Origin: Winogradskyella sp.
Lineage (GTDB): Bacteria; Bacteroidota; Bacteroidia; Flavobacteriales; Flavobacteriaceae
Length of the DNA stretch: 55,633 nucleotides
Assembly: GCA_013002225.1 (NCBI GenBank)
Contig: JABDKL010000148.1
Location: forward strand, 1-55,633
Reading direction: 5' to 3'
Part shown: piece after piece, positions 1 through 55,633 of the stretch
How positions within the stretch are numbered: the stretch's first letter is position 1
How the letters are laid out: each line of letters starts with the position of its first letter
Notes under the pieces: generated by a model
What the model was told of the DNA's origin: nothing
The model's input: the letters and a program-made list of their open reading frames with translations, nothing else
Database searches by the model: none
Translations under genes and position numbers: made by a program

Positions 1-1
1 C

Positions 2-787
2 CTTAAAACCCACTATTACATTTCGCCCCAAGTCTGGGCATCGCGTGCTGGTCGTGTAGAGAAGATCAAACGCGACATTGATGCCATGTATGTTATTCTG
101 CCTTTTGAAAAGGAATTCTATAAAGAACGCGGTTACGATGTACACTTTGTGGGTCACCCTCTAATCGATGCCATTGCACACCGTACTCCATTAAATGAGG
201 CCAAATTTAGAGCCTCTTACAACTTAAGTGAAAAACCAATTATTGCCTTGTTACCTGGAAGTAGAAAACAAGAGATCACAAAAATGCTCGGCGTGATGCT
301 AAGTTTAGTAAGTGAATTTGAGGATTATCAATTTATAATTGCTGGTGCTCCAAGTCAGGATTATGAATTCTACAAACCGTTTATAAAAGAAAACAACGTT
401 GCTTTTATCCCAAATAAAACCTACGACTTACTAAGTTTATCTACTGCTGCGCTCGTAACTTCTGGAACAGCCACACTAGAGACTGCTCTTTTTAAAGTGC
501 CTCAGGTAGTGTGTTATAAAGCCAATGCCATTTCGTACCAAATTGCAAAACGCATAATTACTTTAAAATTTATTTCACTTGTAAATTTAATCATGGACCG
601 TGAGGTTGTTACTGAACTCATCCAAGGTGATCTAAATAAGAAGCAATTAAAAAATGAACTTATTGCAATTTTAGATACTAAAAAACGAGAAGAGTTGTTT
701 TTAGATTATTACGAGTTAGAAAAAGCGCTTGGCGGTAAAGGGGCCAGCAAAAAAACTGCAAAACTTATTTACAATGCTATAACTTAA
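2..787 (+). CDS. lpxB: Lipid-A-disaccharide synthase, C-terminal part (5' end outside window)
   Basis: LpxB joins UDP-2,3-diacylglucosamine to lipid X to make lipid A disaccharide at the cytoplasmic face of the inner membrane. The reading frame is open to the left edge; the codons before the first ATG (position 86) already encode the family motif YYISPQVWASRAGRVEKIK, so ATG 86 is internal. About 262 residues are visible, roughly the last two thirds of a usual 370-380 residue protein. Visible family motifs are VGHPLID, the LLPGSRKQEI donor-binding segment and the VTSGTATLE motif near the C-terminus. The stop is one base before the next gene, so both are probably co-transcribed. Identification is confident; only the N-terminus is missing. 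Confidence 0.95.
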   Translation, partial: LKTHYYISPQVWASRAGRVEKIKRDIDAMYVILPFEKEFYKERGYDVHFVGHPLIDAIAHRTPLNEAKFRASYNLSEKPIIALLPGSRKQEITKMLGVMLSLVSEFEDYQFIIAGAPSQDYEFYKPFIKENNVAFIPNKTYDLLSLSTAALVTSGTATLETALFKVPQVVCYKANAISYQIAKRIITLKFISLVNLIMDREVVTELIQGDLNKKQLKNELIAILDTKKREELFLDYYELEKALGGKGASKKTAKLIYNAIT

Positions 788-788
788 T

Positions 789-1298
789 ATGAAGCACTAT
801 TTATCACTCCTGTTACTACTCTTAATTCTTAGCAGTTGCAAATCGAAAACATCCTATGTTACCAAAAAAAGAACGACTCACTCCGTAGATGTAAATACTT
901 CGGCAAAACCAACTCAGCAGGCAAAATCCATAGCTAAATATGCTCAAAAATTTGATGGTACACGCTATAAATATGGTGGTACCACAAAACGTGGCATGGA
1001 CTGCTCCGGATTAATATATAAAGCCTATGGCGATAATAATGTTAAGCTACCACGCACAACACGAGATTTATCTAAGTTTGGAAACTGGATTGATTTAAAT
1101 GAAGTAAATGTAGGTGATTTAGTGTTTTTTGCCACGAAGAAGAATAGTCGCAAAGTAAACCATGTTGGCATCGTGACTAATATTAGACCAGGAAATGTCG
1201 AATTTATACATGCGTCAAGTAGTCGTGGTGTCATGGTATCATCATTAGCCGAACGGTATTGGTATTTTGCTTTTGTACAGGCCAGACGCGTATTATAG
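789..1298 (+). CDS. NlpC/P60 family (C40) cell-wall peptidase, lipoprotein
   Basis: Probable peptidoglycan endopeptidase cutting peptide stems. The N-terminus is a lipoprotein signal with lipobox LSSC (Cys17), so the mature protein should be membrane-anchored. The NlpC/P60 domain fills about residues 48-169: catalytic Cys72 in MDCSGLIYKAYG, His125 in VNHVGIV, and a third polar residue at His141 in EFIHASSSRGV. Length (169 aa) is normal for a single-domain flavobacterial member. ATG at 789 follows the lpxB stop by one base, indicating a transcriptional unit with lpxB and perhaps the ComEC-like gene 31 bp downstream. Exact bond specificity cannot be told from sequence. Confidence 0.9.
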   Translation: MKHYLSLLLLLLILSSCKSKTSYVTKKRTTHSVDVNTSAKPTQQAKSIAKYAQKFDGTRYKYGGTTKRGMDCSGLIYKAYGDNNVKLPRTTRDLSKFGNWIDLNEVNVGDLVFFATKKNSRKVNHVGIVTNIRPGNVEFIHASSSRGVMVSSLAERYWYFAFVQARRVL

Positions 1299-1329
1299 TT
1301 GCTTTTTTCTATATTAGTAACTCATTGTC

Positions 1330-3360
1330 ATGAAGTTACTAAATTTCACTCTTATAAAATTAACGCTTTGTTTAGCTGTTGGAATTGTATTAGCCCATTA
1401 TGCTAATATTAATTTCAAAATAATTTTATATACCACTATTGGCTCTGTTATGGCCCTTGCAATCTGTTGGTTTATCCAAAAATCTAAAATAAGCAGATTA
1501 CCATTTTTCGCAGTATTATCCTATCTCTGTATGATAGGTATCGGCGTGTTGACTTACAAGATTCAGGATGAAAAGTTACGCGCCAATCATTATACACACC
1601 TAGATATAAAGCCTTACAATTCCATAACCTTTAAGATTAAAGAACGCCTTAAACCTGATAATTATAATGAAAAGTATATGGTTTCGCTGAGATCTATTAA
1701 TGGAAAAAATGCGTCAGGTACAGTATTAATAAATATCAAGAAGGATAGCTTAAATCCTATACGCTATGTAGACGACGAATTGTTCGTTTATTCTCAACTT
1801 CAAGACATACAACAACCATTGAATCCACATCAGTTTGATTACAGGGCTTATTTAGAACTCAAACATGTATATCATCAATTATACCTAGACAAAAACGATA
1901 TTCGATTACTTTCAAATTCTAAAACATCACTATTTGGATTTGCTGATAAATTAAGGGCTACAATTAACACAAGACTAATAGATGCAGGATTTAAAGGAGA
2001 GGTATTAAGTATTATGAACGCTCTTTTATTAGGACAACGGCAAACTATTGACAAAGCCACTTATCGCAATTATGTAAATTCTGGAACTATACATATTTTA
2101 GCTGTTTCAGGGCTGCATGTCGGTATATTACTCTGGATTCTAAATTTTGTTTTTAGACCATTATTATATCTTAAACACGGAAATTATTTAAGATTATTAG
2201 TTTTAGTATCTATTCTCTGGACTTTTGCCATAATAGCGGGCTTATCGCCTTCGGTAACACGAGCTGTAGCAATGTTTAGTATCATTAGCATGGCTATGCA
2301 TCTAAAACGCCCTACAAATATTTATAATACGCTCATAATTTCTGCCTTCCTGATTCTTCTTTTTAAGCCTAGTTTTTTGTTTGAAGTAGGATTTCAAATG
2401 AGCTATCTGGCAGTGTTGGGTATAGTTAGTATTCAACCCATTATTTACAATTTATGGAAACCACAAGTTTTAGTTACTGATAAACTATGGCAAATTTTTA
2501 CCGTAACACTTGCTGCGCAGTTTGGTGTAGTACCTATAAGTCTTTTTTATTTTCATCAATTCCCTGGGTTGTTCTTTATTTCTAATATAGTAGTAATTCC
2601 ATTTTTAGGCGTAATTCTTGGTTCGGGTCTTTTAGTTATTGTATTGGCACTGAGTAATTATTTACCAGAGCTATTAGTAAACAGTTATAGCATTATTATT
2701 GACGGTTTAAATGGTTTCATCGCCTGGGTAGCAAAGTTTGAAGACTTTTTAATTCAAGACATTCCATTCACACTCCTACAGGTTATTTCTTCATACTTTA
2801 TAATTATAGCCTTAGTCCAGCTTTATAGGTTCAGAAATTTTAATTGGGCTGCAATCGTTTTAATTGCAATCATAAGCTTTCAATGCCTTAGCCTTTACCC
2901 CATTTTAAGTCCAAACCATGAAGCCTTAATAATCTTTAATAAAAGTCGGCATACCCTAATTGGCGAACACAGGCATGATCAGCTAATAGTAACTCATAAT
3001 CTCGACTCACTCAAAGCTTCAACAGATAATGTGATTAAGAATTATAAAGTTGGAGAAGACCTTACTATAGTAAATCAGGATAGTCTAAAAAGTATCTATC
3101 AATTTAAGGATTCTAAAATTCTGATAATTGATAGTATCGGTGTTTACCAAGGTCTATCCTTTAAACCAAATTATATCCTATTGAGAAGTTCGCCCAGAAT
3201 AAACCTCAATAGAATGATTGACAGTTTACAACCAGAATACATCATTGCAGATGCCAGCAATTATAAATCGTACATTAAACGTTGGAAGACAACATGTAGA
3301 GCTAAAAAAATCCCTTTTCATGCAACAAATGAAAAGGGTGCTTTTATGCTCTATAACTAA
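1330..3360 (+). CDS. ComEC/Rec2-family membrane protein
   Basis: Polytopic inner-membrane protein of the ComEC/Rec2 family, the channel for single-stranded DNA during natural transformation in better-known species. An N-terminal hydrophobic region and a soluble DUF4131-like segment (about residues 45-200) precede the conserved competence-domain motif HILAVSGLHVGIL (about residue 255) and several membrane helices to about residue 525. The C-terminal ~150 residues sit where many family members carry a metallo-beta-lactamase domain, but I see no HxHxDH zinc motif, so that domain is absent or degenerate; shortened forms of this kind occur in Bacteroidota. The last 50 bases of the gene also contain a strong hairpin that works as a terminator for the opposite strand. 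Whether it serves DNA uptake here is untested. Confidence 0.85.
   Translation: MKLLNFTLIKLTLCLAVGIVLAHYANINFKIILYTTIGSVMALAICWFIQKSKISRLPFFAVLSYLCMIGIGVLTYKIQDEKLRANHYTHLDIKPYNSITFKIKERLKPDNYNEKYMVSLRSINGKNASGTVLINIKKDSLNPIRYVDDELFVYSQLQDIQQPLNPHQFDYRAYLELKHVYHQLYLDKNDIRLLSNSKTSLFGFADKLRATINTRLIDAGFKGEVLSIMNALLLGQRQTIDKATYRNYVNSGTIHILAVSGLHVGILLWILNFVFRPLLYLKHGNYLRLLVLVSILWTFAIIAGLSPSVTRAVAMFSIISMAMHLKRPTNIYNTLIISAFLILLFKPSFLFEVGFQMSYLAVLGIVSIQPIIYNLWKPQVLVTDKLWQIFTVTLAAQFGVVPISLFYFHQFPGLFFISNIVVIPFLGVILGSGLLVIVLALSNYLPELLVNSYSIIIDGLNGFIAWVAKFEDFLIQDIPFTLLQVISSYFIIIALVQLYRFRNFNWAAIVLIAIISFQCLSLYPILSPNHEALIIFNKSRHTLIGEHRHDQLIVTHNLDSLKASTDNVIKNYKVGEDLTIVNQDSLKSIYQFKDSKILIIDSIGVYQGLSFKPNYILLRSSPRINLNRMIDSLQPEYIIADASNYKSYIKRWKTTCRAKKIPFHATNEKGAFMLYN
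3304..3338 (-). terminator. Rho-independent terminator inside the 3' end of the ComEC-like gene
   Basis: A perfect 10-bp stem (CCCTTTTCAT at 3312-3321 with ATGAAAAGGG at 3329-3338, loop 3322-3328) is followed, on the minus strand, by an A and then seven T (plus-strand A run 3304-3310). This lies just past the stop of the minus-strand thioredoxin-like gene and is a complete intrinsic terminator for it, although the DNA also encodes the last residues of the plus-strand gene. Confidence 0.8.
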
Positions 3361-3364
3361 TAAC

Positions 3365-3925
3365 CTACTCTATAAAACTTGGCTTAAAAGTCTTGAAATA
3401 GGTATTAAATTTTTCTTGTGTATCCATCTCCTTGTGTTTATTGGATTTAAAGAGTTTAAGATATAACTCTAATTGTCTAGGCTTTAAATATCCCGTAATT
3501 GGTGTTATATACTCACCTTCTTCATCAAAAAACACCATGGTCGGATAAGCTCTAACCTTTAGGAATCTTGTAAATTCATGGGCGCTATTACGTCTATTTA
3601 TTTTTGCTGGGTCAAAATTAGGATTACTAAACGTTTTATCTTTATAAGTAATATCGGTATTGCCTTCTGCATTAAATTTTACAGCATAATAATTTTTATT
3701 AATGTATTTCACCACATCAGGATTGTGGAATGTGTTTTTATCTAACATTTTACACGGTCCACACCAATTAGTGTATACATCCATAATAATTTTTTTCGGG
3801 TTCTTTTTTTGAAGCTCTATGGCCTCTTCTATAGATACCCAGTTAATTTCTTTATCCGCTTCTTGGGCTATGGTTCTAAAAGAAGCCAAAAGCACTATAA
3901 GTATTATATATCCTAGTTTATTCAT
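3365..3925 (-). CDS. Exported thioredoxin-family protein
   Basis: Thioredoxin-fold protein with a Sec signal peptide (MNKLGYIILIVLLASFRTIAQ) and thus probably periplasmic. The redox motif is WCGPC with Cys55 and Cys58; the surrounding IIMDVYTNWCGPCKMLDKNTF and the later TMVFFDEEG with cis-Pro (YPTMVFF) fit the thioredoxin_7/DUF255-like group that includes DsbD-C-like reductants. Length 186 aa is normal. It converges on the ComEC-like gene with only 4 bp between stops, and its terminator lies inside that gene. Likely role is reduction of periplasmic disulfides; the partner is unknown. Confidence 0.88.
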   Translation of the reverse strand: MNKLGYIILIVLLASFRTIAQEADKEINWVSIEEAIELQKKNPKKIIMDVYTNWCGPCKMLDKNTFHNPDVVKYINKNYYAVKFNAEGNTDITYKDKTFSNPNFDPAKINRRNSAHEFTRFLKVRAYPTMVFFDEEGEYITPITGYLKPRQLELYLKLFKSNKHKEMDTQEKFNTYFKTFKPSFIE

Positions 3926-3960
3926 ATTTAATGTGTTGCAATTCTCGTGCCTAACTTACA

Positions 3961-3987
3961 AAAAATGCCCCTTGCAGGGGCATTTTT
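3961..3987 (-). terminator. Rho-independent terminator after the peptide transporter
   Basis: Perfect 11-bp stem, AAAAATGCCCC (3961-3971) with GGGGCATTTTT (3977-3987), loop TTGCA. A/T runs on both arms make it able to work in both directions; its position 22 bp past the minus-strand POT transporter stop makes it the natural end of that transcript, isolating it from the thioredoxin gene. Confidence 0.85.
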
Positions 3988-4009
3988 AGGTTAATTTAAC
4001 GGTTTTAGA

Positions 4010-5602
4010 CTATCTAATCCCATGCATCATCCGTATTAATGTTCTATTTAATATTAACATGATTATTCCAGCTCCAACAGGAACTGCTGTAAATATCAAA
4101 AAGAATGTACTCATACCGTATTCCTCAACAATAGGATCTATATAACTACCTGTCCAACCTGCTGTTAAGTTCGCGATAAAGTTTGCCACGAACCACACAC
4201 CGAACATAAGACCCACAAGTTTTAGTGGCGCTAATTTACTTACATATGAAAGTCCAACTGGCGAAACACAGAGTTCTCCAAGTGTATGAAATAAATAAGC
4301 TAGTATTAAGAAAATCATACTAACAGAAGCTGTTTTTGCACCTAAAGGAATTCCCATAGAGCCATATGCTAAGATACCAAAACCTAATCCCAATAAGATA
4401 AGGCCTATGGCAAACTTAACTGGACCAGTTGGATTGTATTTGCTTTCCCAAACTTTAGAAAATAGTGGAGCGAATGCGATAATAAAAAATGAATTTAATA
4501 TCCCGAACCAAGACGCTGGTACTTCAGATTCTTCTGAGCCAAATTCTCTGTTCAACATCCAAATTACTATACCCCAAATAATCACAAAACTGGTACCTAA
4601 TAATAGATTAGACAGCGCGAATTTTGAAAATGTTTGTTTAAATAGCATCAGTAACACCCATGTAATTATTAACATCGGAATAACTGTTAATAAGGTATTA
4701 AATATCTTAAAAGTCACTGCACCTTCACCTGTTAAAACTCTGTCCGTATAATCTGCTGCGAAAACGGTCATAGAACCTCCAGCCTGCTCAAATGCCCACC
4801 AAAAGAAAATTGTAAAAAAGGCAAATACACCTATTACCTTTAATCTGTCTGATGTAACTTTTGAACGTTCTGCCTCGCTTGCTACTTCTTCGACAAGTTC
4901 TTTAGTTTCTTCCAGAGAATTTTCAACTGCGTCATCAAAATCTTCAGTACGCTTTGGTGATAGCCCTATGCGACCAAATATTTTTTGTGCAAAATAAAAT
5001 TGTAACATCCCAAAGAACATGAATACACCAGCCAATCCAAATCCATAGTGCCATCCAACTTTTTCGCCAATGTAACCACAAAGTAAAATACCTAAAAACG
5101 CTCCTGCGTTAATACCCATATAAAAAATAGTATAACCTGCGTCTTTCTCTTTGCCCTGAGATTTATATAATTGACCAACCATTGAAGAAATATTTGGTTT
5201 AAACATCCCATTTCCAATAATTAGTAATCCTAAGCCTAAATAGAAAAACATATCTGCGGTTACCTCTAAAGCCATTGAAGCATGGCCTAAAGTCATTAGG
5301 AAAGCACCTATTACTACTGCATTTCTATACCCTGTAAACTTATCTGCAATAAACCCTCCAATGATTGGTGTAATGTAAACCAGACCAGTGTACCATCCAT
5401 ATAGCAAAAGTGCCTCAGAACGTTCCCAACCCCAACCACCTTCTCCAAGGATGGCAGCCGTTAAAAATAGTACAAGTAATGCGCGCATGCCGTAATAAGA
5501 AAAGCGCTCCCACATTTCTGTAAAGAACAAAACAAAAAGACCTGAAGGGTGGCCTAATACTGTTTTTTGATTGGTTTCTGAACCTCCAAATTTAAATTCC
5601 AT
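4010..5602 (-). CDS. POT/PTR2 family proton-coupled oligopeptide transporter
   Basis: Major-facilitator-type inner-membrane importer of di- and tripeptides driven by protons. The family signature ExxERFxYYG is intact near the N-terminus (Glu29, Glu32, Arg33, then FSYYGMRALLVLFL), followed by a helix-rich protein with a second PTR2 segment GNGMFKPNISSMVGQLY (about residues 131-147). A charged cytoplasmic loop around residues 215-250 separates the two halves. Length 530 aa fits bacterial members with inserted helices. It lies 26 bp downstream of a DPP IV-type peptidase on the same strand, suggesting a peptide-scavenging pair: outer hydrolysis followed by import. Confidence 0.93.
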   Translation of the reverse strand: MEFKFGGSETNQKTVLGHPSGLFVLFFTEMWERFSYYGMRALLVLFLTAAILGEGGWGWERSEALLLYGWYTGLVYITPIIGGFIADKFTGYRNAVVIGAFLMTLGHASMALEVTADMFFYLGLGLLIIGNGMFKPNISSMVGQLYKSQGKEKDAGYTIFYMGINAGAFLGILLCGYIGEKVGWHYGFGLAGVFMFFGMLQFYFAQKIFGRIGLSPKRTEDFDDAVENSLEETKELVEEVASEAERSKVTSDRLKVIGVFAFFTIFFWWAFEQAGGSMTVFAADYTDRVLTGEGAVTFKIFNTLLTVIPMLIITWVLLMLFKQTFSKFALSNLLLGTSFVIIWGIVIWMLNREFGSEESEVPASWFGILNSFFIIAFAPLFSKVWESKYNPTGPVKFAIGLILLGLGFGILAYGSMGIPLGAKTASVSMIFLILAYLFHTLGELCVSPVGLSYVSKLAPLKLVGLMFGVWFVANFIANLTAGWTGSYIDPIVEEYGMSTFFLIFTAVPVGAGIIMLILNRTLIRMMHGIR

Positions 5603-5628
5603 ATATAAATATTTAGTTAGTAGTTAGT

Positions 5629-7857
5629 TTAACCTTTAATTTTTGATGTTTCTTTTTCTTCATCAATTTTATCAATTTTATCCCCTAAGGTCTTATGGAT
5701 AAAATTAGTCATCTTTTTATATAAGTGTAGTCGTGTATTACCACCATAAATACCATGGTTTTTATCAGGATAAATCATCCATTCAAATTGTTTATCGGCC
5801 TGTATTAAGGCTTCAACCATACGCATCGTATTTTGTAAATGCACATTGTCATCTCCAGAACCATGAATTAAGAGGAAATCACCTTTAAGTTTATCAACAT
5901 GATTAATTGGTGAATTTTCATCATAACCACTTGGATTCTCTTGTGGCGTCGTCATATAGCGCTCGGTATAAATCGTGTCATAAAACCTCCAGCTTGTTAC
6001 AGGAGCTACGGCAATGGCCATTTTGAAGACATCATTACCTTTAAATAAAGCATTACTACTCATAAAACCACCATAACTCCAACCCCATATTCCTATTCTA
6101 GATTCATCTATATATGGTAAATTTCCAAGTTTTTTTGCTGCTGCTATTTGGTCTTCTACTTCGTATTTGCCTAACTCGTTTTGAGTAATCTTTTTAAAAT
6201 CTGCACCTTTAAACCCTGTCCCTCTTCCATCGACACAAGCAACTATATAGCCTTGCTGAGCTAACATCTGATACCAGTAATCGTTGGCGCTGTTCCATCG
6301 ATTAGTGACTTGCTGTGAGCCTGGTCCGGAGTATTGATACATAAATAAAGGATAAGTTTTAGACGCATCAAAGTCTGCTGGCTTAATCATCCACATATTT
6401 AAGGCGTTGCCATTAACATTTATGGTGCTAAATTCTTTTTTAGACGTCAAGTAATTTCCGACTTTCTGAGCGAGTTGCTCATTATCTTTAATACTTTTTA
6501 CAACATTGCCCGTCTTGGAATTGTTAAGCGTATATTCCGGAGGCGTTGTGGCGCTAGAATGCGTATTAATAAAATAAGTAAAGTCTGCGCTGAACGAAGC
6601 ACTATTAGTACCTTCTGTTTTGGTTAAGCGCTTTTTATTTTTACCATTGAGACTTATGGAATATACATCTCTATTTATAGATCCATTTTCTGTCGATTGA
6701 TAAAAAATAGTATCTGCCTCATCATCAAATCCATAATAGTCGGTCACTTCCCAATCTCCCTTAGTAACCTGATTAATCAAATCACCATTTTTATTATAAT
6801 GGTAGATGTGGTTAAAACCGTCCTTTTCACTGGTCCAGATGAAGCTATTATCTTTTAAAAATGTAAGATTAAATGTAACATCTATATAAGCCTTATCCTG
6901 TTCGGCCAATACGAGGTTTGAAGTATTCGCATTAGTATTTATGAACCATAGATCCAATTCATTCTGGTGACGATTCATAAACTGTACACTAAGGATACTG
7001 GCCTCGTTTGTCCATTCTAATCTTGGGATATAAAAATCCTCGTAAGATTTATCTACTTTTAATTCAGTTAATTCTTCAGACTCTAGGTTGTACATATGTA
7101 ATGAAACCTTAGAGTTTGCCTCTCCTGCCTTAGGATATTTGAAAACTTGTTGAGTTTGATACAATTCAGATCCAAAGACATCCATTGAAAATTCCGGAAC
7201 TTCAGATTCGTCAAAACGAATAAATGCAATTTTATTACTCTCAGCATTCCAGTCAAAAGCTCTCACAAAACTAAATTCCTCTTCGTAAACCCAATCTGTT
7301 ATGCCATTTATGATTTTATTCTTTTCACCGTCAAAAGTGATTTGGTCTACCTGACCTGTGGTCAGATTTTTCACGTAAAGATTATTTTTAAATCCAAATG
7401 CAATTTTTGTTGCATCTGGTGATAAAGTAGGCTCCTGAATGAAATCGTCCGACACTTTTGTGACTTGCTCGGATTGAATATCATACACGAAAAATTCTCC
7501 CAAAGTAGATCTTCTAAATACGGGCAAAGATTTAGTCGTTAAAAGTATCTTAGTTTCATCCTCACTAAACGTATAATCAACAAATCTTTGAACCTCACTA
7601 ATATCTGAGGAAGACACTAGGGTTTTTACCTTTTCTAAGGTCTGATAGTCGTAAATATCTATAGTAGTATCTCCGGATTGTCTGTCAAAATTTAAAACCG
7701 AATACTGCTTGCCATTATTCATAGAATGTAGCGCTTGCATACCTTCCGTTCTAAACTCACCGCTCCAAATATCTTCCAGCGAGATTTGATTATTCTGCCC
7801 AACACAAAGCGAGGTAGTTAAAAATGCTAAAACGGCAATTAGGTGTCTTAATTTCAT
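5629..7857 (-). CDS. S9B family prolyl dipeptidyl peptidase (DPP IV-like)
   Basis: Exported serine peptidase that would release X-Pro or X-Ala dipeptides from peptide N-termini. A signal peptide (MKLRHLIAVLAFLTTSLCVGQ) precedes a DPP IV beta-propeller (about residues 90-450) with the double-Glu motif DWVYEEEF, and an alpha/beta-hydrolase domain (about 500-725). The triad reads Ser594 in GWSYGG, Asp669 in GSGDDNVH and His701 in DKNHGIYG; Asp-to-His spacing of 32 equals that in mammalian DPP IV. Length 742 aa is normal. It precedes the POT peptide transporter on the same strand, which would import the dipeptide products. Confidence 0.93.
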   Translation of the reverse strand: MKLRHLIAVLAFLTTSLCVGQNNQISLEDIWSGEFRTEGMQALHSMNNGKQYSVLNFDRQSGDTTIDIYDYQTLEKVKTLVSSSDISEVQRFVDYTFSEDETKILLTTKSLPVFRRSTLGEFFVYDIQSEQVTKVSDDFIQEPTLSPDATKIAFGFKNNLYVKNLTTGQVDQITFDGEKNKIINGITDWVYEEEFSFVRAFDWNAESNKIAFIRFDESEVPEFSMDVFGSELYQTQQVFKYPKAGEANSKVSLHMYNLESEELTELKVDKSYEDFYIPRLEWTNEASILSVQFMNRHQNELDLWFINTNANTSNLVLAEQDKAYIDVTFNLTFLKDNSFIWTSEKDGFNHIYHYNKNGDLINQVTKGDWEVTDYYGFDDEADTIFYQSTENGSINRDVYSISLNGKNKKRLTKTEGTNSASFSADFTYFINTHSSATTPPEYTLNNSKTGNVVKSIKDNEQLAQKVGNYLTSKKEFSTINVNGNALNMWMIKPADFDASKTYPLFMYQYSGPGSQQVTNRWNSANDYWYQMLAQQGYIVACVDGRGTGFKGADFKKITQNELGKYEVEDQIAAAKKLGNLPYIDESRIGIWGWSYGGFMSSNALFKGNDVFKMAIAVAPVTSWRFYDTIYTERYMTTPQENPSGYDENSPINHVDKLKGDFLLIHGSGDDNVHLQNTMRMVEALIQADKQFEWMIYPDKNHGIYGGNTRLHLYKKMTNFIHKTLGDKIDKIDEEKETSKIKG

Positions 7858-8067
7858 GTGATATATATTATTCTTTATTGAAGGAAGCGAGAAAAATTCA
7901 GTCTTAAATGCATTAAATTTAATTTAGCATAACACCATAAATGTCTCCAATTTTAATTTTAAATTAAGCAATGCCAAGTTTACTAAAAATTATGGAAAAA
8001 ATCGCTATTCTTAACAGTAAATCGGCAATAAAAATAGATTATACACACATTTTATGCCATTGATAAG

Positions 8068-8075
8068 TATCTTTG
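8068..8075 (+). promoter_or_regulatory. Candidate -7 promoter box upstream of HMG-CoA reductase
   Basis: TATCTTTG matches the Bacteroidota -7 consensus TAnnTTTG and lies 19 bp before the ATG. No matching -33 TTTG is seen at the usual distance, so this is a half-site call. The surrounding 7858-8094 interval (237 bp) separates divergent genes and holds no other feature I can support. Confidence 0.45.
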
Positions 8076-8094
8076 TTATTTAATACAAAATAAT

Positions 8095-9396
8095 ATGCCT
8101 AACCCTATTTCTGGCTTTAGCAAACTCTCTAAGTCTGAAAAAATTGATTGGATTGTTTCAACCTATTTCTCCAATAAGGAGGATGCAAAATCTTTGGTAA
8201 CACAGTATTGGAATACTGATAAAAAGTTACAGAAATTACACGATGAATTTATCGAAAACACCATTACCAATTATTACTTGCCTCTGGGAGTAGCTCCAAA
8301 TTTCTTGATTAACAATCGGCTATACACTATACCTATGGCCATCGAAGAAAGCTCAGTGGTTGCTGCTGCTAGTAAAGCCGCAAAATTTTGGCTAGACCGC
8401 GGAGGTTTTAAGACTGAAGTTATCGCTACAGAAAAAATTGGGCAAGTTCATTTTATGTATGAGGGCAATTATAAAGAATTAGAAACTTTTTTTAATGTTG
8501 TAAAACCTAAACTTATTTCGGAAGCGGCTCATTTAACTAAAAACATGGAACGTCGTGGAGGTGGGATCAGAGCTATTGCCCTAATAAATAAAACTAAAGA
8601 TTTAGAGAATTATTACCAGCTCCATGCTACGTTCGAAACTTTAGATGCGATGGGAGCCAATTTTATTAATTCGTGCTTAGAACAATTTGCTCAAACCTTT
8701 GAACGTGAAGCCAAAAACACCTTAGAAAACAACATAGATATTGTTATGAGTATTCTCTCTAACTATGTCCCTAACTGTTTAGTAAGAGCGGAAGTTTCCT
8801 GTCCTATTTCAGAATTAAAAAGCAAAGACATAAAACATCCTGAGGTATTTGCACAAAAATTTAAACAAGCGATTAATATTGCAGAGATAGAGCCTTACAG
8901 AGCCGTTACACATAATAAGGGTATAATGAATGGTATTGACGCTGTGGTATTGGCAACAGGGAATGACTTTAGAGCTGTTGAAGCTGGTGTGCATGCTTAT
9001 GCATCACGAAATGATAGTTACGCCAGTCTTACACATTGTACTATTGAAGATGATATATTTAAATTCTGGATCGAAATTCCTCTAGCCCTAGGAACTGTTG
9101 GCGGATTAACTAATCTGCATCCATTGGTAAAGTTTTGTTTAGAACTTTTAGAAAATCCAAGTGCAAGAGAACTCATGCAAATTGTTGCTGTAGCAGGTCT
9201 GGCTCAGAATTTTGCCGCAGTAAAATCACTAACGACTACAGGTATACAAGAAGGCCACATGAAAATGCACCTAATGAATATATTGAATCAGTTTGAAGCA
9301 ACAGCTGAAGAAAAATTAAAGTTAGTCGACCATTTTAAAACAAATAGTGTTACGCATAGTGCGGTAGTAGCAGCTATAAAACATCTAAGAAGCTAA
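8095..9396 (+). CDS. Hydroxymethylglutaryl-CoA reductase, class II type
   Basis: Interconverts HMG-CoA and mevalonate. The sequence follows the bacterial class II pattern: IEESSVVAAASKAAKFW (catalytic Glu at 84/85), the lysine segment THNKGIMNGIDAVVLATGNDFRAVEAG with catalytic Asp, and the C-terminal His in EGHMKMH. Length 433 aa agrees with class II enzymes, shorter than eukaryotic membrane forms because there is no membrane domain. Class II enzymes were first known as degradative, but in Flavobacteriaceae, which can use the mevalonate route to isoprenoids, the biosynthetic direction is likely. The GHMP kinase starts 3 bp after its stop, which supports that role. Confidence 0.93.
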   Translation: MPNPISGFSKLSKSEKIDWIVSTYFSNKEDAKSLVTQYWNTDKKLQKLHDEFIENTITNYYLPLGVAPNFLINNRLYTIPMAIEESSVVAAASKAAKFWLDRGGFKTEVIATEKIGQVHFMYEGNYKELETFFNVVKPKLISEAAHLTKNMERRGGGIRAIALINKTKDLENYYQLHATFETLDAMGANFINSCLEQFAQTFEREAKNTLENNIDIVMSILSNYVPNCLVRAEVSCPISELKSKDIKHPEVFAQKFKQAINIAEIEPYRAVTHNKGIMNGIDAVVLATGNDFRAVEAGVHAYASRNDSYASLTHCTIEDDIFKFWIEIPLALGTVGGLTNLHPLVKFCLELLENPSARELMQIVAVAGLAQNFAAVKSLTTTGIQEGHMKMHLMNILNQFEATAEEKLKLVDHFKTNSVTHSAVVAAIKHLRS

Positions 9397-9398
9397 GT

Positions 9399-10316
9399 TT
9401 GAAAACATACAGAAGCAACGGTAAATTATTACTCACAGGAGAATATGTTGTGCTGGATGGTGCAAAGGCATTAGCCGTACCGACAAAGTATGGACAAAGC
9501 TTAGAAGTAGAAAAAAATAATACCAATAACATTGTTTGGAAGAGTTACAATGAATTGAACGAAATTTGGTTTGAGGACATCTTTTCTATTGCACAAAATG
9601 AGATAACCAAACAAACAAACAGCAGCAACTCAGTTACTGATCGCTTAGTACAAATTATAAATGCAGCACAAGCCTTAAACCCTAATTTTTTAAAAACTGA
9701 TCAAGGCTATACTATAACAACACGTCAGGATTTTAATAGACTCTGGGGTTTAGGAACCTCATCCACACTTATTAATAATATGGCGAACTGGGCTAATGTT
9801 GATGCCTATACATTATTAGAAAAAACTTTCGGTGGTAGTGGTTACGATATCGCTTGCGCTCAACATGACACACCAGTAATTTACCAACTCAGCAATACTA
9901 AAGATGCTAAAGTTGAGACCGTTAATTTTAAGCCTACATTCTCAAAGCAACTCTATTTTGTTTATCTAAATAATAAGCAAAATAGCAGGGATAGTATAAA
10001 AGCCTATAAGGCTCTTGGAAGTATTAGCCAAGCTACCATTGAAACTATAAACCACATCACAGAGACTTTAGTTAATTGCCCTACGCTTTCTCACTTTACT
10101 GAGCTTATAAATAAACATGAAAAGGTTATTAGTGAGCTTATAAACCAAGAGACGATCAAGTCGAAATATTTTAAGGATTTCAAAGGATCTTTAAAGAGTC
10201 TTGGTGGCTGGGGAGGTGATTTTGTATTGGCCATTTCCGAATCTAATCCCACCGAATATTTTATATCTAAAGGATTCAACACGGTTATTCCCTATAACAA
10301 AATGGTCTTAAATTAA
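9399..10316 (+). CDS. GYDIA-type GHMP kinase
   Basis: Small-molecule kinase of the GHMP superfamily (galactokinase, homoserine, mevalonate and phosphomevalonate kinases). The diagnostic GGSGYDIACAQ (about residue 145) gives the subgroup its name. Motif 1 is GEYVVLDGAKALAVP near the N-terminus; the ATP-loop reads WGLGTSSTLINNMA instead of the usual GLGSSAA; motif 3 is GGWGGDF near the C-terminus. The start is TTG at 9399, two bases after the HMG-CoA reductase stop; no better in-frame start is seen. The neighbour suggests phosphorylation of mevalonate or phosphomevalonate, an inference from context since the subgroup's substrate is not established to my knowledge. Confidence 0.88.
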   Translation: MKTYRSNGKLLLTGEYVVLDGAKALAVPTKYGQSLEVEKNNTNNIVWKSYNELNEIWFEDIFSIAQNEITKQTNSSNSVTDRLVQIINAAQALNPNFLKTDQGYTITTRQDFNRLWGLGTSSTLINNMANWANVDAYTLLEKTFGGSGYDIACAQHDTPVIYQLSNTKDAKVETVNFKPTFSKQLYFVYLNNKQNSRDSIKAYKALGSISQATIETINHITETLVNCPTLSHFTELINKHEKVISELINQETIKSKYFKDFKGSLKSLGGWGGDFVLAISESNPTEYFISKGFNTVIPYNKMVLN

Positions 10317-10318
10317 AA

Positions 10319-10342
10319 AGACTTCACATTTCTGCGAAGTCT
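10319..10342 (-). terminator. Rho-independent terminator ending the PpiD operon
   Basis: Seven-bp stem AGACTTC (10319-10325) with GAAGTCT (10336-10342) and a 10-base loop. On the minus strand it is followed by TTTT, A, A and further T, and it abuts the stop codon of the plus-strand GYDIA kinase (10314-10316). On the plus strand the T tail is weak, so its main work is probably to end the seven-gene minus-strand operon. Confidence 0.6.
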
Positions 10343-10371
10343 CTTAATAATTCTAAATCTTTCTCTTTGGA

Positions 10372-12516
10372 TTAATAGACCGTTTTGGCTCTATTATCTT
10401 CAATTTCTGCAGCCTTTTCTAAAGCTTGATATATTTTACTTTGTATTACGCTTTTACGTGTCGTATTTAAACGATTTACGATAGAGGTATAGTTATCAAT
10501 GTTAGGAGCATCTGTAACTTTGGTTACCTCTAAAACGTATACCCCTTTTTCACCATCAATTGGGCCAGAGGTTTCACCTTCATCTAAACCAAATGCAGCG
10601 CCAACTACTTTTGGTTCTACACCTGCACCAGATAGTGTCGTGTTATTCATAGTAACTGCAGCCGCAGTTCTAACGCTTACACCTTGATTTTTTGCTATCT
10701 CATCAACTGAAGTTGCCGTAATTTTTTCACGAATCAATTTGGCTTTTTTCTCTTTTCTGATTTCTGGCAAAGCAGTGATAGAAGCATCTTCTACATTCAT
10801 TAATCCTTTTTCGTTTTTCTCAACTACTTTTGCAACTATAAATCCAAATCCAGAGATCGGAAAACTCTTAAAGTCACCTACTTCAGTATCCTCATTAAAT
10901 GACCATCGTACGACTTCTCTTTGACTACCGAGACCTGGAATATTTTCATCTAATTCCTTAAACGTTATAGGTTTTGCTGTCAAATCTCGTTCTTCAGCGA
11001 TTTGGTTAAAATCACCATCTCTTGCTGCAATTTCGAACTTAGACATTGTGTTAAATACATCCTGAAGTGTTTCTTCTGATGGTTCTATTTTATCTGCAAG
11101 AGTTGCAACCTTGATCGTATTGCTGTAATTAGATTGTTCTAAGATCTCTATAACATGATATCCAAATGCGGTACCCACTACCTCTACATCACCTTCTTTA
11201 TTGTTAAAAGCAAATTCTCTAAATTCTGGTGCAAAAGACGAATTGTAAGCCATTTCTATTTCACCATCTTGCTCATTACTTACTTTATCTGACGACAATT
11301 CTAACAAATCCATGAATTTAGTACCACTATTAATTTTACCCAAAATACTATCCGCAGTCGCTTTAGCTTCCTGCTGGGTTTTGGTTACAGATGCATCTGC
11401 TCTTGTACCACCAACATAAGGTATTAAGATATGACGTACTTTTGCCGAGTCTGGCATCTGCTTCTTTTCTATTACCTTAGATAACTTATAATATTCACCA
11501 TCTTTATAAGGTCCGTAATAAGCACCTACTTCTAAATTCATTAAACTATCCTTAGCAACAGCTGGTAAATCTGCAGCTCTCAAATAGGCATCATTAAATT
11601 TAATATCTGAGTTTAGATTGATAAAATCTTCGTAGTTAGTTGTCGCATCAAAACCTACGATCGTATCATTTAACTTACTAATATCATTATAGGCAACAGT
11701 GGTGTTCTTTAAAGCTAACAAATCAGCTTTTATTTTATCTTCATCTTTCTTAGACGCTTCCTCTTTAAACTCTACATATACAACTTCTCTTGAGGCATCA
11801 ACTTTATATTCCTCCTCATTCCTTTTAATATAATCTTTAATTTCACTTTTAGTTACTTTAACCAAACTATCAGCAATGCTTGTGTAAGGTATGCTTACGT
11901 AGCGCAGATCTACTGTTTTAGCATCTCCTAAATACTCGTCCTTAGCTTCTGCTATTGTGGCGCCAACACCTGCCTTGATCATATTATAATAGCTTTGCTG
12001 TATAGCATTAGCAGCTATTGCCTGCTCATTATTTGCCCAGCTCTCATAGTTTACTTGAAAATTACTTAATGGCACTGCTTCTGGCTGAACGTCTTTTAAA
12101 TTTGCAATAAAAGCATTTAAGCGATTGACATCAAAACTTCCGTTTTCGTCCTGAAATTCCGGATAAGACGAAAAGCTATTCTTAAGCAAATCTCTCATTT
12201 CATCCTTTTCGACAGAAAGTCCAAGCTTCTCGTACTCTTCATCTAAAATAATTTTACGAAGCTCCTGGTTATAAATAGCATTCATCGCTTGTGTTGAAGA
12301 TTGACTACCTCCAAAGCGTTCCTGATAATTCTTAACCTTTTGCATGAAGTCATTTCTATTGATATCTTCACCATTAACAGTAGCTATAACGCCTTGTGTG
12401 TCTGAAAATGCATTAGGATTATCGATTACCCCTTGGATAACAAATGCGAATAATGCCAAAGCAATTACTGCAATTAACACTAATGAGCGTTGTCTAATTT
12501 TATTTAAAATTGCCAT
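10372..12516 (-). CDS. PpiD-like periplasmic peptidyl-prolyl isomerase/chaperone
   Basis: Membrane-anchored folding factor for exported proteins. A single N-terminal transmembrane helix (about residues 11-31, SLVLIAVIALALFAFVIQGV) is followed by a SurA-N-like segment (NGEDINRNDFMQKVKNYQ, about 47-65) and a parvulin rotamase domain starting at DSAKVRHILIPYVGG (about residue 357) and ending near GYHVIEILEQ (about 460). A long C-terminal region carries a second SurA-like fold. Length 714 aa exceeds E. coli PpiD (623 aa) but is usual in Flavobacteriia. It is last in the coaX-lptC operon and probably assists maturation of outer-membrane proteins. Confidence 0.9.
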   Translation of the reverse strand: MAILNKIRQRSLVLIAVIALALFAFVIQGVIDNPNAFSDTQGVIATVNGEDINRNDFMQKVKNYQERFGGSQSSTQAMNAIYNQELRKIILDEEYEKLGLSVEKDEMRDLLKNSFSSYPEFQDENGSFDVNRLNAFIANLKDVQPEAVPLSNFQVNYESWANNEQAIAANAIQQSYYNMIKAGVGATIAEAKDEYLGDAKTVDLRYVSIPYTSIADSLVKVTKSEIKDYIKRNEEEYKVDASREVVYVEFKEEASKKDEDKIKADLLALKNTTVAYNDISKLNDTIVGFDATTNYEDFINLNSDIKFNDAYLRAADLPAVAKDSLMNLEVGAYYGPYKDGEYYKLSKVIEKKQMPDSAKVRHILIPYVGGTRADASVTKTQQEAKATADSILGKINSGTKFMDLLELSSDKVSNEQDGEIEMAYNSSFAPEFREFAFNNKEGDVEVVGTAFGYHVIEILEQSNYSNTIKVATLADKIEPSEETLQDVFNTMSKFEIAARDGDFNQIAEERDLTAKPITFKELDENIPGLGSQREVVRWSFNEDTEVGDFKSFPISGFGFIVAKVVEKNEKGLMNVEDASITALPEIRKEKKAKLIREKITATSVDEIAKNQGVSVRTAAAVTMNNTTLSGAGVEPKVVGAAFGLDEGETSGPIDGEKGVYVLEVTKVTDAPNIDNYTSIVNRLNTTRKSVIQSKIYQALEKAAEIEDNRAKTVY

Positions 12517-12614
12517 TTTAATATATTAATTTTCGTGTAAATAAGTCTGCGAAAATAGTACTTTATTACAAATAATAAAAGGAGATTATTAGTTTTTACG
12601 TGTACTAATTGCGA

Positions 12615-13904
12615 TTAATCAGAATCTACTATTTTCAACAAAACAGTATTAATTTTTGTAGAGGAAACTTCGAGAATTGTAAATTTATATTTATCGATAA
12701 GAATATCATTATTCTCCTGAGGAATTTCTTCAGCTTCGCTAACTATAAGCCCACTTAATGTTTCGTAGTTTTCGCCAATAGGTAAGTTCAATTTATAAAC
12801 TTCGTTGATGTAATCAACTTCTAATCTTGCAGAGAATTTAAAGGTCTTGTCGTTTATTTTTTCCTCAATAAGTTCTACAGTATCGTGCTCATCCTCTATT
12901 TCGCCAAAAAGCTCCTCTATTATATCTTCTATAGTCATTAAACCCGAAGTACCGCCATACTCATCGATAACGACGGTCATACTTTTTCTTTTTTTAGTTA
13001 AGATATTAAGTACGTCTTTTATTAAGATGGTTTCCGGAACAAAGCCTACAGGTATTAAAATTGATTTAATATCTGTAGGTTTTTTAAAAAGCTCAAACGC
13101 ATGCACATAGCCCAAAATATCATCTATATTTTCATTATAAACTATTATTTTGGTTCTTCCGGTTTCTATAAAAAGTTGTCTTAAATTTTCTATAGAGTCC
13201 GAAATTTCTACTGCTGTAATTTCTGTTCTAGGTATCATCACCTCCCTAGCCTTTACTTCCGAAAAATCCAGCGCATTTTGAAATATCTGTATTTCACTAT
13301 CTAAATCTTCATGATCTTCTAAAGATTCCATCTGTTCGCTAATGTAATTACCGAGTTCTACCTTAGTCATTGCTAGAACGGCGTCTTCATCTTGTGCTTT
13401 AAAAATATATTTCAACACCAAATTTGATATCCAAATGACAACATCGGATACCCATGAAAACAAGCCGTAAAACATGTATGTGGGTAATGCCAAAATTTTT
13501 AATAAACTATTAGCATAAATTTGAAAAAACACTTTAGGCAGAAACTCTGCAGTTATAAGAATTATTAATGTGGAAATTAAGGTTTGGCTTAATAGCTGTA
13601 AATCCACCAACAAGTAAGTAAGCGTGGTACTATCTGCCGGCAACAAGGTTTTAAACCACCTAACAAGCACATCGCCCATTTTAAAACCGTAGATGACCAA
13701 TGCTATATTATTGCCAATTAGCATTGTGGCAATATACTTGGACGGTTTTGCTGTTAACTTGGATAATATTCTACCTAAAAAGTCGCCTTGTTTTTTCTCT
13801 AGTTCAATATGAATTTTATTAGAGGAGACATAGGCAATCTCCATACCTGAAAAAAAAGCAGATAGTATAAGTGTTACGATAATAACGACTATATCTGTAG
13901 TCAT
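12615..13904 (-). CDS. CNNM/CBS/CorC-HlyC domain protein (hemolysin family)
   Basis: Integral membrane protein of the CNNM/CorC group, thought to act in magnesium or other cation efflux; the old name hemolysin is misleading. Order of parts: CNNM membrane domain with the start motif SAFFSGMEIAYVSSNK and about four helices (residues 1-165), a CBS pair opening with VMIPRTEI (about 222-345, with VVIDEYGGTSGLMTIEDIIEELFGEI in the second CBS), and a CorC_HlyC domain (about 350-425). Gliding protein GldE has the same architecture, but no gldD is nearby, so I do not assign that name. It starts 3 bp after the small membrane protein's stop, inside the operon. Confidence 0.9.
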   Translation of the reverse strand: MTTDIVVIIVTLILSAFFSGMEIAYVSSNKIHIELEKKQGDFLGRILSKLTAKPSKYIATMLIGNNIALVIYGFKMGDVLVRWFKTLLPADSTTLTYLLVDLQLLSQTLISTLIILITAEFLPKVFFQIYANSLLKILALPTYMFYGLFSWVSDVVIWISNLVLKYIFKAQDEDAVLAMTKVELGNYISEQMESLEDHEDLDSEIQIFQNALDFSEVKAREVMIPRTEITAVEISDSIENLRQLFIETGRTKIIVYNENIDDILGYVHAFELFKKPTDIKSILIPVGFVPETILIKDVLNILTKKRKSMTVVIDEYGGTSGLMTIEDIIEELFGEIEDEHDTVELIEEKINDKTFKFSARLEVDYINEVYKLNLPIGENYETLSGLIVSEAEEIPQENNDILIDKYKFTILEVSSTKINTVLLKIVDSD

Positions 13905-13907
13905 ATA

Positions 13908-14099
13908 TTACTGTTTGTTTTTATCTTCAAATTTCTTCCTAAATCTTTTTCTGAAGAAAAACATAAATATGGCGAGCGCAACGAAAAATAAAGACATATA
14001 TGCTCTGCTCCTATCTACAGACCAATTGGTAATAGCATCCCATAAAAATAATGCTGCAAAGATGATATAAGCGTATTGAAAAATTTGTAATAGTTTCAT
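13908..14099 (-). CDS. Small two-helix membrane protein, unknown function
   Basis: 63 residues with two predicted transmembrane helices (about 5-22 and 34-50) and a very basic tail, FFRKRFRKKFEDKNKQ, that should face the cytoplasm. No family is recognised. It sits 34 bp after lptC and 3 bp before the CNNM/CBS gene on the same strand, so it is very likely a real member of the operon. Its position in an envelope-biogenesis operon suggests an envelope or accessory role, but the sequence does not show it. Confidence 0.75.
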   Translation of the reverse strand: MKLLQIFQYAYIIFAALFLWDAITNWSVDRSRAYMSLFFVALAIFMFFFRKRFRKKFEDKNKQ

Positions 14100-14133
14100 T
14101 TGAGATAATCTATAATATTTAACACAAAGGTAG

Positions 14134-14700
14134 TTAATTATCTATCTCAAAATCACCACCCATCTCTAACATTTGAAATTTTTTGAACGATTTGTCGGAG
14201 TCAAAACCAACACCATGGGTTAAACCAGCTGTTCTTTTAAACAAAAATGGTTTGTTTGTAAAGACCCATTCGAGCTTTTCGTTATAGTAAAGTTGCTCTG
14301 TAAACAAGGTGTCTTGTTCTGGCGTAGCAATTCTTACATTGCCCTGAAGATCAATAATATCTGTATCTGTATAGAATACGGCATATTCGGCTAAAATGGT
14401 AGTGAGTTTATTGTTCTCGCCATATACTTTTAGTTCTATACCCTCTGGAAATTCTGAAAACGGAAAACTTCTATTCGCATAATCAAGCATTTTAGGGCTA
14501 ATAAGATTGGCTAATAAATCTACAGTAGTATCGTTGTATTCTGTATATTTTAGATCTATTTCTTCTGCTTCGCCGATAGGTTGATTTTGAAGAACACCAA
14601 CCTTCTGTACATCATCAAAATTGTTTTTACACGAAAAAAACAAAGTCACAGCGATTACTGTGACTAAGTTTTTAATAGTATGTAAATAATTTATTCTCAT
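14134..14700 (-). CDS. lptC: LPS export protein LptC (lipoprotein-type)
   Basis: LptC passes LPS from the LptBFG ABC transporter to the periplasmic LptA bridge. The best start is the ATG at 14700, giving MRINYLHTIKNLVTVIAVTL and then lipobox FFSC; a longer frame to 14739 would put unrelated residues before the signal. The start shares its A with the stop of the upstream TPR gene (TAATG). The beta-jellyroll region includes GIELKVYGENNKLTTILAEYA, FYTDTDIIDLQGNVRI and LFTEQLYYNEKLEWVFTNKPF, the typical LptC/OstA-like pattern. E. coli LptC uses a transmembrane helix; this one appears lipid-anchored, as is common in Bacteroidota. Confidence 0.88.
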   Translation of the reverse strand: MRINYLHTIKNLVTVIAVTLFFSCKNNFDDVQKVGVLQNQPIGEAEEIDLKYTEYNDTTVDLLANLISPKMLDYANRSFPFSEFPEGIELKVYGENNKLTTILAEYAVFYTDTDIIDLQGNVRIATPEQDTLFTEQLYYNEKLEWVFTNKPFLFKRTAGLTHGVGFDSDKSFKKFQMLEMGGDFEIDN

Positions 14701-16091
14701 TAAATATTTGGAACGGTTACAGAGCGTCCTATCCAACAACCAATACTAATGCTTTTACCCGAGTTGCCTTGACTAAAGATATCGGCTTTACTTGGAGCAC
14801 TAGCTCTATAACTAGCTGCTGTTTTTGCTGCAGTAGATTTTAAACGACCATCTACTCTACCTGCTTTCTCAGCTTCGTTAGCTGCTAACCAGAATACTGC
14901 TCTTTTGTTAAAGTTAGAGTCACCACAGTTATTAGCGCTTTTAGCATACATAGCTGCAATTCTTAAATAAGGACCACCATTTGATGGATTAAGCTTTAAC
15001 GCCTGCATATATTGTTGTCTCGCTTTACCAAAGCTACCTCTTTTGTAATTCTTCTCAGCAACTCTCATTACTAACTTCCATTTTTTCAATGGGTCTGTTT
15101 CCAATTCAAAAGACTGGTCATAGTACTTGTCCGCTTCGGCATTATTACCTTGCTTCTCCTTTAAAACCCCTAAGTAAAATGCTGTTTTAGCATCTGGCTC
15201 GATGGTGTTTTTTTGTACTACAAGCTTTTCGAACATAGGATCGTCGGTACATTCCTTTTCACCCATCTTGTTCATTGCACGTTGCAACCAAACCGCATCA
15301 TTCTTGTTTTCTTCAAAATCTTTTTGATAAAGCGGTATTAACACCTCACAATTTGCTCTATCTCCAAGCTTTTGATCCATACTGGATTTCACTTTTTCGA
15401 ATGCTTCTAAACTATCTTCGTAATATTTTTTTAATCGCTCTTGCTTAGAAGACAACTTTGTTCCTGCCTCTTCCTTCTCGACTAACTTATTTAATTTTCC
15501 GATGTGACCTTTTTCAACACCTTCTACCAATTCCATTACATCATCATACTTATCGAACATTTTCTGAGCATCATCTGGTGTTTTTGCTCCTGCATCAAAG
15601 TTATCCACAGCTAAAGAGAAGTAAGTATAAAGGGCTTTAGCTCCTGTAAAACTCTTAGCATCTTTTTTGTATGCATTATCGAACATGTTGTAAATCTCCA
15701 TGTCTGACTTTTTTAGCTCATCTCTATATTTATAAGCTAATTCTGCCTTCTCTACTAGCATTTCACCAAGTTCATACTTAGAAGGAAAATGCTCGTGGCT
15801 TTGGTCAAAAAGTAGCATTAAATCATCTATAAATGCTATTTGCTCAGCGCCAGTTGAGTTTTTAATTTTATGCTCAAGGATATTATCCCCATAAGCATAT
15901 ATTGCCTGATTAAATTTAGGACATTTTTCTCGTACAATTTTCCAAGGACCATAAGCGTCATCATACTTTTTGCTCTTGTAATAACTATCAAAGATTGACA
16001 AGTTATTCATACACTCTTCATCTTGTTGAGCAAAACTAATGTTGAAACTCACAAAAAGTGCCATTAACAATATTGTAATTCTCGTTTTCAT
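14700..16091 (-). CDS. Exported tetratricopeptide-repeat protein
   Basis: Periplasmic repeat protein of unknown function. The start at 16091 gives a clear signal peptide (MKTRITILLMALFVSFNISFAQQ); a longer frame reaches 16142 but would overlap the upstream outer-membrane-protein gene and add a hydrophilic leader. TPR-like repeats are visible at about residues 300-395 (KTAFYLGVLKEKQGNNAEADKYYDQSFE, ARQYMQALKLNPSNGGPYLRIAAMYAKS begin the helices). 463 residues. The stop overlaps the lptC start (TAATG), so translation of the two is probably coupled. A scaffold role in outer-membrane or LPS assembly is a guess from context. Confidence 0.8.
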   Translation of the reverse strand: MKTRITILLMALFVSFNISFAQQDEECMNNLSIFDSYYKSKKYDDAYGPWKIVREKCPKFNQAIYAYGDNILEHKIKNSTGAEQIAFIDDLMLLFDQSHEHFPSKYELGEMLVEKAELAYKYRDELKKSDMEIYNMFDNAYKKDAKSFTGAKALYTYFSLAVDNFDAGAKTPDDAQKMFDKYDDVMELVEGVEKGHIGKLNKLVEKEEAGTKLSSKQERLKKYYEDSLEAFEKVKSSMDQKLGDRANCEVLIPLYQKDFEENKNDAVWLQRAMNKMGEKECTDDPMFEKLVVQKNTIEPDAKTAFYLGVLKEKQGNNAEADKYYDQSFELETDPLKKWKLVMRVAEKNYKRGSFGKARQQYMQALKLNPSNGGPYLRIAAMYAKSANNCGDSNFNKRAVFWLAANEAEKAGRVDGRLKSTAAKTAASYRASAPSKADIFSQGNSGKSISIGCWIGRSVTVPNI

Positions 16092-16107
16092 CTTTCTATT
16101 AATTATG

Positions 16108-17427
16108 TTAGTAATATTTTCGATCTTCAAACCATCTTGCATTAAGAGATAAACTTAAATTAAAGTTAACAAAATTCTCTTTTATCAGGTTTTGATTAGT
16201 TGTTCCTCTTTGTCCGAATTCAAAACCTAAATTGGCATTAGAAAACAAACTTCGGTTCCCAACTGGTAAACCTAATCCAAAAGATATGCCAAACTCCTTA
16301 ATTGATTCATTTTTTATTACAAGACCTGTATCTGCAAAATTAAAACCTGCTCTATAAACCACACGTTTAAAATAGCCTGAAAAAGCGCTATAGTCTGGAA
16401 TATAGAATCCACCGACAGCAATTTGGGATGCATTTTCAAAGGTAGTAATACTATTGCTAAAAATCGGATTTGAAAAATTTGACGTATTCTGAAATGTATA
16501 TTCTGTCCCTACAAACCATGATTTTGGCTTTCCTAAACCTGCGCCGAACGAAAGTCTGGCAGGTAATACCAGCTTCGTGTTTTTGAGGTTACGAGATTCT
16601 AAATCGTCTTCAATAGTATTATAAACAACTGCATTTTCATTTACGCTATTGATCGTCACTGTTGAATATGAACGTTCATTCTCCGACGACAACTTGCTCT
16701 CTGGTGCATATGTAAAGCCAGCAGATAACTCCAAATTTTCTGAAATCATTGATTTATAAGACAACCCAAAATTAACATTAAGTCCACTTAAGTCGGACCG
16801 ATTGTTTTCTCGTGTTTGATATTGAACCAATTCGCCTTCCGATGTATATTCTACGGCAATTGCAGTATTTCTAATATTTCCAAAATTGTAACTAAAATCT
16901 ACACCTGCACTTAAACTTTCTGAGATTTGATATCCCAATCCAGCAAAAACTTTATTAACACCACCATCACCTCTATAACGATTTTCTAAATCGCCATCAT
17001 CATTATAATCTTCTAACTTATAGCCCACTGATGTATAGGGTAATAATCCAAAGCCAAAACCAAACTTGCCTATAGGCACTGATAATGCTAAATAATCAAA
17101 AGACGAACTATTACCTTGGGCTTCGCTTGTATTACTTTTAAGTGATAAACTAGAAACAGTACCTGCAGCAGTAAATTTAACAGGTCTGCTTTCTCCTCTA
17201 AACGGCGCTGATAATACATTTTTACCAGCATATGAGGCAGGGTTTCTAAGATTTACATGGATACTATCCATAAAAATACTCAGACCTCCCATACTTCGAT
17301 TCTCGACTGTACCTTTGAACTTAAGACTACCTATACCATAGAAAGAGTAAGGTGAAGAAGTACCTTGTTGTGCAAAAGTACTATAACTAATAATTGCAAT
17401 ACAAATTACAATGAATCGTTTTATCAT
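16108..17427 (-). CDS. Outer-membrane beta-barrel protein, FadL/OMPP1-like
   Basis: Signal peptide MIKRFIVICIAIISYSTFAQ, then repeated amphipathic strands typical of a beta barrel, ending in a pattern of alternating hydrophobic and polar residues (FVNFNLSLSLNARW). The N-terminal GTSSPYSFYGIG, GGLSIF and LRNPASYAG segments match the FadL-like proteins common in Bacteroidota, in which the NPA motif follows the hatch. 439 aa. The start codon shares a base with the coaX stop (TAATG), tying it to that gene. Substrate, if it is a channel, is unknown. Confidence 0.75.
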   Translation of the reverse strand: MIKRFIVICIAIISYSTFAQQGTSSPYSFYGIGSLKFKGTVENRSMGGLSIFMDSIHVNLRNPASYAGKNVLSAPFRGESRPVKFTAAGTVSSLSLKSNTSEAQGNSSSFDYLALSVPIGKFGFGFGLLPYTSVGYKLEDYNDDGDLENRYRGDGGVNKVFAGLGYQISESLSAGVDFSYNFGNIRNTAIAVEYTSEGELVQYQTRENNRSDLSGLNVNFGLSYKSMISENLELSAGFTYAPESKLSSENERSYSTVTINSVNENAVVYNTIEDDLESRNLKNTKLVLPARLSFGAGLGKPKSWFVGTEYTFQNTSNFSNPIFSNSITTFENASQIAVGGFYIPDYSAFSGYFKRVVYRAGFNFADTGLVIKNESIKEFGISFGLGLPVGNRSLFSNANLGFEFGQRGTTNQNLIKENFVNFNLSLSLNARWFEDRKYY

Positions 17428-18161
17428 TATTTTGAATTAAAATCTAGAATGAAATTTAAACCTTCTAATAGAAAATTTGAATTCGCAAATATGCTATTTT
17501 TTAATTGGTTTGACAAAAATTTGGCATCACCTCCTGTTAAAATAACTGTTAAATCTTGGTGCATCCCTCTATATTGGTCGATTACACCATCAATTTCTTT
17601 AATTACACCATTCACTACACCAGAGTGTATTGATGACTCTGTTGTGTTCCCGATAATCGTTTCGGGTTGCTTTGACTCTAATAACGGAAGATTGGCTGTT
17701 AAATTATTTAGCGACTTATAACGCAAACGTAAACCTGGTGAAATTGCACCACCCAAATAATCGTTTTTATTGGTAATAAAATCATAGGTAATACAAGTGC
17801 CCGCATCTATAATGAGTACGTTATTATTTGGAAACTGGGCTACAGAAGCGCTTACTAAAGCCATACGATCTACGCCAAGCGTTTCAGGGCTTTTATATAG
17901 ATTACTAAAAGGCAACATTGTTTTATAACTGAGCTCAAGGACTTTAACTGAATTGGAAATTATTGCAATATGTTCGTCAGATAAATGACCAACAGAAGAA
18001 ATTATAGCTTGTTTTACTTTAGGATACTTTTTACGAAGTGATTTAAATTGTTTGTTAAACTCAGTTAGAACAAAACTATTTTTAAAAATTAAAGCTTTAC
18101 TGTTAAATACAGCAAATTTCACAAAGGTATTCCCAACATCTACAATGAGATTCATAAGCAT
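17427..18161 (-). CDS. coaX: Type III pantothenate kinase
   Basis: Catalyses the first step of coenzyme A synthesis, ATP-dependent phosphorylation of pantothenate, in the cytoplasm. Type III (ASKHA-fold) signatures are present: phosphate-1 DVGNTFVKFAVF, the pantothenate/ATP segment LGVDRMALVSASVA and phosphate-2 IDAGTCITYDFI with a downstream GGAISPGLRLR. Two ATGs are possible (18161 and 18155); MNLIVDVGNT from 18155 is the more family-like N-terminus. Length of about 243 aa is normal. It is the first gene of the minus-strand envelope operon, with a candidate -7 box at 18173-18180. Confidence 0.94.
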   Translation of the reverse strand: MLMNLIVDVGNTFVKFAVFNSKALIFKNSFVLTEFNKQFKSLRKKYPKVKQAIISSVGHLSDEHIAIISNSVKVLELSYKTMLPFSNLYKSPETLGVDRMALVSASVAQFPNNNVLIIDAGTCITYDFITNKNDYLGGAISPGLRLRYKSLNNLTANLPLLESKQPETIIGNTTESSIHSGVVNGVIKEIDGVIDQYRGMHQDLTVILTGGDAKFLSNQLKNSIFANSNFLLEGLNFILDFNSK

Positions 18162-18172
18162 TAAGTATGTTG

Positions 18173-18180
18173 CAAATTTA
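18173..18180 (-). promoter_or_regulatory. Candidate -7 box for the coaX operon
   Basis: On the minus strand this reads TAAATTTG, matching TAnnTTTG, 11 bp before the coaX ATG. No good -33 TTTG at the usual spacing. It faces away from the tRNA promoter. Confidence 0.4.
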
Positions 18181-18205
18181 TAAAATCAAATTTTACAACT
18201 TTCTT

Positions 18206-18236
18206 TTTGTGAATAATAAAAATGAATATATATTTG
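18206..18236 (+). promoter_or_regulatory. Bacteroidota-type promoter of tRNA-Phe
   Basis: TTTG at 18206-18209 and TATATTTG at 18229-18236 are separated by 19 bp, matching the primary sigma-factor consensus of Bacteroidota (TTTG-N~19-TAnnTTTG). The tRNA starts 22 bp after the -7 box. This is the cleanest promoter in the window and supports the phylum assignment. Confidence 0.8.
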
Positions 18237-18257
18237 CATCCGCTTAACAAAGCAATT

Positions 18258-18330
18258 GGTGCCTTAGCTCAGTTGGTAGAGCAAAGGACTGAAAATCCTT
18301 GTGTCCCTGGTTCGATTCCTGGAGGCACCA
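18258..18330 (+). tRNA. tRNA-Phe (anticodon GAA)
   Basis: Cloverleaf by eye: acceptor GGTGCCT (18258-18264) pairs with AGGCACC (18323-18329), discriminator A18330; D stem GCTC/GAGC (18267-18270, 18279-18282); anticodon stem AAGGA/TCCTT with loop CTGAAAA (18289-18295), anticodon GAA at 18291-18293; T loop TTCGATT (18311-18317). The five-bp T stem CCTGG/CCTGG has a central U-U mismatch. The 3' CCA is not encoded (CTT follows the discriminator), so it must be added by the nucleotidyltransferase. Confidence 0.96.
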
Positions 18331-18335
18331 CTTTT

Positions 18336-18369
18336 AAACCCTGTAAAACGTTGTTTTTCAGGGTTTTTT
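18336..18369 (+). terminator. Rho-independent terminator after tRNA-Phe
   Basis: Stem AAACCCTG (18336-18343) with CAGGGTTT (18359-18366), 15-base loop, then further T residues. It ends the single-gene tRNA transcript six bases past the mature 3' end. Confidence 0.8.
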
Positions 18370-18492
18370 GGTTTTTAAAAGCTTATAAAGCTGACCTATT
18401 TGGCTAAACCCAGAAGAAAAACCCTTAATCTTTCAACATTATTAGAGCCACTATTTATGGCATATGGGAACATTTAAAATCCGATTGCTATT

Positions 18493-18500
18493 TATTTTTG
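18493..18500 (+). promoter_or_regulatory. Candidate -7 box for the DUF421-SemiSWEET-GntA-DUF1989 unit
   Basis: TATTTTTG fits TAnnTTTG and lies 22 bp before the DUF421 start. No convincing -33 element. I looked for guanidine-riboswitch features in 18370-18522 (paired hairpins with ACGR loops) and saw none. Confidence 0.35.
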
Positions 18501-18522
18501 TTTAAATCAATAACAAAAATTT

Positions 18523-19044
18523 ATGGAAAACTGGATATACCCATCGTTAGAAATATTAGTGAAAGTCCTTTTTACTATTGTAGCCATCTTTTCAATTATA
18601 ATTATTGTAACGCGCCTATCTGGGCTCAGAACCTTTGCAAAGATGTCTAGTTTTGATTTTGCATCTACTATCGCTGTAGGTTCAATACTAGCAACAATTG
18701 TCCTTAATCCTAGTCAGTCAATATTAAAAGGTGCTGCAGCGCTGGCAGGAATAATCTTTTTTCAAAGCTTATTTTCATTTTTAAAGCGGAAGTTCGATTG
18801 GTTTAACAAACTAGCCACTAATCAGCCCATGATGCTTATGGAAAATGGAAAGTTTATAATGAATAATCTTAGAAAAACAAATGTTGATGCCAAAGACGTT
18901 TATGCAAAACTACGAGAAGCAAATGTAAAAGATAAGTCTGAAGTCTTTGCTGTAGTTCTAGAAAGTACAGGTGATATTTCCGTAATTCACGACAATAAGG
19001 ATGTTGGATTATCCCAGGATATTCTGACTGGCGTTCAAAAATAA
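18523..19044 (+). CDS. DUF421 (YetF-like) membrane protein
   Basis: Inner-membrane protein with three helices in the first ~85 residues and a soluble C-terminal domain. The family core is VTRLSGLRTFAKMSSFDFASTIAVGSILATIV (about residues 28-60), where YetF proteins carry R(x)GK(R)..S.FD....I..G. The C-terminal part (about 95-170) contains LRKTNVDAKDVYAKLREANV and VFAVVLESTGDISV, the standard DUF421 tail. At 173 aa it is shorter than the 210-230 aa of Bacillus members. Function of the family is not settled. The SemiSWEET gene begins 9 bp downstream, so it likely leads a four-gene transcript. Confidence 0.88.
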   Translation: MENWIYPSLEILVKVLFTIVAIFSIIIIVTRLSGLRTFAKMSSFDFASTIAVGSILATIVLNPSQSILKGAAALAGIIFFQSLFSFLKRKFDWFNKLATNQPMMLMENGKFIMNNLRKTNVDAKDVYAKLREANVKDKSEVFAVVLESTGDISVIHDNKDVGLSQDILTGVQK

Positions 19045-19053
19045 TAGTAGGCC

Positions 19054-19329
19054 ATGACAATCACCGAAATTATTGGTTTACTAGCTGGACTGTTTACGAC
19101 TATCGCAATTATACCTCAGATCATAAAAGCTATTAGAACAGGAAATGTAGAAAGTATTAGCCCTATTTTCATTGGCATACTTCTATTGGGTGTTGGCCTT
19201 TGGACTGTATACGGTTTTCTTAAATCAGACTGGCCGATTATAATAACTAACGGCATTTCATTTGTTCTTAACACAATAATGCTACTTATCTACTTTAATA
19301 ACAATTTAAATGGAAACACAAAAAATTAA
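19054..19329 (+). CDS. SemiSWEET-type PQ-loop transporter
   Basis: 91-residue protein with three transmembrane helices, the half-size bacterial version of SWEET sugar transporters; such proteins work as dimers that allow sugar movement down a gradient. The PQ-loop proline-glutamine is in TTIAIIPQIIKAIRTGNVESIS (about residues 17-37), and the Trp/Asn pocket residues appear in GVGLWTVYGFLKSDWPIIITNGISFVLN. It overlaps the start of the GntA-like gene by 20 bp, which suggests translational coupling; if so, the substrate could be something other than a sugar, related to the downstream enzymes. That is inference. Confidence 0.88.
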   Translation: MTITEIIGLLAGLFTTIAIIPQIIKAIRTGNVESISPIFIGILLLGVGLWTVYGFLKSDWPIIITNGISFVLNTIMLLIYFNNNLNGNTKN

Positions 19330-19972
19330 TACTACAACAGATGCCGAGGAAATGGTGCGTGAGTTTATCTTGGACGACCATCCTTGTGTTATGGCCCAAA
19401 GTGTAGTGGCAGACGATAATCTCACAATTCATTCGTACGACTATATGAATGAAGACGTAGCTAAGGAACTTATCACTCATTTACAGGACTATTTACAGGA
19501 TGTAGAAGAAGATTCAATGAAATTCCAAACGTTTATTGCAGTTTTCGACAAAGAAAAATTTACGACTGAACTACAATTTGAAAATGCCTTGTGGAACTTA
19601 CTTAACATATTACATAAAATAGACCCAAAACCATGGGACGAAACTACAAGTCCAGATCCTAATTCTAACAAATTTAGTTTTAGTCTGCTCGGCACATCAT
19701 TTTATATCGTTGGTATGCATCCAAACAGTTCACGATGGGCAAGGTCCTCGCCTGTCCCTATGGTTGTTTTTAATCTACATAGCCAATTTGAAATGCTACG
19801 TGATGCTAATAGGTACAAACGGGTTCGCGACATCATAAGAAGAAGAGATAAAGCATATCAAGGCTCAATAAATCCGATGTTGCAGGATTTTGGCACCAAT
19901 TCGGAAGCAAGGCAATATAGTGGTCGAGCAGTTGAAAAAGATTGGAAATGTCCGTTTAAATTTGACAACTAA
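19310..19972 (+). CDS. gntA: YqcI/YcgG family heme-dependent N-hydroxylase, GntA-like
   Basis: Member of the YqcI/YcgG family; characterised relatives are heme enzymes that N-hydroxylate guanidino groups (GntA of guanitoxin biosynthesis and an arginine hydroxylase in phosphonate biosynthesis). Conserved blocks are all present: FIAVFDKEKF, FSFSLLGTSFYIVGMHPNSSRWARSSPVPMVVF with the HPNSSR core, HSQFEMLRDANRYKRVRDIIRRRD, NPMLQDFGTNSEARQYSGR and the terminal WKCPF. 220 aa is usual. The start (19310) lies inside the preceding SemiSWEET gene and the DUF1989 gene follows 2 bp after the stop. No other guanitoxin genes are seen, so the product here is unknown; the symbol reflects family naming only. 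Confidence 0.82.
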   Translation: METQKINTTTDAEEMVREFILDDHPCVMAQSVVADDNLTIHSYDYMNEDVAKELITHLQDYLQDVEEDSMKFQTFIAVFDKEKFTTELQFENALWNLLNILHKIDPKPWDETTSPDPNSNKFSFSLLGTSFYIVGMHPNSSRWARSSPVPMVVFNLHSQFEMLRDANRYKRVRDIIRRRDKAYQGSINPMLQDFGTNSEARQYSGRAVEKDWKCPFKFDN

Positions 19973-19974
19973 TT

Positions 19975-20550
19975 ATGCAAGTTATTCCAAAAAAATCTGG
20001 CACTTCATTTAATTTGAAAAAAGGGCAACAATTAAAGGTTATTGATATTGAAGGAAAACAGGTATCTGATATCCTTTTTTTTAATGCCAATGATGTAAAT
20101 GAAAAAGTATCTGCCGGAAAAACATTTGATTATGAAGAAACCATTTTACTTACCAAGGGCAATGCCCTGTACAGCAACAGAAGCCAAAAAATGGTTAAAA
20201 TAATAGAAGACACCAATGGCAGGAATGATTTTCTCCTTGCGCCATGTGATATGAAAACATTTAAACATTTTTATAATATGGATGGTTATCACCCTAGTTG
20301 TTTTGAAAATCTGCACAAGAATCTAGAACCTTATGGTATCGCACCAGACGATATACCTTCCGCGTTTAATATTTTTATGAACGTTCAATTTGATAGTAAC
20401 GGAAATTTAAAAGTCTTAACACCGACTTCCCAGCCCAACGATCATATAATTTTCGAAGCGCAAATGGATCTTATCGTCGCTATGACCGCCTGTTCTGCAA
20501 AGGACAGTAATGGAGGTTCGTTTAAACCTATTGGCTACCAAATAATTTAA
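19975..20550 (+). CDS. DUF1989 / urea carboxylase-associated family protein
   Basis: DUF1989 proteins include the CgdA/CgdB subunits of carboxyguanidine deiminase in the guanidine degradation pathway; others have no known activity. Features seen: an N-terminal half-cupin GQQLKVIDIEGKQVSDILFF, a likely metal site with Cys91 (APCDMKTF), His106 and Cys109 (GYHPSC), and the C-terminal LIVAMTACSAKDSNGGSFKPIGYQI block with Cys173 and the conserved NGG. 191 aa, normal. CgdA and CgdB act as a pair; only one copy is present here. Two bp separate it from the GntA-like hydroxylase, so a joint role on a guanidino or N-hydroxyguanidino compound is plausible but inferred. Confidence 0.85.
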   Translation: MQVIPKKSGTSFNLKKGQQLKVIDIEGKQVSDILFFNANDVNEKVSAGKTFDYEETILLTKGNALYSNRSQKMVKIIEDTNGRNDFLLAPCDMKTFKHFYNMDGYHPSCFENLHKNLEPYGIAPDDIPSAFNIFMNVQFDSNGNLKVLTPTSQPNDHIIFEAQMDLIVAMTACSAKDSNGGSFKPIGYQII

Positions 20551-20571
20551 AATGAGAAACAATACTTAAAT

Positions 20572-21546
20572 TCAATCCTCAACTATTCCAATTTGTTTTG
20601 AATGTAGAGTAGCTTCTTTACTGTCCTTAAAATACAAATATTGAATCTGGTCTAATGATGCGATATTTTCTAAAACCGATTGAACCTGGTCTTTAGGCTT
20701 GTCTTTTGTCTGGCGTATATATACCGCTTTTATATTTTTAGGAAAGACTTTACAGATGCGCTCGTATAGATACGGGTCTTTTTGCGAATCATCTCCTAAC
20801 AACACATACTGTAATTCTGGATAAAATGAGATGATATTCTTAATCTTTTCAAATTTATGGTCGTGACTCCCTCCACCAGTAAAGAAAAAATCACCTAATC
20901 CCGTTTTTATTTTTTTGAGTTTTATAACAGCTTTAGGCAATTTGTATTTATTAGCAATAGCCACAATAAACGCGTATAAATTCCATTCGCTACTCGAGAC
21001 ATAAAAAAAGGAATTTGAAAACTTCTGATTGGTTTGCCCGGCTTTACTGAGCGCCTGATAGTGACCTGGAACGTCATCAAAAACTTTACGGTTGTCAATA
21101 TTTTGAGTAAGCATTACATAAAGCTTCTTAAATATGTTCGAGCTATGTGATATTAAAAATGTATCATCTATATCAGATATTATACCATATCTCCCTTTGT
21201 AAGGTTTTAATATTTCACTATTTGTGATAATATCAAATTCTTCATTCGCACACTTAACCATGCACTTATGCCAACCTGGTTCTAAGCTTTTATTATAAGG
21301 AACACTAAAATTAAAATAGCCATCTTTCATAGTCTTTGTAGACACAGAAAAGTCATTAAACTCAAGAGTCACCTCTCTATTTGAAATGGGCTTAATTGTA
21401 AACATTTTAAGTATTGACCAAGCATGTTTAATTTTACCTTTTTTAATGCTATATTGACTAGGAGCCCATGACTTAAAAACATGACCAGAAACAGTTAATT
21501 CTTTATCATTCATATAGCCTCTATAGATAGTAATATCTATTTTCAC
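20572..21546 (-). CDS. App1-family phosphatidate phosphatase-like protein
   Basis: Contains the App1 catalytic domain (DUF2183), a HAD-like fold best known from yeast App1, which dephosphorylates phosphatidic acid. The HAD nucleophile motif is DIDDTFL (about residue 145) and the later acidic motif LGDDSQKDPYLYE (about 265). The N-terminal ~135 residues form a beta-rich domain with VTLEFNDFSVSTKTMKDGYFNF. 324 aa agrees with bacterial members. No signal peptide is visible, so it is likely cytoplasmic. It is transcribed divergently from a lipid kinase 56 bp away, which makes opposite effects on the same lipid pool likely. Confidence 0.87.
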   Translation of the reverse strand: MKIDITIYRGYMNDKELTVSGHVFKSWAPSQYSIKKGKIKHAWSILKMFTIKPISNREVTLEFNDFSVSTKTMKDGYFNFSVPYNKSLEPGWHKCMVKCANEEFDIITNSEILKPYKGRYGIISDIDDTFLISHSSNIFKKLYVMLTQNIDNRKVFDDVPGHYQALSKAGQTNQKFSNSFFYVSSSEWNLYAFIVAIANKYKLPKAVIKLKKIKTGLGDFFFTGGGSHDHKFEKIKNIISFYPELQYVLLGDDSQKDPYLYERICKVFPKNIKAVYIRQTKDKPKDQVQSVLENIASLDQIQYLYFKDSKEATLHSKQIGIVED

Positions 21547-21602
21547 AGTACCTTCTTATTAGAAAATTTATAAATTTATAATTCTAAATATATCAAATTA
21601 AA

Positions 21603-22478
21603 GTGAAAAAAAATATCCTCGTCATTATTAATCCCAAGGCAGGGTCTAGCGATGCAGTAACCGTTTCTGAGATCGTAAAAAACAGATCAAAATCCTTAGG
21701 ATTGAATACATCGTTCTATTATACAACGGGGAAAAATGATAAACAGGAGATTGAGCAACTAATCGCAAACAATAATTTTGATCGCGCAATTGTTGCTGGT
21801 GGCGATGGAACAATTAATTTAGTCGCCACCATTGCTGTAAAGTATAATATTGCAATAGGAATACTTGCCTGTGGTTCTGCTAATGGATTAGCAGCATCGC
21901 TAGAGCTTCCACAAGATATAAACAGCCAATTAGAGATCGCAATAAACAACACCGTCACCTCAATTGACACCTTGTTAATTAATAACAACGTTTGTTTGCA
22001 TATTGCTGATATTGGTATCAATGCCGAGTTGATCTATAATTACGAAACATCTCAATCTAGAGGAATGACAGGCTATCTTAAACAAACCATTCCGACATTG
22101 TTTAAATCAAAATATCCATATCATTTTAGCATTTCTTCTGAAGAGATTGAGACCGAAAAAAAAGGTGTCCTACTGGCATTTGCCAATGCAAAGAAATATG
22201 GCACTGGTGCTGTAATTAACCCGGAAGGCAGTATTATGGATGGTTCGTTTGAAATAATTCTATTTAAAAAACTAAGCCTTAAGGCCATAGCTAAATCTTT
22301 CCTTAAAGATTATTCATTCTCTCCGACCAGTGTCGAAATATTTAAAAGCAGATCAGTTACTGTAAAAAGCAAAACACCTATTGCACTACAGGTAGATGGC
22401 GAGTATATTGGTGATTTTGAAAAATTCACAGCACAGATAAAACCAAATAGTTTAAGAATTGCATTACCAAATCGATAA
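21603..22478 (+). CDS. Diacylglycerol/lipid kinase family protein (YegS/BmrU-like)
   Basis: Cytoplasmic lipid kinase with the DAGK catalytic domain: VIINPKAGSS at the N-terminus, GGDGTINLVAT nucleotide loop (about residue 67) and GILACGSANGLAASL (about 91). The C-terminal beta-sandwich ends in VKSKTPIALQVDGEYIG, a standard DAGK tail in which D-G-E contacts metal. 291 aa is normal. The start is GTG at 21603, giving MKKNILVIINPKAG, where family members begin. It faces the App1-type phosphatase across 56 bp, suggesting paired control of phosphatidic acid and diacylglycerol (inference). Confidence 0.9.
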   Translation: MKKNILVIINPKAGSSDAVTVSEIVKNRSKSLGLNTSFYYTTGKNDKQEIEQLIANNNFDRAIVAGGDGTINLVATIAVKYNIAIGILACGSANGLAASLELPQDINSQLEIAINNTVTSIDTLLINNNVCLHIADIGINAELIYNYETSQSRGMTGYLKQTIPTLFKSKYPYHFSISSEEIETEKKGVLLAFANAKKYGTGAVINPEGSIMDGSFEIILFKKLSLKAIAKSFLKDYSFSPTSVEIFKSRSVTVKSKTPIALQVDGEYIGDFEKFTAQIKPNSLRIALPNR

Positions 22479-22725
22479 AAAGAACTTTGAGTGCTATTTA
22501 ACTTTTAAACCTCATCTACAAGCACTACTTATGTCCTATAAATTTTTAATTCAACTGCCGTAGCAATACCAGTTTAATACTCACATTTAGTAGGCTTTAG
22601 TTATAAATTACATTACTCATACCTATAGAACAATCTTATAGTTTCTCTATATTTTAAAACAAGCCTTGACCGTTGAAATTTATTATTTTTATAACTTAGA
22701 ATTAATTTAAAGATTTTTTTAAATC

Positions 22726-23163
22726 ATGAACGACGTAAATAATTTAGATTTCATTATTTCTATTGTAATTGCAATGATAGCAGGTGTTAGTATTGGTCTG
22801 GAGCGTCAACTAAAGAAAAAGAATGCCGGACTAAAAACTAATGCATTAGTTGCTGTAGGAGCCGCAATATATATTAACATTTCCTACAAGTTTATGGGTA
22901 TGGACAACGTCGATATCACAAGAATTATAAGTCAGGTGATTGTAGGTGTTGGTTTTTTAGGTGCAGGAGTCATTGTAAAAAACAAAAAAAGAATTAAAGG
23001 ATTAGCTACTGCTGCCTCTATCTGGTGCAGTGCTGGCTTGGGTTGTTTGGCAGGCCTAAAAATGCATTTTGAATTGGTTTCTGCAACCATTCTTATCGTA
23101 GGCATAAACATTATTTTTGGCTTTTTAAATAAATATATATATAACAAGCAGAAAAAATACTAA
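22726..23163 (+). CDS. MgtC/SapB family membrane protein, short form
   Basis: Four-helix inner-membrane protein. The family signature GVSIGLERQLKKKNAGLKTNALVAVGAA (about residues 21-48) corresponds to the GxERE...AGLRTHALV block of MgtC, and GVGFLGAGVIVKNKKRIKGLATAASIWCSAGLGCLAG matches the second conserved block. MgtC from Salmonella has ~230 residues with a C-terminal soluble domain; this 145-residue protein has only the membrane part. Relatives affect magnesium stress survival or ATP synthase activity; nothing here shows which. The 247 bp before it hold no feature I can support. Confidence 0.88.
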   Translation: MNDVNNLDFIISIVIAMIAGVSIGLERQLKKKNAGLKTNALVAVGAAIYINISYKFMGMDNVDITRIISQVIVGVGFLGAGVIVKNKKRIKGLATAASIWCSAGLGCLAGLKMHFELVSATILIVGINIIFGFLNKYIYNKQKKY

Positions 23164-23201
23164 AAATTAATTTCGGAATAGTAAATGGATGTCAATTCGC
23201 C

Positions 23202-24440
23202 TTAAACTTCATTGTTCTCAATTTTAGCTATCGATCTTTTAGCGGTAAAACCATGAAGTAGAATCGATATTAGAATAACTAAGGCAACAATAGAAAATAA
23301 TTGGTCCGTATTCTCAAACGCTCCATGTTTAATGGCATAAGTTAAATAGAATACCGAGCCTATGCCTCTAATTCCAAAAAATGAGATAACCATTTTTTTC
23401 TTTTTACTAAGTTTAGAATTAAACTGAGAAATGTAGCCAGTGACGGGTCTTACAATAAATACAAGGCAAAGGCAAAATAGAACAATTTCTAAAGTTGCAA
23501 AACTCAATATGCCTGCCATTATGGAGCCTCCAAAGAACAACATCCAAAACACAATCAAAAATTTTTCGACATTAGTTATAAAACTGAGACTAGGATCGCT
23601 TTGATTTTTTTTCCCTTCTTGGTGCTGATGATAATGAGCGAACAATCCAGCAAAGAAAACGCTTAAGAATCCATAGGAATTAATTACCTCAGCCAGCCCA
23701 TAAGCTATTAAAGTCAATGATAACGCCACAAAGGCCTGATGTATTTTACGCTCTTTCCAGTCAGAAAGTTTAGTTGTAACATAGCTATATAAGTAGCCAA
23801 TTATAACGCCAATCAAAACACCAAAAGCAACTTTATAAAGTACATAATAAGACAACCATTCTGTCCATACTTCAGCATCTAGTCGTTCATTCTTTGACCA
23901 TAATATCGCAAGAAATACAAAAGGGAATGCTAAGCCATCATTTAAGCCTGCTTCTGCTGTAAGGTTATATTGTGCCCCTAAATTTTTGCTGCTTTCGGTT
24001 TGCTTTTTATTTAGCTGAATTTCTGAAGCTAATGCCGGGTCTGTAGGTGCTAATACTGCTGCTAAGAGCAATGCCATAGCACCCGAAAAATCAAAAACAT
24101 AATACGAAATAACAAATACTATAACCATAAATAGAGGCATGGTTATGGTTAGGAGTTGTAATGGATTTTTCCATTCTTTCCAGGAATAATTAAGACCAAT
24201 TTTAAGACCAGCAACCATTAAACTGATTATTACAACCATTTCTGAAAAACGCAAGGTTAAATTAATTTCCCATGTAGGATCTGGCCAGGGTATAGGTGCT
24301 TTTAGATAATAAAGAATCGCACCAAGAAATAGTAGAGGAATAGTAAAGCTAATTTTAAATTTTTTAAGTAAAATGGGAAGAAAACTAGCAAACAATGTAG
24401 TTAATCCAATAATCAATAAAACAATAAAGTAGCTTTTCAT
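23202..24440 (-). CDS. CPA1-type cation:proton antiporter
   Basis: Inner-membrane Na+ or K+/H+ exchanger with about 12 helices and no C-terminal regulatory domain (412 aa). The ion-binding motif is ALLLAAVLAPTDPALASEIQ (TDP), followed by the ND motif GLNDGLAFPFVFLAILW and the conserved arginine block FFGIRGIGSVFYLTYA. It converges with the MgtC-like gene (38 bp between stops). A role in pH and sodium homeostasis is expected for a marine organism; ion preference cannot be read from the sequence. Confidence 0.9.
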   Translation of the reverse strand: MKSYFIVLLIIGLTTLFASFLPILLKKFKISFTIPLLFLGAILYYLKAPIPWPDPTWEINLTLRFSEMVVIISLMVAGLKIGLNYSWKEWKNPLQLLTITMPLFMVIVFVISYYVFDFSGAMALLLAAVLAPTDPALASEIQLNKKQTESSKNLGAQYNLTAEAGLNDGLAFPFVFLAILWSKNERLDAEVWTEWLSYYVLYKVAFGVLIGVIIGYLYSYVTTKLSDWKERKIHQAFVALSLTLIAYGLAEVINSYGFLSVFFAGLFAHYHQHQEGKKNQSDPSLSFITNVEKFLIVFWMLFFGGSIMAGILSFATLEIVLFCLCLVFIVRPVTGYISQFNSKLSKKKKMVISFFGIRGIGSVFYLTYAIKHGAFENTDQLFSIVALVILISILLHGFTAKRSIAKIENNEV

Positions 24441-24648
24441 AGTTACGCACTTTGGTTTTTTAAGATATATGTTTTTCAGCTATTAAGTGGCAAAACAAAC
24501 ACCTTTTTTACAATGCATATTTTGCCATGATTAAGATTCACTCAATCTGGGTTCCTTAATTTCTTAAATTTCTTTTAAAAATTTTATTTGGTTTATAATT
24601 ATCCTTATTTTAAATCTATAGATAGACGTTTAATTAAACATTTTTATT

Positions 24649-24822
24649 ATGAGCAATTCAAAACCAAATGACAATAAAGACGGTAATCGCGAAATACCAG
24701 ACTCTAGCACTAAAAAAGCCCGAGGTAGTAAAAGTGTTCACAGTCCATTAGACGATTCGCAAGAGGATGGCTGGAAACCAGACGCTATTGACAAGGGGAA
24801 ATCAGAAAAAGATAATGATTAA
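24649..24822 (+). CDS. Small hydrophilic protein, unknown function
   Basis: 57-residue frame, MSNSKPNDNKDGNREIPDSS at the N-terminus and ending GWKPDAIDKGKSEKDND. It is very rich in Lys, Asp, Ser and Asn, has no membrane segment or cysteine, and looks intrinsically disordered. Codon use and the ATG after an AT-rich leader look like neighbouring genes. No family is recognised. It sits in a 518-bp interval otherwise without genes, with a strong hairpin 77 bp beyond its stop. Its character resembles small stress-induced hydrophilic proteins, but that is only a resemblance in composition. Confidence 0.55.
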   Translation: MSNSKPNDNKDGNREIPDSSTKKARGSKSVHSPLDDSQEDGWKPDAIDKGKSEKDND

Positions 24823-24898
24823 AGAAATTACGCATCTTTGAAGGGAGTTAGCAAACCTTGTTATTTTCTTCATTACAAATGTGCATAAAACCAACTTA

Positions 24899-24944
24899 AT
24901 TTAAACACAAACCCGATTTACTTAAATCGGGTTTGTGTTTAAAT
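24899..24944. terminator. 22-bp perfect hairpin, probable two-way terminator
   Basis: Arms 24899-24920 and 24923-24944 are exact reverse complements (22 bp, core ACAAACCCGATTTA) with only CT between. It lies between the converging 57-aa and 77-aa small genes. The GC-rich centre and AT flanks fit a bidirectional intrinsic terminator, though neither side has a long uninterrupted T run. Confidence 0.65.
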
Positions 24945-24958
24945 ATGTTTATTCCTTC

Positions 24959-25192
24959 TTATTCCTCTTGATCTCTGTGATCGCCTGGAATCATTTCAAT
25001 GTTATGTCGCATTTTATCCATAGCACTAGCAATATTCTCTTTTTCGGAATCTGATAAACTATTTAAATCCTTTTTTCTTACTAAATTGCCTTTTCCGTCA
25101 GGTTTTAGGTCCATATTTTTAGTTTTCTTAGTGAAATTTGATGATTTTGTGTAACGATCTTGAAAGTCTGCATGTTTTTTTTCTTTACTCAT
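24959..25192 (-). CDS. Small charged protein, unknown function
   Basis: 77 residues, strongly hydrophilic (MSKEKKHADFQDRYTKSSNF at the start), with a short predicted helix at about 45-65 (SDSEKENIASAMDKMRHNIE) and an acidic end, DHRDQEE. No signal peptide, membrane helix or cysteine. No family recognised. It lies just past the 22-bp hairpin and opposite the other small hydrophilic gene; 248 bp separate it from divergent tamB. Probably real because of its length without stops in an AT-rich region and its protein-like composition. Confidence 0.6.
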   Translation of the reverse strand: MSKEKKHADFQDRYTKSSNFTKKTKNMDLKPDGKGNLVRKKDLNSLSDSEKENIASAMDKMRHNIEMIPGDHRDQEE

Positions 25193-25428
25193 ATCTTATA
25201 TTTTTATACTACTGATTTGCAAACTAATAGGAAATGAAGATATATATTAACTCTAGTGGTTTTGTTTTTAATTCATTTACAAATGATCCGAGAATCTACT
25301 TTCGAAAGGATAAAATTTCATGAGCAATCGTGATGTTACACAGAATTCAGGTACTAAAAACAGATCACCAAATATCGATAACGTTAAAATACATTTTAAT
25401 CGTAGTAAATATGATACATTAGAGCCTA

Positions 25429-25436
25429 TATATTTG
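25429..25436 (+). promoter_or_regulatory. Candidate -7 box directly before tamB
   Basis: TATATTTG matches TAnnTTTG and ends 4 bp before the TTG start of tamB, so transcription would begin at or next to the start codon. No -33 TTTG at 19 bp. The rest of 25193-25428 shows nothing I can support beyond a 44-codon open frame judged unlikely. Confidence 0.4.
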
Positions 25437-25440
25437 AAAC

Positions 25441-28400
25441 TTGACAACTACTAATACCATAGAATCAAGACCCACTAAAAAGAAGCCACAACCTTGGCTA
25501 CGACGCTTGTTAAAAACATTTGTGTTTATCCTTTTGTTTTTAAGTCTAATTGTGCTCTTCATTAGAAGTCCCTGGGGACAAGATCTTATTGTAAATAAAG
25601 TAACTAATTACGTCGAAAGCAAAACCAATACAACAGTTGAGATCGACAAACTTTTTATCACCTTCGATGGCGACATTAAGCTCAACGGACTTTATCTCGA
25701 AGATCAACAAGGAGACACACTAGTCTACTCGAAGTCTTTGGAAGCTAATATGCCGCTTTGGGCAGCCATCTCTGGTTCGGCCATTGGGATAGACGATGTA
25801 GATTGGGAAGGCCTTAAAGCCAATATTACAAGAAAAGATAGTAGCTCTGGTTATAATTTTCAGTTTTTAATAAATACTTTTACACGCACAAATCCTCACA
25901 CTACTACAGATAGCATTGCCGCACCTTTAGACTTAATATTTGGTTCATTACATCTGCAAAATTTCGATGTCCGTTTTGACGATGCTGTGACCGGGATTGA
26001 AAGCCGATTTAAAATTGGAAAATTAAAAGCCGATATGGAATCTACTGATATTAATCAAATGGTTTTTGAAGCTTCAAATTTTGAATTATCTAATGCTAAT
26101 ATTAAATATATTCAGAATGAAATTCCTATTGACACTACAGCATCAGACCTACCATTGCCAAAATTAGCTACCGAGACCATTAAACTTAATGACGTTTCTG
26201 TCTATTATGAATCACGTCCAGACCAAATCATATCAGATCTAGACATCGATGAATTATATGCTGAAATTCCTGAATTTAACCTGGCTGATAATATCATTAA
26301 TATTAATGCTTTGGTATTAACCAACTCTAAAGTTGCCATACATACCGAAACAAATACTAATAGCATTACACAGATCGAAAAAGGCGTAAAAAACGAAACC
26401 AATACGGACCAATTTCAACTTATATGGCCAAAGATTAAAATCAACATAGCCGCTATAAGTTTTGAAAATAATAGCTTGACTTTTAAAGCAGGCAGTGCCA
26501 TATCACAACAGGGTATTTTTAACCCTAATGCTATAGCTTTAACACAATTAGATCTAAAAGGGAAAAACATTTTTTTAGAGGGTCAGAAAGCTAATATTAA
26601 TATTGACCAATTTAATTTCAATGAAATTTCCGGGTTAAATCTTAAGCAGTTAAATGTCAATTTTACCGCTTCAGATAAACGAATGACACTCAAAGATTTA
26701 AACTTTCAACTAAATGATAACTCAGGGTCAGGCTATGTAAATTTAAATTACAATTCATTAGCATCATTACTAGAACAACCAGAAAACACCAAGGTAGATC
26801 TCAATTTACCTAATTTAAGTGTATCCCTAAAAGACCTTTTTAAATTCCAGCCTAAGCTTAGAGAAAATAACTATTTGCGAACTATAAGTCAAAAGCAGAT
26901 TTCAGGAAATATTAATGCCTCTGGCTCCTTGGCTTCAATAACCTTTCCAAATTTAAATATAAACTGGGGCAAAACCACTCAAATTACGGCAAGTGGAAAA
27001 ATCGACAATCTTACAAATGAAGAAATTCTTGCGTTCAATATTCCGAATGTTTTAGTAGAAACTGATCGCGAGGATATCATGCAATTCACGCCTCAAGATT
27101 CATTAAGCATAAACCTACCCAAAAGTATTAGGCTAACCGGTAGCATAAACGGGTCATTACAACATTTGGATACAAACACGACGCTAATGACCTCTCAAGG
27201 TCTAATAACTATAAATGGTAGCTTCAAAAACACCAATACCATAGCTTTTGACACTAACTTGACTATTGAAGACTACAGAATACATGAGCTACTTAAAAAT
27301 TCACAATTAGGCACTATAAATCTAACCTTAGATGCTAAAGGTAGTGGCACAGACCTTAACAACCTGAATGCCACGGTAGATGCTACAGTAGAAGATTTTG
27401 AGTTGAATAATTATTCAATAAGGAACCTAAAGTTAAATGGTAATATTGAAGATGGGACTGGGAAAATTGTTTCCAATTACAAAGATGACAACCTAAATCT
27501 AAAACTAGATGCCTTGGTCGTTCTAGATACTATTGCTCCCGAAGTTACGGCCGAACTTGATATAATTGGTGCAGATCTACAAGCTTTGGGTGTTATGCAG
27601 CGTAATATTAAAACAGGTATGACCATCTATGCGGATTTTAAAGGCAATACCAACAATTATAATGCTGCAGCCATAGTAGAGGACGGCGTTGTGGTTTATG
27701 ATAATAACACCTATTTACTTGGCGCTTTTGAAGCTTTGGCAGATGTTAAACAAGACACTTCCTCTATATCTGTGAGTAACAAAATGGTTGATATTTTGTT
27801 GCAATCTAACGCAGATCCACAAACTTTTACCAAAGCCTTAAGAAGACACGTCTTTAGTTATTTTTACAGAGACGAAAAATTACCAGACTCAATTACCAAT
27901 CCCGTAAATTTAAAACTCAAAGGTAAAATAAGTCAATCCCCATTATTAAATGACGTTTTTCTTGTTAACGTCAAAGACTTAGACACTATAGATCTAGCCG
28001 TCAATTTTAATGAAAAGGCAAGGAAACTAACAGCAAATATTACGGCACCACATATTAATTATAGCGGTAATGAATTAGATAGTTTGACCTTTTCCATGGA
28101 AACAGATAAAGAAAATTTCAACTTTATTTTAGGTTTTAAAAATATAATAGCTGGCCCCTTAGATATTCCAGAAACCATTATCACAGGGAATCAAACCAAT
28201 AACGAGTTATCTTTAAACTTCTTAGGATATCACAATGGTGAACGCTTAATGAATGTAAATACAAAAATATCTGGTAATCGTGATAGACTTGTTCTAAGTG
28301 TTAATCCGGATAGCTTGGTTTTAAACAATGGTAAATGGACCATTCCAGAAGACAATCAAATGATATTGACGGAAACCAAGCTAGCGTTTAACAAATTTAA

Positions 28401-30525
28401 AATATCTAAGAACAACCAATCTATTGAGGTTACGAATAAACTTCAGTCCGTACAAAAAGATCACGTGGCTTTAGATTTCCAAAATTTTGAGATCAACGAG
28501 GTTTTTAATTATCTAAATCCTGAATCTAAAATTACAGAAGGAAATCTAAACGGCGATTTTATTTTAGAAAACCCTTTCGGTGAAACAGGTTTACTGGCAG
28601 ATCTAAGCATTTCTAATTTTGAAATTTTAAATACTGATTTAGGTGTGTTAAGTGTAAACGGTAATGCTCTTAGCGCCAATAATTACGCCTTTAATATTGG
28701 GTTAAAAGGTGGCGCAATAGATTTAGACCTGGTCGGCGATTATATAGCTCGTACAAATGATGCCGAACTTGATTTAGAGTTAAGAATCAATCAATTCAAA
28801 ATGGAGGCTCTCAACACTTTATCTCTGGGCGAAATAAAAAATGGTCAAGGCAATTTTACAGGGAACTTTACCGTCACTGGGAGTACCATAAACCCAAAGT
28901 ACAGTGGTGAATTAAACTTTAATGATGCTCAATTCAATATATCAAAACTTAACACACCGTTTAAACTGGTCAGTGAAACTCTAAATATAAATAATGAAGG
29001 AATCTCGATGGATAATTTTGTAGTTCGAGATGACAACAATAATAGCCTTGTAATGTCTGGTTTCATAGGTACAGAAACCATTTTAAATCCCACGTTTGAT
29101 CTTCAATTAAAAGCGGAAGAATTTAAGATGTTAGACGCCACCGTAGAAGACAATGAAGATTTTTATGGCAAAGCATCCTTTAATGCAGATGCACAACTTA
29201 CAGGAGATTTAAGAATCCCTAAACTAAACGCCACGCTTACTTTAGGTTCGGATACAGATGTTACTTATGTAATGCCTTCGGCAGTTGTAAATGTCGAAAA
29301 TCGTGATGGTGTCGTTCAATTTGTTAATCGCGAAAATCCTGATGCCATATTAACCCAAACTGAAAAGCAAACAGCAACCATTAAAGGTTTTGACATTAAA
29401 GCTTTATTAATGGCTGGTAAAGATGCCTCTATAACTATAATCATTGACGAAGACACTGGTGATAATTTTAAAGTTCAGGGCGAAGGTGATTTCAATTTTA
29501 CAATGAAACCTAATGGAAGAATTAATCTAACAGGTGTTTATGAGATTTCAGATGGACATTACGAACTTAATCTCTATAATTTAGTAAACCGAAGATTTGA
29601 GCTGGCACCAGGTAGCAGCGTAACCTGGTCTGGAGACCCTTTTGACGCCAAATTAGATGTTCGGGCTATATACAAGCTCGAAACTTCTGCATCTTCATTA
29701 ATGGCACCGCAAACATCCGGAGCAGATCCTTCGGTAAAAAATAAATACCGCCAGGTACTGCCGTTTTATGTATATCTCAATATAGATGGCGAATTATTAC
29801 AACCTCAAATTTCTTTTCAATTAGATATGCCTGAAGAAGAACAAGGCTCCATTGGAGGTCAGATCTATGGTAGAGTGCAGCAAGTGAACTCACAAGAAAG
29901 CGAGCTCAACCGTCAAGTCTTTTCGCTTTTAGTTCTAAATCGATTTTACCCAGATCCTGGCAGTGATGGTAGCACAGGTGGTTTTGCTTCGATTGCAAGA
30001 GACAATTTAAACGATGCTGTTGCAGACCAGCTCAATACATTTTCAAGTAAATTATTTGGTAAATCTGGTGTCGAGTTAGATTTTGGATTAGACAGCTATA
30101 CAGACTATCAAGGCGAAACCCCACAAGACCGTACCCAATTAGATATTGCAGCACAGAAAAAACTATTTAACGATAGGCTTACCGTTCGAGTTGGTAGTGA
30201 AGTAGATATTCAGGGAAGTAGTTCTACAGGAGAAGCAACACCTCTAATTGGTAACGTAAGTTTAGAATATATGCTGACTGAAGATGGCAGATATCGCCTC
30301 AAAGGATTTAGACGTAATGAATTTGAAAATGTAATTGAAGGACAAACCGTAGTTAGTGGTATAGCATTAATTTTTACTCAGGAGTTTAATAAATTTGAAG
30401 AATTATGGGATGCTATATTCCATTCGCAAACCGAAAAACAAGATGCAGAAATTGAAGCGGCAAAAGCGAAATTAGAAGCCAAGGAAAAAAGGGTAGATAA
30501 AAGTATAGAACAAAAAAAGAACTAA
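25441..30525 (+). CDS. tamB: Translocation and assembly module protein TamB
   Basis: Very long (1694 aa) AsmA-like protein spanning the periplasm, anchored by one N-terminal helix (about residues 27-45, TFVFILLFLSLIVLFIRSPWG), as in TamB. The body is a repetitive beta-rich groove with many NxD/LxxxG strand patterns, and the C-terminal ~400 residues (from about GEGDFNFTMKPNGRINLTGVY) form the conserved TamB (DUF490) domain ending near GKSGVELDFGLDSYTDYQGE. Function: lipid transport between membranes and/or outer-membrane protein insertion. The start is TTG at 25441; a stop lies just upstream in frame and no ATG occurs before about residue 86. The TamL gene follows 3 bp after the stop, confirming the pair. 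Confidence 0.92.
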   Translation: MTTTNTIESRPTKKKPQPWLRRLLKTFVFILLFLSLIVLFIRSPWGQDLIVNKVTNYVESKTNTTVEIDKLFITFDGDIKLNGLYLEDQQGDTLVYSKSLEANMPLWAAISGSAIGIDDVDWEGLKANITRKDSSSGYNFQFLINTFTRTNPHTTTDSIAAPLDLIFGSLHLQNFDVRFDDAVTGIESRFKIGKLKADMESTDINQMVFEASNFELSNANIKYIQNEIPIDTTASDLPLPKLATETIKLNDVSVYYESRPDQIISDLDIDELYAEIPEFNLADNIININALVLTNSKVAIHTETNTNSITQIEKGVKNETNTDQFQLIWPKIKINIAAISFENNSLTFKAGSAISQQGIFNPNAIALTQLDLKGKNIFLEGQKANINIDQFNFNEISGLNLKQLNVNFTASDKRMTLKDLNFQLNDNSGSGYVNLNYNSLASLLEQPENTKVDLNLPNLSVSLKDLFKFQPKLRENNYLRTISQKQISGNINASGSLASITFPNLNINWGKTTQITASGKIDNLTNEEILAFNIPNVLVETDREDIMQFTPQDSLSINLPKSIRLTGSINGSLQHLDTNTTLMTSQGLITINGSFKNTNTIAFDTNLTIEDYRIHELLKNSQLGTINLTLDAKGSGTDLNNLNATVDATVEDFELNNYSIRNLKLNGNIEDGTGKIVSNYKDDNLNLKLDALVVLDTIAPEVTAELDIIGADLQALGVMQRNIKTGMTIYADFKGNTNNYNAAAIVEDGVVVYDNNTYLLGAFEALADVKQDTSSISVSNKMVDILLQSNADPQTFTKALRRHVFSYFYRDEKLPDSITNPVNLKLKGKISQSPLLNDVFLVNVKDLDTIDLAVNFNEKARKLTANITAPHINYSGNELDSLTFSMETDKENFNFILGFKNIIAGPLDIPETIITGNQTNNELSLNFLGYHNGERLMNVNTKISGNRDRLVLSVNPDSLVLNNGKWTIPEDNQMILTETKLAFNKFKISKNNQSIEVTNKLQSVQKDHVALDFQNFEINEVFNYLNPESKITEGNLNGDFILENPFGETGLLADLSISNFEILNTDLGVLSVNGNALSANNYAFNIGLKGGAIDLDLVGDYIARTNDAELDLELRINQFKMEALNTLSLGEIKNGQGNFTGNFTVTGSTINPKYSGELNFNDAQFNISKLNTPFKLVSETLNINNEGISMDNFVVRDDNNNSLVMSGFIGTETILNPTFDLQLKAEEFKMLDATVEDNEDFYGKASFNADAQLTGDLRIPKLNATLTLGSDTDVTYVMPSAVVNVENRDGVVQFVNRENPDAILTQTEKQTATIKGFDIKALLMAGKDASITIIIDEDTGDNFKVQGEGDFNFTMKPNGRINLTGVYEISDGHYELNLYNLVNRRFELAPGSSVTWSGDPFDAKLDVRAIYKLETSASSLMAPQTSGADPSVKNKYRQVLPFYVYLNIDGELLQPQISFQLDMPEEEQGSIGGQIYGRVQQVNSQESELNRQVFSLLVLNRFYPDPGSDGSTGGFASIARDNLNDAVADQLNTFSSKLFGKSGVELDFGLDSYTDYQGETPQDRTQLDIAAQKKLFNDRLTVRVGSEVDIQGSSSTGEATPLIGNVSLEYMLTEDGRYRLKGFRRNEFENVIEGQTVVSGIALIFTQEFNKFEELWDAIFHSQTEKQDAEIEAAKAKLEAKEKRVDKSIEQKKN

Positions 30526-30528
30526 AAG

Positions 30529-32814
30529 TTGAAACCATTAAAATTATATTTACTTTCATTTCTTATCGTAATTACGAGTGTTTATTCTTGCAGTATCGCC
30601 AAATACATTCCTGATAATGAACGCCTTTACACAGGTGCAACCATTAAAATAGTAAACGACAGTATCATTGAGCAAGAACAGAATCTTAAAGCAGAACTTG
30701 AAACCGTTTTAAGACCAGAGCCAAACTCAAAATTTTTAGGCATGTATCCAGGAGTTTATTTTTTCTATAAAACTCAGAAAGAAAACCCTGGCTTTATAAA
30801 TCGCTGGCTTTTTAAACAGATAGGTGAAAAACCCGTTTACCAATCGGATGTCGAAACTTACGAAGTTGAAGATGTATTGCTCAACAAATTAGAGAATAAT
30901 GGATTTTTCTACAGCAGCGCGTCCTCAAATTTCGAAGAAAAAGAGCTGGAAGCATCAGTTACCTACAAGGTAAACATAGCTTCCCCATACCGAATGGAAA
31001 AATATAAAACCGATTCACTGCCACTACCAATAAAAGATCCCATTCAAAATGCAGTATCAGAAACAAAATTAACTAAAAGCATGCGTTTTGACCTCAGCAA
31101 TTTGAAGCTAGAGCGCCAACGCATCGATGCACGTTTAAAAACTAAAGGCTATTACAATTTTAATTCAGATTTCTTAATTTTTGAAGCCGACACAAATCAA
31201 TATGCTAATAAACGTTTCGATCTCTTTTTAACCTTAAAAAAAGAAGTACCAAAACGCTCTACAGTTCCTTATAAAATTAAGCAAATCAATATTTTTCCAG
31301 ACCACGACCTTAAGGATAGTATAGCTTTAGAACCAAGACGATTTCATAATAAAGATTATTTACAAAATCCATTATTTTTTAAACCAAAATATTTAGATCC
31401 TTTTATAACCTTAGAAGAAGGACAATTATATAATCCACAGGTTTCCAAAAATACGGCCAGACGATTATCTTCAATTGGCGCCTACAAATTTGTTAATATT
31501 CAATATAAAGAAATTGATTCCATCTTAACTGATAGTATGGGATTTTTGGTGACCAATATTTACTTATCGCCACTCACAAAAAGAGCGGTTAGAGCAGAAT
31601 TGCAAGCCGTGACAAAATCTAATAATTTTGCCGGACCAAATTTAGCTTTAACCTTTAGCAACCGCAATCTATTTAAGGGTGGAGAAACCTTCAATCTTAC
31701 GGCAAATGTAGGTTACGAGACGCAAATTGCTAGTGGTGAAAATGCTGGATTAAGCAGTTTGGAGTTAGGATTAAATGGAGAACTTATTTTTCCACGCGTT
31801 ATTTCACCGTTTAAGATTAATAATAATTTTTTTGAATACTCTGTACCTAAAACGAAGACAGGCCTGGGTGTCAATTATTTAAGCCGTAGTAAATTGTACG
31901 AATTACTTTCCGGAACTGCTACTTTTGGTTACTCCTGGAATGCCAATCGATATATTAATTATGATGTGAATCCTATTTCTGTTAATTACACAAGGTTGTC
32001 TAATACTACAGAAGAATTTGAAGATATTTTAGATGATAACCCATTTTTACGAAGAAGTTTTGACCAGCAATTTATATCTGGTTTAACCATGTCGTTTACT
32101 TACAACGGTATGGTAGATACTGGTAGTCCATTCCAGTTTTTCTTAAATACGACTCTAGATGTGGCGGGTAATTCTATTTCACTTTTTGATAAGGAAGAAA
32201 CGGCTGGTGCACCTAATACGTTTTTAGGTCTTGAATACGCTCAGTATGCCAAAGCAGATATCGATCTAAGATTTCATTTCAATTTTGGAAATAAAAAAGA
32301 GCAAACTCTTGCAACACGGCTCTTTGCTGGTTATGGTTTGGCTTATGGGAACTCTGACGTTTTACCATTTATTAAACAATATTTTTCAGGTGGACCATAC
32401 AGTGTAAGAGCTTTTAGAATTAGATCTCTGGGGCCAGGCACATACGATGAAGATTCAGACCCAAATAGTGATGGCACTTTCTTTGATCAAACCGGCAATA
32501 TTAGATTTGAAGCCAATGCAGAGTATCGCTTCCCTATGTTCTCATATTTTAAAGGCGCTATTTTTGCAGATGCTGGAAATATCTGGAACTCAAAAGCAAA
32601 TCCTGCATTTAACGGTGAAGATAAATTTACCTCTAATTTTATAAATGAATTAGGAATGGGAGCTGGTATTGGACTTAGAATCGATGTGCAAGGATTTGTA
32701 ATACGGTTTGATTTAGCAGCGCCATTTCATGACCCTTCATTACCACAAGGCCAAAGATTCGATTTTAGAGTAGACGAACCTGTTCTAAATTTTGCAATCG
32801 GATATCCTTTTTAA
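30529..32814 (+). CDS. tamL: TamL: lipoprotein-type TamA/Omp85 outer-membrane protein
   Basis: Omp85-family outer-membrane protein with POTRA domains (about residues 25-370) and a 16-strand barrel (about 390-761) containing the lid-lock motif region GGPYSVRAFRIRSLGPG and the ending VDEPVLNFAIGYPF. Unlike proteobacterial TamA it has a lipoprotein signal, MKPLKLYLLSFLIVITSVYS followed by Cys21, the hallmark of the Bacteroidota TamL group. The start is TTG at 30529, three bases after tamB, so both genes use TTG. It probably works with TamB across the periplasm in envelope assembly. Confidence 0.9.
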   Translation: MKPLKLYLLSFLIVITSVYSCSIAKYIPDNERLYTGATIKIVNDSIIEQEQNLKAELETVLRPEPNSKFLGMYPGVYFFYKTQKENPGFINRWLFKQIGEKPVYQSDVETYEVEDVLLNKLENNGFFYSSASSNFEEKELEASVTYKVNIASPYRMEKYKTDSLPLPIKDPIQNAVSETKLTKSMRFDLSNLKLERQRIDARLKTKGYYNFNSDFLIFEADTNQYANKRFDLFLTLKKEVPKRSTVPYKIKQINIFPDHDLKDSIALEPRRFHNKDYLQNPLFFKPKYLDPFITLEEGQLYNPQVSKNTARRLSSIGAYKFVNIQYKEIDSILTDSMGFLVTNIYLSPLTKRAVRAELQAVTKSNNFAGPNLALTFSNRNLFKGGETFNLTANVGYETQIASGENAGLSSLELGLNGELIFPRVISPFKINNNFFEYSVPKTKTGLGVNYLSRSKLYELLSGTATFGYSWNANRYINYDVNPISVNYTRLSNTTEEFEDILDDNPFLRRSFDQQFISGLTMSFTYNGMVDTGSPFQFFLNTTLDVAGNSISLFDKEETAGAPNTFLGLEYAQYAKADIDLRFHFNFGNKKEQTLATRLFAGYGLAYGNSDVLPFIKQYFSGGPYSVRAFRIRSLGPGTYDEDSDPNSDGTFFDQTGNIRFEANAEYRFPMFSYFKGAIFADAGNIWNSKANPAFNGEDKFTSNFINELGMGAGIGLRIDVQGFVIRFDLAAPFHDPSLPQGQRFDFRVDEPVLNFAIGYPF

Positions 32815-32855
32815 CACGTTGATTTGAACCTGTCCTAGCGTTTAACTAGCTTAAT

Positions 32856-34193
32856 TTATTCAAATCTTACATTTATACGGTCCGTCACATTTTTACCAAC
32901 GCTTCTGCCTTGCTTCAGCCCTTCGTCTATCGCTGCCATGTAGTGAATGCCACCATACAATCTACTAATTGCAGCTTCCTCTGCCGCTAAATCAAAAGAG
33001 TTAAATGAACGTACAGGAAGTCCAAATTGAACTTCTGTATCATCATCGAATTGAAAATTATCACCAAAAATAGCAGTAAGAACTGTTGATGCCGCACCAG
33101 ATGCGACTGAGTGACCACTTGTGTATTCTGGGAAAGGTGGTGTTTGCAATATCGGTTGCCAGTCTGGATCCAGGTGTTGGTTAATTAAAGTTTCCGGACG
33201 TATTAAATTACTTCTATATTTTTCATCCCAACAGCTTATAAAAGCATCGGCAATTGCAATGGAGGTCTTAGTGTATGCATTCACGGTTTCTGCGACATTG
33301 GCATTTGTTTTTCGAGCCGCAATTTTAGTAATTCCAATCCAATGCGCACCAGGTGATATCTTTTTAGTGGCAAACATGAAGTGCCCTCGGGTTACAGAAA
33401 CAAAAGGGTTACAATCCCAAAATTGCGCTATGGCTATTTCTTCAGATTCATCACCCTTTTCCGTAATTTCCTTACTCACATTATATACTTCCATCAATTC
33501 ATCATAAAACTGAGTGCCTTTTTCTAAAGAAAATTCAGGGTGCTTCTTAGGCATAAATTGAGACGCAGAATCTAATACAAATGGTCTTATTTTATTCCAA
33601 TGCGGTTCGATGCCGTCCATGTAAGATGGCGGAGTAGGTTGCCAACGGGATGGGTCATTAGTATTTACCGTAAATTTTGGCATTGTTCTGGTCTCCTTAT
33701 AATTATCGGCACTCATCCACTTTTTAATGTGATCGACCACACTAAGCGCATACGTTCTGGCATGATTAAATTCCTCTTCATTAGATGCTTCCCATGTGTT
33801 ATACAAACTATCCTGTAGAACTTCCATCTGCATTTCAGAAAAAATTAAATGCTTGCTGAGTTCCATGTGTGCAATAATCGCAGATAATTCGAGATTTATT
33901 GTCTTTGATTTATCTACCTTCGGAATACTAGTTAATGCATTAACCTTACCAGCCAATGATTCCATTTCAGTAGTTTCCTGAGCCAATATTTCATAGGCCG
34001 CTATATTTGGATAAACAAAGACTCTACTCGCCACAGGAGGTGAAAAAATATCGTGAATTTGAATTTCCATTACCTTGTCGACAGAGGCATGAAATAATTC
34101 GGGTGAAATCTTTATAGGCTTCGAATGGCCACTACAACCTGCTAAAAACACAAGGAGTAACAAACTATATAAATAATGGTAAATCGTTTTCAT
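32856..34193 (-). CDS. Vanadium-dependent haloperoxidase/PAP2-superfamily lipoprotein
   Basis: Lipoprotein (MKTIYHYLYSLLLLVFLAGC, lipobox LAGC, Cys20) of the vanadium haloperoxidase/acid phosphatase superfamily. Vanadate/phosphate-pocket motifs are present in order: KYRSNLIRP (K-x6-RP), PEYTSGHS (in place of PSGH) and SRLYGGIHY (SR-x5-H). The Asp usually three residues after the last His in true haloperoxidases is Ala here, with an Asp two positions further on. 445 aa with an all-helical pattern. It could be a phosphatase or a haloperoxidase; halide chemistry is not provable from sequence. It stands alone, 416 bp from the next gene. Confidence 0.82.
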   Translation of the reverse strand: MKTIYHYLYSLLLLVFLAGCSGHSKPIKISPELFHASVDKVMEIQIHDIFSPPVASRVFVYPNIAAYEILAQETTEMESLAGKVNALTSIPKVDKSKTINLELSAIIAHMELSKHLIFSEMQMEVLQDSLYNTWEASNEEEFNHARTYALSVVDHIKKWMSADNYKETRTMPKFTVNTNDPSRWQPTPPSYMDGIEPHWNKIRPFVLDSASQFMPKKHPEFSLEKGTQFYDELMEVYNVSKEITEKGDESEEIAIAQFWDCNPFVSVTRGHFMFATKKISPGAHWIGITKIAARKTNANVAETVNAYTKTSIAIADAFISCWDEKYRSNLIRPETLINQHLDPDWQPILQTPPFPEYTSGHSVASGAASTVLTAIFGDNFQFDDDTEVQFGLPVRSFNSFDLAAEEAAISRLYGGIHYMAAIDEGLKQGRSVGKNVTDRINVRFE

Positions 34194-34609
34194 TTTTTAG
34201 TTATTCAATTTGAAGAAGTCCATCTTTAAAACTTTGATATTTGTAATTGATGCTTGTTGATTATTAGCATCATTTTAAAGACGTCTCGCAGATGGCAAAT
34301 TTATAAATTTATAGTTAAACTTTTTTTGCTACTAATTGGCATTAAATTAAAGCTCTCAATCATCTCGGTATCCTTCCAAATCTAAAACTTTTCAACCCCT
34401 AAATACTCCTATTTTCTCAGACTTTTTTATTCATTTACTGCTAGCAAATAAGTCAAGATTTTAGAAGATAGTTGCAGCTGTTATTATGATTGTAAAACGA
34501 CAACTTAAAAATGTTGTTTGCAAGATGATCTATAACTTTATTTTAATATTTAACTTTGCAGCCTGTTTATAAATGAGGTTCAAGCAAAAACTACAAAATC
34601 AAAAACCGT
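34194..34609. other. 416-bp intergenic region between divergent genes
   Basis: Very AT-rich, no credible open frame. It holds two candidate -7 boxes, TAAATTTG on the minus strand (34296-34303) toward the haloperoxidase-like gene and TAACTTTG on the plus strand (34551-34558) toward guaD, and a small inverted repeat GATGCT/AGCATC (34251-34272 region). I see no RNA gene or repeat element. Confidence 0.5.
34551..34558 (+). promoter_or_regulatory. Candidate -7 box for guaD
   Basis: TAACTTTG fits TAnnTTTG; about 45 nt of leader would follow before the ATG at 34610. No -33 element at the usual distance. Confidence 0.35.
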
Positions 34610-35089
34610 ATGTGCAATCACAAAAAAGAAGACTTTATGAAGGAAGCTGTAAATGCAGCTTTAAAAGGAATGAATAACAATGAAGGCGGTCCATTTGGAT
34701 GTGTTATAGTAAAAGATAATAAAATTGTAGGTCGCGGAAACAACAAAGTTACCTCCACCAATGATCCGACCGCCCATGCCGAAGTTACTGCAATTAGAGA
34801 TGCCTGCAAAAACCTTGGCTCTTTTCAATTAGAGGGTTGCGTGATCTATACTTCATGCGAACCTTGCCCGATGTGTCTGGGTGCCATTTACTGGGCAAGA
34901 CCAGATAGAGTCTATTACGGAAGTAATCAGGTCGATGCCGCCAATATTGGTTTTGATGATGAATTTATTTACCAGGAAATCCCTTTACCTTACGATAAAA
35001 GAAGCATACCCTTTGAGCAACTTGCAAGAGACATAGCCTTAGAGCCATTTAACGAGTGGCGTAAAAAAGAAGACAAAACTGAATATTAA
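34610..35089 (+). CDS. guaD: Guanine deaminase, cytidine-deaminase fold
   Basis: Converts guanine to xanthine in the cytoplasm. It closely follows the Bacillus subtilis GuaD pattern: zinc-binding HAE (His56, Glu58) in NDPTAHAEVTAIRDACK and the PCxxC pair (Cys86, Cys89) in YTSCEPCPMCLGAIYWARP, plus the C-terminal features of that subgroup: GFDDEFIY and a terminal Tyr (Tyr159), which in B. subtilis reaches into the partner's active site. Length 159 versus 156 in B. subtilis. tRNA adenosine deaminase TadA shares the fold but lacks these C-terminal residues. It converges with xdhC, which fits purine catabolism. Confidence 0.9.
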   Translation: MCNHKKEDFMKEAVNAALKGMNNNEGGPFGCVIVKDNKIVGRGNNKVTSTNDPTAHAEVTAIRDACKNLGSFQLEGCVIYTSCEPCPMCLGAIYWARPDRVYYGSNQVDAANIGFDDEFIYQEIPLPYDKRSIPFEQLARDIALEPFNEWRKKEDKTEY

Positions 35090-35110
35090 GATTTTAAAAA
35101 CCGATTAGCT

Positions 35111-35911
35111 TTATTTTGATGTTTTAGCCTCGGTTTGATAATGAATTTGAAGCAGTTGCGCCACCACACTTATTGCAATTTCTTTGGGTGTATCGCCACC
35201 AAGAGGCAAACCTATTGGACATACTACGTTTTTCATGCCCTCTTTAATGTTCATTTCATTAATAAGCATTTTATTAAATCGCACCTTTTTGGTTTTACTG
35301 CCTATTAGACCAAGGTATTTAGTTTCGTTCTCCAGAGCCATGGCAATGATATCAAAATCAATTGCATGATTATGCGTTAGGGCAATAACATAACAGTTCT
35401 TTCCCCACCTCACCACATCACGGAAGGTTTTAAAATCAATTTCGCTCACTTCACAAGGGTTAATACTCGGGTCGAGCTGTTTATCAGCAAACCAGTCCGT
35501 TCTGGAATCTATAAGGTTCACCTTAAAAGGTGTACCAATTAGTAGATTGGCGATTTCTTGGCCGATGTGTCCACCTCCAAATAAAAATAACTCAGGTGAT
35601 TGATTCATAGGTTCAATAATATATTCAACTTTTCCGCCACAGCATTGTTCAAATTCAGGCCCTAGTGTATATCCAGATTCAATTATTCTGTTCTCCTCCA
35701 ACGCTTTTTGTGCTTGTTCAATTGCTAGAAATTCTAATTTACCACCTCCAATTGTCCCAAAATGCTTTTTGTCTTCTGTAATGATCATACGTGAACCGAG
35801 AGCGCAAGGCGTGGAACCATAACATTTTGTTACGGTAACAAGTGCTACGGGTTGTTGCTTCGCTTTGAAGTCTGATAAAAGTTCTATCCAGTTTTCCATG
35901 TAGTGCTGCAA
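35111..35911 (-). CDS. xdhC: XdhC family molybdenum-cofactor insertion factor
   Basis: XdhC binds sulfurated molybdenum cofactor and inserts it into xanthine dehydrogenase. Two domains are seen: XdhC_CoxI (about residues 10-75, VALVTVTKCYGSTPCALGSRMII and GTIGGGKLE with the conserved Cys36) and a Rossmann-like C-terminal domain (about 108-255) starting ELFLFGGGHIGQEIANLL and including GLIGSKTKKVRF. 266 aa; a second ATG at 35899 (MENWIELL) is an equally good start. The xanthine dehydrogenase genes are not in this window. Adjacent guaD supplies xanthine, so both likely serve guanine breakdown. Confidence 0.9.
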   Translation of the reverse strand: MQHYMENWIELLSDFKAKQQPVALVTVTKCYGSTPCALGSRMIITEDKKHFGTIGGGKLEFLAIEQAQKALEENRIIESGYTLGPEFEQCCGGKVEYIIEPMNQSPELFLFGGGHIGQEIANLLIGTPFKVNLIDSRTDWFADKQLDPSINPCEVSEIDFKTFRDVVRWGKNCYVIALTHNHAIDFDIIAMALENETKYLGLIGSKTKKVRFNKMLINEMNIKEGMKNVVCPIGLPLGGDTPKEIAISVVAQLLQIHYQTEAKTSK

Positions 35912-36071
35912 ACAGATATTAAAAATAAGGTTTTTAATAGAATAAAATTAGTTTAATACTTTCCCGAATCTAGCAATCCCAATGTTGCTAAAAAGAATAT
36001 CTAAACTTCTAATTTTTTTCTGTAATCATTAAGCTCTATCTTCGACAAAACAATTTTGAATTTTAAATACC

Positions 36072-36407
36072 ATGTCAAAAAACTATTACGACGCTGCAGA
36101 CCTAAGAAAGTTTGGAAAAATAACGGAATGGAACGAAGAATTAGGAACTAAATTTTTTGATTATTACGGTAAGGTGTTTGAAGAAGGTGCCCTAACTGCT
36201 AGAGAAAAATCACTGATAGCTTTAGCAGTTGCCCATACCGAGCAATGTCCCTATTGTATAGATGCATACACCAAAGACGGTTTACAGCGCGGTGTTACAA
36301 AAGAAGAAATGATGGAAGCCATACACGTAGGTGCTGCTATTAAAAGTGGTGCTACTTTGGTGCATGGCGTACAAATGATGAATAAAGTAAATAAATTAGA
36401 CGGTTAA
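36072..36407 (+). CDS. Arsenosugar-associated AhpD/CMD-like peroxidase-fold protein
   Basis: 111-residue carboxymuconolactone decarboxylase/AhpD-fold protein with the redox pair CPYC in AHTEQCPYCIDAYTKDGLQRG and a nearby His, the AhpD-type proton relay. This subfamily is known chiefly from its position next to arsS in arsenosugar gene sets, as here: arsS starts 54 bp downstream. The actual reaction is unknown; a thiol-peroxidase or arsenic-redox role would fit. First gene of the arsenosugar group; TATCTTCG (36037-36044), one mismatch from the -7 consensus, lies 27 bp before the start. Confidence 0.88.
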   Translation: MSKNYYDAADLRKFGKITEWNEELGTKFFDYYGKVFEEGALTAREKSLIALAVAHTEQCPYCIDAYTKDGLQRGVTKEEMMEAIHVGAAIKSGATLVHGVQMMNKVNKLDG

Positions 36408-36461
36408 CCTTAAAACCTATCTCTATTTTTTTACGTAAGCATAGATAATACAACCTAATTA

Positions 36462-37517
36462 ATGGCTACAAAATCCCTTAAAAAGCTTGGTAGCGACTTA
36501 GCTAAAAGCAATAAACAACTCGAGATTCTTTCGAATGGAATATTTCAAAATGGTGAGTTGCCAACCTTTAAGACTAAAATTTCTGAAACAAGTCAATTCC
36601 CACTTCAGGCAAGAAAACTAGAAATTCTGCAAATCAATGTGGGTTATATGTGCAATCAGGTTTGTGATCATTGCCATGTAGATGCCGGACCAGACCGTAA
36701 AGAAATAATGACACGAGACACGATGCGTCAATGTCTTGAGGTAATTAAAAATTCTGGAGCGCATACCTTAGATTTAACTGGTGGCGCACCAGAGATGAAT
36801 CCGGATTTTAGATGGTTTGTAGAAGAAGCAGCAAAGGTTGGAATTAAAGATTTTATTGTACGATCTAATCTAACCATTATCCGTGCCAACAAAAAATATT
36901 ACGATTTACCTGATTTCTTTAAAAAACACAATGTACATGTGGTGAGCTCAATGCCGCATTGGACGCGTGGAAAAACCGACAAACAAAGAGGAGATGGTGT
37001 TTTTGATAAATCTATAAAGGCATTACAAGAATTAAATGATCGCGGTTACGGTATGCCAGACAGTGATTTAAGATTGGATTTGGTTTACAACCCTTCTGGT
37101 GCATTTTTACCTGGTGATCAGGCAGCTATGGAGAAAGATTTCAAAAAAGCACTGATGGAAGATTTTGGGATTCAGTTTCACAATCTTTTTGCAATCACCA
37201 ATTTGCCAATTGCACGATTTCTGGATTTCTTAATTGCATCCGAGAACTATGAAGATTACATGTACCAACTTGTGGAAGCCTATAACCCTGCTGCCGTAGA
37301 AAATGTAATGTGTACCAATACACTTTCGGTGAGTTGGGATGGTTATTTATACGATTGTGATTTTAACCAAATGCTAGAATTACCTGTAAATAGTAAAGCC
37401 AAACATATTTCAGAATTTAATGAAGAATTATTAGAAGGCAGAAACATAGTAATTTCCCAACACTGCTATGGCTGTACCGCTGGAGCAGGTAGCAGTTGCC
37501 AAGGAAGTGTAGCATAA
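36462..37517 (+). CDS. arsS: Arsenosugar biosynthesis radical SAM protein ArsS
   Basis: Radical SAM enzyme thought to add the 5'-deoxyadenosyl group to dimethylated arsenic, forming the carbon-arsenic bond of arsenosugars. The [4Fe-4S] motif is CNQVCDHC (Cys64, Cys68, Cys71; CX3CX2C), followed by the GG-type motif LTGGAPEMNP and HVVSSMPHWTRG. The C-terminal domain carries NVMCTNTLSVSWDGYLYDCDFNQML and a terminal cluster CYGCTAGAGSSCQG that could hold a second cluster or arsenic. Some family members are selenoproteins; all these positions are ordinary Cys here. 351 aa is normal. ArsM follows 56 bp downstream. Confidence 0.93.
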   Translation: MATKSLKKLGSDLAKSNKQLEILSNGIFQNGELPTFKTKISETSQFPLQARKLEILQINVGYMCNQVCDHCHVDAGPDRKEIMTRDTMRQCLEVIKNSGAHTLDLTGGAPEMNPDFRWFVEEAAKVGIKDFIVRSNLTIIRANKKYYDLPDFFKKHNVHVVSSMPHWTRGKTDKQRGDGVFDKSIKALQELNDRGYGMPDSDLRLDLVYNPSGAFLPGDQAAMEKDFKKALMEDFGIQFHNLFAITNLPIARFLDFLIASENYEDYMYQLVEAYNPAAVENVMCTNTLSVSWDGYLYDCDFNQMLELPVNSKAKHISEFNEELLEGRNIVISQHCYGCTAGAGSSCQGSVA

Positions 37518-37573
37518 AACCAGAAACGACAAAATATAGGATTTAAAATTTTTACAAAAGAAACAAAAAACGA

Positions 37574-38542
37574 ATGAGTTATTTAGAAACCACACACGAT
37601 GTATATAAAGAAGCAGCATTAACCCCAGACGTAGGATTATGTTGCACTACGAATCCTATTTGGGAATTGCCTGGTCTTAAAATTCCTAAAATTATGCAAG
37701 AAATGAATTACGGTTGTGGCTCTACAGTGCATGCCCGTGATTTAACTAATAACCCAAAAATGTTATACGTTGGTGTTGGTGGAGGCATGGAATTATTACA
37801 GTTCTCCTATTTTAACCGTCAAAAAGGTGGTGTAATTGGTGTTGACGTAGTCGATGAAATGTTAGAAGCCTCTCGCAAAAATTTTAAAATTGCAGAAGAG
37901 CAAAATGAATGGTTTAAGTCTGATTTCGTTGAGCTTAAAAAAGGAGATGCCTTACACCTTCCTGTTGAAGACAATAGCATTGATGTAGCAGCGCAAAATT
38001 GCCTGTTCAACATTTTTAAAGCAGATGATCTAAAAAAGGCCATAAAAGAAATGCATCGTGTACTTAAACCACATGGCCGATTGGTGATGAGCGATCCTAC
38101 CTGCGAGCAACCTATGAATGATGAGCTTCGCAACGACGAACGCTTAAGAGCACTTTGCTTAAGTGGGAGTTTACCGATTGTCGAATATGTAAAAGCGTTA
38201 ACTGATGCTGGTTTCGGAACTATTGAAATCAGAGCACGTAAACCTTACAGAATCTTAGACCCAAAACACTATAATACCGACGAATTAATTTATATAGAGT
38301 CAATTGAAGTCGCTGCCATAAAAGACCCGATGCCAGAAGATGGGCCTTGCATTTTTACTGGTAAAGCTGCAATTTATTTTGGAGATGACGATTATGTAGA
38401 TGACAAAAATGGTCACATTTTATTAAAAAATCAACCTTTAGCTATTTGCGACAAAACTGCTGGAGCATTGGCGAGTTTAAATCGAGATGATATTTTTATC
38501 AGTGAATCTACCTACCATTACGATGGTGGTGGTTGCTGTTAA
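37574..38542 (+). CDS. arsM: Arsenosugar-type arsenite methyltransferase ArsM
   Basis: SAM-dependent methyltransferase that methylates As(III), giving dimethylarsenic for ArsS. The SAM motif is LYVGVGGGMELL (about residues 64-75). Arsenic-binding cysteine candidates are Cys23-Cys24 (GLCCTTNP), Cys48 (YGCGS) and a Cys in AAQNCLFNIF; MSDPTCEQP carries another. The protein ends in GGGCC, a double cysteine typical of this cluster's ArsM. 322 aa, longer than minimal ArsM because of the C-terminal domain. A terminator-like hairpin 28 bp after the stop separates it from the rhodanese gene. Confidence 0.93.
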   Translation: MSYLETTHDVYKEAALTPDVGLCCTTNPIWELPGLKIPKIMQEMNYGCGSTVHARDLTNNPKMLYVGVGGGMELLQFSYFNRQKGGVIGVDVVDEMLEASRKNFKIAEEQNEWFKSDFVELKKGDALHLPVEDNSIDVAAQNCLFNIFKADDLKKAIKEMHRVLKPHGRLVMSDPTCEQPMNDELRNDERLRALCLSGSLPIVEYVKALTDAGFGTIEIRARKPYRILDPKHYNTDELIYIESIEVAAIKDPMPEDGPCIFTGKAAIYFGDDDYVDDKNGHILLKNQPLAICDKTAGALASLNRDDIFISESTYHYDGGGCC

Positions 38543-38569
38543 TATATTTAGATATTGCACTACATTAAG

Positions 38570-38595
38570 AGGCATCTAGATGTCAGGTGCCTTTT
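38570..38595 (+). terminator. Terminator between arsM and the rhodanese gene
   Basis: Eight-bp stem AGGCATCT (38570-38577) with AGGTGCCT (38585-38592), one G-T pair, seven-base loop, then TTTT. It would end or weaken the first arsenosugar transcript; a -7 box starts two bases later. Confidence 0.65.
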
Positions 38596-38596
38596 A

Positions 38597-38604
38597 TAAA
38601 TTTG
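38597..38604 (+). promoter_or_regulatory. Candidate -7 box for the rhodanese-glycosyltransferase-PNP unit
   Basis: TAAATTTG (TAnnTTTG) sits directly after the arsM terminator and 4 bp before the ATG at 38609, so the transcript could be leaderless. No -33 match; the region upstream is the hairpin itself. Confidence 0.45.
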
Positions 38605-38608
38605 TAAC

Positions 38609-39124
38609 ATGAGGCAATTCTTATTTTTTATAATTCCATTACTTTCTATCACGGTAGAAGCGCAAAATTCGCTTCATGATTTGCTTAAAACCTTCAATGC
38701 CGAAACTGTACCTTATATGTCGGTACAAGAACTAGCAATGCCAAAAACAGATGCTGTTATTTTGGATGCACGAGAGTTAGATGAATTTGAAGTAAGCAGA
38801 ATACCAAATGCCATTCATGTAGGATATGACCAGTTTGATATAAAAACTGTGCAATCTAAGGTTCGTGAGTTCTCTAAACCCATAGTCGTTTATTGCTCCA
38901 TAGGCATTCGTTCAGAAGATATTGGTGAAAAACTAAAGAAGGCAGGTTATACCAATGTGTTTAATCTTTATGGTGGCATTTTTGAATGGAAAAATAAAGG
39001 CTTACCTGTATTTGATTCTGCCGATAAAGAAACCGACAAAGTACATGCATTCTCAAAGTCGTGGAGCAAATGGCTGAAAACGGGAGAAAAAGTATATGGC
39101 AAAGACAAAAAAAAGAATGAGTAA
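38609..39124 (+). CDS. Exported rhodanese-like protein
   Basis: Sulfurtransferase-fold protein with a signal peptide (MRQFLFFIIPLLSITVEAQ), so periplasmic or outside. The catalytic cysteine is Cys96 in IVVYCSIGIRSE, and the fold markers DAVILDARELDEFEVSRIPNAIHV and FNLYGGIFEWKNKG are intact. 171 aa. It overlaps the next glycosyltransferase gene by 8 bp and lies within the arsenosugar set, so it may handle thiolated arsenic (thio-arsenosugars occur in nature); that is inference from position only. Rhodanese activity itself is not certain. Confidence 0.87.
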   Translation: MRQFLFFIIPLLSITVEAQNSLHDLLKTFNAETVPYMSVQELAMPKTDAVILDARELDEFEVSRIPNAIHVGYDQFDIKTVQSKVREFSKPIVVYCSIGIRSEDIGEKLKKAGYTNVFNLYGGIFEWKNKGLPVFDSADKETDKVHAFSKSWSKWLKTGEKVYGKDKKKNE

Positions 39125-39725
39125 AAGAGCATTAATTGTCTTTACAAGAAATCCAGAATTGGGTAAATGTAAAACCCGATTAGCTAAAACACTTGGAGAC
39201 GAATCTGCCTTAAAAATTTACAACTATTTACTTAAGCACACCGCATCAGTTTCGGCAAACGTCAGTGCCGATCGCTTTGTGTTTTATTCAGAAGCCATAA
39301 ATCACGATGATATTTGGGAAACAGATACATTTTACAAAAAGCTTCAGCAAGGTGATGATTTAGGAGAACGCATGTATAATGCTTTTTCAGAATTGTTTCA
39401 ATCAGGCTATAAAAAAGTAATTATTATAGGCAGCGACTTGTTAGATCTAAATGAGCATATAATCGATGACGCCTACGATCAATTAGACAAAAACGAGGTT
39501 GTTATTGGACCTGCAAAAGATGGCGGCTATTATCTTCTGGGCTTAAATACCCTACACGACTCGATATTTAAAAACAAGCAATGGGGAACTGATACGGTTA
39601 GAGAAGAAACGCTTAAAGATTTAGAAAACAGCAGCGTTCATTTGCTAAAAATTTTAAATGATATCGATACCTTTGAAGATATGAACCATTACCAGGAACT
39701 GAAACCATTTTACAATTTATCATGA
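39117..39725 (+). CDS. TIGR04282 family arsenosugar glycosyltransferase (DUF2064)
   Basis: Nucleotide-sugar transferase-like protein of the GT-A fold. It begins MSKRALIVFTRNPELGKCKTRLA, with the family's FTRxPxxGxxKTRLA block, then KVIIIGSDLLDLNEHIIDDAY (acidic metal site) and VIGPAKDGGYYLLGLN, DUF2064's defining GPxxDGGYxLxGL. The ATG at 39117 overlaps the rhodanese stop and fits the family start; a longer frame from 39096 adds seven Lys-rich residues. The family is named for its place in arsenosugar clusters and may supply or attach the sugar-side group. PNP starts in its stop (ATGA). Confidence 0.9.
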   Translation: MSKRALIVFTRNPELGKCKTRLAKTLGDESALKIYNYLLKHTASVSANVSADRFVFYSEAINHDDIWETDTFYKKLQQGDDLGERMYNAFSELFQSGYKKVIIIGSDLLDLNEHIIDDAYDQLDKNEVVIGPAKDGGYYLLGLNTLHDSIFKNKQWGTDTVREETLKDLENSSVHLLKILNDIDTFEDMNHYQELKPFYNLS

Positions 39726-40534
39726 TTAAATTTATCACAGAAAGTACAGAATATTTACAAAGTAAAGGTTTTGACAAGCCAGAAGTTGGCATTATTCTGG
39801 GCACAGGATTAGGTAAGCTTATAGGCCATATAGACATCATAGCAGAAGCGAGCTATAATCATATACCAAATTTCCCTACAGCAACTGTAGAATTTCATAA
39901 AGGCAAACTAATCTATGGAAATTTAGGCGGAAAAAAAGTAGTTGTAATGCAGGGCCGTTTTCATGTGTATGAAGGCTATACTTTGCAAGACGTGACATTT
40001 CCTGTTCGCATCATGGAAAAACTAGGTATTAAAACCCTTTTAGTATCTAATGCGTCTGGTGCCATTAATCTCAATTTTAAAAAGGGCGAATTGATGCTTA
40101 TCGACGACCATATCAATTTGCAAGGTGGTTCACCCTTAGCATTCAAAGGCGTATCGGATTTGGGAGAACGGTTTACTGATATGAGCGAACCTTATAGTGC
40201 TGAAATTAATGCGAAAATAGAATCGATTGCTAATTCCGAAAATATAAAATTACATAAAGGCGTTTATGCCAGCGTGGTTGGACCTCAGTTAGAAACACGC
40301 GCAGAGTATAGAATGCTAAAAATAATTGGAGCTGATGCCGTTGGCATGAGTACTGTACCAGAAATTATTGTCGCCAATCATTTAGGATTAAAAGCTGCAG
40401 CAGTGTCAGTTTTAACCGATGAATGCGACCCAGATAATCTGAAACCAGTTGATATTGCAGAAATTATCGCTATGGCTGGGAAAGCGGAACCTGAAATGAT
40501 CAAGTTGTTTACGGGATTGATTGAACAACTTTAA
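39722..40534 (+). CDS. Purine-nucleoside phosphorylase, trimeric type
   Basis: Phosphorolysis of purine nucleosides to free base and ribose-1-phosphate. Trimeric (low-molecular-mass) PNP motifs: GIILGTGLGKLIGHI phosphate loop, QGRFHVYEGY, SNASGAINLNFKKGELMLIDDHINLQG and VVGPQLETRAEYRML with Glu191 (human Glu201). The position of human Asn243, which favours 6-oxopurines, is Asp233 here (SVLTDECDP); Asp at this site is linked to acceptance of 6-aminopurines. That suits removal of adenine from an adenosyl-arsenic intermediate. The start overlaps the glycosyltransferase stop (ATGA), so it belongs to the arsenosugar unit. 270 aa, normal. Confidence 0.92.
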   Translation: MIKFITESTEYLQSKGFDKPEVGIILGTGLGKLIGHIDIIAEASYNHIPNFPTATVEFHKGKLIYGNLGGKKVVVMQGRFHVYEGYTLQDVTFPVRIMEKLGIKTLLVSNASGAINLNFKKGELMLIDDHINLQGGSPLAFKGVSDLGERFTDMSEPYSAEINAKIESIANSENIKLHKGVYASVVGPQLETRAEYRMLKIIGADAVGMSTVPEIIVANHLGLKAAAVSVLTDECDPDNLKPVDIAEIIAMAGKAEPEMIKLFTGLIEQL

Positions 40535-40542
40535 ATATAATT

Positions 40543-40652
40543 ATCCTATCTGGTCGAGCGCAATAGAGACCTCATATAACCGACTAGACTTTGCTCGATG
40601 TTATAGAATGTAAATATACTAAAAGAGACTCCCGTTATCACGGGAACTAGAG
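40543..40652. repeat. Intergenic palindromic element
   Basis: Between PNP and the sterol-desaturase-like gene there are two nested inverted repeats: TCGAGCGCAA (about 40553-40562) with TTGCTCGA (about 40592-40599), and TCCCGT (40630-40635) with ACGGGA (40640-40645), loop TATC. The second ends 7 bp before an ATG. From memory, short elements with TCGAGCGCA-like and CCCG...CGGG palindromes recur between genes in flavobacterial genomes; only this one copy is seen in the window. Confidence 0.45.
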
Positions 40653-41555
40653 ATGGAGAAGTACTTAGAAATTATAAAAAATTCATATTCCGGATACTGG
40701 AATTATCTTAAATATGAACTCATAGACCTCAATCACTGGGACAATTACTTCTATGGCTTAATTGCGATTTCTCTATTGGTCTGGGCACTAGAAATACTAT
40801 TTCCTTGGCGAAAACACCAATCTGTATTCAGGAAGGATTTTTGGTTAGATACGTTCTATATGTTCTTTAATTTTTTCATACTAAATCTTATCATATTAAT
40901 TGCTTTGTCTAATACAGCCTCAGCGTTTTTTAACGATATTCTTGGCGTTATTGGCTTGTCGCTCCATCAATTACAATTGTTCGATGTCGATGATTTACCG
41001 AGATGGTTAGGTTTGTTTATTTTTTTCCTGATTTCCGATTTTGTTCAGTGGAACACGCATCGACTTTTACATCGTGTGCCCTGGTTATGGAATTTTCATA
41101 AAGTGCACCACTCAGTAAAGGAAATGGGTTTTGCTGCCCACTTACGATACCACTGGATGGAACCTGTAGTTTATAAGTCCTTATTATATATTCCTATTGC
41201 CATAATAGGTGGTTTTGATGCGCAAGATGTCGCTATTGTTTACTTCTTCGCCATTGCTATTGGGCATTTAAATCATGCAAATTTAGGCTGGGATTACGGC
41301 ATCTTTAAATACGTTTTTAACAATCCGAAAATGCACATTTGGCATCATGCCAAAAAAATGCCCCAAGGTGTTAGGTATGGCGTTAACTACGGGCTTACGT
41401 TAAGTCTTTGGGATTATATTTTCGGTACCAGTCACGTGCCACATGACGGCAGAGATATCGAGTTAGGATTTCACGGTGATGAAACTTTTCCAAAGGATTT
41501 TGTAAGGCAGGAAATGTATCCTGCATTTTCAAAACGGAAAGCCCCAAAGCACTAA
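40653..41555 (+). CDS. Sterol desaturase/fatty acid hydroxylase superfamily membrane protein
   Basis: Integral membrane di-iron oxygenase of the fatty acid hydroxylase superfamily. The histidine boxes are HRLLHR, HKVHHS and HIWHH, with a further His in HLNHAN, together enough for the di-iron site. About five membrane helices (for example 30-50, 70-95, 130-148, 185-215). 300 aa. It follows PNP on the same strand and precedes DUF547 by 11 bp within the arsenosugar region; hydroxylation of a lipid that carries an arsenosugar (arsenolipid) is a possible role but untested. Confidence 0.88.
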   Translation: MEKYLEIIKNSYSGYWNYLKYELIDLNHWDNYFYGLIAISLLVWALEILFPWRKHQSVFRKDFWLDTFYMFFNFFILNLIILIALSNTASAFFNDILGVIGLSLHQLQLFDVDDLPRWLGLFIFFLISDFVQWNTHRLLHRVPWLWNFHKVHHSVKEMGFAAHLRYHWMEPVVYKSLLYIPIAIIGGFDAQDVAIVYFFAIAIGHLNHANLGWDYGIFKYVFNNPKMHIWHHAKKMPQGVRYGVNYGLTLSLWDYIFGTSHVPHDGRDIELGFHGDETFPKDFVRQEMYPAFSKRKAPKH

Positions 41556-41566
41556 ATTAGATAACC

Positions 41567-42448
41567 ATGAAATACATTATAGTTCTAGTATCAGCAGTTT
41601 TGTTTTGTTCATGTTATGGTGCTCAGAACGCAGCAGAAAGTCCTGTGAATGCATATAATCTGCCGAATGTTGCACCTAACGATTCTGATACTGTCGCAAC
41701 CCCAAATACAGCAGAACCTATTGACCCAATCGACTTGACAATACCAGAACCACCAAAACCGCCGGAATTCGAATCAGTCGAAAAAGTCAGTGAGCACAAA
41801 CCCGAAGTATTTGATCACAGCAAATGGAATACTTTATTAAAAAGACATGTTTCGGAAAATGGCAATGTTAATTACAAGGGCTTTAAAACTGATCGTTCTG
41901 AATTGGCTACTTATATTAATGCTTTAGCTCAGAATACGCCAAATGAGGACTGGCGTAGGGACGATATACTTGCCTACTGGATAAATGCGTATAATGCACT
42001 TACCATAGATTTAATTATCAAGAATTTTCCAATAAAAAGCATCAAAGCTATTAAAGACCTATGGCATCAAAGACTTTGGCAATTTGGTGATAAATGGATA
42101 AACCTTAATGGGATTGAACACGACATTTTACGTGTAATGGATGAGCCTCGTATTCACTTTGCTATTGTTTGTGCTTCTGTTTCTTGTCCCAAACTTCAGA
42201 ATGAGGCCTTTACAGCCACAGATCTTGAAGTGCAATTATCTAAAGCTACAGCAACATTTTTAAATGATCGTTCGAGAAATGAAATTTCGAAAGACCTGAT
42301 TATATTGTCAAAAATCTTTAAATGGTTTAGCAAAGACTTTGAACGAAATGGAACTGTCATTGATTTTCTAAATACTTATTCTGATATTGCTATTTCTCAA
42401 TCTGCTAAAATTGAGTACAAGGATTATAATTGGGAACTAAACAACTAA
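41567..42448 (+). CDS. DUF547 domain lipoprotein
   Basis: Exported lipoprotein (MKYIIVLVSAVLFCSCYG; lipid Cys14 or Cys16). A Pro- and Glu-rich linker (about residues 25-80) leads to a DUF547 domain: WNTLLKRHVSENGNVNYKGF, DDILAYWINAYNALTIDLII, WINLNGIEHDILR and PRIHFAIVCASVSCPKL with a Cys/His set resembling a thiol-peptidase-like active site. 293 aa. Function of DUF547 is unknown. It lies 11 bp after the hydroxylase and 34 bp before the TIGR04283 glycosyltransferase, thus inside the arsenosugar block. Confidence 0.88.
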   Translation: MKYIIVLVSAVLFCSCYGAQNAAESPVNAYNLPNVAPNDSDTVATPNTAEPIDPIDLTIPEPPKPPEFESVEKVSEHKPEVFDHSKWNTLLKRHVSENGNVNYKGFKTDRSELATYINALAQNTPNEDWRRDDILAYWINAYNALTIDLIIKNFPIKSIKAIKDLWHQRLWQFGDKWINLNGIEHDILRVMDEPRIHFAIVCASVSCPKLQNEAFTATDLEVQLSKATATFLNDRSRNEISKDLIILSKIFKWFSKDFERNGTVIDFLNTYSDIAISQSAKIEYKDYNWELNN

Positions 42449-42482
42449 AACTATTACTTTAGATCTTCCGTAAGTATCATAT

Positions 42483-43172
42483 ATGATTAGTATCATTATA
42501 CCTGTTTTAAACGAAGCTAAAACTATAAAAGCACTACTTTTTCATTTGATAGACCATGCAGCGTTAAGTTCAATTTCAGAAATTATAGTTGTTGATGGTG
42601 GCAGTACTGATGAAACGAAAGAAATTATCCAGTCATTAGATTTAGGAATAGTTCTGTTAGACTCTGAAAAAGGTAGAGCTAAGCAAATGAATACTGGTGC
42701 AAAAATTGCCAAAGGCAATATTCTTTACTTTCTTCATGCCGATTCTTTTCCTCCTAACCGATATGATAAATTAATACTAAACGAAGTCGAGAAAGGAAAC
42801 AAAGCAGGTTGTTTTAGAATGCAATTTGACAATAATCATTGGTGGTTGCGCATCGTTAGCTGGTTAACTCAATTTTCATGGCGTGCTTGCCGTGGCGGTG
42901 ATCAAAGCCAGTTTATAACACGAGAATTGTTTGATGAAATTGGTGGTTACGATGAAAATTACATCATATACGAAGACAATATTTTAATCAATGAACTTTA
43001 TGCGAGAAATGAGTTTGTAGTGATCAATAGAAAGCTAAAAACCTCTGCACGTATGTACAAAAAGCATGGTGTCTGGAAGGTTCAGTATCACTTTTGCATC
43101 ATCTATATAAAAAAATGGTGTGGCGCTTCAGCCGATGAAATGCTGGCGTATTACAAAAAGCACCTTTGCTAA
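42483..43172 (+). CDS. TIGR04283 family arsenosugar glycosyltransferase (GT2)
   Basis: GT2-type glycosyltransferase. MISIIIPVLNEAKTIKALL opens the GT-A fold; EIIVVDGGSTDET is the nucleotide-sugar site, LLDSEKGRAKQMNTGAKIAKGNILYFLHADSFP the family block (GRAxQMNxGA and HADS in place of DXD). GGDQSQFITRELFDEIGGYDENYIIYEDN follows. 229 aa is normal. Its family is tied to arsenosugar clusters together with TIGR04282, which is also here 2.8 kb upstream. It may attach the glycosyl or glycerol-type aglycone; the exact donor is not known. Stops 3 bp before a convergent minus-strand gene. Confidence 0.92.
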   Translation: MISIIIPVLNEAKTIKALLFHLIDHAALSSISEIIVVDGGSTDETKEIIQSLDLGIVLLDSEKGRAKQMNTGAKIAKGNILYFLHADSFPPNRYDKLILNEVEKGNKAGCFRMQFDNNHWWLRIVSWLTQFSWRACRGGDQSQFITRELFDEIGGYDENYIIYEDNILINELYARNEFVVINRKLKTSARMYKKHGVWKVQYHFCIIYIKKWCGASADEMLAYYKKHLC

Positions 43173-43175
43173 TTT

Positions 43176-43907
43176 TTATTTATTTCTACCCTTTTCATTG
43201 GGATATAATTTAGGCAGCGCATCGCTCTGAAATATGTCTTTAGACTCGATATCAATTGCAGATAGTTTGCCAGTAAAGGCAGCACCTGTATCTATATTCC
43301 ATACATTTACAGCATGCATCGGCTCGCGCTTATGAAAATTAATAGTTGGTGTATGGCCTATGTAAATTTCAGAATAATGCTTTAAACGGTTCGGAAATAT
43401 ATCGGAGTCTTTTTTTATACGCTTATCCATAGTTAATGCCATTTCCCAAAGGGTACGATCAAAATAAAAGCTTCTAAAATTATATTCGCGCTCCACGCCA
43501 TGCATTGAGGTAAAACCAGCATGAACAAATAATCTATTTTTGTCATCTAAATGGTATAAAGGCATATTTTCAAAAAACCGAAGGTGCGCTTTCTTTTGAT
43601 CATCATCAAAATTAACATAACTCTCAACCGTCCCTTCTCCGCCATGCATTAACCAGGTTGGGTCACCATCGTTGGTGCGCAACCAATCTTCACACCATAC
43701 ATCATGATTGCCTTTTATAAAAATACATTCATTTGTTTGTGAGAGTTCAATTAAAAATTGGATCACTTGCGCCGATTCGCTCCAACCATCCACATAGTCT
43801 CCAACAAAAATTATCCTATCTTCTGGAGTTACTTCAGCGCTTTCCAAAAGCTGAACAAGCGCTCTTAATCCGCCGTGGATATCGCCAATTGCAAGTGTTC
43901 TACTCAT
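43176..43907 (-). CDS. Metallophosphoesterase, PPP-like
   Basis: Calcineurin-type phosphoesterase. The metal motifs are GDIHGG (residues 7-12), FVGDYVDGWSESAQVI (GDxxDxG equivalent), KGNHDVW (GNHD), VHAGF and GHTP. 243 aa, no signal peptide, so cytoplasmic. Resembles small bacterial Ser/Thr protein phosphatase or ApaH-like enzymes; the target cannot be assigned. It follows the GH113-like gene by 8 bp on the same strand and the two interrupt the plus-strand arsenosugar block. Confidence 0.87.
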   Translation of the reverse strand: MSRTLAIGDIHGGLRALVQLLESAEVTPEDRIIFVGDYVDGWSESAQVIQFLIELSQTNECIFIKGNHDVWCEDWLRTNDGDPTWLMHGGEGTVESYVNFDDDQKKAHLRFFENMPLYHLDDKNRLFVHAGFTSMHGVEREYNFRSFYFDRTLWEMALTMDKRIKKDSDIFPNRLKHYSEIYIGHTPTINFHKREPMHAVNVWNIDTGAAFTGKLSAIDIESKDIFQSDALPKLYPNEKGRNK

Positions 43908-43915
43908 TTAATGCT

Positions 43916-44926
43916 CTATTTATAGTTTCCATAGTGTGCCTTAATTACGTCTTCTACAGGTTTATTCTGTGGCGTAAACATCGCATTATTTTTACCTCCT
44001 ACCCTGTCATGTTCATGAAACCACTTCCATATAAACCCACCTGCAAACCAATCTTCATCCCAAAAGGTTTTAAACAGCGCTTTTGTCGTATTTACCTGAG
44101 CCTGCAGGTTTACATCTTTAATGGTATGATCCGACACCCAAGGTTCTCTACCCGAATAATCAACACTTCTATAACCATATTCTGTAAATAAAATGGGTTT
44201 ATCGTGTCTAATAGAAACCTTTTCGATCACAGCCTTATGCGATTTCCAACCCGCCAGGCATTCTTCTAAGCTAGGTGTCTTTGCGTCGCTAACAGGAAAA
44301 TAAGCATCAATACCTATATAATCCAATTGCGTCCAGAACGGGGTTCGCTTATATTCATCCCAGTTAGCAGCATAAGTTAACCTGCCGTTGTAGATAGATT
44401 TAATCTTTTTAATTAATGTGTTCCAGTAGTCTGGCCTGTACTTCACAAAATTTTCAAGCTCTGTACCGATACAAAATAGCTCTGCATTTATGCGCTCTGC
44501 TAACTCTGCATACTCTAATATAAAGCTAGAATAGGAGGATTCGAATTGCTTCCACTCAGCCTCATCGTCCATAGCGATTAATCCGGTAAATTCGCCGCGT
44601 CGAACCCATATTTGAGGCTTCACCATAATTTTAATATTTCGTTGTCTCAGCAGTTCAATGTACTGCTTTGCTCCAGCTCTCGTTTCACCGAACCATTGCC
44701 TATCGGTGTTGTGTATTATTTCGGGGGCATTTAGGGCTTTCATAAATCCAAACGGCATAATAGCTGCAAAATTTGCATTTACGTTTACAACCGGTTCAAC
44801 ATGATTTCTGGTAATAGAATCTCTTGCAGCTACAAAACTCACACCATTTATCTTAACAGGCTTTAATGGTTTTGCAGCACAGCTTACCAATAGGAAAGTA
44901 ATAAGGACGTGTAAAAAATGTCGCAT
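43916..44926 (-). CDS. Glycoside hydrolase, GH113-like lipoprotein
   Basis: TIM-barrel hydrolase with a lipoprotein signal (MRHFLHVLITFLLVSC, Cys16). Likely acid/base Glu156 in LFCIGTELENF and nucleophile Glu249 in ILFTEYGYRS, with LDYIGIDAYFPV and FIWKWF also in the GH113 pattern, a family known for beta-1,4-mannanases. 336 aa. It is anchored outside the cytoplasm, most likely facing the periplasm or cell surface. Its substrate here is unknown; the neighbouring glycosyltransferases and the mannosyltransferase-like gene further on suggest a mannose-containing glycan as one option. Confidence 0.83.
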   Translation of the reverse strand: MRHFLHVLITFLLVSCAAKPLKPVKINGVSFVAARDSITRNHVEPVVNVNANFAAIMPFGFMKALNAPEIIHNTDRQWFGETRAGAKQYIELLRQRNIKIMVKPQIWVRRGEFTGLIAMDDEAEWKQFESSYSSFILEYAELAERINAELFCIGTELENFVKYRPDYWNTLIKKIKSIYNGRLTYAANWDEYKRTPFWTQLDYIGIDAYFPVSDAKTPSLEECLAGWKSHKAVIEKVSIRHDKPILFTEYGYRSVDYSGREPWVSDHTIKDVNLQAQVNTTKALFKTFWDEDWFAGGFIWKWFHEHDRVGGKNNAMFTPQNKPVEDVIKAHYGNYK

Positions 44927-45042
44927 TGATTAAAATTATTCCTAAATTTAAAAAAAATCGTTCAGCCGATTAAGGATTTAACATAACCTTCGACTTATGG
45001 TTTAACTAACTAAACAGTTTCCCGAACTTTCGGACTTTTAAT

Positions 45043-46347
45043 ATGGAGCACGTTGTTATTATTGGTAATGGCATTTCTGGAGTTACGCTTGCCAGGCATA
45101 TTCGCAAACTTTCTAATAAAAAAATAACCATTATTTCTGCCGAAACTGAATATTTCTTTTCACGGACGGCTTTAATGTATGTCTACATGGGACATATGAC
45201 TTTTGAACATACCAAACCTTACGAAGACTGGTTTTGGAAAAAAAACCGAATTGAACTGAAACAAGCTTATGTAACGTCAGTTAATACAGCTTCTAAAACC
45301 TTACATTTTTCCGAGGGAAATACCATCACTTACGATAAATTGGTAATTGCGACAGGAAGTAAACCCAACAAATTTGGCTGGCCTGGACAAGATTTAGATG
45401 GCGTACAAGGCTTATATAGTAAGCAAGATCTTGATAGGCTTGAACAAAACGCACCAAATAACGAGGTGTGCAAACGTGCTGTTGTTGTAGGCGGCGGATT
45501 AATTGGTATTGAATTAGTAGAAATGTTAAATTCAAGAAATATCCCGGTGACCTTTTTGGTTCGCGAATCTAGTTTCTGGAATAGTGTTTTACCTGAAGGT
45601 GAGAGTGAAATGATCAATAGACACATTAAAAGCCACGGCATTGATTTACGACTGTCTTCTAATTTGAAAGAAATAAAATCGGATACCAACGGTCATGTCA
45701 GCGCTGTTATTATTGAAGAAACAGGCGAAGAATTAGCATGTGATCTCGTCGGACTTACAGCAGGTGTAACACCGAATATTGATTTCTTAAAAGATTCCGA
45801 AATCGAAACTGGCAAGGGCGTAAAAGTGAATCGCTTTTTAGAAACCAATATTAAGGATGTCTATGCTATTGGTGATTGTGCAGAACAGCAAGAAACGGTT
45901 GGCAATCGCAGACCTATTGAAGCTGTATGGTACACGGGTCGTATGATGGGAGAAACATTAGCTCAGACACTTTGTGGTAATAAAATGCCGTACAATCCTG
46001 GGCACTGGTTTAATTCTGCAAAATTTATGGATATTGAATACCAGACCTATGGTTGGGTATTTAACGAAAAAGGGCAACCCGATTATGAACAGCATTTTCA
46101 TTGGAAACACAAAGACGATGATAAATGCATAACCATTGCTTACAGAAAGGACAACAATGCATTTTTAGGCATAAATACATTTGGTATACGCATGAAACAT
46201 GACGTATTTGATAAATGGCTCACAGAGCATCGCACATTAGATTATGTGATTTCCCACCTTAAAAATGCCAATTTTGATCCTGAATTTTACAGCCAATACG
46301 ACGACCAAATTAAAGCTGCTTATTCTAACACCTTGCAAACCGCCTAG
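45043..46347 (+). CDS. NAD(P)/FAD-dependent oxidoreductase
   Basis: Flavoprotein of the pyridine-nucleotide disulfide oxidoreductase superfamily, of the rubredoxin/ferredoxin reductase kind. FAD loop VVIIGNGISGVTLARHI (Gly7-Gly12), NAD(P) loop AVVVGGGLIGIELVEML (about 147-163), ATG motif LVIATGSKP and FAD motif VYAIGDCAE (about 277-285). The C-terminal ~110 residues form a non-standard domain (HWKHKDDDKCITIAYRKDNNAF). No redox-active CxxC. It precedes a membrane polyferredoxin by 2 bp, so the two probably pass electrons from NAD(P)H to the membrane protein. It follows the arsenosugar block but that link is by position only. Confidence 0.88.
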   Translation: MEHVVIIGNGISGVTLARHIRKLSNKKITIISAETEYFFSRTALMYVYMGHMTFEHTKPYEDWFWKKNRIELKQAYVTSVNTASKTLHFSEGNTITYDKLVIATGSKPNKFGWPGQDLDGVQGLYSKQDLDRLEQNAPNNEVCKRAVVVGGGLIGIELVEMLNSRNIPVTFLVRESSFWNSVLPEGESEMINRHIKSHGIDLRLSSNLKEIKSDTNGHVSAVIIEETGEELACDLVGLTAGVTPNIDFLKDSEIETGKGVKVNRFLETNIKDVYAIGDCAEQQETVGNRRPIEAVWYTGRMMGETLAQTLCGNKMPYNPGHWFNSAKFMDIEYQTYGWVFNEKGQPDYEQHFHWKHKDDDKCITIAYRKDNNAFLGINTFGIRMKHDVFDKWLTEHRTLDYVISHLKNANFDPEFYSQYDDQIKAAYSNTLQTA

Positions 46348-46349
46348 AG

Positions 46350-47942
46350 ATGAATACACCAAAACCAAGCATGTCCCTCACTAAACCAGAAGCGTTTGAT
46401 CTGTCTATAAAACAGAAAATCTCTACTGCTATTGGTCTACTAGGTCTAATCATCTTAATCCTGGCAGCCTTTAATGTTCATTTTCCTTATAAACCTGTAG
46501 TTTTAACCTTGTCTTTAGTGATGATTAGTGCTGGTGTTATACTTTTTGCTAACGACCTGTATCTGGGCAAACATGCTGGTATAAAAAATGATGGTGTCAT
46601 GTTTAAGTCTGTTTCTTCGCGTGGCATATGGGCGTGGCTCACCGGAATTGCCTTAACGGCCTTTTACATTATCCTTTATTTTAAAGCAACCTGGTTAGGC
46701 CTAGGTCAAAATGGAGCAGAAAACACAGGACTTGTGGCACTCTTCGATCCTTTAAGCAACATTATAAGTGGCTCTAAAGCAAGCCAGTGGTTTGTCTATG
46801 GCGTATTGTATACGATTGCCATTTTAGCATTTGGGTACAAGTTTTTATTAAAATACAGACATAATCGCTATGAACGCTTAAGAACCTATTCTGTTATGTT
46901 TTTTCAACTGGCCTTTGCGTTTTTAATACCTGAATTTATGGCACGATTAAATTCAGATTCGTTTAGTCTCCCGTATTATGATCTTAAGAATATCTGGCCA
47001 CTTAATTATTATAATTTTGAACAGTACAGAGTTAATTCGTTCATCGACGCCGGAGATATAGGATTGGCATTATTAATTTTTGGAATTGTATCCATCTTCG
47101 TCATTACGCCAATTCTTACCTATAAATATGGAAAACGCTGGTATTGCTCCTGGGTTTGTGGATGTGGCGGATTGGCAGAAACCTCTGGTGATCCATTTAG
47201 ACACCTTAGTGATAAGCGTCAGTTTGCCTGGAAGATCGAGCGTTGGGTAGTCCATAGTGTTGTGGTCTTTGTTGTATTAATGACCACTGCAGTTGTACAT
47301 TCTTATTTAGGTGATGACCAAACTAAATATTGGTTAACCAAACAAACCTTCTTGATAAGTGTTGCAGCTATATTAACCCTTGTATTTGTGCTCGTCATGG
47401 TGTTTAAAAGGGCGCAATTAGCGAAGGATGCCAAGTATGGTGCCATCGGCTACTTCGTTATTATCATGGTATTATTTGCTATGCACTATTTTAACGGCAC
47501 ACAATTATTTTTATTTAAAACTGAAACGCTGAGACAATCTTATGGATTTCTAATTGGATCTATTTTTTCTGGAGTTATTGGCACAGGCTTCTACCCTATT
47601 TTTGGAAATAGAGTTTGGTGTCGTTTTGGTTGCCCAATGGCAGCAATTCTAGGGTTTCAGCAACGATTATTTTCAAGATTTAGAATAACAACTAATGGTG
47701 GCCAATGTATTTCATGTGGTAATTGTTCTACCTATTGTGAAATGGGTATTGATGTTAGAGCTTACGCACAGAAAGGTGAAAACATTGTGCGTTCTAGTTG
47801 TGTAGGTTGTGGCATCTGCTCTGCCGTCTGTCCGAGAGGAGTACTCAAACTAGAAAACGACTCATTAAAGGGTCGTATCGACTCTAACGAGATCCTTCTT
47901 GGTAATGATGTAGATCTAATGGATTTAGTAAATCAGAAATAA
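46350..47942 (+). CDS. Membrane 4Fe-4S polyferredoxin, NapH/CcoG-like
   Basis: About eight membrane helices followed by a C-terminal ferredoxin domain with two [4Fe-4S] sites: Cys453, 456, 459, 463 (CISCGNCSTYC) and Cys484, 487, 490, 494 (CVGCGICSAVC). In the membrane part there are additional cysteine motifs, YCSWVCGCGGLAETSGDP (about residue 266) and WCRFGCPMAA (about 423), in positions where NapH and NosR-type proteins have CxxxCP. 530 aa. It would carry electrons across or within the membrane from the FAD protein upstream (2 bp apart). The acceptor is not in sight. Confidence 0.88.
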   Translation: MNTPKPSMSLTKPEAFDLSIKQKISTAIGLLGLIILILAAFNVHFPYKPVVLTLSLVMISAGVILFANDLYLGKHAGIKNDGVMFKSVSSRGIWAWLTGIALTAFYIILYFKATWLGLGQNGAENTGLVALFDPLSNIISGSKASQWFVYGVLYTIAILAFGYKFLLKYRHNRYERLRTYSVMFFQLAFAFLIPEFMARLNSDSFSLPYYDLKNIWPLNYYNFEQYRVNSFIDAGDIGLALLIFGIVSIFVITPILTYKYGKRWYCSWVCGCGGLAETSGDPFRHLSDKRQFAWKIERWVVHSVVVFVVLMTTAVVHSYLGDDQTKYWLTKQTFLISVAAILTLVFVLVMVFKRAQLAKDAKYGAIGYFVIIMVLFAMHYFNGTQLFLFKTETLRQSYGFLIGSIFSGVIGTGFYPIFGNRVWCRFGCPMAAILGFQQRLFSRFRITTNGGQCISCGNCSTYCEMGIDVRAYAQKGENIVRSSCVGCGICSAVCPRGVLKLENDSLKGRIDSNEILLGNDVDLMDLVNQK

Positions 47943-47973
47943 GAGCTTACTTTTGCAAACTTAATTACAGTTA

Positions 47974-48678
47974 ATGCCAATTATTAAAGTTATTATTCCT
48001 GCCTATAATGAAGCAGAATCAATTGCTCACGTTATAAGGGACATTCCTGCTATTGTAGATGAAGTTATTGTAGTAAGTAATACGTCTACAGACAACACAG
48101 AACATAACGCTAAAAAGGCAGGAGCTACTGTTTTAGTAGAAGCACAAAAAGGTTATGGTTACGCCTGTCTAAAAGGCATGGCCTATATTGCTTCGACAGC
48201 GAATAATAACCCAAGCCAAAAACCAGATATCATTGTGTTTTTAGATGGCGACTATAGTGATTATCCGGAAGACTTGACAAAACTCATACAACCCATTGTC
48301 GAAAATAATATTGACCTGGTCATTGGTGCGAGGGTTAAAGATTTAAGAGAAAAAGGATCTATGACCAGCCCTCAAATTTTTGGCAACTGGCTTGCTACCA
48401 GACTTATGTGGCTGTTTTTCAATTCAAAATTCACGGATCTAGGGCCGTTTAGAGCCATAAAATACGACAAGTTGCTTGCCTTAAATATGGTAGACAAGAC
48501 CTATGGCTGGACGGTAGAAATGCAACTTAAAGCATTAAAGAAAAAGTATAGTTATACAGAAATACCTGTTAATTATAGAAATAGAATAGGTGTCTCAAAA
48601 GTTTCCGGTACGATAAAAGGTGCTATCTTTGCAGGCGTAAAAATCCTAGGTTGGATTTTTAAATATAGTTTTAAGTGA
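47974..48678 (+). CDS. GT2 glycosyltransferase, DPM1-like
   Basis: Soluble or peripheral GT2 enzyme: IKVIIPAYNEAESIAHVIRDIP, VDEVIVVSNTSTDNT, QKGYGYACLKGMAYIA and the DXD-type VFLDGDYSDYPED, then FTDLGPFRAIKYDKLLALNMVDKTYGWTVEMQLKALK and NYRNRIGVSKVSGT, which match the dolichol/polyprenol-phosphate mannosyltransferase or glucosyltransferase group. 234 aa, without the C-terminal helices some of these carry. Its stop overlaps the next GT2 start (GTGA). It likely makes a lipid-linked sugar donor; the polytopic mannosyltransferase-like protein at 50.7-52.1 kb could use it. Confidence 0.88.
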   Translation: MPIIKVIIPAYNEAESIAHVIRDIPAIVDEVIVVSNTSTDNTEHNAKKAGATVLVEAQKGYGYACLKGMAYIASTANNNPSQKPDIIVFLDGDYSDYPEDLTKLIQPIVENNIDLVIGARVKDLREKGSMTSPQIFGNWLATRLMWLFFNSKFTDLGPFRAIKYDKLLALNMVDKTYGWTVEMQLKALKKKYSYTEIPVNYRNRIGVSKVSGTIKGAIFAGVKILGWIFKYSFK

Positions 48679-50168
48679 TTTACCTTCAATACACCATAAT
48701 TGTAATTTATACCATAGCTATAGTGCTCATTTTTTTATACGCACTTGCACAATTAAATTTACTTTACAATTACTTATCGTCTAAAAAGAAACGTGAGGCT
48801 TGTGAGACTTTTGATCTCACAAATGCAGATGAAGTACCGTTTGTTACCATTCAATTGCCTGTATTTAATGAAATGTACGTTATGGAGCGTCTGCTCGATA
48901 ATATTGCATTAATTGAATATCCCAAAGCTAAGCTAGAAATACAAGTTCTTGACGACTCTACCGACGAAACGGTCGCTACCACCAAAGCACATGTCGAGGA
49001 ACTTGCTAAGACTGGTTTAGACATAAAACATATTACCCGAACCGACCGAACCGGTTTTAAGGCTGGTGCGCTAAAAGAAGGGTTAAAAATTGCTAAGGGT
49101 GAATTCATTGCCATTTTTGATGCCGATTTTTTACCCAATCCAAATTGGCTAAAACGAACCATTCCCTATTTTAAAAACGAAAAAATTGGGGTTGTGCAAA
49201 CACGTTGGGGCCATATTAACAGAAACTACTCCTTACTTACTAAAATACAAGCTTTCGCTCTAGATGCTCATTTTACATTAGAGCAGGTTGGAAGAAACAG
49301 TAAAGGCCATTTCATTAATTTTAATGGAACTGCTGGTGTTTGGAGGAAGGAATGCATCATAGATGCAGGCAACTGGGAAGGCGATACGCTTACAGAAGAT
49401 CTGGACCTAAGTTACCGGGCACAATTAAAGAACTGGGAATTTAAATATCTTGAAAATGTTGAAACTCCTGCAGAATTACCAATCGTAATTAGTGCTGCGC
49501 GTTCACAACAATTCCGTTGGAATAAAGGTGGTGCTGAGAACTTTAGAAAAATGTTAAAGCGTGTTATAACATCAGATAATATCAGTACTAAAACAAAAGT
49601 GCATGGTTTATTACACCTTCTAAACAGCACAATGTTTTTAAGCATTTTTATTGTTGCTGTTTTGAGTATCCCTATGTTATACATAAAAAATGAATACGCC
49701 CATTTAAGAGACTACTTTTATATTATGAGTTTCTTTATAATGAGTACCGTTATTTTCTTTGTGTGTTATTGGTTTATGTATCGCAATATCTATGGTAGTG
49801 GCTTTAAAAAATTCTTTAGTTATATTGGGATGTTCTTTACATTTTTCTCTATAGCAATGGGATTTTCGTTACACAATTCTATAGCTGTATTAGAAGGCCA
49901 TGCTGGCAAACGCAGTGAGTTTGTGCGGACGCCAAAATTTAACCTCAGCAAGTATAAAGACAACTGGAAAAATAACAAGTACCTGCGCAAAAACCTATCA
50001 CCTCATGTTATTTTAGAGGGTATACTGATGCTGTATTTTGCCTTTGGTATGTATAGTGCTTTTATTGTTGGTGACCAAGGTGGCGATTTTGGATTATTCC
50101 CTTTTCACCTGATGTTATTTATCGGTTTTGGTTATGTATTCTTTAAATCACTTAGCTCTAAAGTTTAA
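48675..50168 (+). CDS. Cellulose-synthase-like processive GT2
   Basis: Membrane glycosyltransferase with one or two N-terminal helices (about residues 5-30), a catalytic GT2 domain (about 55-290) and four or five C-terminal helices (from about 315). The D,D,D,QxxRW signature is complete: VLDDSTDET, FDADFLPNP, LTEDLDLSYRAQLK and SQQFRWNKG. 497 aa. The start is GTG at 48675, overlapping the previous stop by four bases. Members make beta-linked polysaccharides (mannan, glucan) or glycolipids; the product cannot be told. Its end overlaps a convergent SRPBCC gene by 4 bp. Confidence 0.9.
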   Translation: MIYLQYTIIVIYTIAIVLIFLYALAQLNLLYNYLSSKKKREACETFDLTNADEVPFVTIQLPVFNEMYVMERLLDNIALIEYPKAKLEIQVLDDSTDETVATTKAHVEELAKTGLDIKHITRTDRTGFKAGALKEGLKIAKGEFIAIFDADFLPNPNWLKRTIPYFKNEKIGVVQTRWGHINRNYSLLTKIQAFALDAHFTLEQVGRNSKGHFINFNGTAGVWRKECIIDAGNWEGDTLTEDLDLSYRAQLKNWEFKYLENVETPAELPIVISAARSQQFRWNKGGAENFRKMLKRVITSDNISTKTKVHGLLHLLNSTMFLSIFIVAVLSIPMLYIKNEYAHLRDYFYIMSFFIMSTVIFFVCYWFMYRNIYGSGFKKFFSYIGMFFTFFSIAMGFSLHNSIAVLEGHAGKRSEFVRTPKFNLSKYKDNWKNNKYLRKNLSPHVILEGILMLYFAFGMYSAFIVGDQGGDFGLFPFHLMLFIGFGYVFFKSLSSKV

Positions 50169-50593
50169 GCCCTATCTTCAAAAGGAATAACTTTTCCGGT
50201 TTCCAAATACGCTTTTAAACCCTTTAGCAACATTGCCCAGCAAAAGGACGAATGTTTAAAATGGTTGTTACATTCGGGCCAGTCTTTGTGAAAGAAATTA
50301 AGGCAGGTGCCGTTCTCTTTTTCCTTTAACTTAAAACCGAAGGTTGTAGGATCCCAATCTGGATCGGATCTGGTCATTTTAAAATGAATGTGATCGTCTT
50401 TTTCACAACTAACCACTTTAGCCAGCCAATCGTATTTGTCGGTGAAGTTAAAATTATAAATTTCTCCCTCCTTTGGCGTCCCTGTACACTTTAAAGGCCA
50501 CCACTTCACTAAATGTTCTGGTTTTGTAACCGCATCATAAAGACTCGACTTATCGCTATTAATTATAAAATTAAAATAAATGGCGTGGCTCAT
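50165..50593 (-). CDS. SRPBCC/AHSA1-like domain protein
   Basis: 142-residue START-like (AHSA1/Bet v 1) fold protein: FIINSDKSSLYDAVTKPEHLVKWW, GEIYNFNF, DHIHFKMTRSDPDWDPTTFGFKL and a C-terminal helix CWAMLLKGLKAYLETG. These domains bind hydrophobic ligands or act as co-chaperones; no enzyme activity is implied. Cytoplasmic, no signal. Its 3' end overlaps the cellulose-synthase-like gene by 4 bp tail to tail. Confidence 0.87.
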   Translation of the reverse strand: MSHAIYFNFIINSDKSSLYDAVTKPEHLVKWWPLKCTGTPKEGEIYNFNFTDKYDWLAKVVSCEKDDHIHFKMTRSDPDWDPTTFGFKLKEKENGTCLNFFHKDWPECNNHFKHSSFCWAMLLKGLKAYLETGKVIPFEDRA

Positions 50594-50665
50594 GATTTCC
50601 TTTTTCGTTCAATTAAAGTTATTAATCTTTTATTGAAACTACAATCACACCGCTATAATAAATTC

Positions 50666-50673
50666 TATCTTTG
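50666..50673 (+). promoter_or_regulatory. Candidate -7 box before the mannosyltransferase-like gene
   Basis: TATCTTTG (TAnnTTTG) ends 5 bp before the ATG at 50679, so the transcript would start at about the start codon. No -33 match. Confidence 0.45.
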
Positions 50674-50678
50674 GGTAT

Positions 50679-52112
50679 ATGTTTGCAATTGCTAACTTAA
50701 TTAAGCATCACAAATTCTTTTTAGCGTTACTATTTTTGAGCGTTATATGTTATCTGATTTTTGGTTATGATCTGGTGAGAACAGACACATCAAAATTATT
50801 GGTAGTATATATTGCTCTTTTTAGTTCTACCTTTTTCTTAATACAACATTGTAAATTTTATAATTTACCAAAGGGTCTCGATAGTTTCAAAGTTTTAGCA
50901 GGTGTTGCCATTGGCTTTCGACTACTATTTTTATTTGCAACACCCAATTTATCCCAAGACTTCTACCGTTTTATTTGGGATGGTCGAATGATCTTAGAAG
51001 GCTTTAACCCTTATCTTTTTACACCAGATTCGTTTATACTTAAAGGTAATTTTCCAATTGCACAGGCCCAAGAATTACACAAGGGTATGGGTGCATTGAG
51101 TGCTTCGCATTACACAAATTATCCGCCATTGAATCAACTTTGTTTTGCCATTGCAGCATTATTTTCGGGCAAAAGTGTTTTGGGTTCTGTAGTTATTATG
51201 CGAATTATAATTATTGCCGCAGATATTGGGACACTTTATTTCGGAAAAAAACTTTTGGAACGTTTAAAACTACCTTCAAATAGAATTTTTTGGTTCATTT
51301 TAAATCCATTTATAATTATTGAGCTCACTGGTAACCTTCATTTTGAAGGCGTCATGATCTTCTTTTTGATCTGGTCCTTATATGTACTGCATTCAGGTAG
51401 GTGGAAATGGGCAGCCGTTCTCTTTGCTTGTTCTATCTCAGTGAAGTTAATCCCATTGATGTTCTTACCTTTGTTTTATGGCTGGTTTACTTCGACTTCG
51501 TTCCGCGACCATAACAATACCTCAAGACAAGGGATCTCAGTAGTAGCAGGCATAAAACGACTAATGCAATTTTATGGTATTGTCGGTGTTATAACCCTAC
51601 TGCTTTTTATTCCCTTTTTCTCGATGGCATTTATTGACAACTATGCTAATACAGTAGGTCTATGGTTTGGAAATTTTGAGTTCAATGCCAGTATTTACTA
51701 TCTCGCCAGAGCCATTGGTTATGCGATAACTGGTTTTAATGAAATTGCGATTATCACTAAAATTTTACCCATTATAACGGTACTCATTATTTTATGGTTT
51801 TCATTCTTCAGACCGCACAATACGATGACTAAATTTATAACAGCGCTCCTATTGGTATTTTCATTTTATCTGTTTTTGAGTACTACAGTACATCCCTGGT
51901 ATGTTGCGACCTTAGTGATATTATGCGTGTTTACAGATTACAAATACCCTATCATTTGGTCACTGGCACTTATATTAAGTTATTTAGCGTATAGCAATAC
52001 GGCTAATGCAGAAAATCTCTTAATAATTGGGTTAGAATACGCTATTGTATTTGGTGTGTTTTTATGGGAACTGGTTTTTAAAAATAGGCGTATAAAAAAA
52101 GCCAACACATAG
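50679..52112 (+). CDS. Polytopic mannosyltransferase-like protein (GT-C fold)
   Basis: About 11 transmembrane helices and the extracytoplasmic motif SQDFYRFIWDGRMILEGFNPY (about residues 92-112), typical of GT-C enzymes that use polyprenol-phosphate sugars; the aspartates in it are candidates for catalysis. Further motif ELTGNLHFEGVMIFFLIW matches the GT87/PIG-M-like set. 477 aa. A lipid-linked mannose donor could be made by the DPM1-like GT2 2 kb upstream. Sugar identity is inferred. Its stop codon lies within the loop of a terminator hairpin. Confidence 0.83.
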   Translation: MFAIANLIKHHKFFLALLFLSVICYLIFGYDLVRTDTSKLLVVYIALFSSTFFLIQHCKFYNLPKGLDSFKVLAGVAIGFRLLFLFATPNLSQDFYRFIWDGRMILEGFNPYLFTPDSFILKGNFPIAQAQELHKGMGALSASHYTNYPPLNQLCFAIAALFSGKSVLGSVVIMRIIIIAADIGTLYFGKKLLERLKLPSNRIFWFILNPFIIIELTGNLHFEGVMIFFLIWSLYVLHSGRWKWAAVLFACSISVKLIPLMFLPLFYGWFTSTSFRDHNNTSRQGISVVAGIKRLMQFYGIVGVITLLLFIPFFSMAFIDNYANTVGLWFGNFEFNASIYYLARAIGYAITGFNEIAIITKILPIITVLIILWFSFFRPHNTMTKFITALLLVFSFYLFLSTTVHPWYVATLVILCVFTDYKYPIIWSLALILSYLAYSNTANAENLLIIGLEYAIVFGVFLWELVFKNRRIKKANT

Positions 52113-52123
52113 GTTGGCTTTTT
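52096..52123. terminator. Two-way terminator containing a stop codon in its loop
   Basis: Perfect 11-bp stem AAAAAGCCAAC (52096-52106) with GTTGGCTTTTT (52113-52123). The loop ACATAG (52107-52112) includes the TAG stop of the mannosyltransferase-like gene. A/T tails on both sides let it serve the convergent small gene on the minus strand as well. Confidence 0.85.
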
Positions 52124-52142
52124 AATTTTAAGATCAATTTCC

Positions 52143-52487
52143 TTACAGCTTCGACAGACCTATTAAGGTATTGACTTCAGTTTCATCTTCATAACCATCT
52201 TCGTCAGTTTCTACGATAATTTTAGAGGTGTAAGTCAGCTTAAATTTAGCACCTATAAGCTTATCAGATTTTAGATCGAAGGTTTTTAAAAGGTCTTCAT
52301 TTATTTCCTGAAAGGTTATTGTAAACGCCTCATCGTCCTCATCGATACTAATAAAGTTATAGCCATAATCTTCATGACCATCGTAAGTTGCAATCATTAC
52401 TTGTTTGTCTTGCAGTTTAGAGGCTGAAGTGAACACTAAAAATGCAAGTACAAGTACACCCGAATACCAAATTGATGCTTTTTTCAT
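52143..52487 (-). CDS. Exported small protein, unknown function
   Basis: 114 residues with a signal peptide (MKKASIWYSGVLVLAFLVFTSAS, likely cut after ASA/SKLQ region) and a beta-rich acidic mature part (HEDYGYNFISIDEDDEAFTITFQEI). No family recognised. It follows the VOC gene by 12 bp on the same strand. Periplasmic location is the only supportable inference. Confidence 0.7.
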   Translation of the reverse strand: MKKASIWYSGVLVLAFLVFTSASKLQDKQVMIATYDGHEDYGYNFISIDEDDEAFTITFQEINEDLLKTFDLKSDKLIGAKFKLTYTSKIIVETDEDGYEDETEVNTLIGLSKL

Positions 52488-52499
52488 TTTAAAAAATAA

Positions 52500-52913
52500 T
52501 TAAGATTTAAAAATATCCTTTGCTTCTTTGAAGCTTTTAAATTCTAACATATAATCGTTAGGGTCGGTAATAAAAAAAGAAAGATGCTCTCCTGCTTTGT
52601 CTTTTAAAAACGTCGCTTGAGTTACTACATCTAAATTAAGCTTACTGAGTTTAGCATAGATTTCTCCCCAGGCTTTAACATCGACGATCACACCAAAATG
52701 AAAAGAGGGTAAGATCTTGCCTTCAAACACATAATTAGGACTGTGAAAGTTAAATTTTTCGGCTTTAATAAAGGTGAGTTGGTGACCAAAGAGGTTTATG
52801 TCTATCCATGTCTTGGCAGTTCTTCCGACTTTGGCTCCGATATGCTCTACATAAAATTTTTGGGTTTCTGTTATACTATAACAGGGCAACGACATGTGAA
52901 ATGATGCTTCCAT
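52500..52913 (-). CDS. VOC (glyoxalase/bleomycin-resistance fold) protein
   Basis: 137 residues with the paired beta-alpha-beta-beta-beta modules of the vicinal oxygen chelate superfamily: HMSLPCYSITETQKFYVEHIGAKVGR, then PSFHFGVIVDVKAWGEIYAKL and HLSFFITDPNDYMLEFKSF. Candidate metal ligands are His6 and His72-region plus Glu near the end (MLEFK). Substrate cannot be assigned. It lies between the acidic protein and the small exported protein, all minus strand. Confidence 0.85.
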   Translation of the reverse strand: MEASFHMSLPCYSITETQKFYVEHIGAKVGRTAKTWIDINLFGHQLTFIKAEKFNFHSPNYVFEGKILPSFHFGVIVDVKAWGEIYAKLSKLNLDVVTQATFLKDKAGEHLSFFITDPNDYMLEFKSFKEAKDIFKS

Positions 52914-52984
52914 AATACAACCATTTTAAGTGATACCGTTTTATATAGTAATTTACGAAATATTATTCTGAAAATGCGATGGCA

Positions 52985-53311
52985 TTAATCAAAATCTTCA
53001 TCCTCTGCGCCAGGTTCTAATTCCGGATCCTGTACTGCATCTGGATCGTCATCTTCGAAATCTTCGTAATCGTCCTCGTCATAATTTTCCATAGTAACCG
53101 CCAGTTTAGTACTTACTTTGACTAAATATTTAGTGTCTTCGGTAGTGACTTCTACGGCCTCGATCATTTCGTTTTTTGCATTACGGAATGAAATGATCTG
53201 ATCATCGTCATAACCATCGGGATATTTTTCCACTAACATGGCCAATATTTCTGGTGTTAACTTTTTAAAATCAACTATAACTCGTTTAAGATGTGCGTCT
53301 CTAGGTTTCAT
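52985..53311 (-). CDS. Small protein with very acidic tail
   Basis: 108 residues. The first ~70 form a compact-looking domain (KPRDAHLKRVIVDFKKLTPEILAMLVEKYPDGY); the last ~35 are nearly all Asp and Glu (ENYDEDDYEDFEDDDP and following). No known domain is recognised; related flavobacterial proteins are sometimes labelled DNA primase without visible basis. It lies 46 bp downstream of the GNAT/nitrilase gene on the same strand, in the order usual for this group of genes in Flavobacteriaceae (from memory). Confidence 0.75.
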   Translation of the reverse strand: MKPRDAHLKRVIVDFKKLTPEILAMLVEKYPDGYDDDQIISFRNAKNEMIEAVEVTTEDTKYLVKVSTKLAVTMENYDEDDYEDFEDDDPDAVQDPELEPGAEDEDFD

Positions 53312-53357
53312 TAATCTAATCTAATTTTTTCTTTGCAATTTTTTTTAAAGATAATAT

Positions 53358-54887
53358 TTATTCTTTTACGCGAATAACATCATAGACATCTTTTCTTCTG
53401 TCTTTTAAGTTTTTTACAGCTCCAAAAGCATGTAACTCTCTTAACAGGCTAAGGTCTACATCTGCTACCAAAATCATTTCTGTATTTGGTGTGGTTTCGG
53501 CTTTAATACCACTACTTGGAAACGAGAAGTCGCAGGGTGTAAACACAGCAGATTGTGCATATTGTATGTCCATATTATTAACATTTGGCAGGTTACCAAC
53601 GCTCCCTGCAATTGCGACGTAGCACTCATTTTCTATAGCTCGGGCTTGCGCACATAGCCGCACTCGGCTATACCCATTTTGTGTATCGGTTAAAAAGGGT
53701 ACAAACAGTATATCCATACCTTCATCTGCCAATAAGCGCGACAACTCCGGAAACTCAGAATCATAACAAATTAGTATCCCAATTTTACCAGCATCAGTTT
53801 CAAATGTTTGCAATTTATGACCGCGTTGCATGCCCCAAACTTTAGCTTCGTCTGGCGTAACATGTATCTTTTCGTAGCGTTCTAAACTTCCATCTCTTCG
53901 GCATAGATACCCAACATTAAACAACTTATTATCAATAAGTTCTGGCATACTACCAGTTATTATATTGATGTTGTATGATATGGAAAGCTTCTGCATTTTA
54001 TCGACGATCGTCTCAGTGTATTTCGCCAGTTCTCTAATGGCATCTGGCTCGTACATGTGGTTGTACTTTGCCATTAATGGTGCATTAAAAAACTCCGGAA
54101 ATACTGCAAAATCGGATCGGTAGGCAGCCACGCTATCTACAAAATATTCGACCTGTTGCATGAGTTCTTCTAAACTGTTGTAGGTACGCATTTGCCATTG
54201 TATAAGTCCTAATCTCACTATAGACTTTACGCTACTTGCTTTTTTCTTCTTTTTGGTATAATAGATATTATCCCATTCCATTAAAACCGCATATTCATTA
54301 GACGCCGTATCGCCTTCCAAATAGCCTTTTAGCACTCTAACCGGATGAAAGTCGTTTGAAATCTGAAAATTTAACACCGGATCGTGAATCTCCTTACGCT
54401 TTACCTTTTCTATATATTCCTTTGGTGTGAGGGTTGAATGTTTATGGTAATTTGGCATTCTGCCTCCAAAAACAATGCCTTTTAAATTCAGGGTTTCGCA
54501 AATTTCTTTTCGGTAATCGTATAATCTGCGCCCTAAACGTAAGCCTCTATATTCTGGTTTTATAAACACATCGATCCCATACAATACATCGCCATTAGCA
54601 TCGTGATTTTTAAACTGGTCGCCTTCAATAATATCTGCATAGGTATGCTGGTCCTCGATAGTATCGTAATCTACAATTATAGATAAAGCACAACCTGCTA
54701 TATGCCCATCAATTTTAATAACCACCTGTCCTTGCGGAAACATAGAGGTGAGTTGTTCTATATGATGTTTTTTCCAGTAGGAATCTAACACACCACCATA
54801 AGACTCTAAGGTTGCGGATTTTAATTCTTCAAAATCATCAACCGTTAGATACTTTAGTTCTATATTTTCAATTCTCTGATCTTTCAT
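53358..54887 (-). CDS. Bifunctional GNAT acetyltransferase / carbon-nitrogen hydrolase
   Basis: Two-domain protein, 509 aa. An N-terminal GNAT domain (about residues 10-150) has the acetyl-CoA loop KPEYRGLRLGRRLYDYR. The C-terminal nitrilase-fold domain (about 224-500) has a full triad: Glu265 in VFPEFFNAP, Lys340 in YEKIHVTPDE and Cys374 in ILICYDSEFP. The hydrolase part resembles N-carbamoylputrescine amidase-like enzymes. The start overlaps the stop of the deoxyhypusine-synthase-family gene by one base (TAATG), so both are likely made together and a role in polyamine metabolism fits; the exact substrate is not shown. Confidence 0.92.
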   Translation of the reverse strand: MKDQRIENIELKYLTVDDFEELKSATLESYGGVLDSYWKKHHIEQLTSMFPQGQVVIKIDGHIAGCALSIIVDYDTIEDQHTYADIIEGDQFKNHDANGDVLYGIDVFIKPEYRGLRLGRRLYDYRKEICETLNLKGIVFGGRMPNYHKHSTLTPKEYIEKVKRKEIHDPVLNFQISNDFHPVRVLKGYLEGDTASNEYAVLMEWDNIYYTKKKKKASSVKSIVRLGLIQWQMRTYNSLEELMQQVEYFVDSVAAYRSDFAVFPEFFNAPLMAKYNHMYEPDAIRELAKYTETIVDKMQKLSISYNINIITGSMPELIDNKLFNVGYLCRRDGSLERYEKIHVTPDEAKVWGMQRGHKLQTFETDAGKIGILICYDSEFPELSRLLADEGMDILFVPFLTDTQNGYSRVRLCAQARAIENECYVAIAGSVGNLPNVNNMDIQYAQSAVFTPCDFSFPSSGIKAETTPNTEMILVADVDLSLLRELHAFGAVKNLKDRRKDVYDVIRVKE

Positions 54888-55633
54888 TACATATCCAGGA
54901 GATAAGCAAAAATTAGTGGCGCCACAATCGTGGCATCACTCTCTATAATGAACTTAGGTGTATTAATATCTAATTTTCCCCAAGTTATTTTTTCGTTTGG
55001 TACAGCACCAGAGTAGGAACCATAACTGGTAGTGCTATCGCTTATCTGGCAGAAATAACTCCAGAATGGTGTTTCCGGGCGCTCCATATCCTGGTATAAC
55101 ATTGGCACTACACATATAGGGAAGTCACCAGCAATACCACCACCTATTTGAAAGAAACCAATGCCTTTTGCGGAGTTGTCTGTATACCAATCTGCTAAGA
55201 ATGTCATGTACTCAATACCAGATTTCATGGTAGATGCTTTCAGTTCGCCTTTTACTACATAAGATGCAAAGATGTTTCCCATGGTTGAATCTTCCCACCC
55301 TGGAACTACCATAGGTAGGTTTTTTTCGGCTGCAGCATACATCCAAGAATCTTTAATATCGATTTCGTAATATTCTTCTAGTACACCAGAGAGTAATAAT
55401 TTATACATGAATTCATGAGGGAAAAATCGTTCGCCTTCTTCTTCAGCATCTTTCCAGATTTTGAAAATATGTTTTTGTAATCGTCTAAAGGCTTCTTCTT
55501 CAGGAATACAGGTGTCAGTAACTCTATTTAAGCCTTTTAATAATAAATCCCATTCATCTTGAGGTGTTAAGTCTCTGTAATTAGGCACACGCTTGTAATG
55601 TGAATGTGCCACTAAGTTCATAATGTCTTCCTC
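54887..55633 (-). CDS. Deoxyhypusine synthase family protein (5' end outside window)
   Basis: NAD-dependent aminobutyl transferase family. In bacteria lacking eIF5A, members often make homospermidine from putrescine and spermidine. The frame stays open to the right window edge, reading EEDIMNLVAHSHYKRVPNYRD, where the family has a conserved EEDxxNLVA; the ATG at 55621 is therefore internal. About 249 residues are visible of a usual 320-330. Conserved blocks are GIGFFQIGGGIAGDFPI, SDSTTSYGSYSGAVPNEKITWGKLD with the catalytic Lys (codon 54974-54976, equal to human Lys329) and DATIVAPLIFAYLL. TAATG overlap couples it to the GNAT/nitrilase gene. Confidence 0.93.
   Translation of the reverse strand, partial: EEDIMNLVAHSHYKRVPNYRDLTPQDEWDLLLKGLNRVTDTCIPEEEAFRRLQKHIFKIWKDAEEEGERFFPHEFMYKLLLSGVLEEYYEIDIKDSWMYAAAEKNLPMVVPGWEDSTMGNIFASYVVKGELKASTMKSGIEYMTFLADWYTDNSAKGIGFFQIGGGIAGDFPICVVPMLYQDMERPETPFWSYFCQISDSTTSYGSYSGAVPNEKITWGKLDINTPKFIIESDATIVAPLIFAYLLDM

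Follow-up and report, generated by a model that had tools for sequence, protein, structure and literature searches.

Known arsenosugar systems and the Winogradskyella locus

In the available portions of two reports, the arsenosugar steps shown by experiment are those of ArsM and ArsS (PMC8552651, PMC12159101): ArsS and ArsM together catalyze the initial steps in Synechocystis sp. PCC 6803 (PMC8552651), and a radical SAM enzyme adenosylates arsenic (PMC12159101). The arsinothricin cluster arsQML of Burkholderia gladioli also uses a radical SAM enzyme and ArsM to form C-As bonds from SAM, but, in the portion available, its predicted transfer is of an aminocarboxypropyl rather than an adenosyl group and sugar steps are absent (PMC8552651).

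The locus described here lies in a window, the whole stretch of DNA that was analyzed, of 55,633 nt from Winogradskyella sp. (contig JABDKL010000148.1, assembly GCA_013002225.1, forward strand). An earlier reading of the sequence alone (hereafter the sequence-only reading) had placed nine consecutive plus-strand genes of named families at 36072-43172, and this agrees with the ORF listing of the window and with family calls made by comparing NCBIfam and Pfam profile scores with curated cut-offs:

36072..36407, plus strand: peroxidase-like protein of the CMD/AhpD family (TIGR04169, 193.7 bits, cut-off 120)
36462..37517, plus strand: ArsS, radical SAM enzyme with CX3CX2C (TIGR04167, 443.8 bits, cut-off 300)
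37574..38542, plus strand: ArsM, arsenite methyltransferase of arsenosugar type (NF038099, 580.5 bits, cut-off 400)
38609..39124, plus strand: rhodanese domain protein (NF045521, 211.6 bits, cut-off 145)
39096..39725, plus strand: TIGR04282 / DUF2064 protein, proposed nucleotidyltransferase (214.3 bits, cut-off 134)
39722..40534, plus strand: purine nucleoside phosphorylase, PNP (NF006054, 336 bits, cut-off 218)
40653..41555, plus strand: membrane di-iron protein of the FA_hydroxylase / sterol desaturase family (PF04116, 98.5 bits, cut-off 31)
41567..42448, plus strand: DUF547 protein (PF04784, 87.8 bits, cut-off 27)
42483..43172, plus strand: GT2 glycosyltransferase of the TIGR04283 family (236.3 bits, cut-off 182)

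The gaps between these genes are, in order, 54, 56, 66, -29, -4, 118, 11 and 34 bases (the PNP gene overlaps that for TIGR04282 by 4 bases), so the nine are arranged as in one operon. Five NCBIfam arsenosugar models are surpassed (TIGR04167, TIGR04169, TIGR04282, TIGR04283 and NF038099), which bears out the proposal of an arsenosugar-type cluster, here in a relative of Winogradskyella (the nearest ArsS sequence is 95% identical to that of the window).

The genes listed stand, but 43172 is probably not the end of the set, to which a redox pair (an FAD oxidoreductase and a NapH-like gene) and three glycosyltransferase-like genes downstream are linked:

45043..46347, plus strand: FAD-dependent NAD(P)H oxidoreductase, ferredoxin-reductase-like
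46350..47942, plus strand: NapH-like membrane protein, so labeled by resemblance (hydrophobic segments and a 4Fe-4S dicluster domain)
47974..48678, plus strand: DPM1-like GT2, polyprenyl-phosphate glycosyltransferase-like (AglJ 112.2 bits, under the cut-off of 325)
48675..50168, plus strand: CESA/PgaC-like membrane glycosyltransferase
50679..52112, plus strand: multi-pass membrane protein with 10 hydrophobic segments, presumably GT-C-like (no Pfam match was found)

This cluster shares the ArsM and ArsS families with arsM/arsS of Synechocystis sp. PCC 6803; unlike the cyanobacterial genes, the window arsS is linked to PNP, TIGR04282, TIGR04283, DUF547, FA_hydroxylase and the redox pair. On a Pseudanabaena plasmid, the neighbors of arsM and arsS include TVP38 proteins and a protein annotated as a mercuric reductase. 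The NCBIfam arsenosugar families are annotation names, and none of the profiles matched by PNP, FA_hydroxylase, DUF547, the FAD oxidoreductase or the NapH-like protein is named for arsenosugars.

A proposed pathway

The reading that we favor of the observed gene content, gene order, co-occurrence and signatures, with a tentative confidence that falls just short of even, is that the cluster makes an arsenic-containing riboside via ArsM, ArsS, PNP, TIGR04282 and TIGR04283, with the redox pair serving the pathway. In this scheme, in which the substrates downstream of ArsS and any function of the redox pair are inferred throughout, ArsM would convert arsenite to dimethylarsenite and ArsS would combine the latter with the 5'-deoxyadenosyl group of SAM to form arsenic-adenosine, as is known for homologues. 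PNP would then use phosphate to remove adenine from arsenic-adenosine, yielding 5-deoxy-5-dimethylarsinoyl-ribose 1-phosphate; TIGR04282 could activate this arsenoribose 1-phosphate with an NTP to give NDP-arsenoribose, from which TIGR04283 may transfer arsenoribose to an acceptor (glycerol, lipid or glycan). The redox pair might supply electrons to the pathway or remove them from it, and the FA_hydroxylase-like, DUF547 and rhodanese proteins may work on the acceptor or on an exported product.

Conservation of the cluster across genomes

A survey of loci that encode ArsS counted 143 of 145 labeled loci (the other two dropped out when ORFs were selected), many of which end at contig ends or flank limits, so its neighborhood counts are lower bounds. 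At least 10 of these loci, the window among them, hold all nine families in one orientation inside 9 kb, and the gene order recurs in Flavobacteriaceae. The sequence-only reading had named a lack of such conservation in relatives as one of two observations that would count against it; the recurrence of the same families beside ArsS in relatives instead indicates that their grouping is more than chance. In 133 of the 143 loci the peroxidase-like gene shares the strand of ArsS at a distance of no more than 8 kb, and 130 adjacent pairs have it directly upstream; its product is probably an accessory to ArsS, whose CX3CX2C cysteines (C64, C68 and C71) are invariant in an alignment of five sequences. 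Several cluster members are optional; for example, of the 80 named loci, 16 have FA_hydroxylase in the vicinity of ArsS. An Acinetobacter plasmid carries ArsS, DUF547, TIGR04283 and TIGR04282 in the same orientation across no more than 5.2 kb; a few kb further on, the opposite strand encodes proteins annotated as MTA phosphorylase and sterol desaturase.

A second survey covered 80 genera, with one genome each, some of them 80-93% complete, and its counts are uncorrected for kinship. These data bear on an alternative, somewhat unlikely in our estimation, in which the arsenic pathway comprises ArsM, ArsS and the peroxidase-like protein only, and the TIGR04282-PNP-TIGR04283-DUF547 block, together with the redox pair, constitutes a glycoside pathway of its own that starts from another 5'-modified nucleoside (for example, methylthioadenosine or 5'-deoxyadenosine) and shares the locus by descent. 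Such independence would account for three ArsS-negative genera (G182, G312 and G330) that retain TIGR04282, PNP, TIGR04283 and NapH-like genes, for a genome of another family (G045) that keeps DUF547-rhodanese-TIGR04282-PNP with no ArsS match over the cut-off, and for the position of ArsS: only 46 of 56 ArsS-positive genera have it in the orientation of TIGR04282 and no more than 12 kb from it, and the remaining 10 have it at a greater distance, on the opposite strand or on a separate contig. It fits poorly with the distribution of TIGR04282, which is over its cut-off in all 56 ArsS-positive genera but in just 4 of 24 ArsS-negative ones, and with three loci from another family of the same phylum (L141, L142 and L145) that combine ArsS and the peroxidase-like gene with TIGR04282 and TIGR04283 in the absence of the rest of the nine. 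The fourth TIGR04282-positive, ArsS-negative genus has TIGR04282 without PNP, TIGR04283 or a NapH-like gene, and TIGR04283 is below threshold in 10 of the 56 ArsS-positive genera.

The TIGR04282 and PNP proteins

The sequence-only reading had counted TIGR04282 and TIGR04283 as two arsenosugar glycosyltransferase families; both models are over their cut-offs, but the TIGR04282 protein looks more like a nucleotidyltransferase than a glycosyltransferase by its sequence motifs. It is matched by Pfam CofC (30.6 bits, cut-off 22), is related to PDB entry 3cgx, and keeps K-x-R-L, GSD, DGG and DxDxxxD, the signature of the CofC-type nucleotidyltransferase superfamily (KxRL, GxD, DGG, DxDxxxD). K26, R28, L29, G112, D114, P139, D142-G144, D189 and D191 are present in 90 of 90 full-type copies, and D195 in 88 of them. 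In CofC these motifs have a catalytic meaning. TIGR04282 thus has the Pfam match and the motifs in common with the CofC 2-phospho-lactate guanylyltransferase and its kin, but identity with the F420 CofC guanylyltransferase was rejected because the TIGR03552 equivalog scores 37.2 bits against a cut-off of 105, and the substrate of TIGR04282, arsenoribose 1-phosphate, is only proposed.

PNP is closely tied to this protein: in all 59 genera that have both, the two genes share contig and orientation and lie no more than 2.5 kb apart, and in 51 of the 59 the distance is at most 200 bases. By alignment, the window PNP has Asp at the position of human N243 and Ile at that of human H257, where 65 of 65 cluster copies have Ile, Val or Leu, and a human mutant with Asp at N243 is in the PDB (3gb9). 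The same 65 copies all combine the Asp with loss of the His, although the Asp is common in the phylum. We take it that N243D favors adenosine in human PNP, and that its His257 binds the 5'-OH, so replacement by Ile, Val or Leu could make space for a group at the 5' position. The Asp failed as a marker specific to the cluster, since 82 of the 90 rows that come from other loci carry it too (these rows include repeats of some cluster copies), and two PNP types are separated only by loss of His257 with Leu200. Because the Asp is common and the Leu200 type also occurs in genomes in which no ArsS exceeds its cut-off, a dedicated cluster PNP was abandoned in favor of a shared or housekeeping one.

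By its sequence (NF006054, 336 bits), the window protein belongs to the PNP branch, not to 5'-methylthioadenosine phosphorylase (MTAP), an identity rejected at 89.9 bits against the TIGR01694 cut-off of 274.85; the two share a superfamily and an Asp-bearing motif (VTD in the MTAP alignments, LTD in the window PNP). MTAP has a hydrophobic 5' pocket. A gene found near ArsS in some distant loci, F35, had been guessed to be an MTA phosphorylase and is a mechanosensitive channel (L143).

The family score upholds PNP as a member of the set but not as specific to it: the family is present in 280 of 296 phylum genomes, and PNP occurs without TIGR04282 in 12 of 24 ArsS-negative genera, which marks it as a housekeeping enzyme too. 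This makes room for a second alternative, which we regard as improbable, in which arsenic is detoxified with no defined sugar product, ArsM and ArsS forming arsenic-adenosine from which PNP just salvages adenine while the ribose moiety is broken down or excreted. In keeping with such salvage, a single-contig genome of the same genus (G226), with three PNP-superfamily matches in total, has just one protein that matches the window PNP at E 1e-20, the cluster copy. The same explanation leaves no role for TIGR04282, TIGR04283 or the tight linkage of PNP. Within the sources available in part to a limited literature search (nucleoside phosphorylase and arsenosugar), no function was described for PNP in the making of arsenosugars.

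The membrane and exported candidates

In 18 FA_hydroxylase sequences, His 136, 140, 149, 152, 153, 167, 208, 228, 231 and 232 are invariant, as are the HxxxH, HxxHH and HxxHH boxes of the membrane di-iron fatty acid hydroxylase superfamily. The ornithine lipid hydroxylase OlsE was rejected as its identity (NF052566, 86.3 bits, cut-off 475). DUF547 has a hydrophobic segment at residues 1-19 that ends in Cys and is lipoprotein-like by eye, and its predicted model (pLDDT 86.5) gave no clear fold match. The rhodanese has a single Cys (Cys96) and a hydrophobic N-terminus; no segment reached the hydrophobicity threshold, and its putative export rests on a signal-peptide-like appearance judged by eye.

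The downstream redox pair and glycosyltransferases

The NapH-like gene is present in 52 of 56 ArsS-positive genera (missing in 4) versus 3 of 24 ArsS-negative ones, and in 55 of 60 TIGR04282-positive versus 0 of 20 TIGR04282-negative genera, 10 of the latter 20 genomes being listed as 99-100% complete; three NapH-like matches contain an internal stop. It lies downstream on the same strand within 20 kb in 46 of 55 genera, and further off or on another contig in 9. Across 169 loci, 31 adjacent pairs have the FAD oxidoreductase gene immediately ahead of the NapH-like one, and in 6 loci the FAD oxidoreductase gene trails PNP, ArsM or TIGR04283 by at most 30 bases.

It is rather doubtful, but worth weighing, that the FAD-oxidoreductase, NapH-like and glycosyltransferase genes belong to a conserved flavobacterial locus with no relation to the arsenic cluster, and that the co-occurrence merely reflects which clades lost both. 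The disregard of kinship in the genus counts allows for this, and other points in its favor are the two minus-strand genes that split the nine-gene and downstream parts in the window, the polymer-type glycosyltransferases in the latter, and the rarity of the pair beside ArsS outside the family, where most of the ArsS loci read are without it (4 of 40 loci from other phyla have both genes within the available flanks). In the same count, both genes are present in 11 of the 80 named loci and in 2 of the 20 that are class-or-nearer. Physical linkage argues against it: the downstream genes are contiguous with cassette genes in L326, L315, L316, L320, L097 and L100, and, in other families, the pair is near ArsS in L151 and L161-L163 and a related oxidoreductase/NapH-like fusion is found in L168 and L169. 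A DPM1-like gene directly follows ArsS in L151, L168 and L169, a CESA-like gene follows the DPM1-like gene in 21 pairs, and a GT-C-like gene follows the CESA-like gene in 10 pairs.

Implications

A broader and, in our view, unlikely extension treats the arsenic genes as a removable module at the head of a larger locus conserved in flavobacteria (~36-52 kb in window coordinates), in which 5'-modified adenosines would be cleaved by PNP and the sugar nucleotide-activated via TIGR04282, then built into a lipid- or polymer-linked glycoside by TIGR04283 and the DPM1-, CESA- and GT-C-like glycosyltransferases, served by the membrane FAD/iron-sulfur redox pair. The product would be an arsenosugar lipid or glycan in ArsS-positive genomes, and another 5'-modified nucleoside would be used in the three ArsS-negative genera.

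The locus offers candidates for each step after ArsS, in a chemically predictable order, in widespread bacteria of a group that often lives with algae. If the arsenic-riboside pathway proposed here is correct, every missing step would become a one-enzyme assay, and some seaweed-type organoarsenicals could be bacterial.

Identity of the gene cluster and its conservation around ArsS

The nine consecutive ORFs that the sequence-only reading had assigned to an arsenosugar gene set are present in the ORF listing of the window at the positions claimed, and the family names given to them hold, since matches to TIGR04169, TIGR04167 (the radical SAM enzyme ArsS), NF038099, NF045521, TIGR04282, purine nucleoside phosphorylase (PNP) and TIGR04283 all exceed curated cut-offs, and the sterol-desaturase-like and DUF547 members correspond in Pfam to PF04116 (FA_hydroxylase) and PF04784. 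The features discussed are:

34610-35911, upstream flank: PF00383 cytidine/guanine-deaminase-type gene (guanine deaminase by eye) and XdhC gene
36072-43172 (+): nine-gene cluster
43176-44926 (-): calcineurin-like phosphoesterase and GH113-like protein, separating two cluster parts
45043-46347 (+): FAD oxidoreductase
46350-47942 (+): NapH-like 4Fe-4S membrane protein

Gene spacing is operon-like, with a 4-base overlap between the TIGR04282 and PNP genes, and the closest ArsS sequences among the matches listed, with identities of up to 95%, come from Winogradskyella. The upstream flank possibly represents purine genes adjoining a purine phosphorylase.

A search for the same gene order elsewhere, as that reading had proposed, revealed an order common in Flavobacteriaceae: peroxidase-like, ArsS, rhodanese, TIGR04282, PNP, ArsM (arsenite methyltransferase), FA_hydroxylase, DUF547, TIGR04283. 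The window departs from it in having ArsM directly 3' of ArsS. The cluster is real, conserved and of arsenosugar type, and it is also ordinary in being one among many. ArsS exceeds its cut-off in 121 of 296 sampled genomes of the phylum. Neighbours were counted in two locus sets, with ORFs labelled by profiles made from the window proteins; four plasmid loci were also included in the comparison. Set A comprises the best 80 loci of a search with at least 587 candidates encoding a relative, and so leans toward close kin, while set B comprises 60 loci (58 counted) picked from the 121 ArsS-positive phylum genomes. The set B counts indicate that the gene set is thinner beyond near kin.

Table. Genes within 8 kb of ArsS on the ArsS strand (set A, n=80; set B, n=58). 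Set A counts are lower bounds because locus flanks end early.
Gene; set A; set B
Peroxidase-like; 78/80; 54/58
TIGR04282-like (short paralogues included); 66/80; 33/58
PNP; 46/80; 7/58
ArsM; 40/80; 12/58
Rhodanese; 35/80; 7/58
DUF547; 32/80; 13/58
TIGR04283; 20/80; 24/58
FA_hydroxylase; 16/80; 2/58

In L036 (11135-18747), ArsS is separated from the rhodanese or full-type TIGR04282 gene by a 7-kb stretch that encodes a TonB receptor of the SusC/RagA type, a SusD-like lipoprotein, a short paralogue of TIGR04282 and a protein of 446 residues with no Pfam match at E 1e-5. Similar stretches occur in L037-L039, L043, L047, L049, L060, L084 and L119, with families checked in L036 alone, and this SusC/SusD-type stretch could be an uptake system inside an arsenosugar cluster.

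Companions similar to those of the window also occur in plasmid loci. On Acinetobacter portensis plasmid NZ_CP096121.1 (L034, 7977-16930), whose name carries NDM-1, annotated DUF547, TIGR04283 and TIGR04282 genes follow ArsS in an arsenosugar-type cluster that also has a TVP38/FAD oxidoreductase; an annotated MTA phosphorylase gene (mtnP) and a sterol desaturase lie a few kb on, on the opposite strand. On a Thiodictyon plasmid, a sterol desaturase gene precedes ArsS.

The TIGR04282-PNP unit

Among 80 Flavobacteriaceae genomes, one per genus, ArsS is present in 56. TIGR04282 occurs in 56/56 ArsS-positive versus 4/24 ArsS-negative genera (Fisher p 3e-15, uncorrected for kinship), TIGR04283 in 46/56 versus 3/24, and PNP (E up to 1e-40) in 56/56 versus 15/24. 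In each of the 59 genomes that have both, TIGR04282 and PNP share a contig and a strand and are at most 2.5 kb apart (at most 200 bases in 51), whereas ArsS lies within 12 kb on the TIGR04282 strand in just 46 of 56 genera. Therefore, TIGR04282-PNP is the tightest unit and stays intact where ArsS sits elsewhere; for example, genomes G130 and G134 have a rhodanese-TIGR04282-PNP-ArsM block separate from ArsS.

A redox pair associated with the cluster

Downstream of 43172, the two minus-strand genes are followed by the FAD oxidoreductase and NapH-like genes, and then by further plus-strand genes for DPM1-, CESA- and GT-C-like proteins. There is good evidence that this putative redox pair belongs to the flavobacterial arsenosugar system. 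Searching these 80 genera with the NapH-like protein at E 1e-60 gave 55 matches, three of them interrupted by an internal stop, which are distributed over 52/56 ArsS-positive versus 3/24 ArsS-negative genera, and over 55/60 TIGR04282-positive versus 0/20 TIGR04282-negative genera (ten of these 20 genomes are listed as 99-100% complete). The gene lies downstream of TIGR04282 on the same strand within 20 kb in 46/55, farther away in 3/55 and on another contig in 6/55. In some genera the pair directly adjoins the cassette, following TIGR04283 (L326), PNP (L315, L097, L100) or ArsM (L316, L320), and it is near ArsS in other families of the phylum (L151, L161, L162, L163); both genes are found in the flanks read around ArsS in 11/80 set A, 2/20 nearer set B and 4/40 distant set B loci. 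Two loci (L168 4028-6505, L169 3988-6465) contain a single 826-residue ORF, close to ArsS, DUF547 and the peroxidase-like gene, in which an oxidoreductase domain of the pyridine-nucleotide type is joined to a NapH-like 4Fe-4S ferredoxin part. With the threshold applied, the window FAD oxidoreductase did not pick up the oxidoreductase half of this ORF, so the ORF represents a similar arrangement and not a demonstrated fusion of the pair's own two proteins.

Of 12 sequence stretches surrounding the NapH-like gene, 10 contain the GH113-like gene. In L319 (4281-4703, -) and L312 (4637-5038, -), a gene for a membrane-type protein of 134-141 residues, mercury-transport-like by eye, separates the DPM1-like gene from PNP or DUF547; the L319 copy has no Pfam match, and the two small genomes holding these loci gave no NapH-like match.

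Candidate functions in later steps

According to passages in PMC12159101 and PMC8552651, cyanobacteria produce oxo-arsenosugars, and ArsM plus the radical SAM enzyme ArsS perform the first steps through arsenic adenosylation. For later steps, the relevant account in a review of microalgal compounds (PMC10456119) has adenine loss via a nucleosidase proposed for one arsenolipid, and contains no description of phosphorolysis or nucleotide activation. In the route considered here, PNP would yield a sugar-1-phosphate, TIGR04282 an NDP-sugar and TIGR04283 a glycoside.

The TIGR04282 family bears the NCBI name glycosyltransferase. The window protein has a Pfam CofC match above cut-off, and its profile matches 3cgx, a solved putative nucleotide-diphospho-sugar transferase, while its remaining PDB matches are weak, with E no better than 0.04. 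All 90 full-type copies keep the signature residues, apart from D195, which 88 of them have. In a shorter paralogue that adjoins ArsS in many relatives (35 copies at 80-170 bits), the later motifs are kept and KxRL is mostly gone (K26 4/35, R28 5/35), a split that fits the PNP-linked copy being an enzyme that would need the KxRL motif.

The ArsS product is an adenosine bearing arsenic at C5', and a phosphorylase acting on it should take adenine plus a bulky 5' group. When aligned with the human enzyme, whose sequence was checked, every one of the 65 cluster copies carries Asp at the N243 position, and the residue at H257 is Ile in 62, Val in 2 and Leu in 1. The 90 PNP rows from other loci, which include some duplicate retrievals of cluster copies, show Asp at N243 in 82 cases and His257 in 26. 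In 17 genomes of genus g2 of the window's family, the ArsS-positive G084, G218 and G289 each have one non-His257 and one His257 copy, six ArsS-negative genomes have the His257 type only, and eight gave no PNP match at E 1e-20. Phosphorylase chemistry on the ArsS product is plausible.

The chief counter-evidence is an ArsS-less block in three genera, together with the housekeeping spread of PNP. The three ArsS-negative genera with a NapH-like gene (G182, G312, G330) are exactly those keeping TIGR04282, PNP and TIGR04283. Non-His257 PNP is also found in G182 and in ArsS-negative genomes of other families (e.g. G045, G146, G261), and the window genome and the single-contig genome of the same genus (G226) have three PNP-superfamily matches each. 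The cluster PNP probably also serves ordinary purine metabolism.

As for the remaining members, FA_hydroxylase keeps all histidine boxes, and the N-terminus of the DUF547 protein is lipoprotein-like; this protein was modelled with confidence, but fold comparison gave no credible relative. By eye, the N-terminus of the rhodanese resembles a signal sequence, and the protein has a single Cys; as a guess, it might transfer sulphur in an exported step giving a thio-arsenosugar.

The cluster is of interest because linkage and motifs point to candidates for missing pathway steps, to which the redox pair is added.
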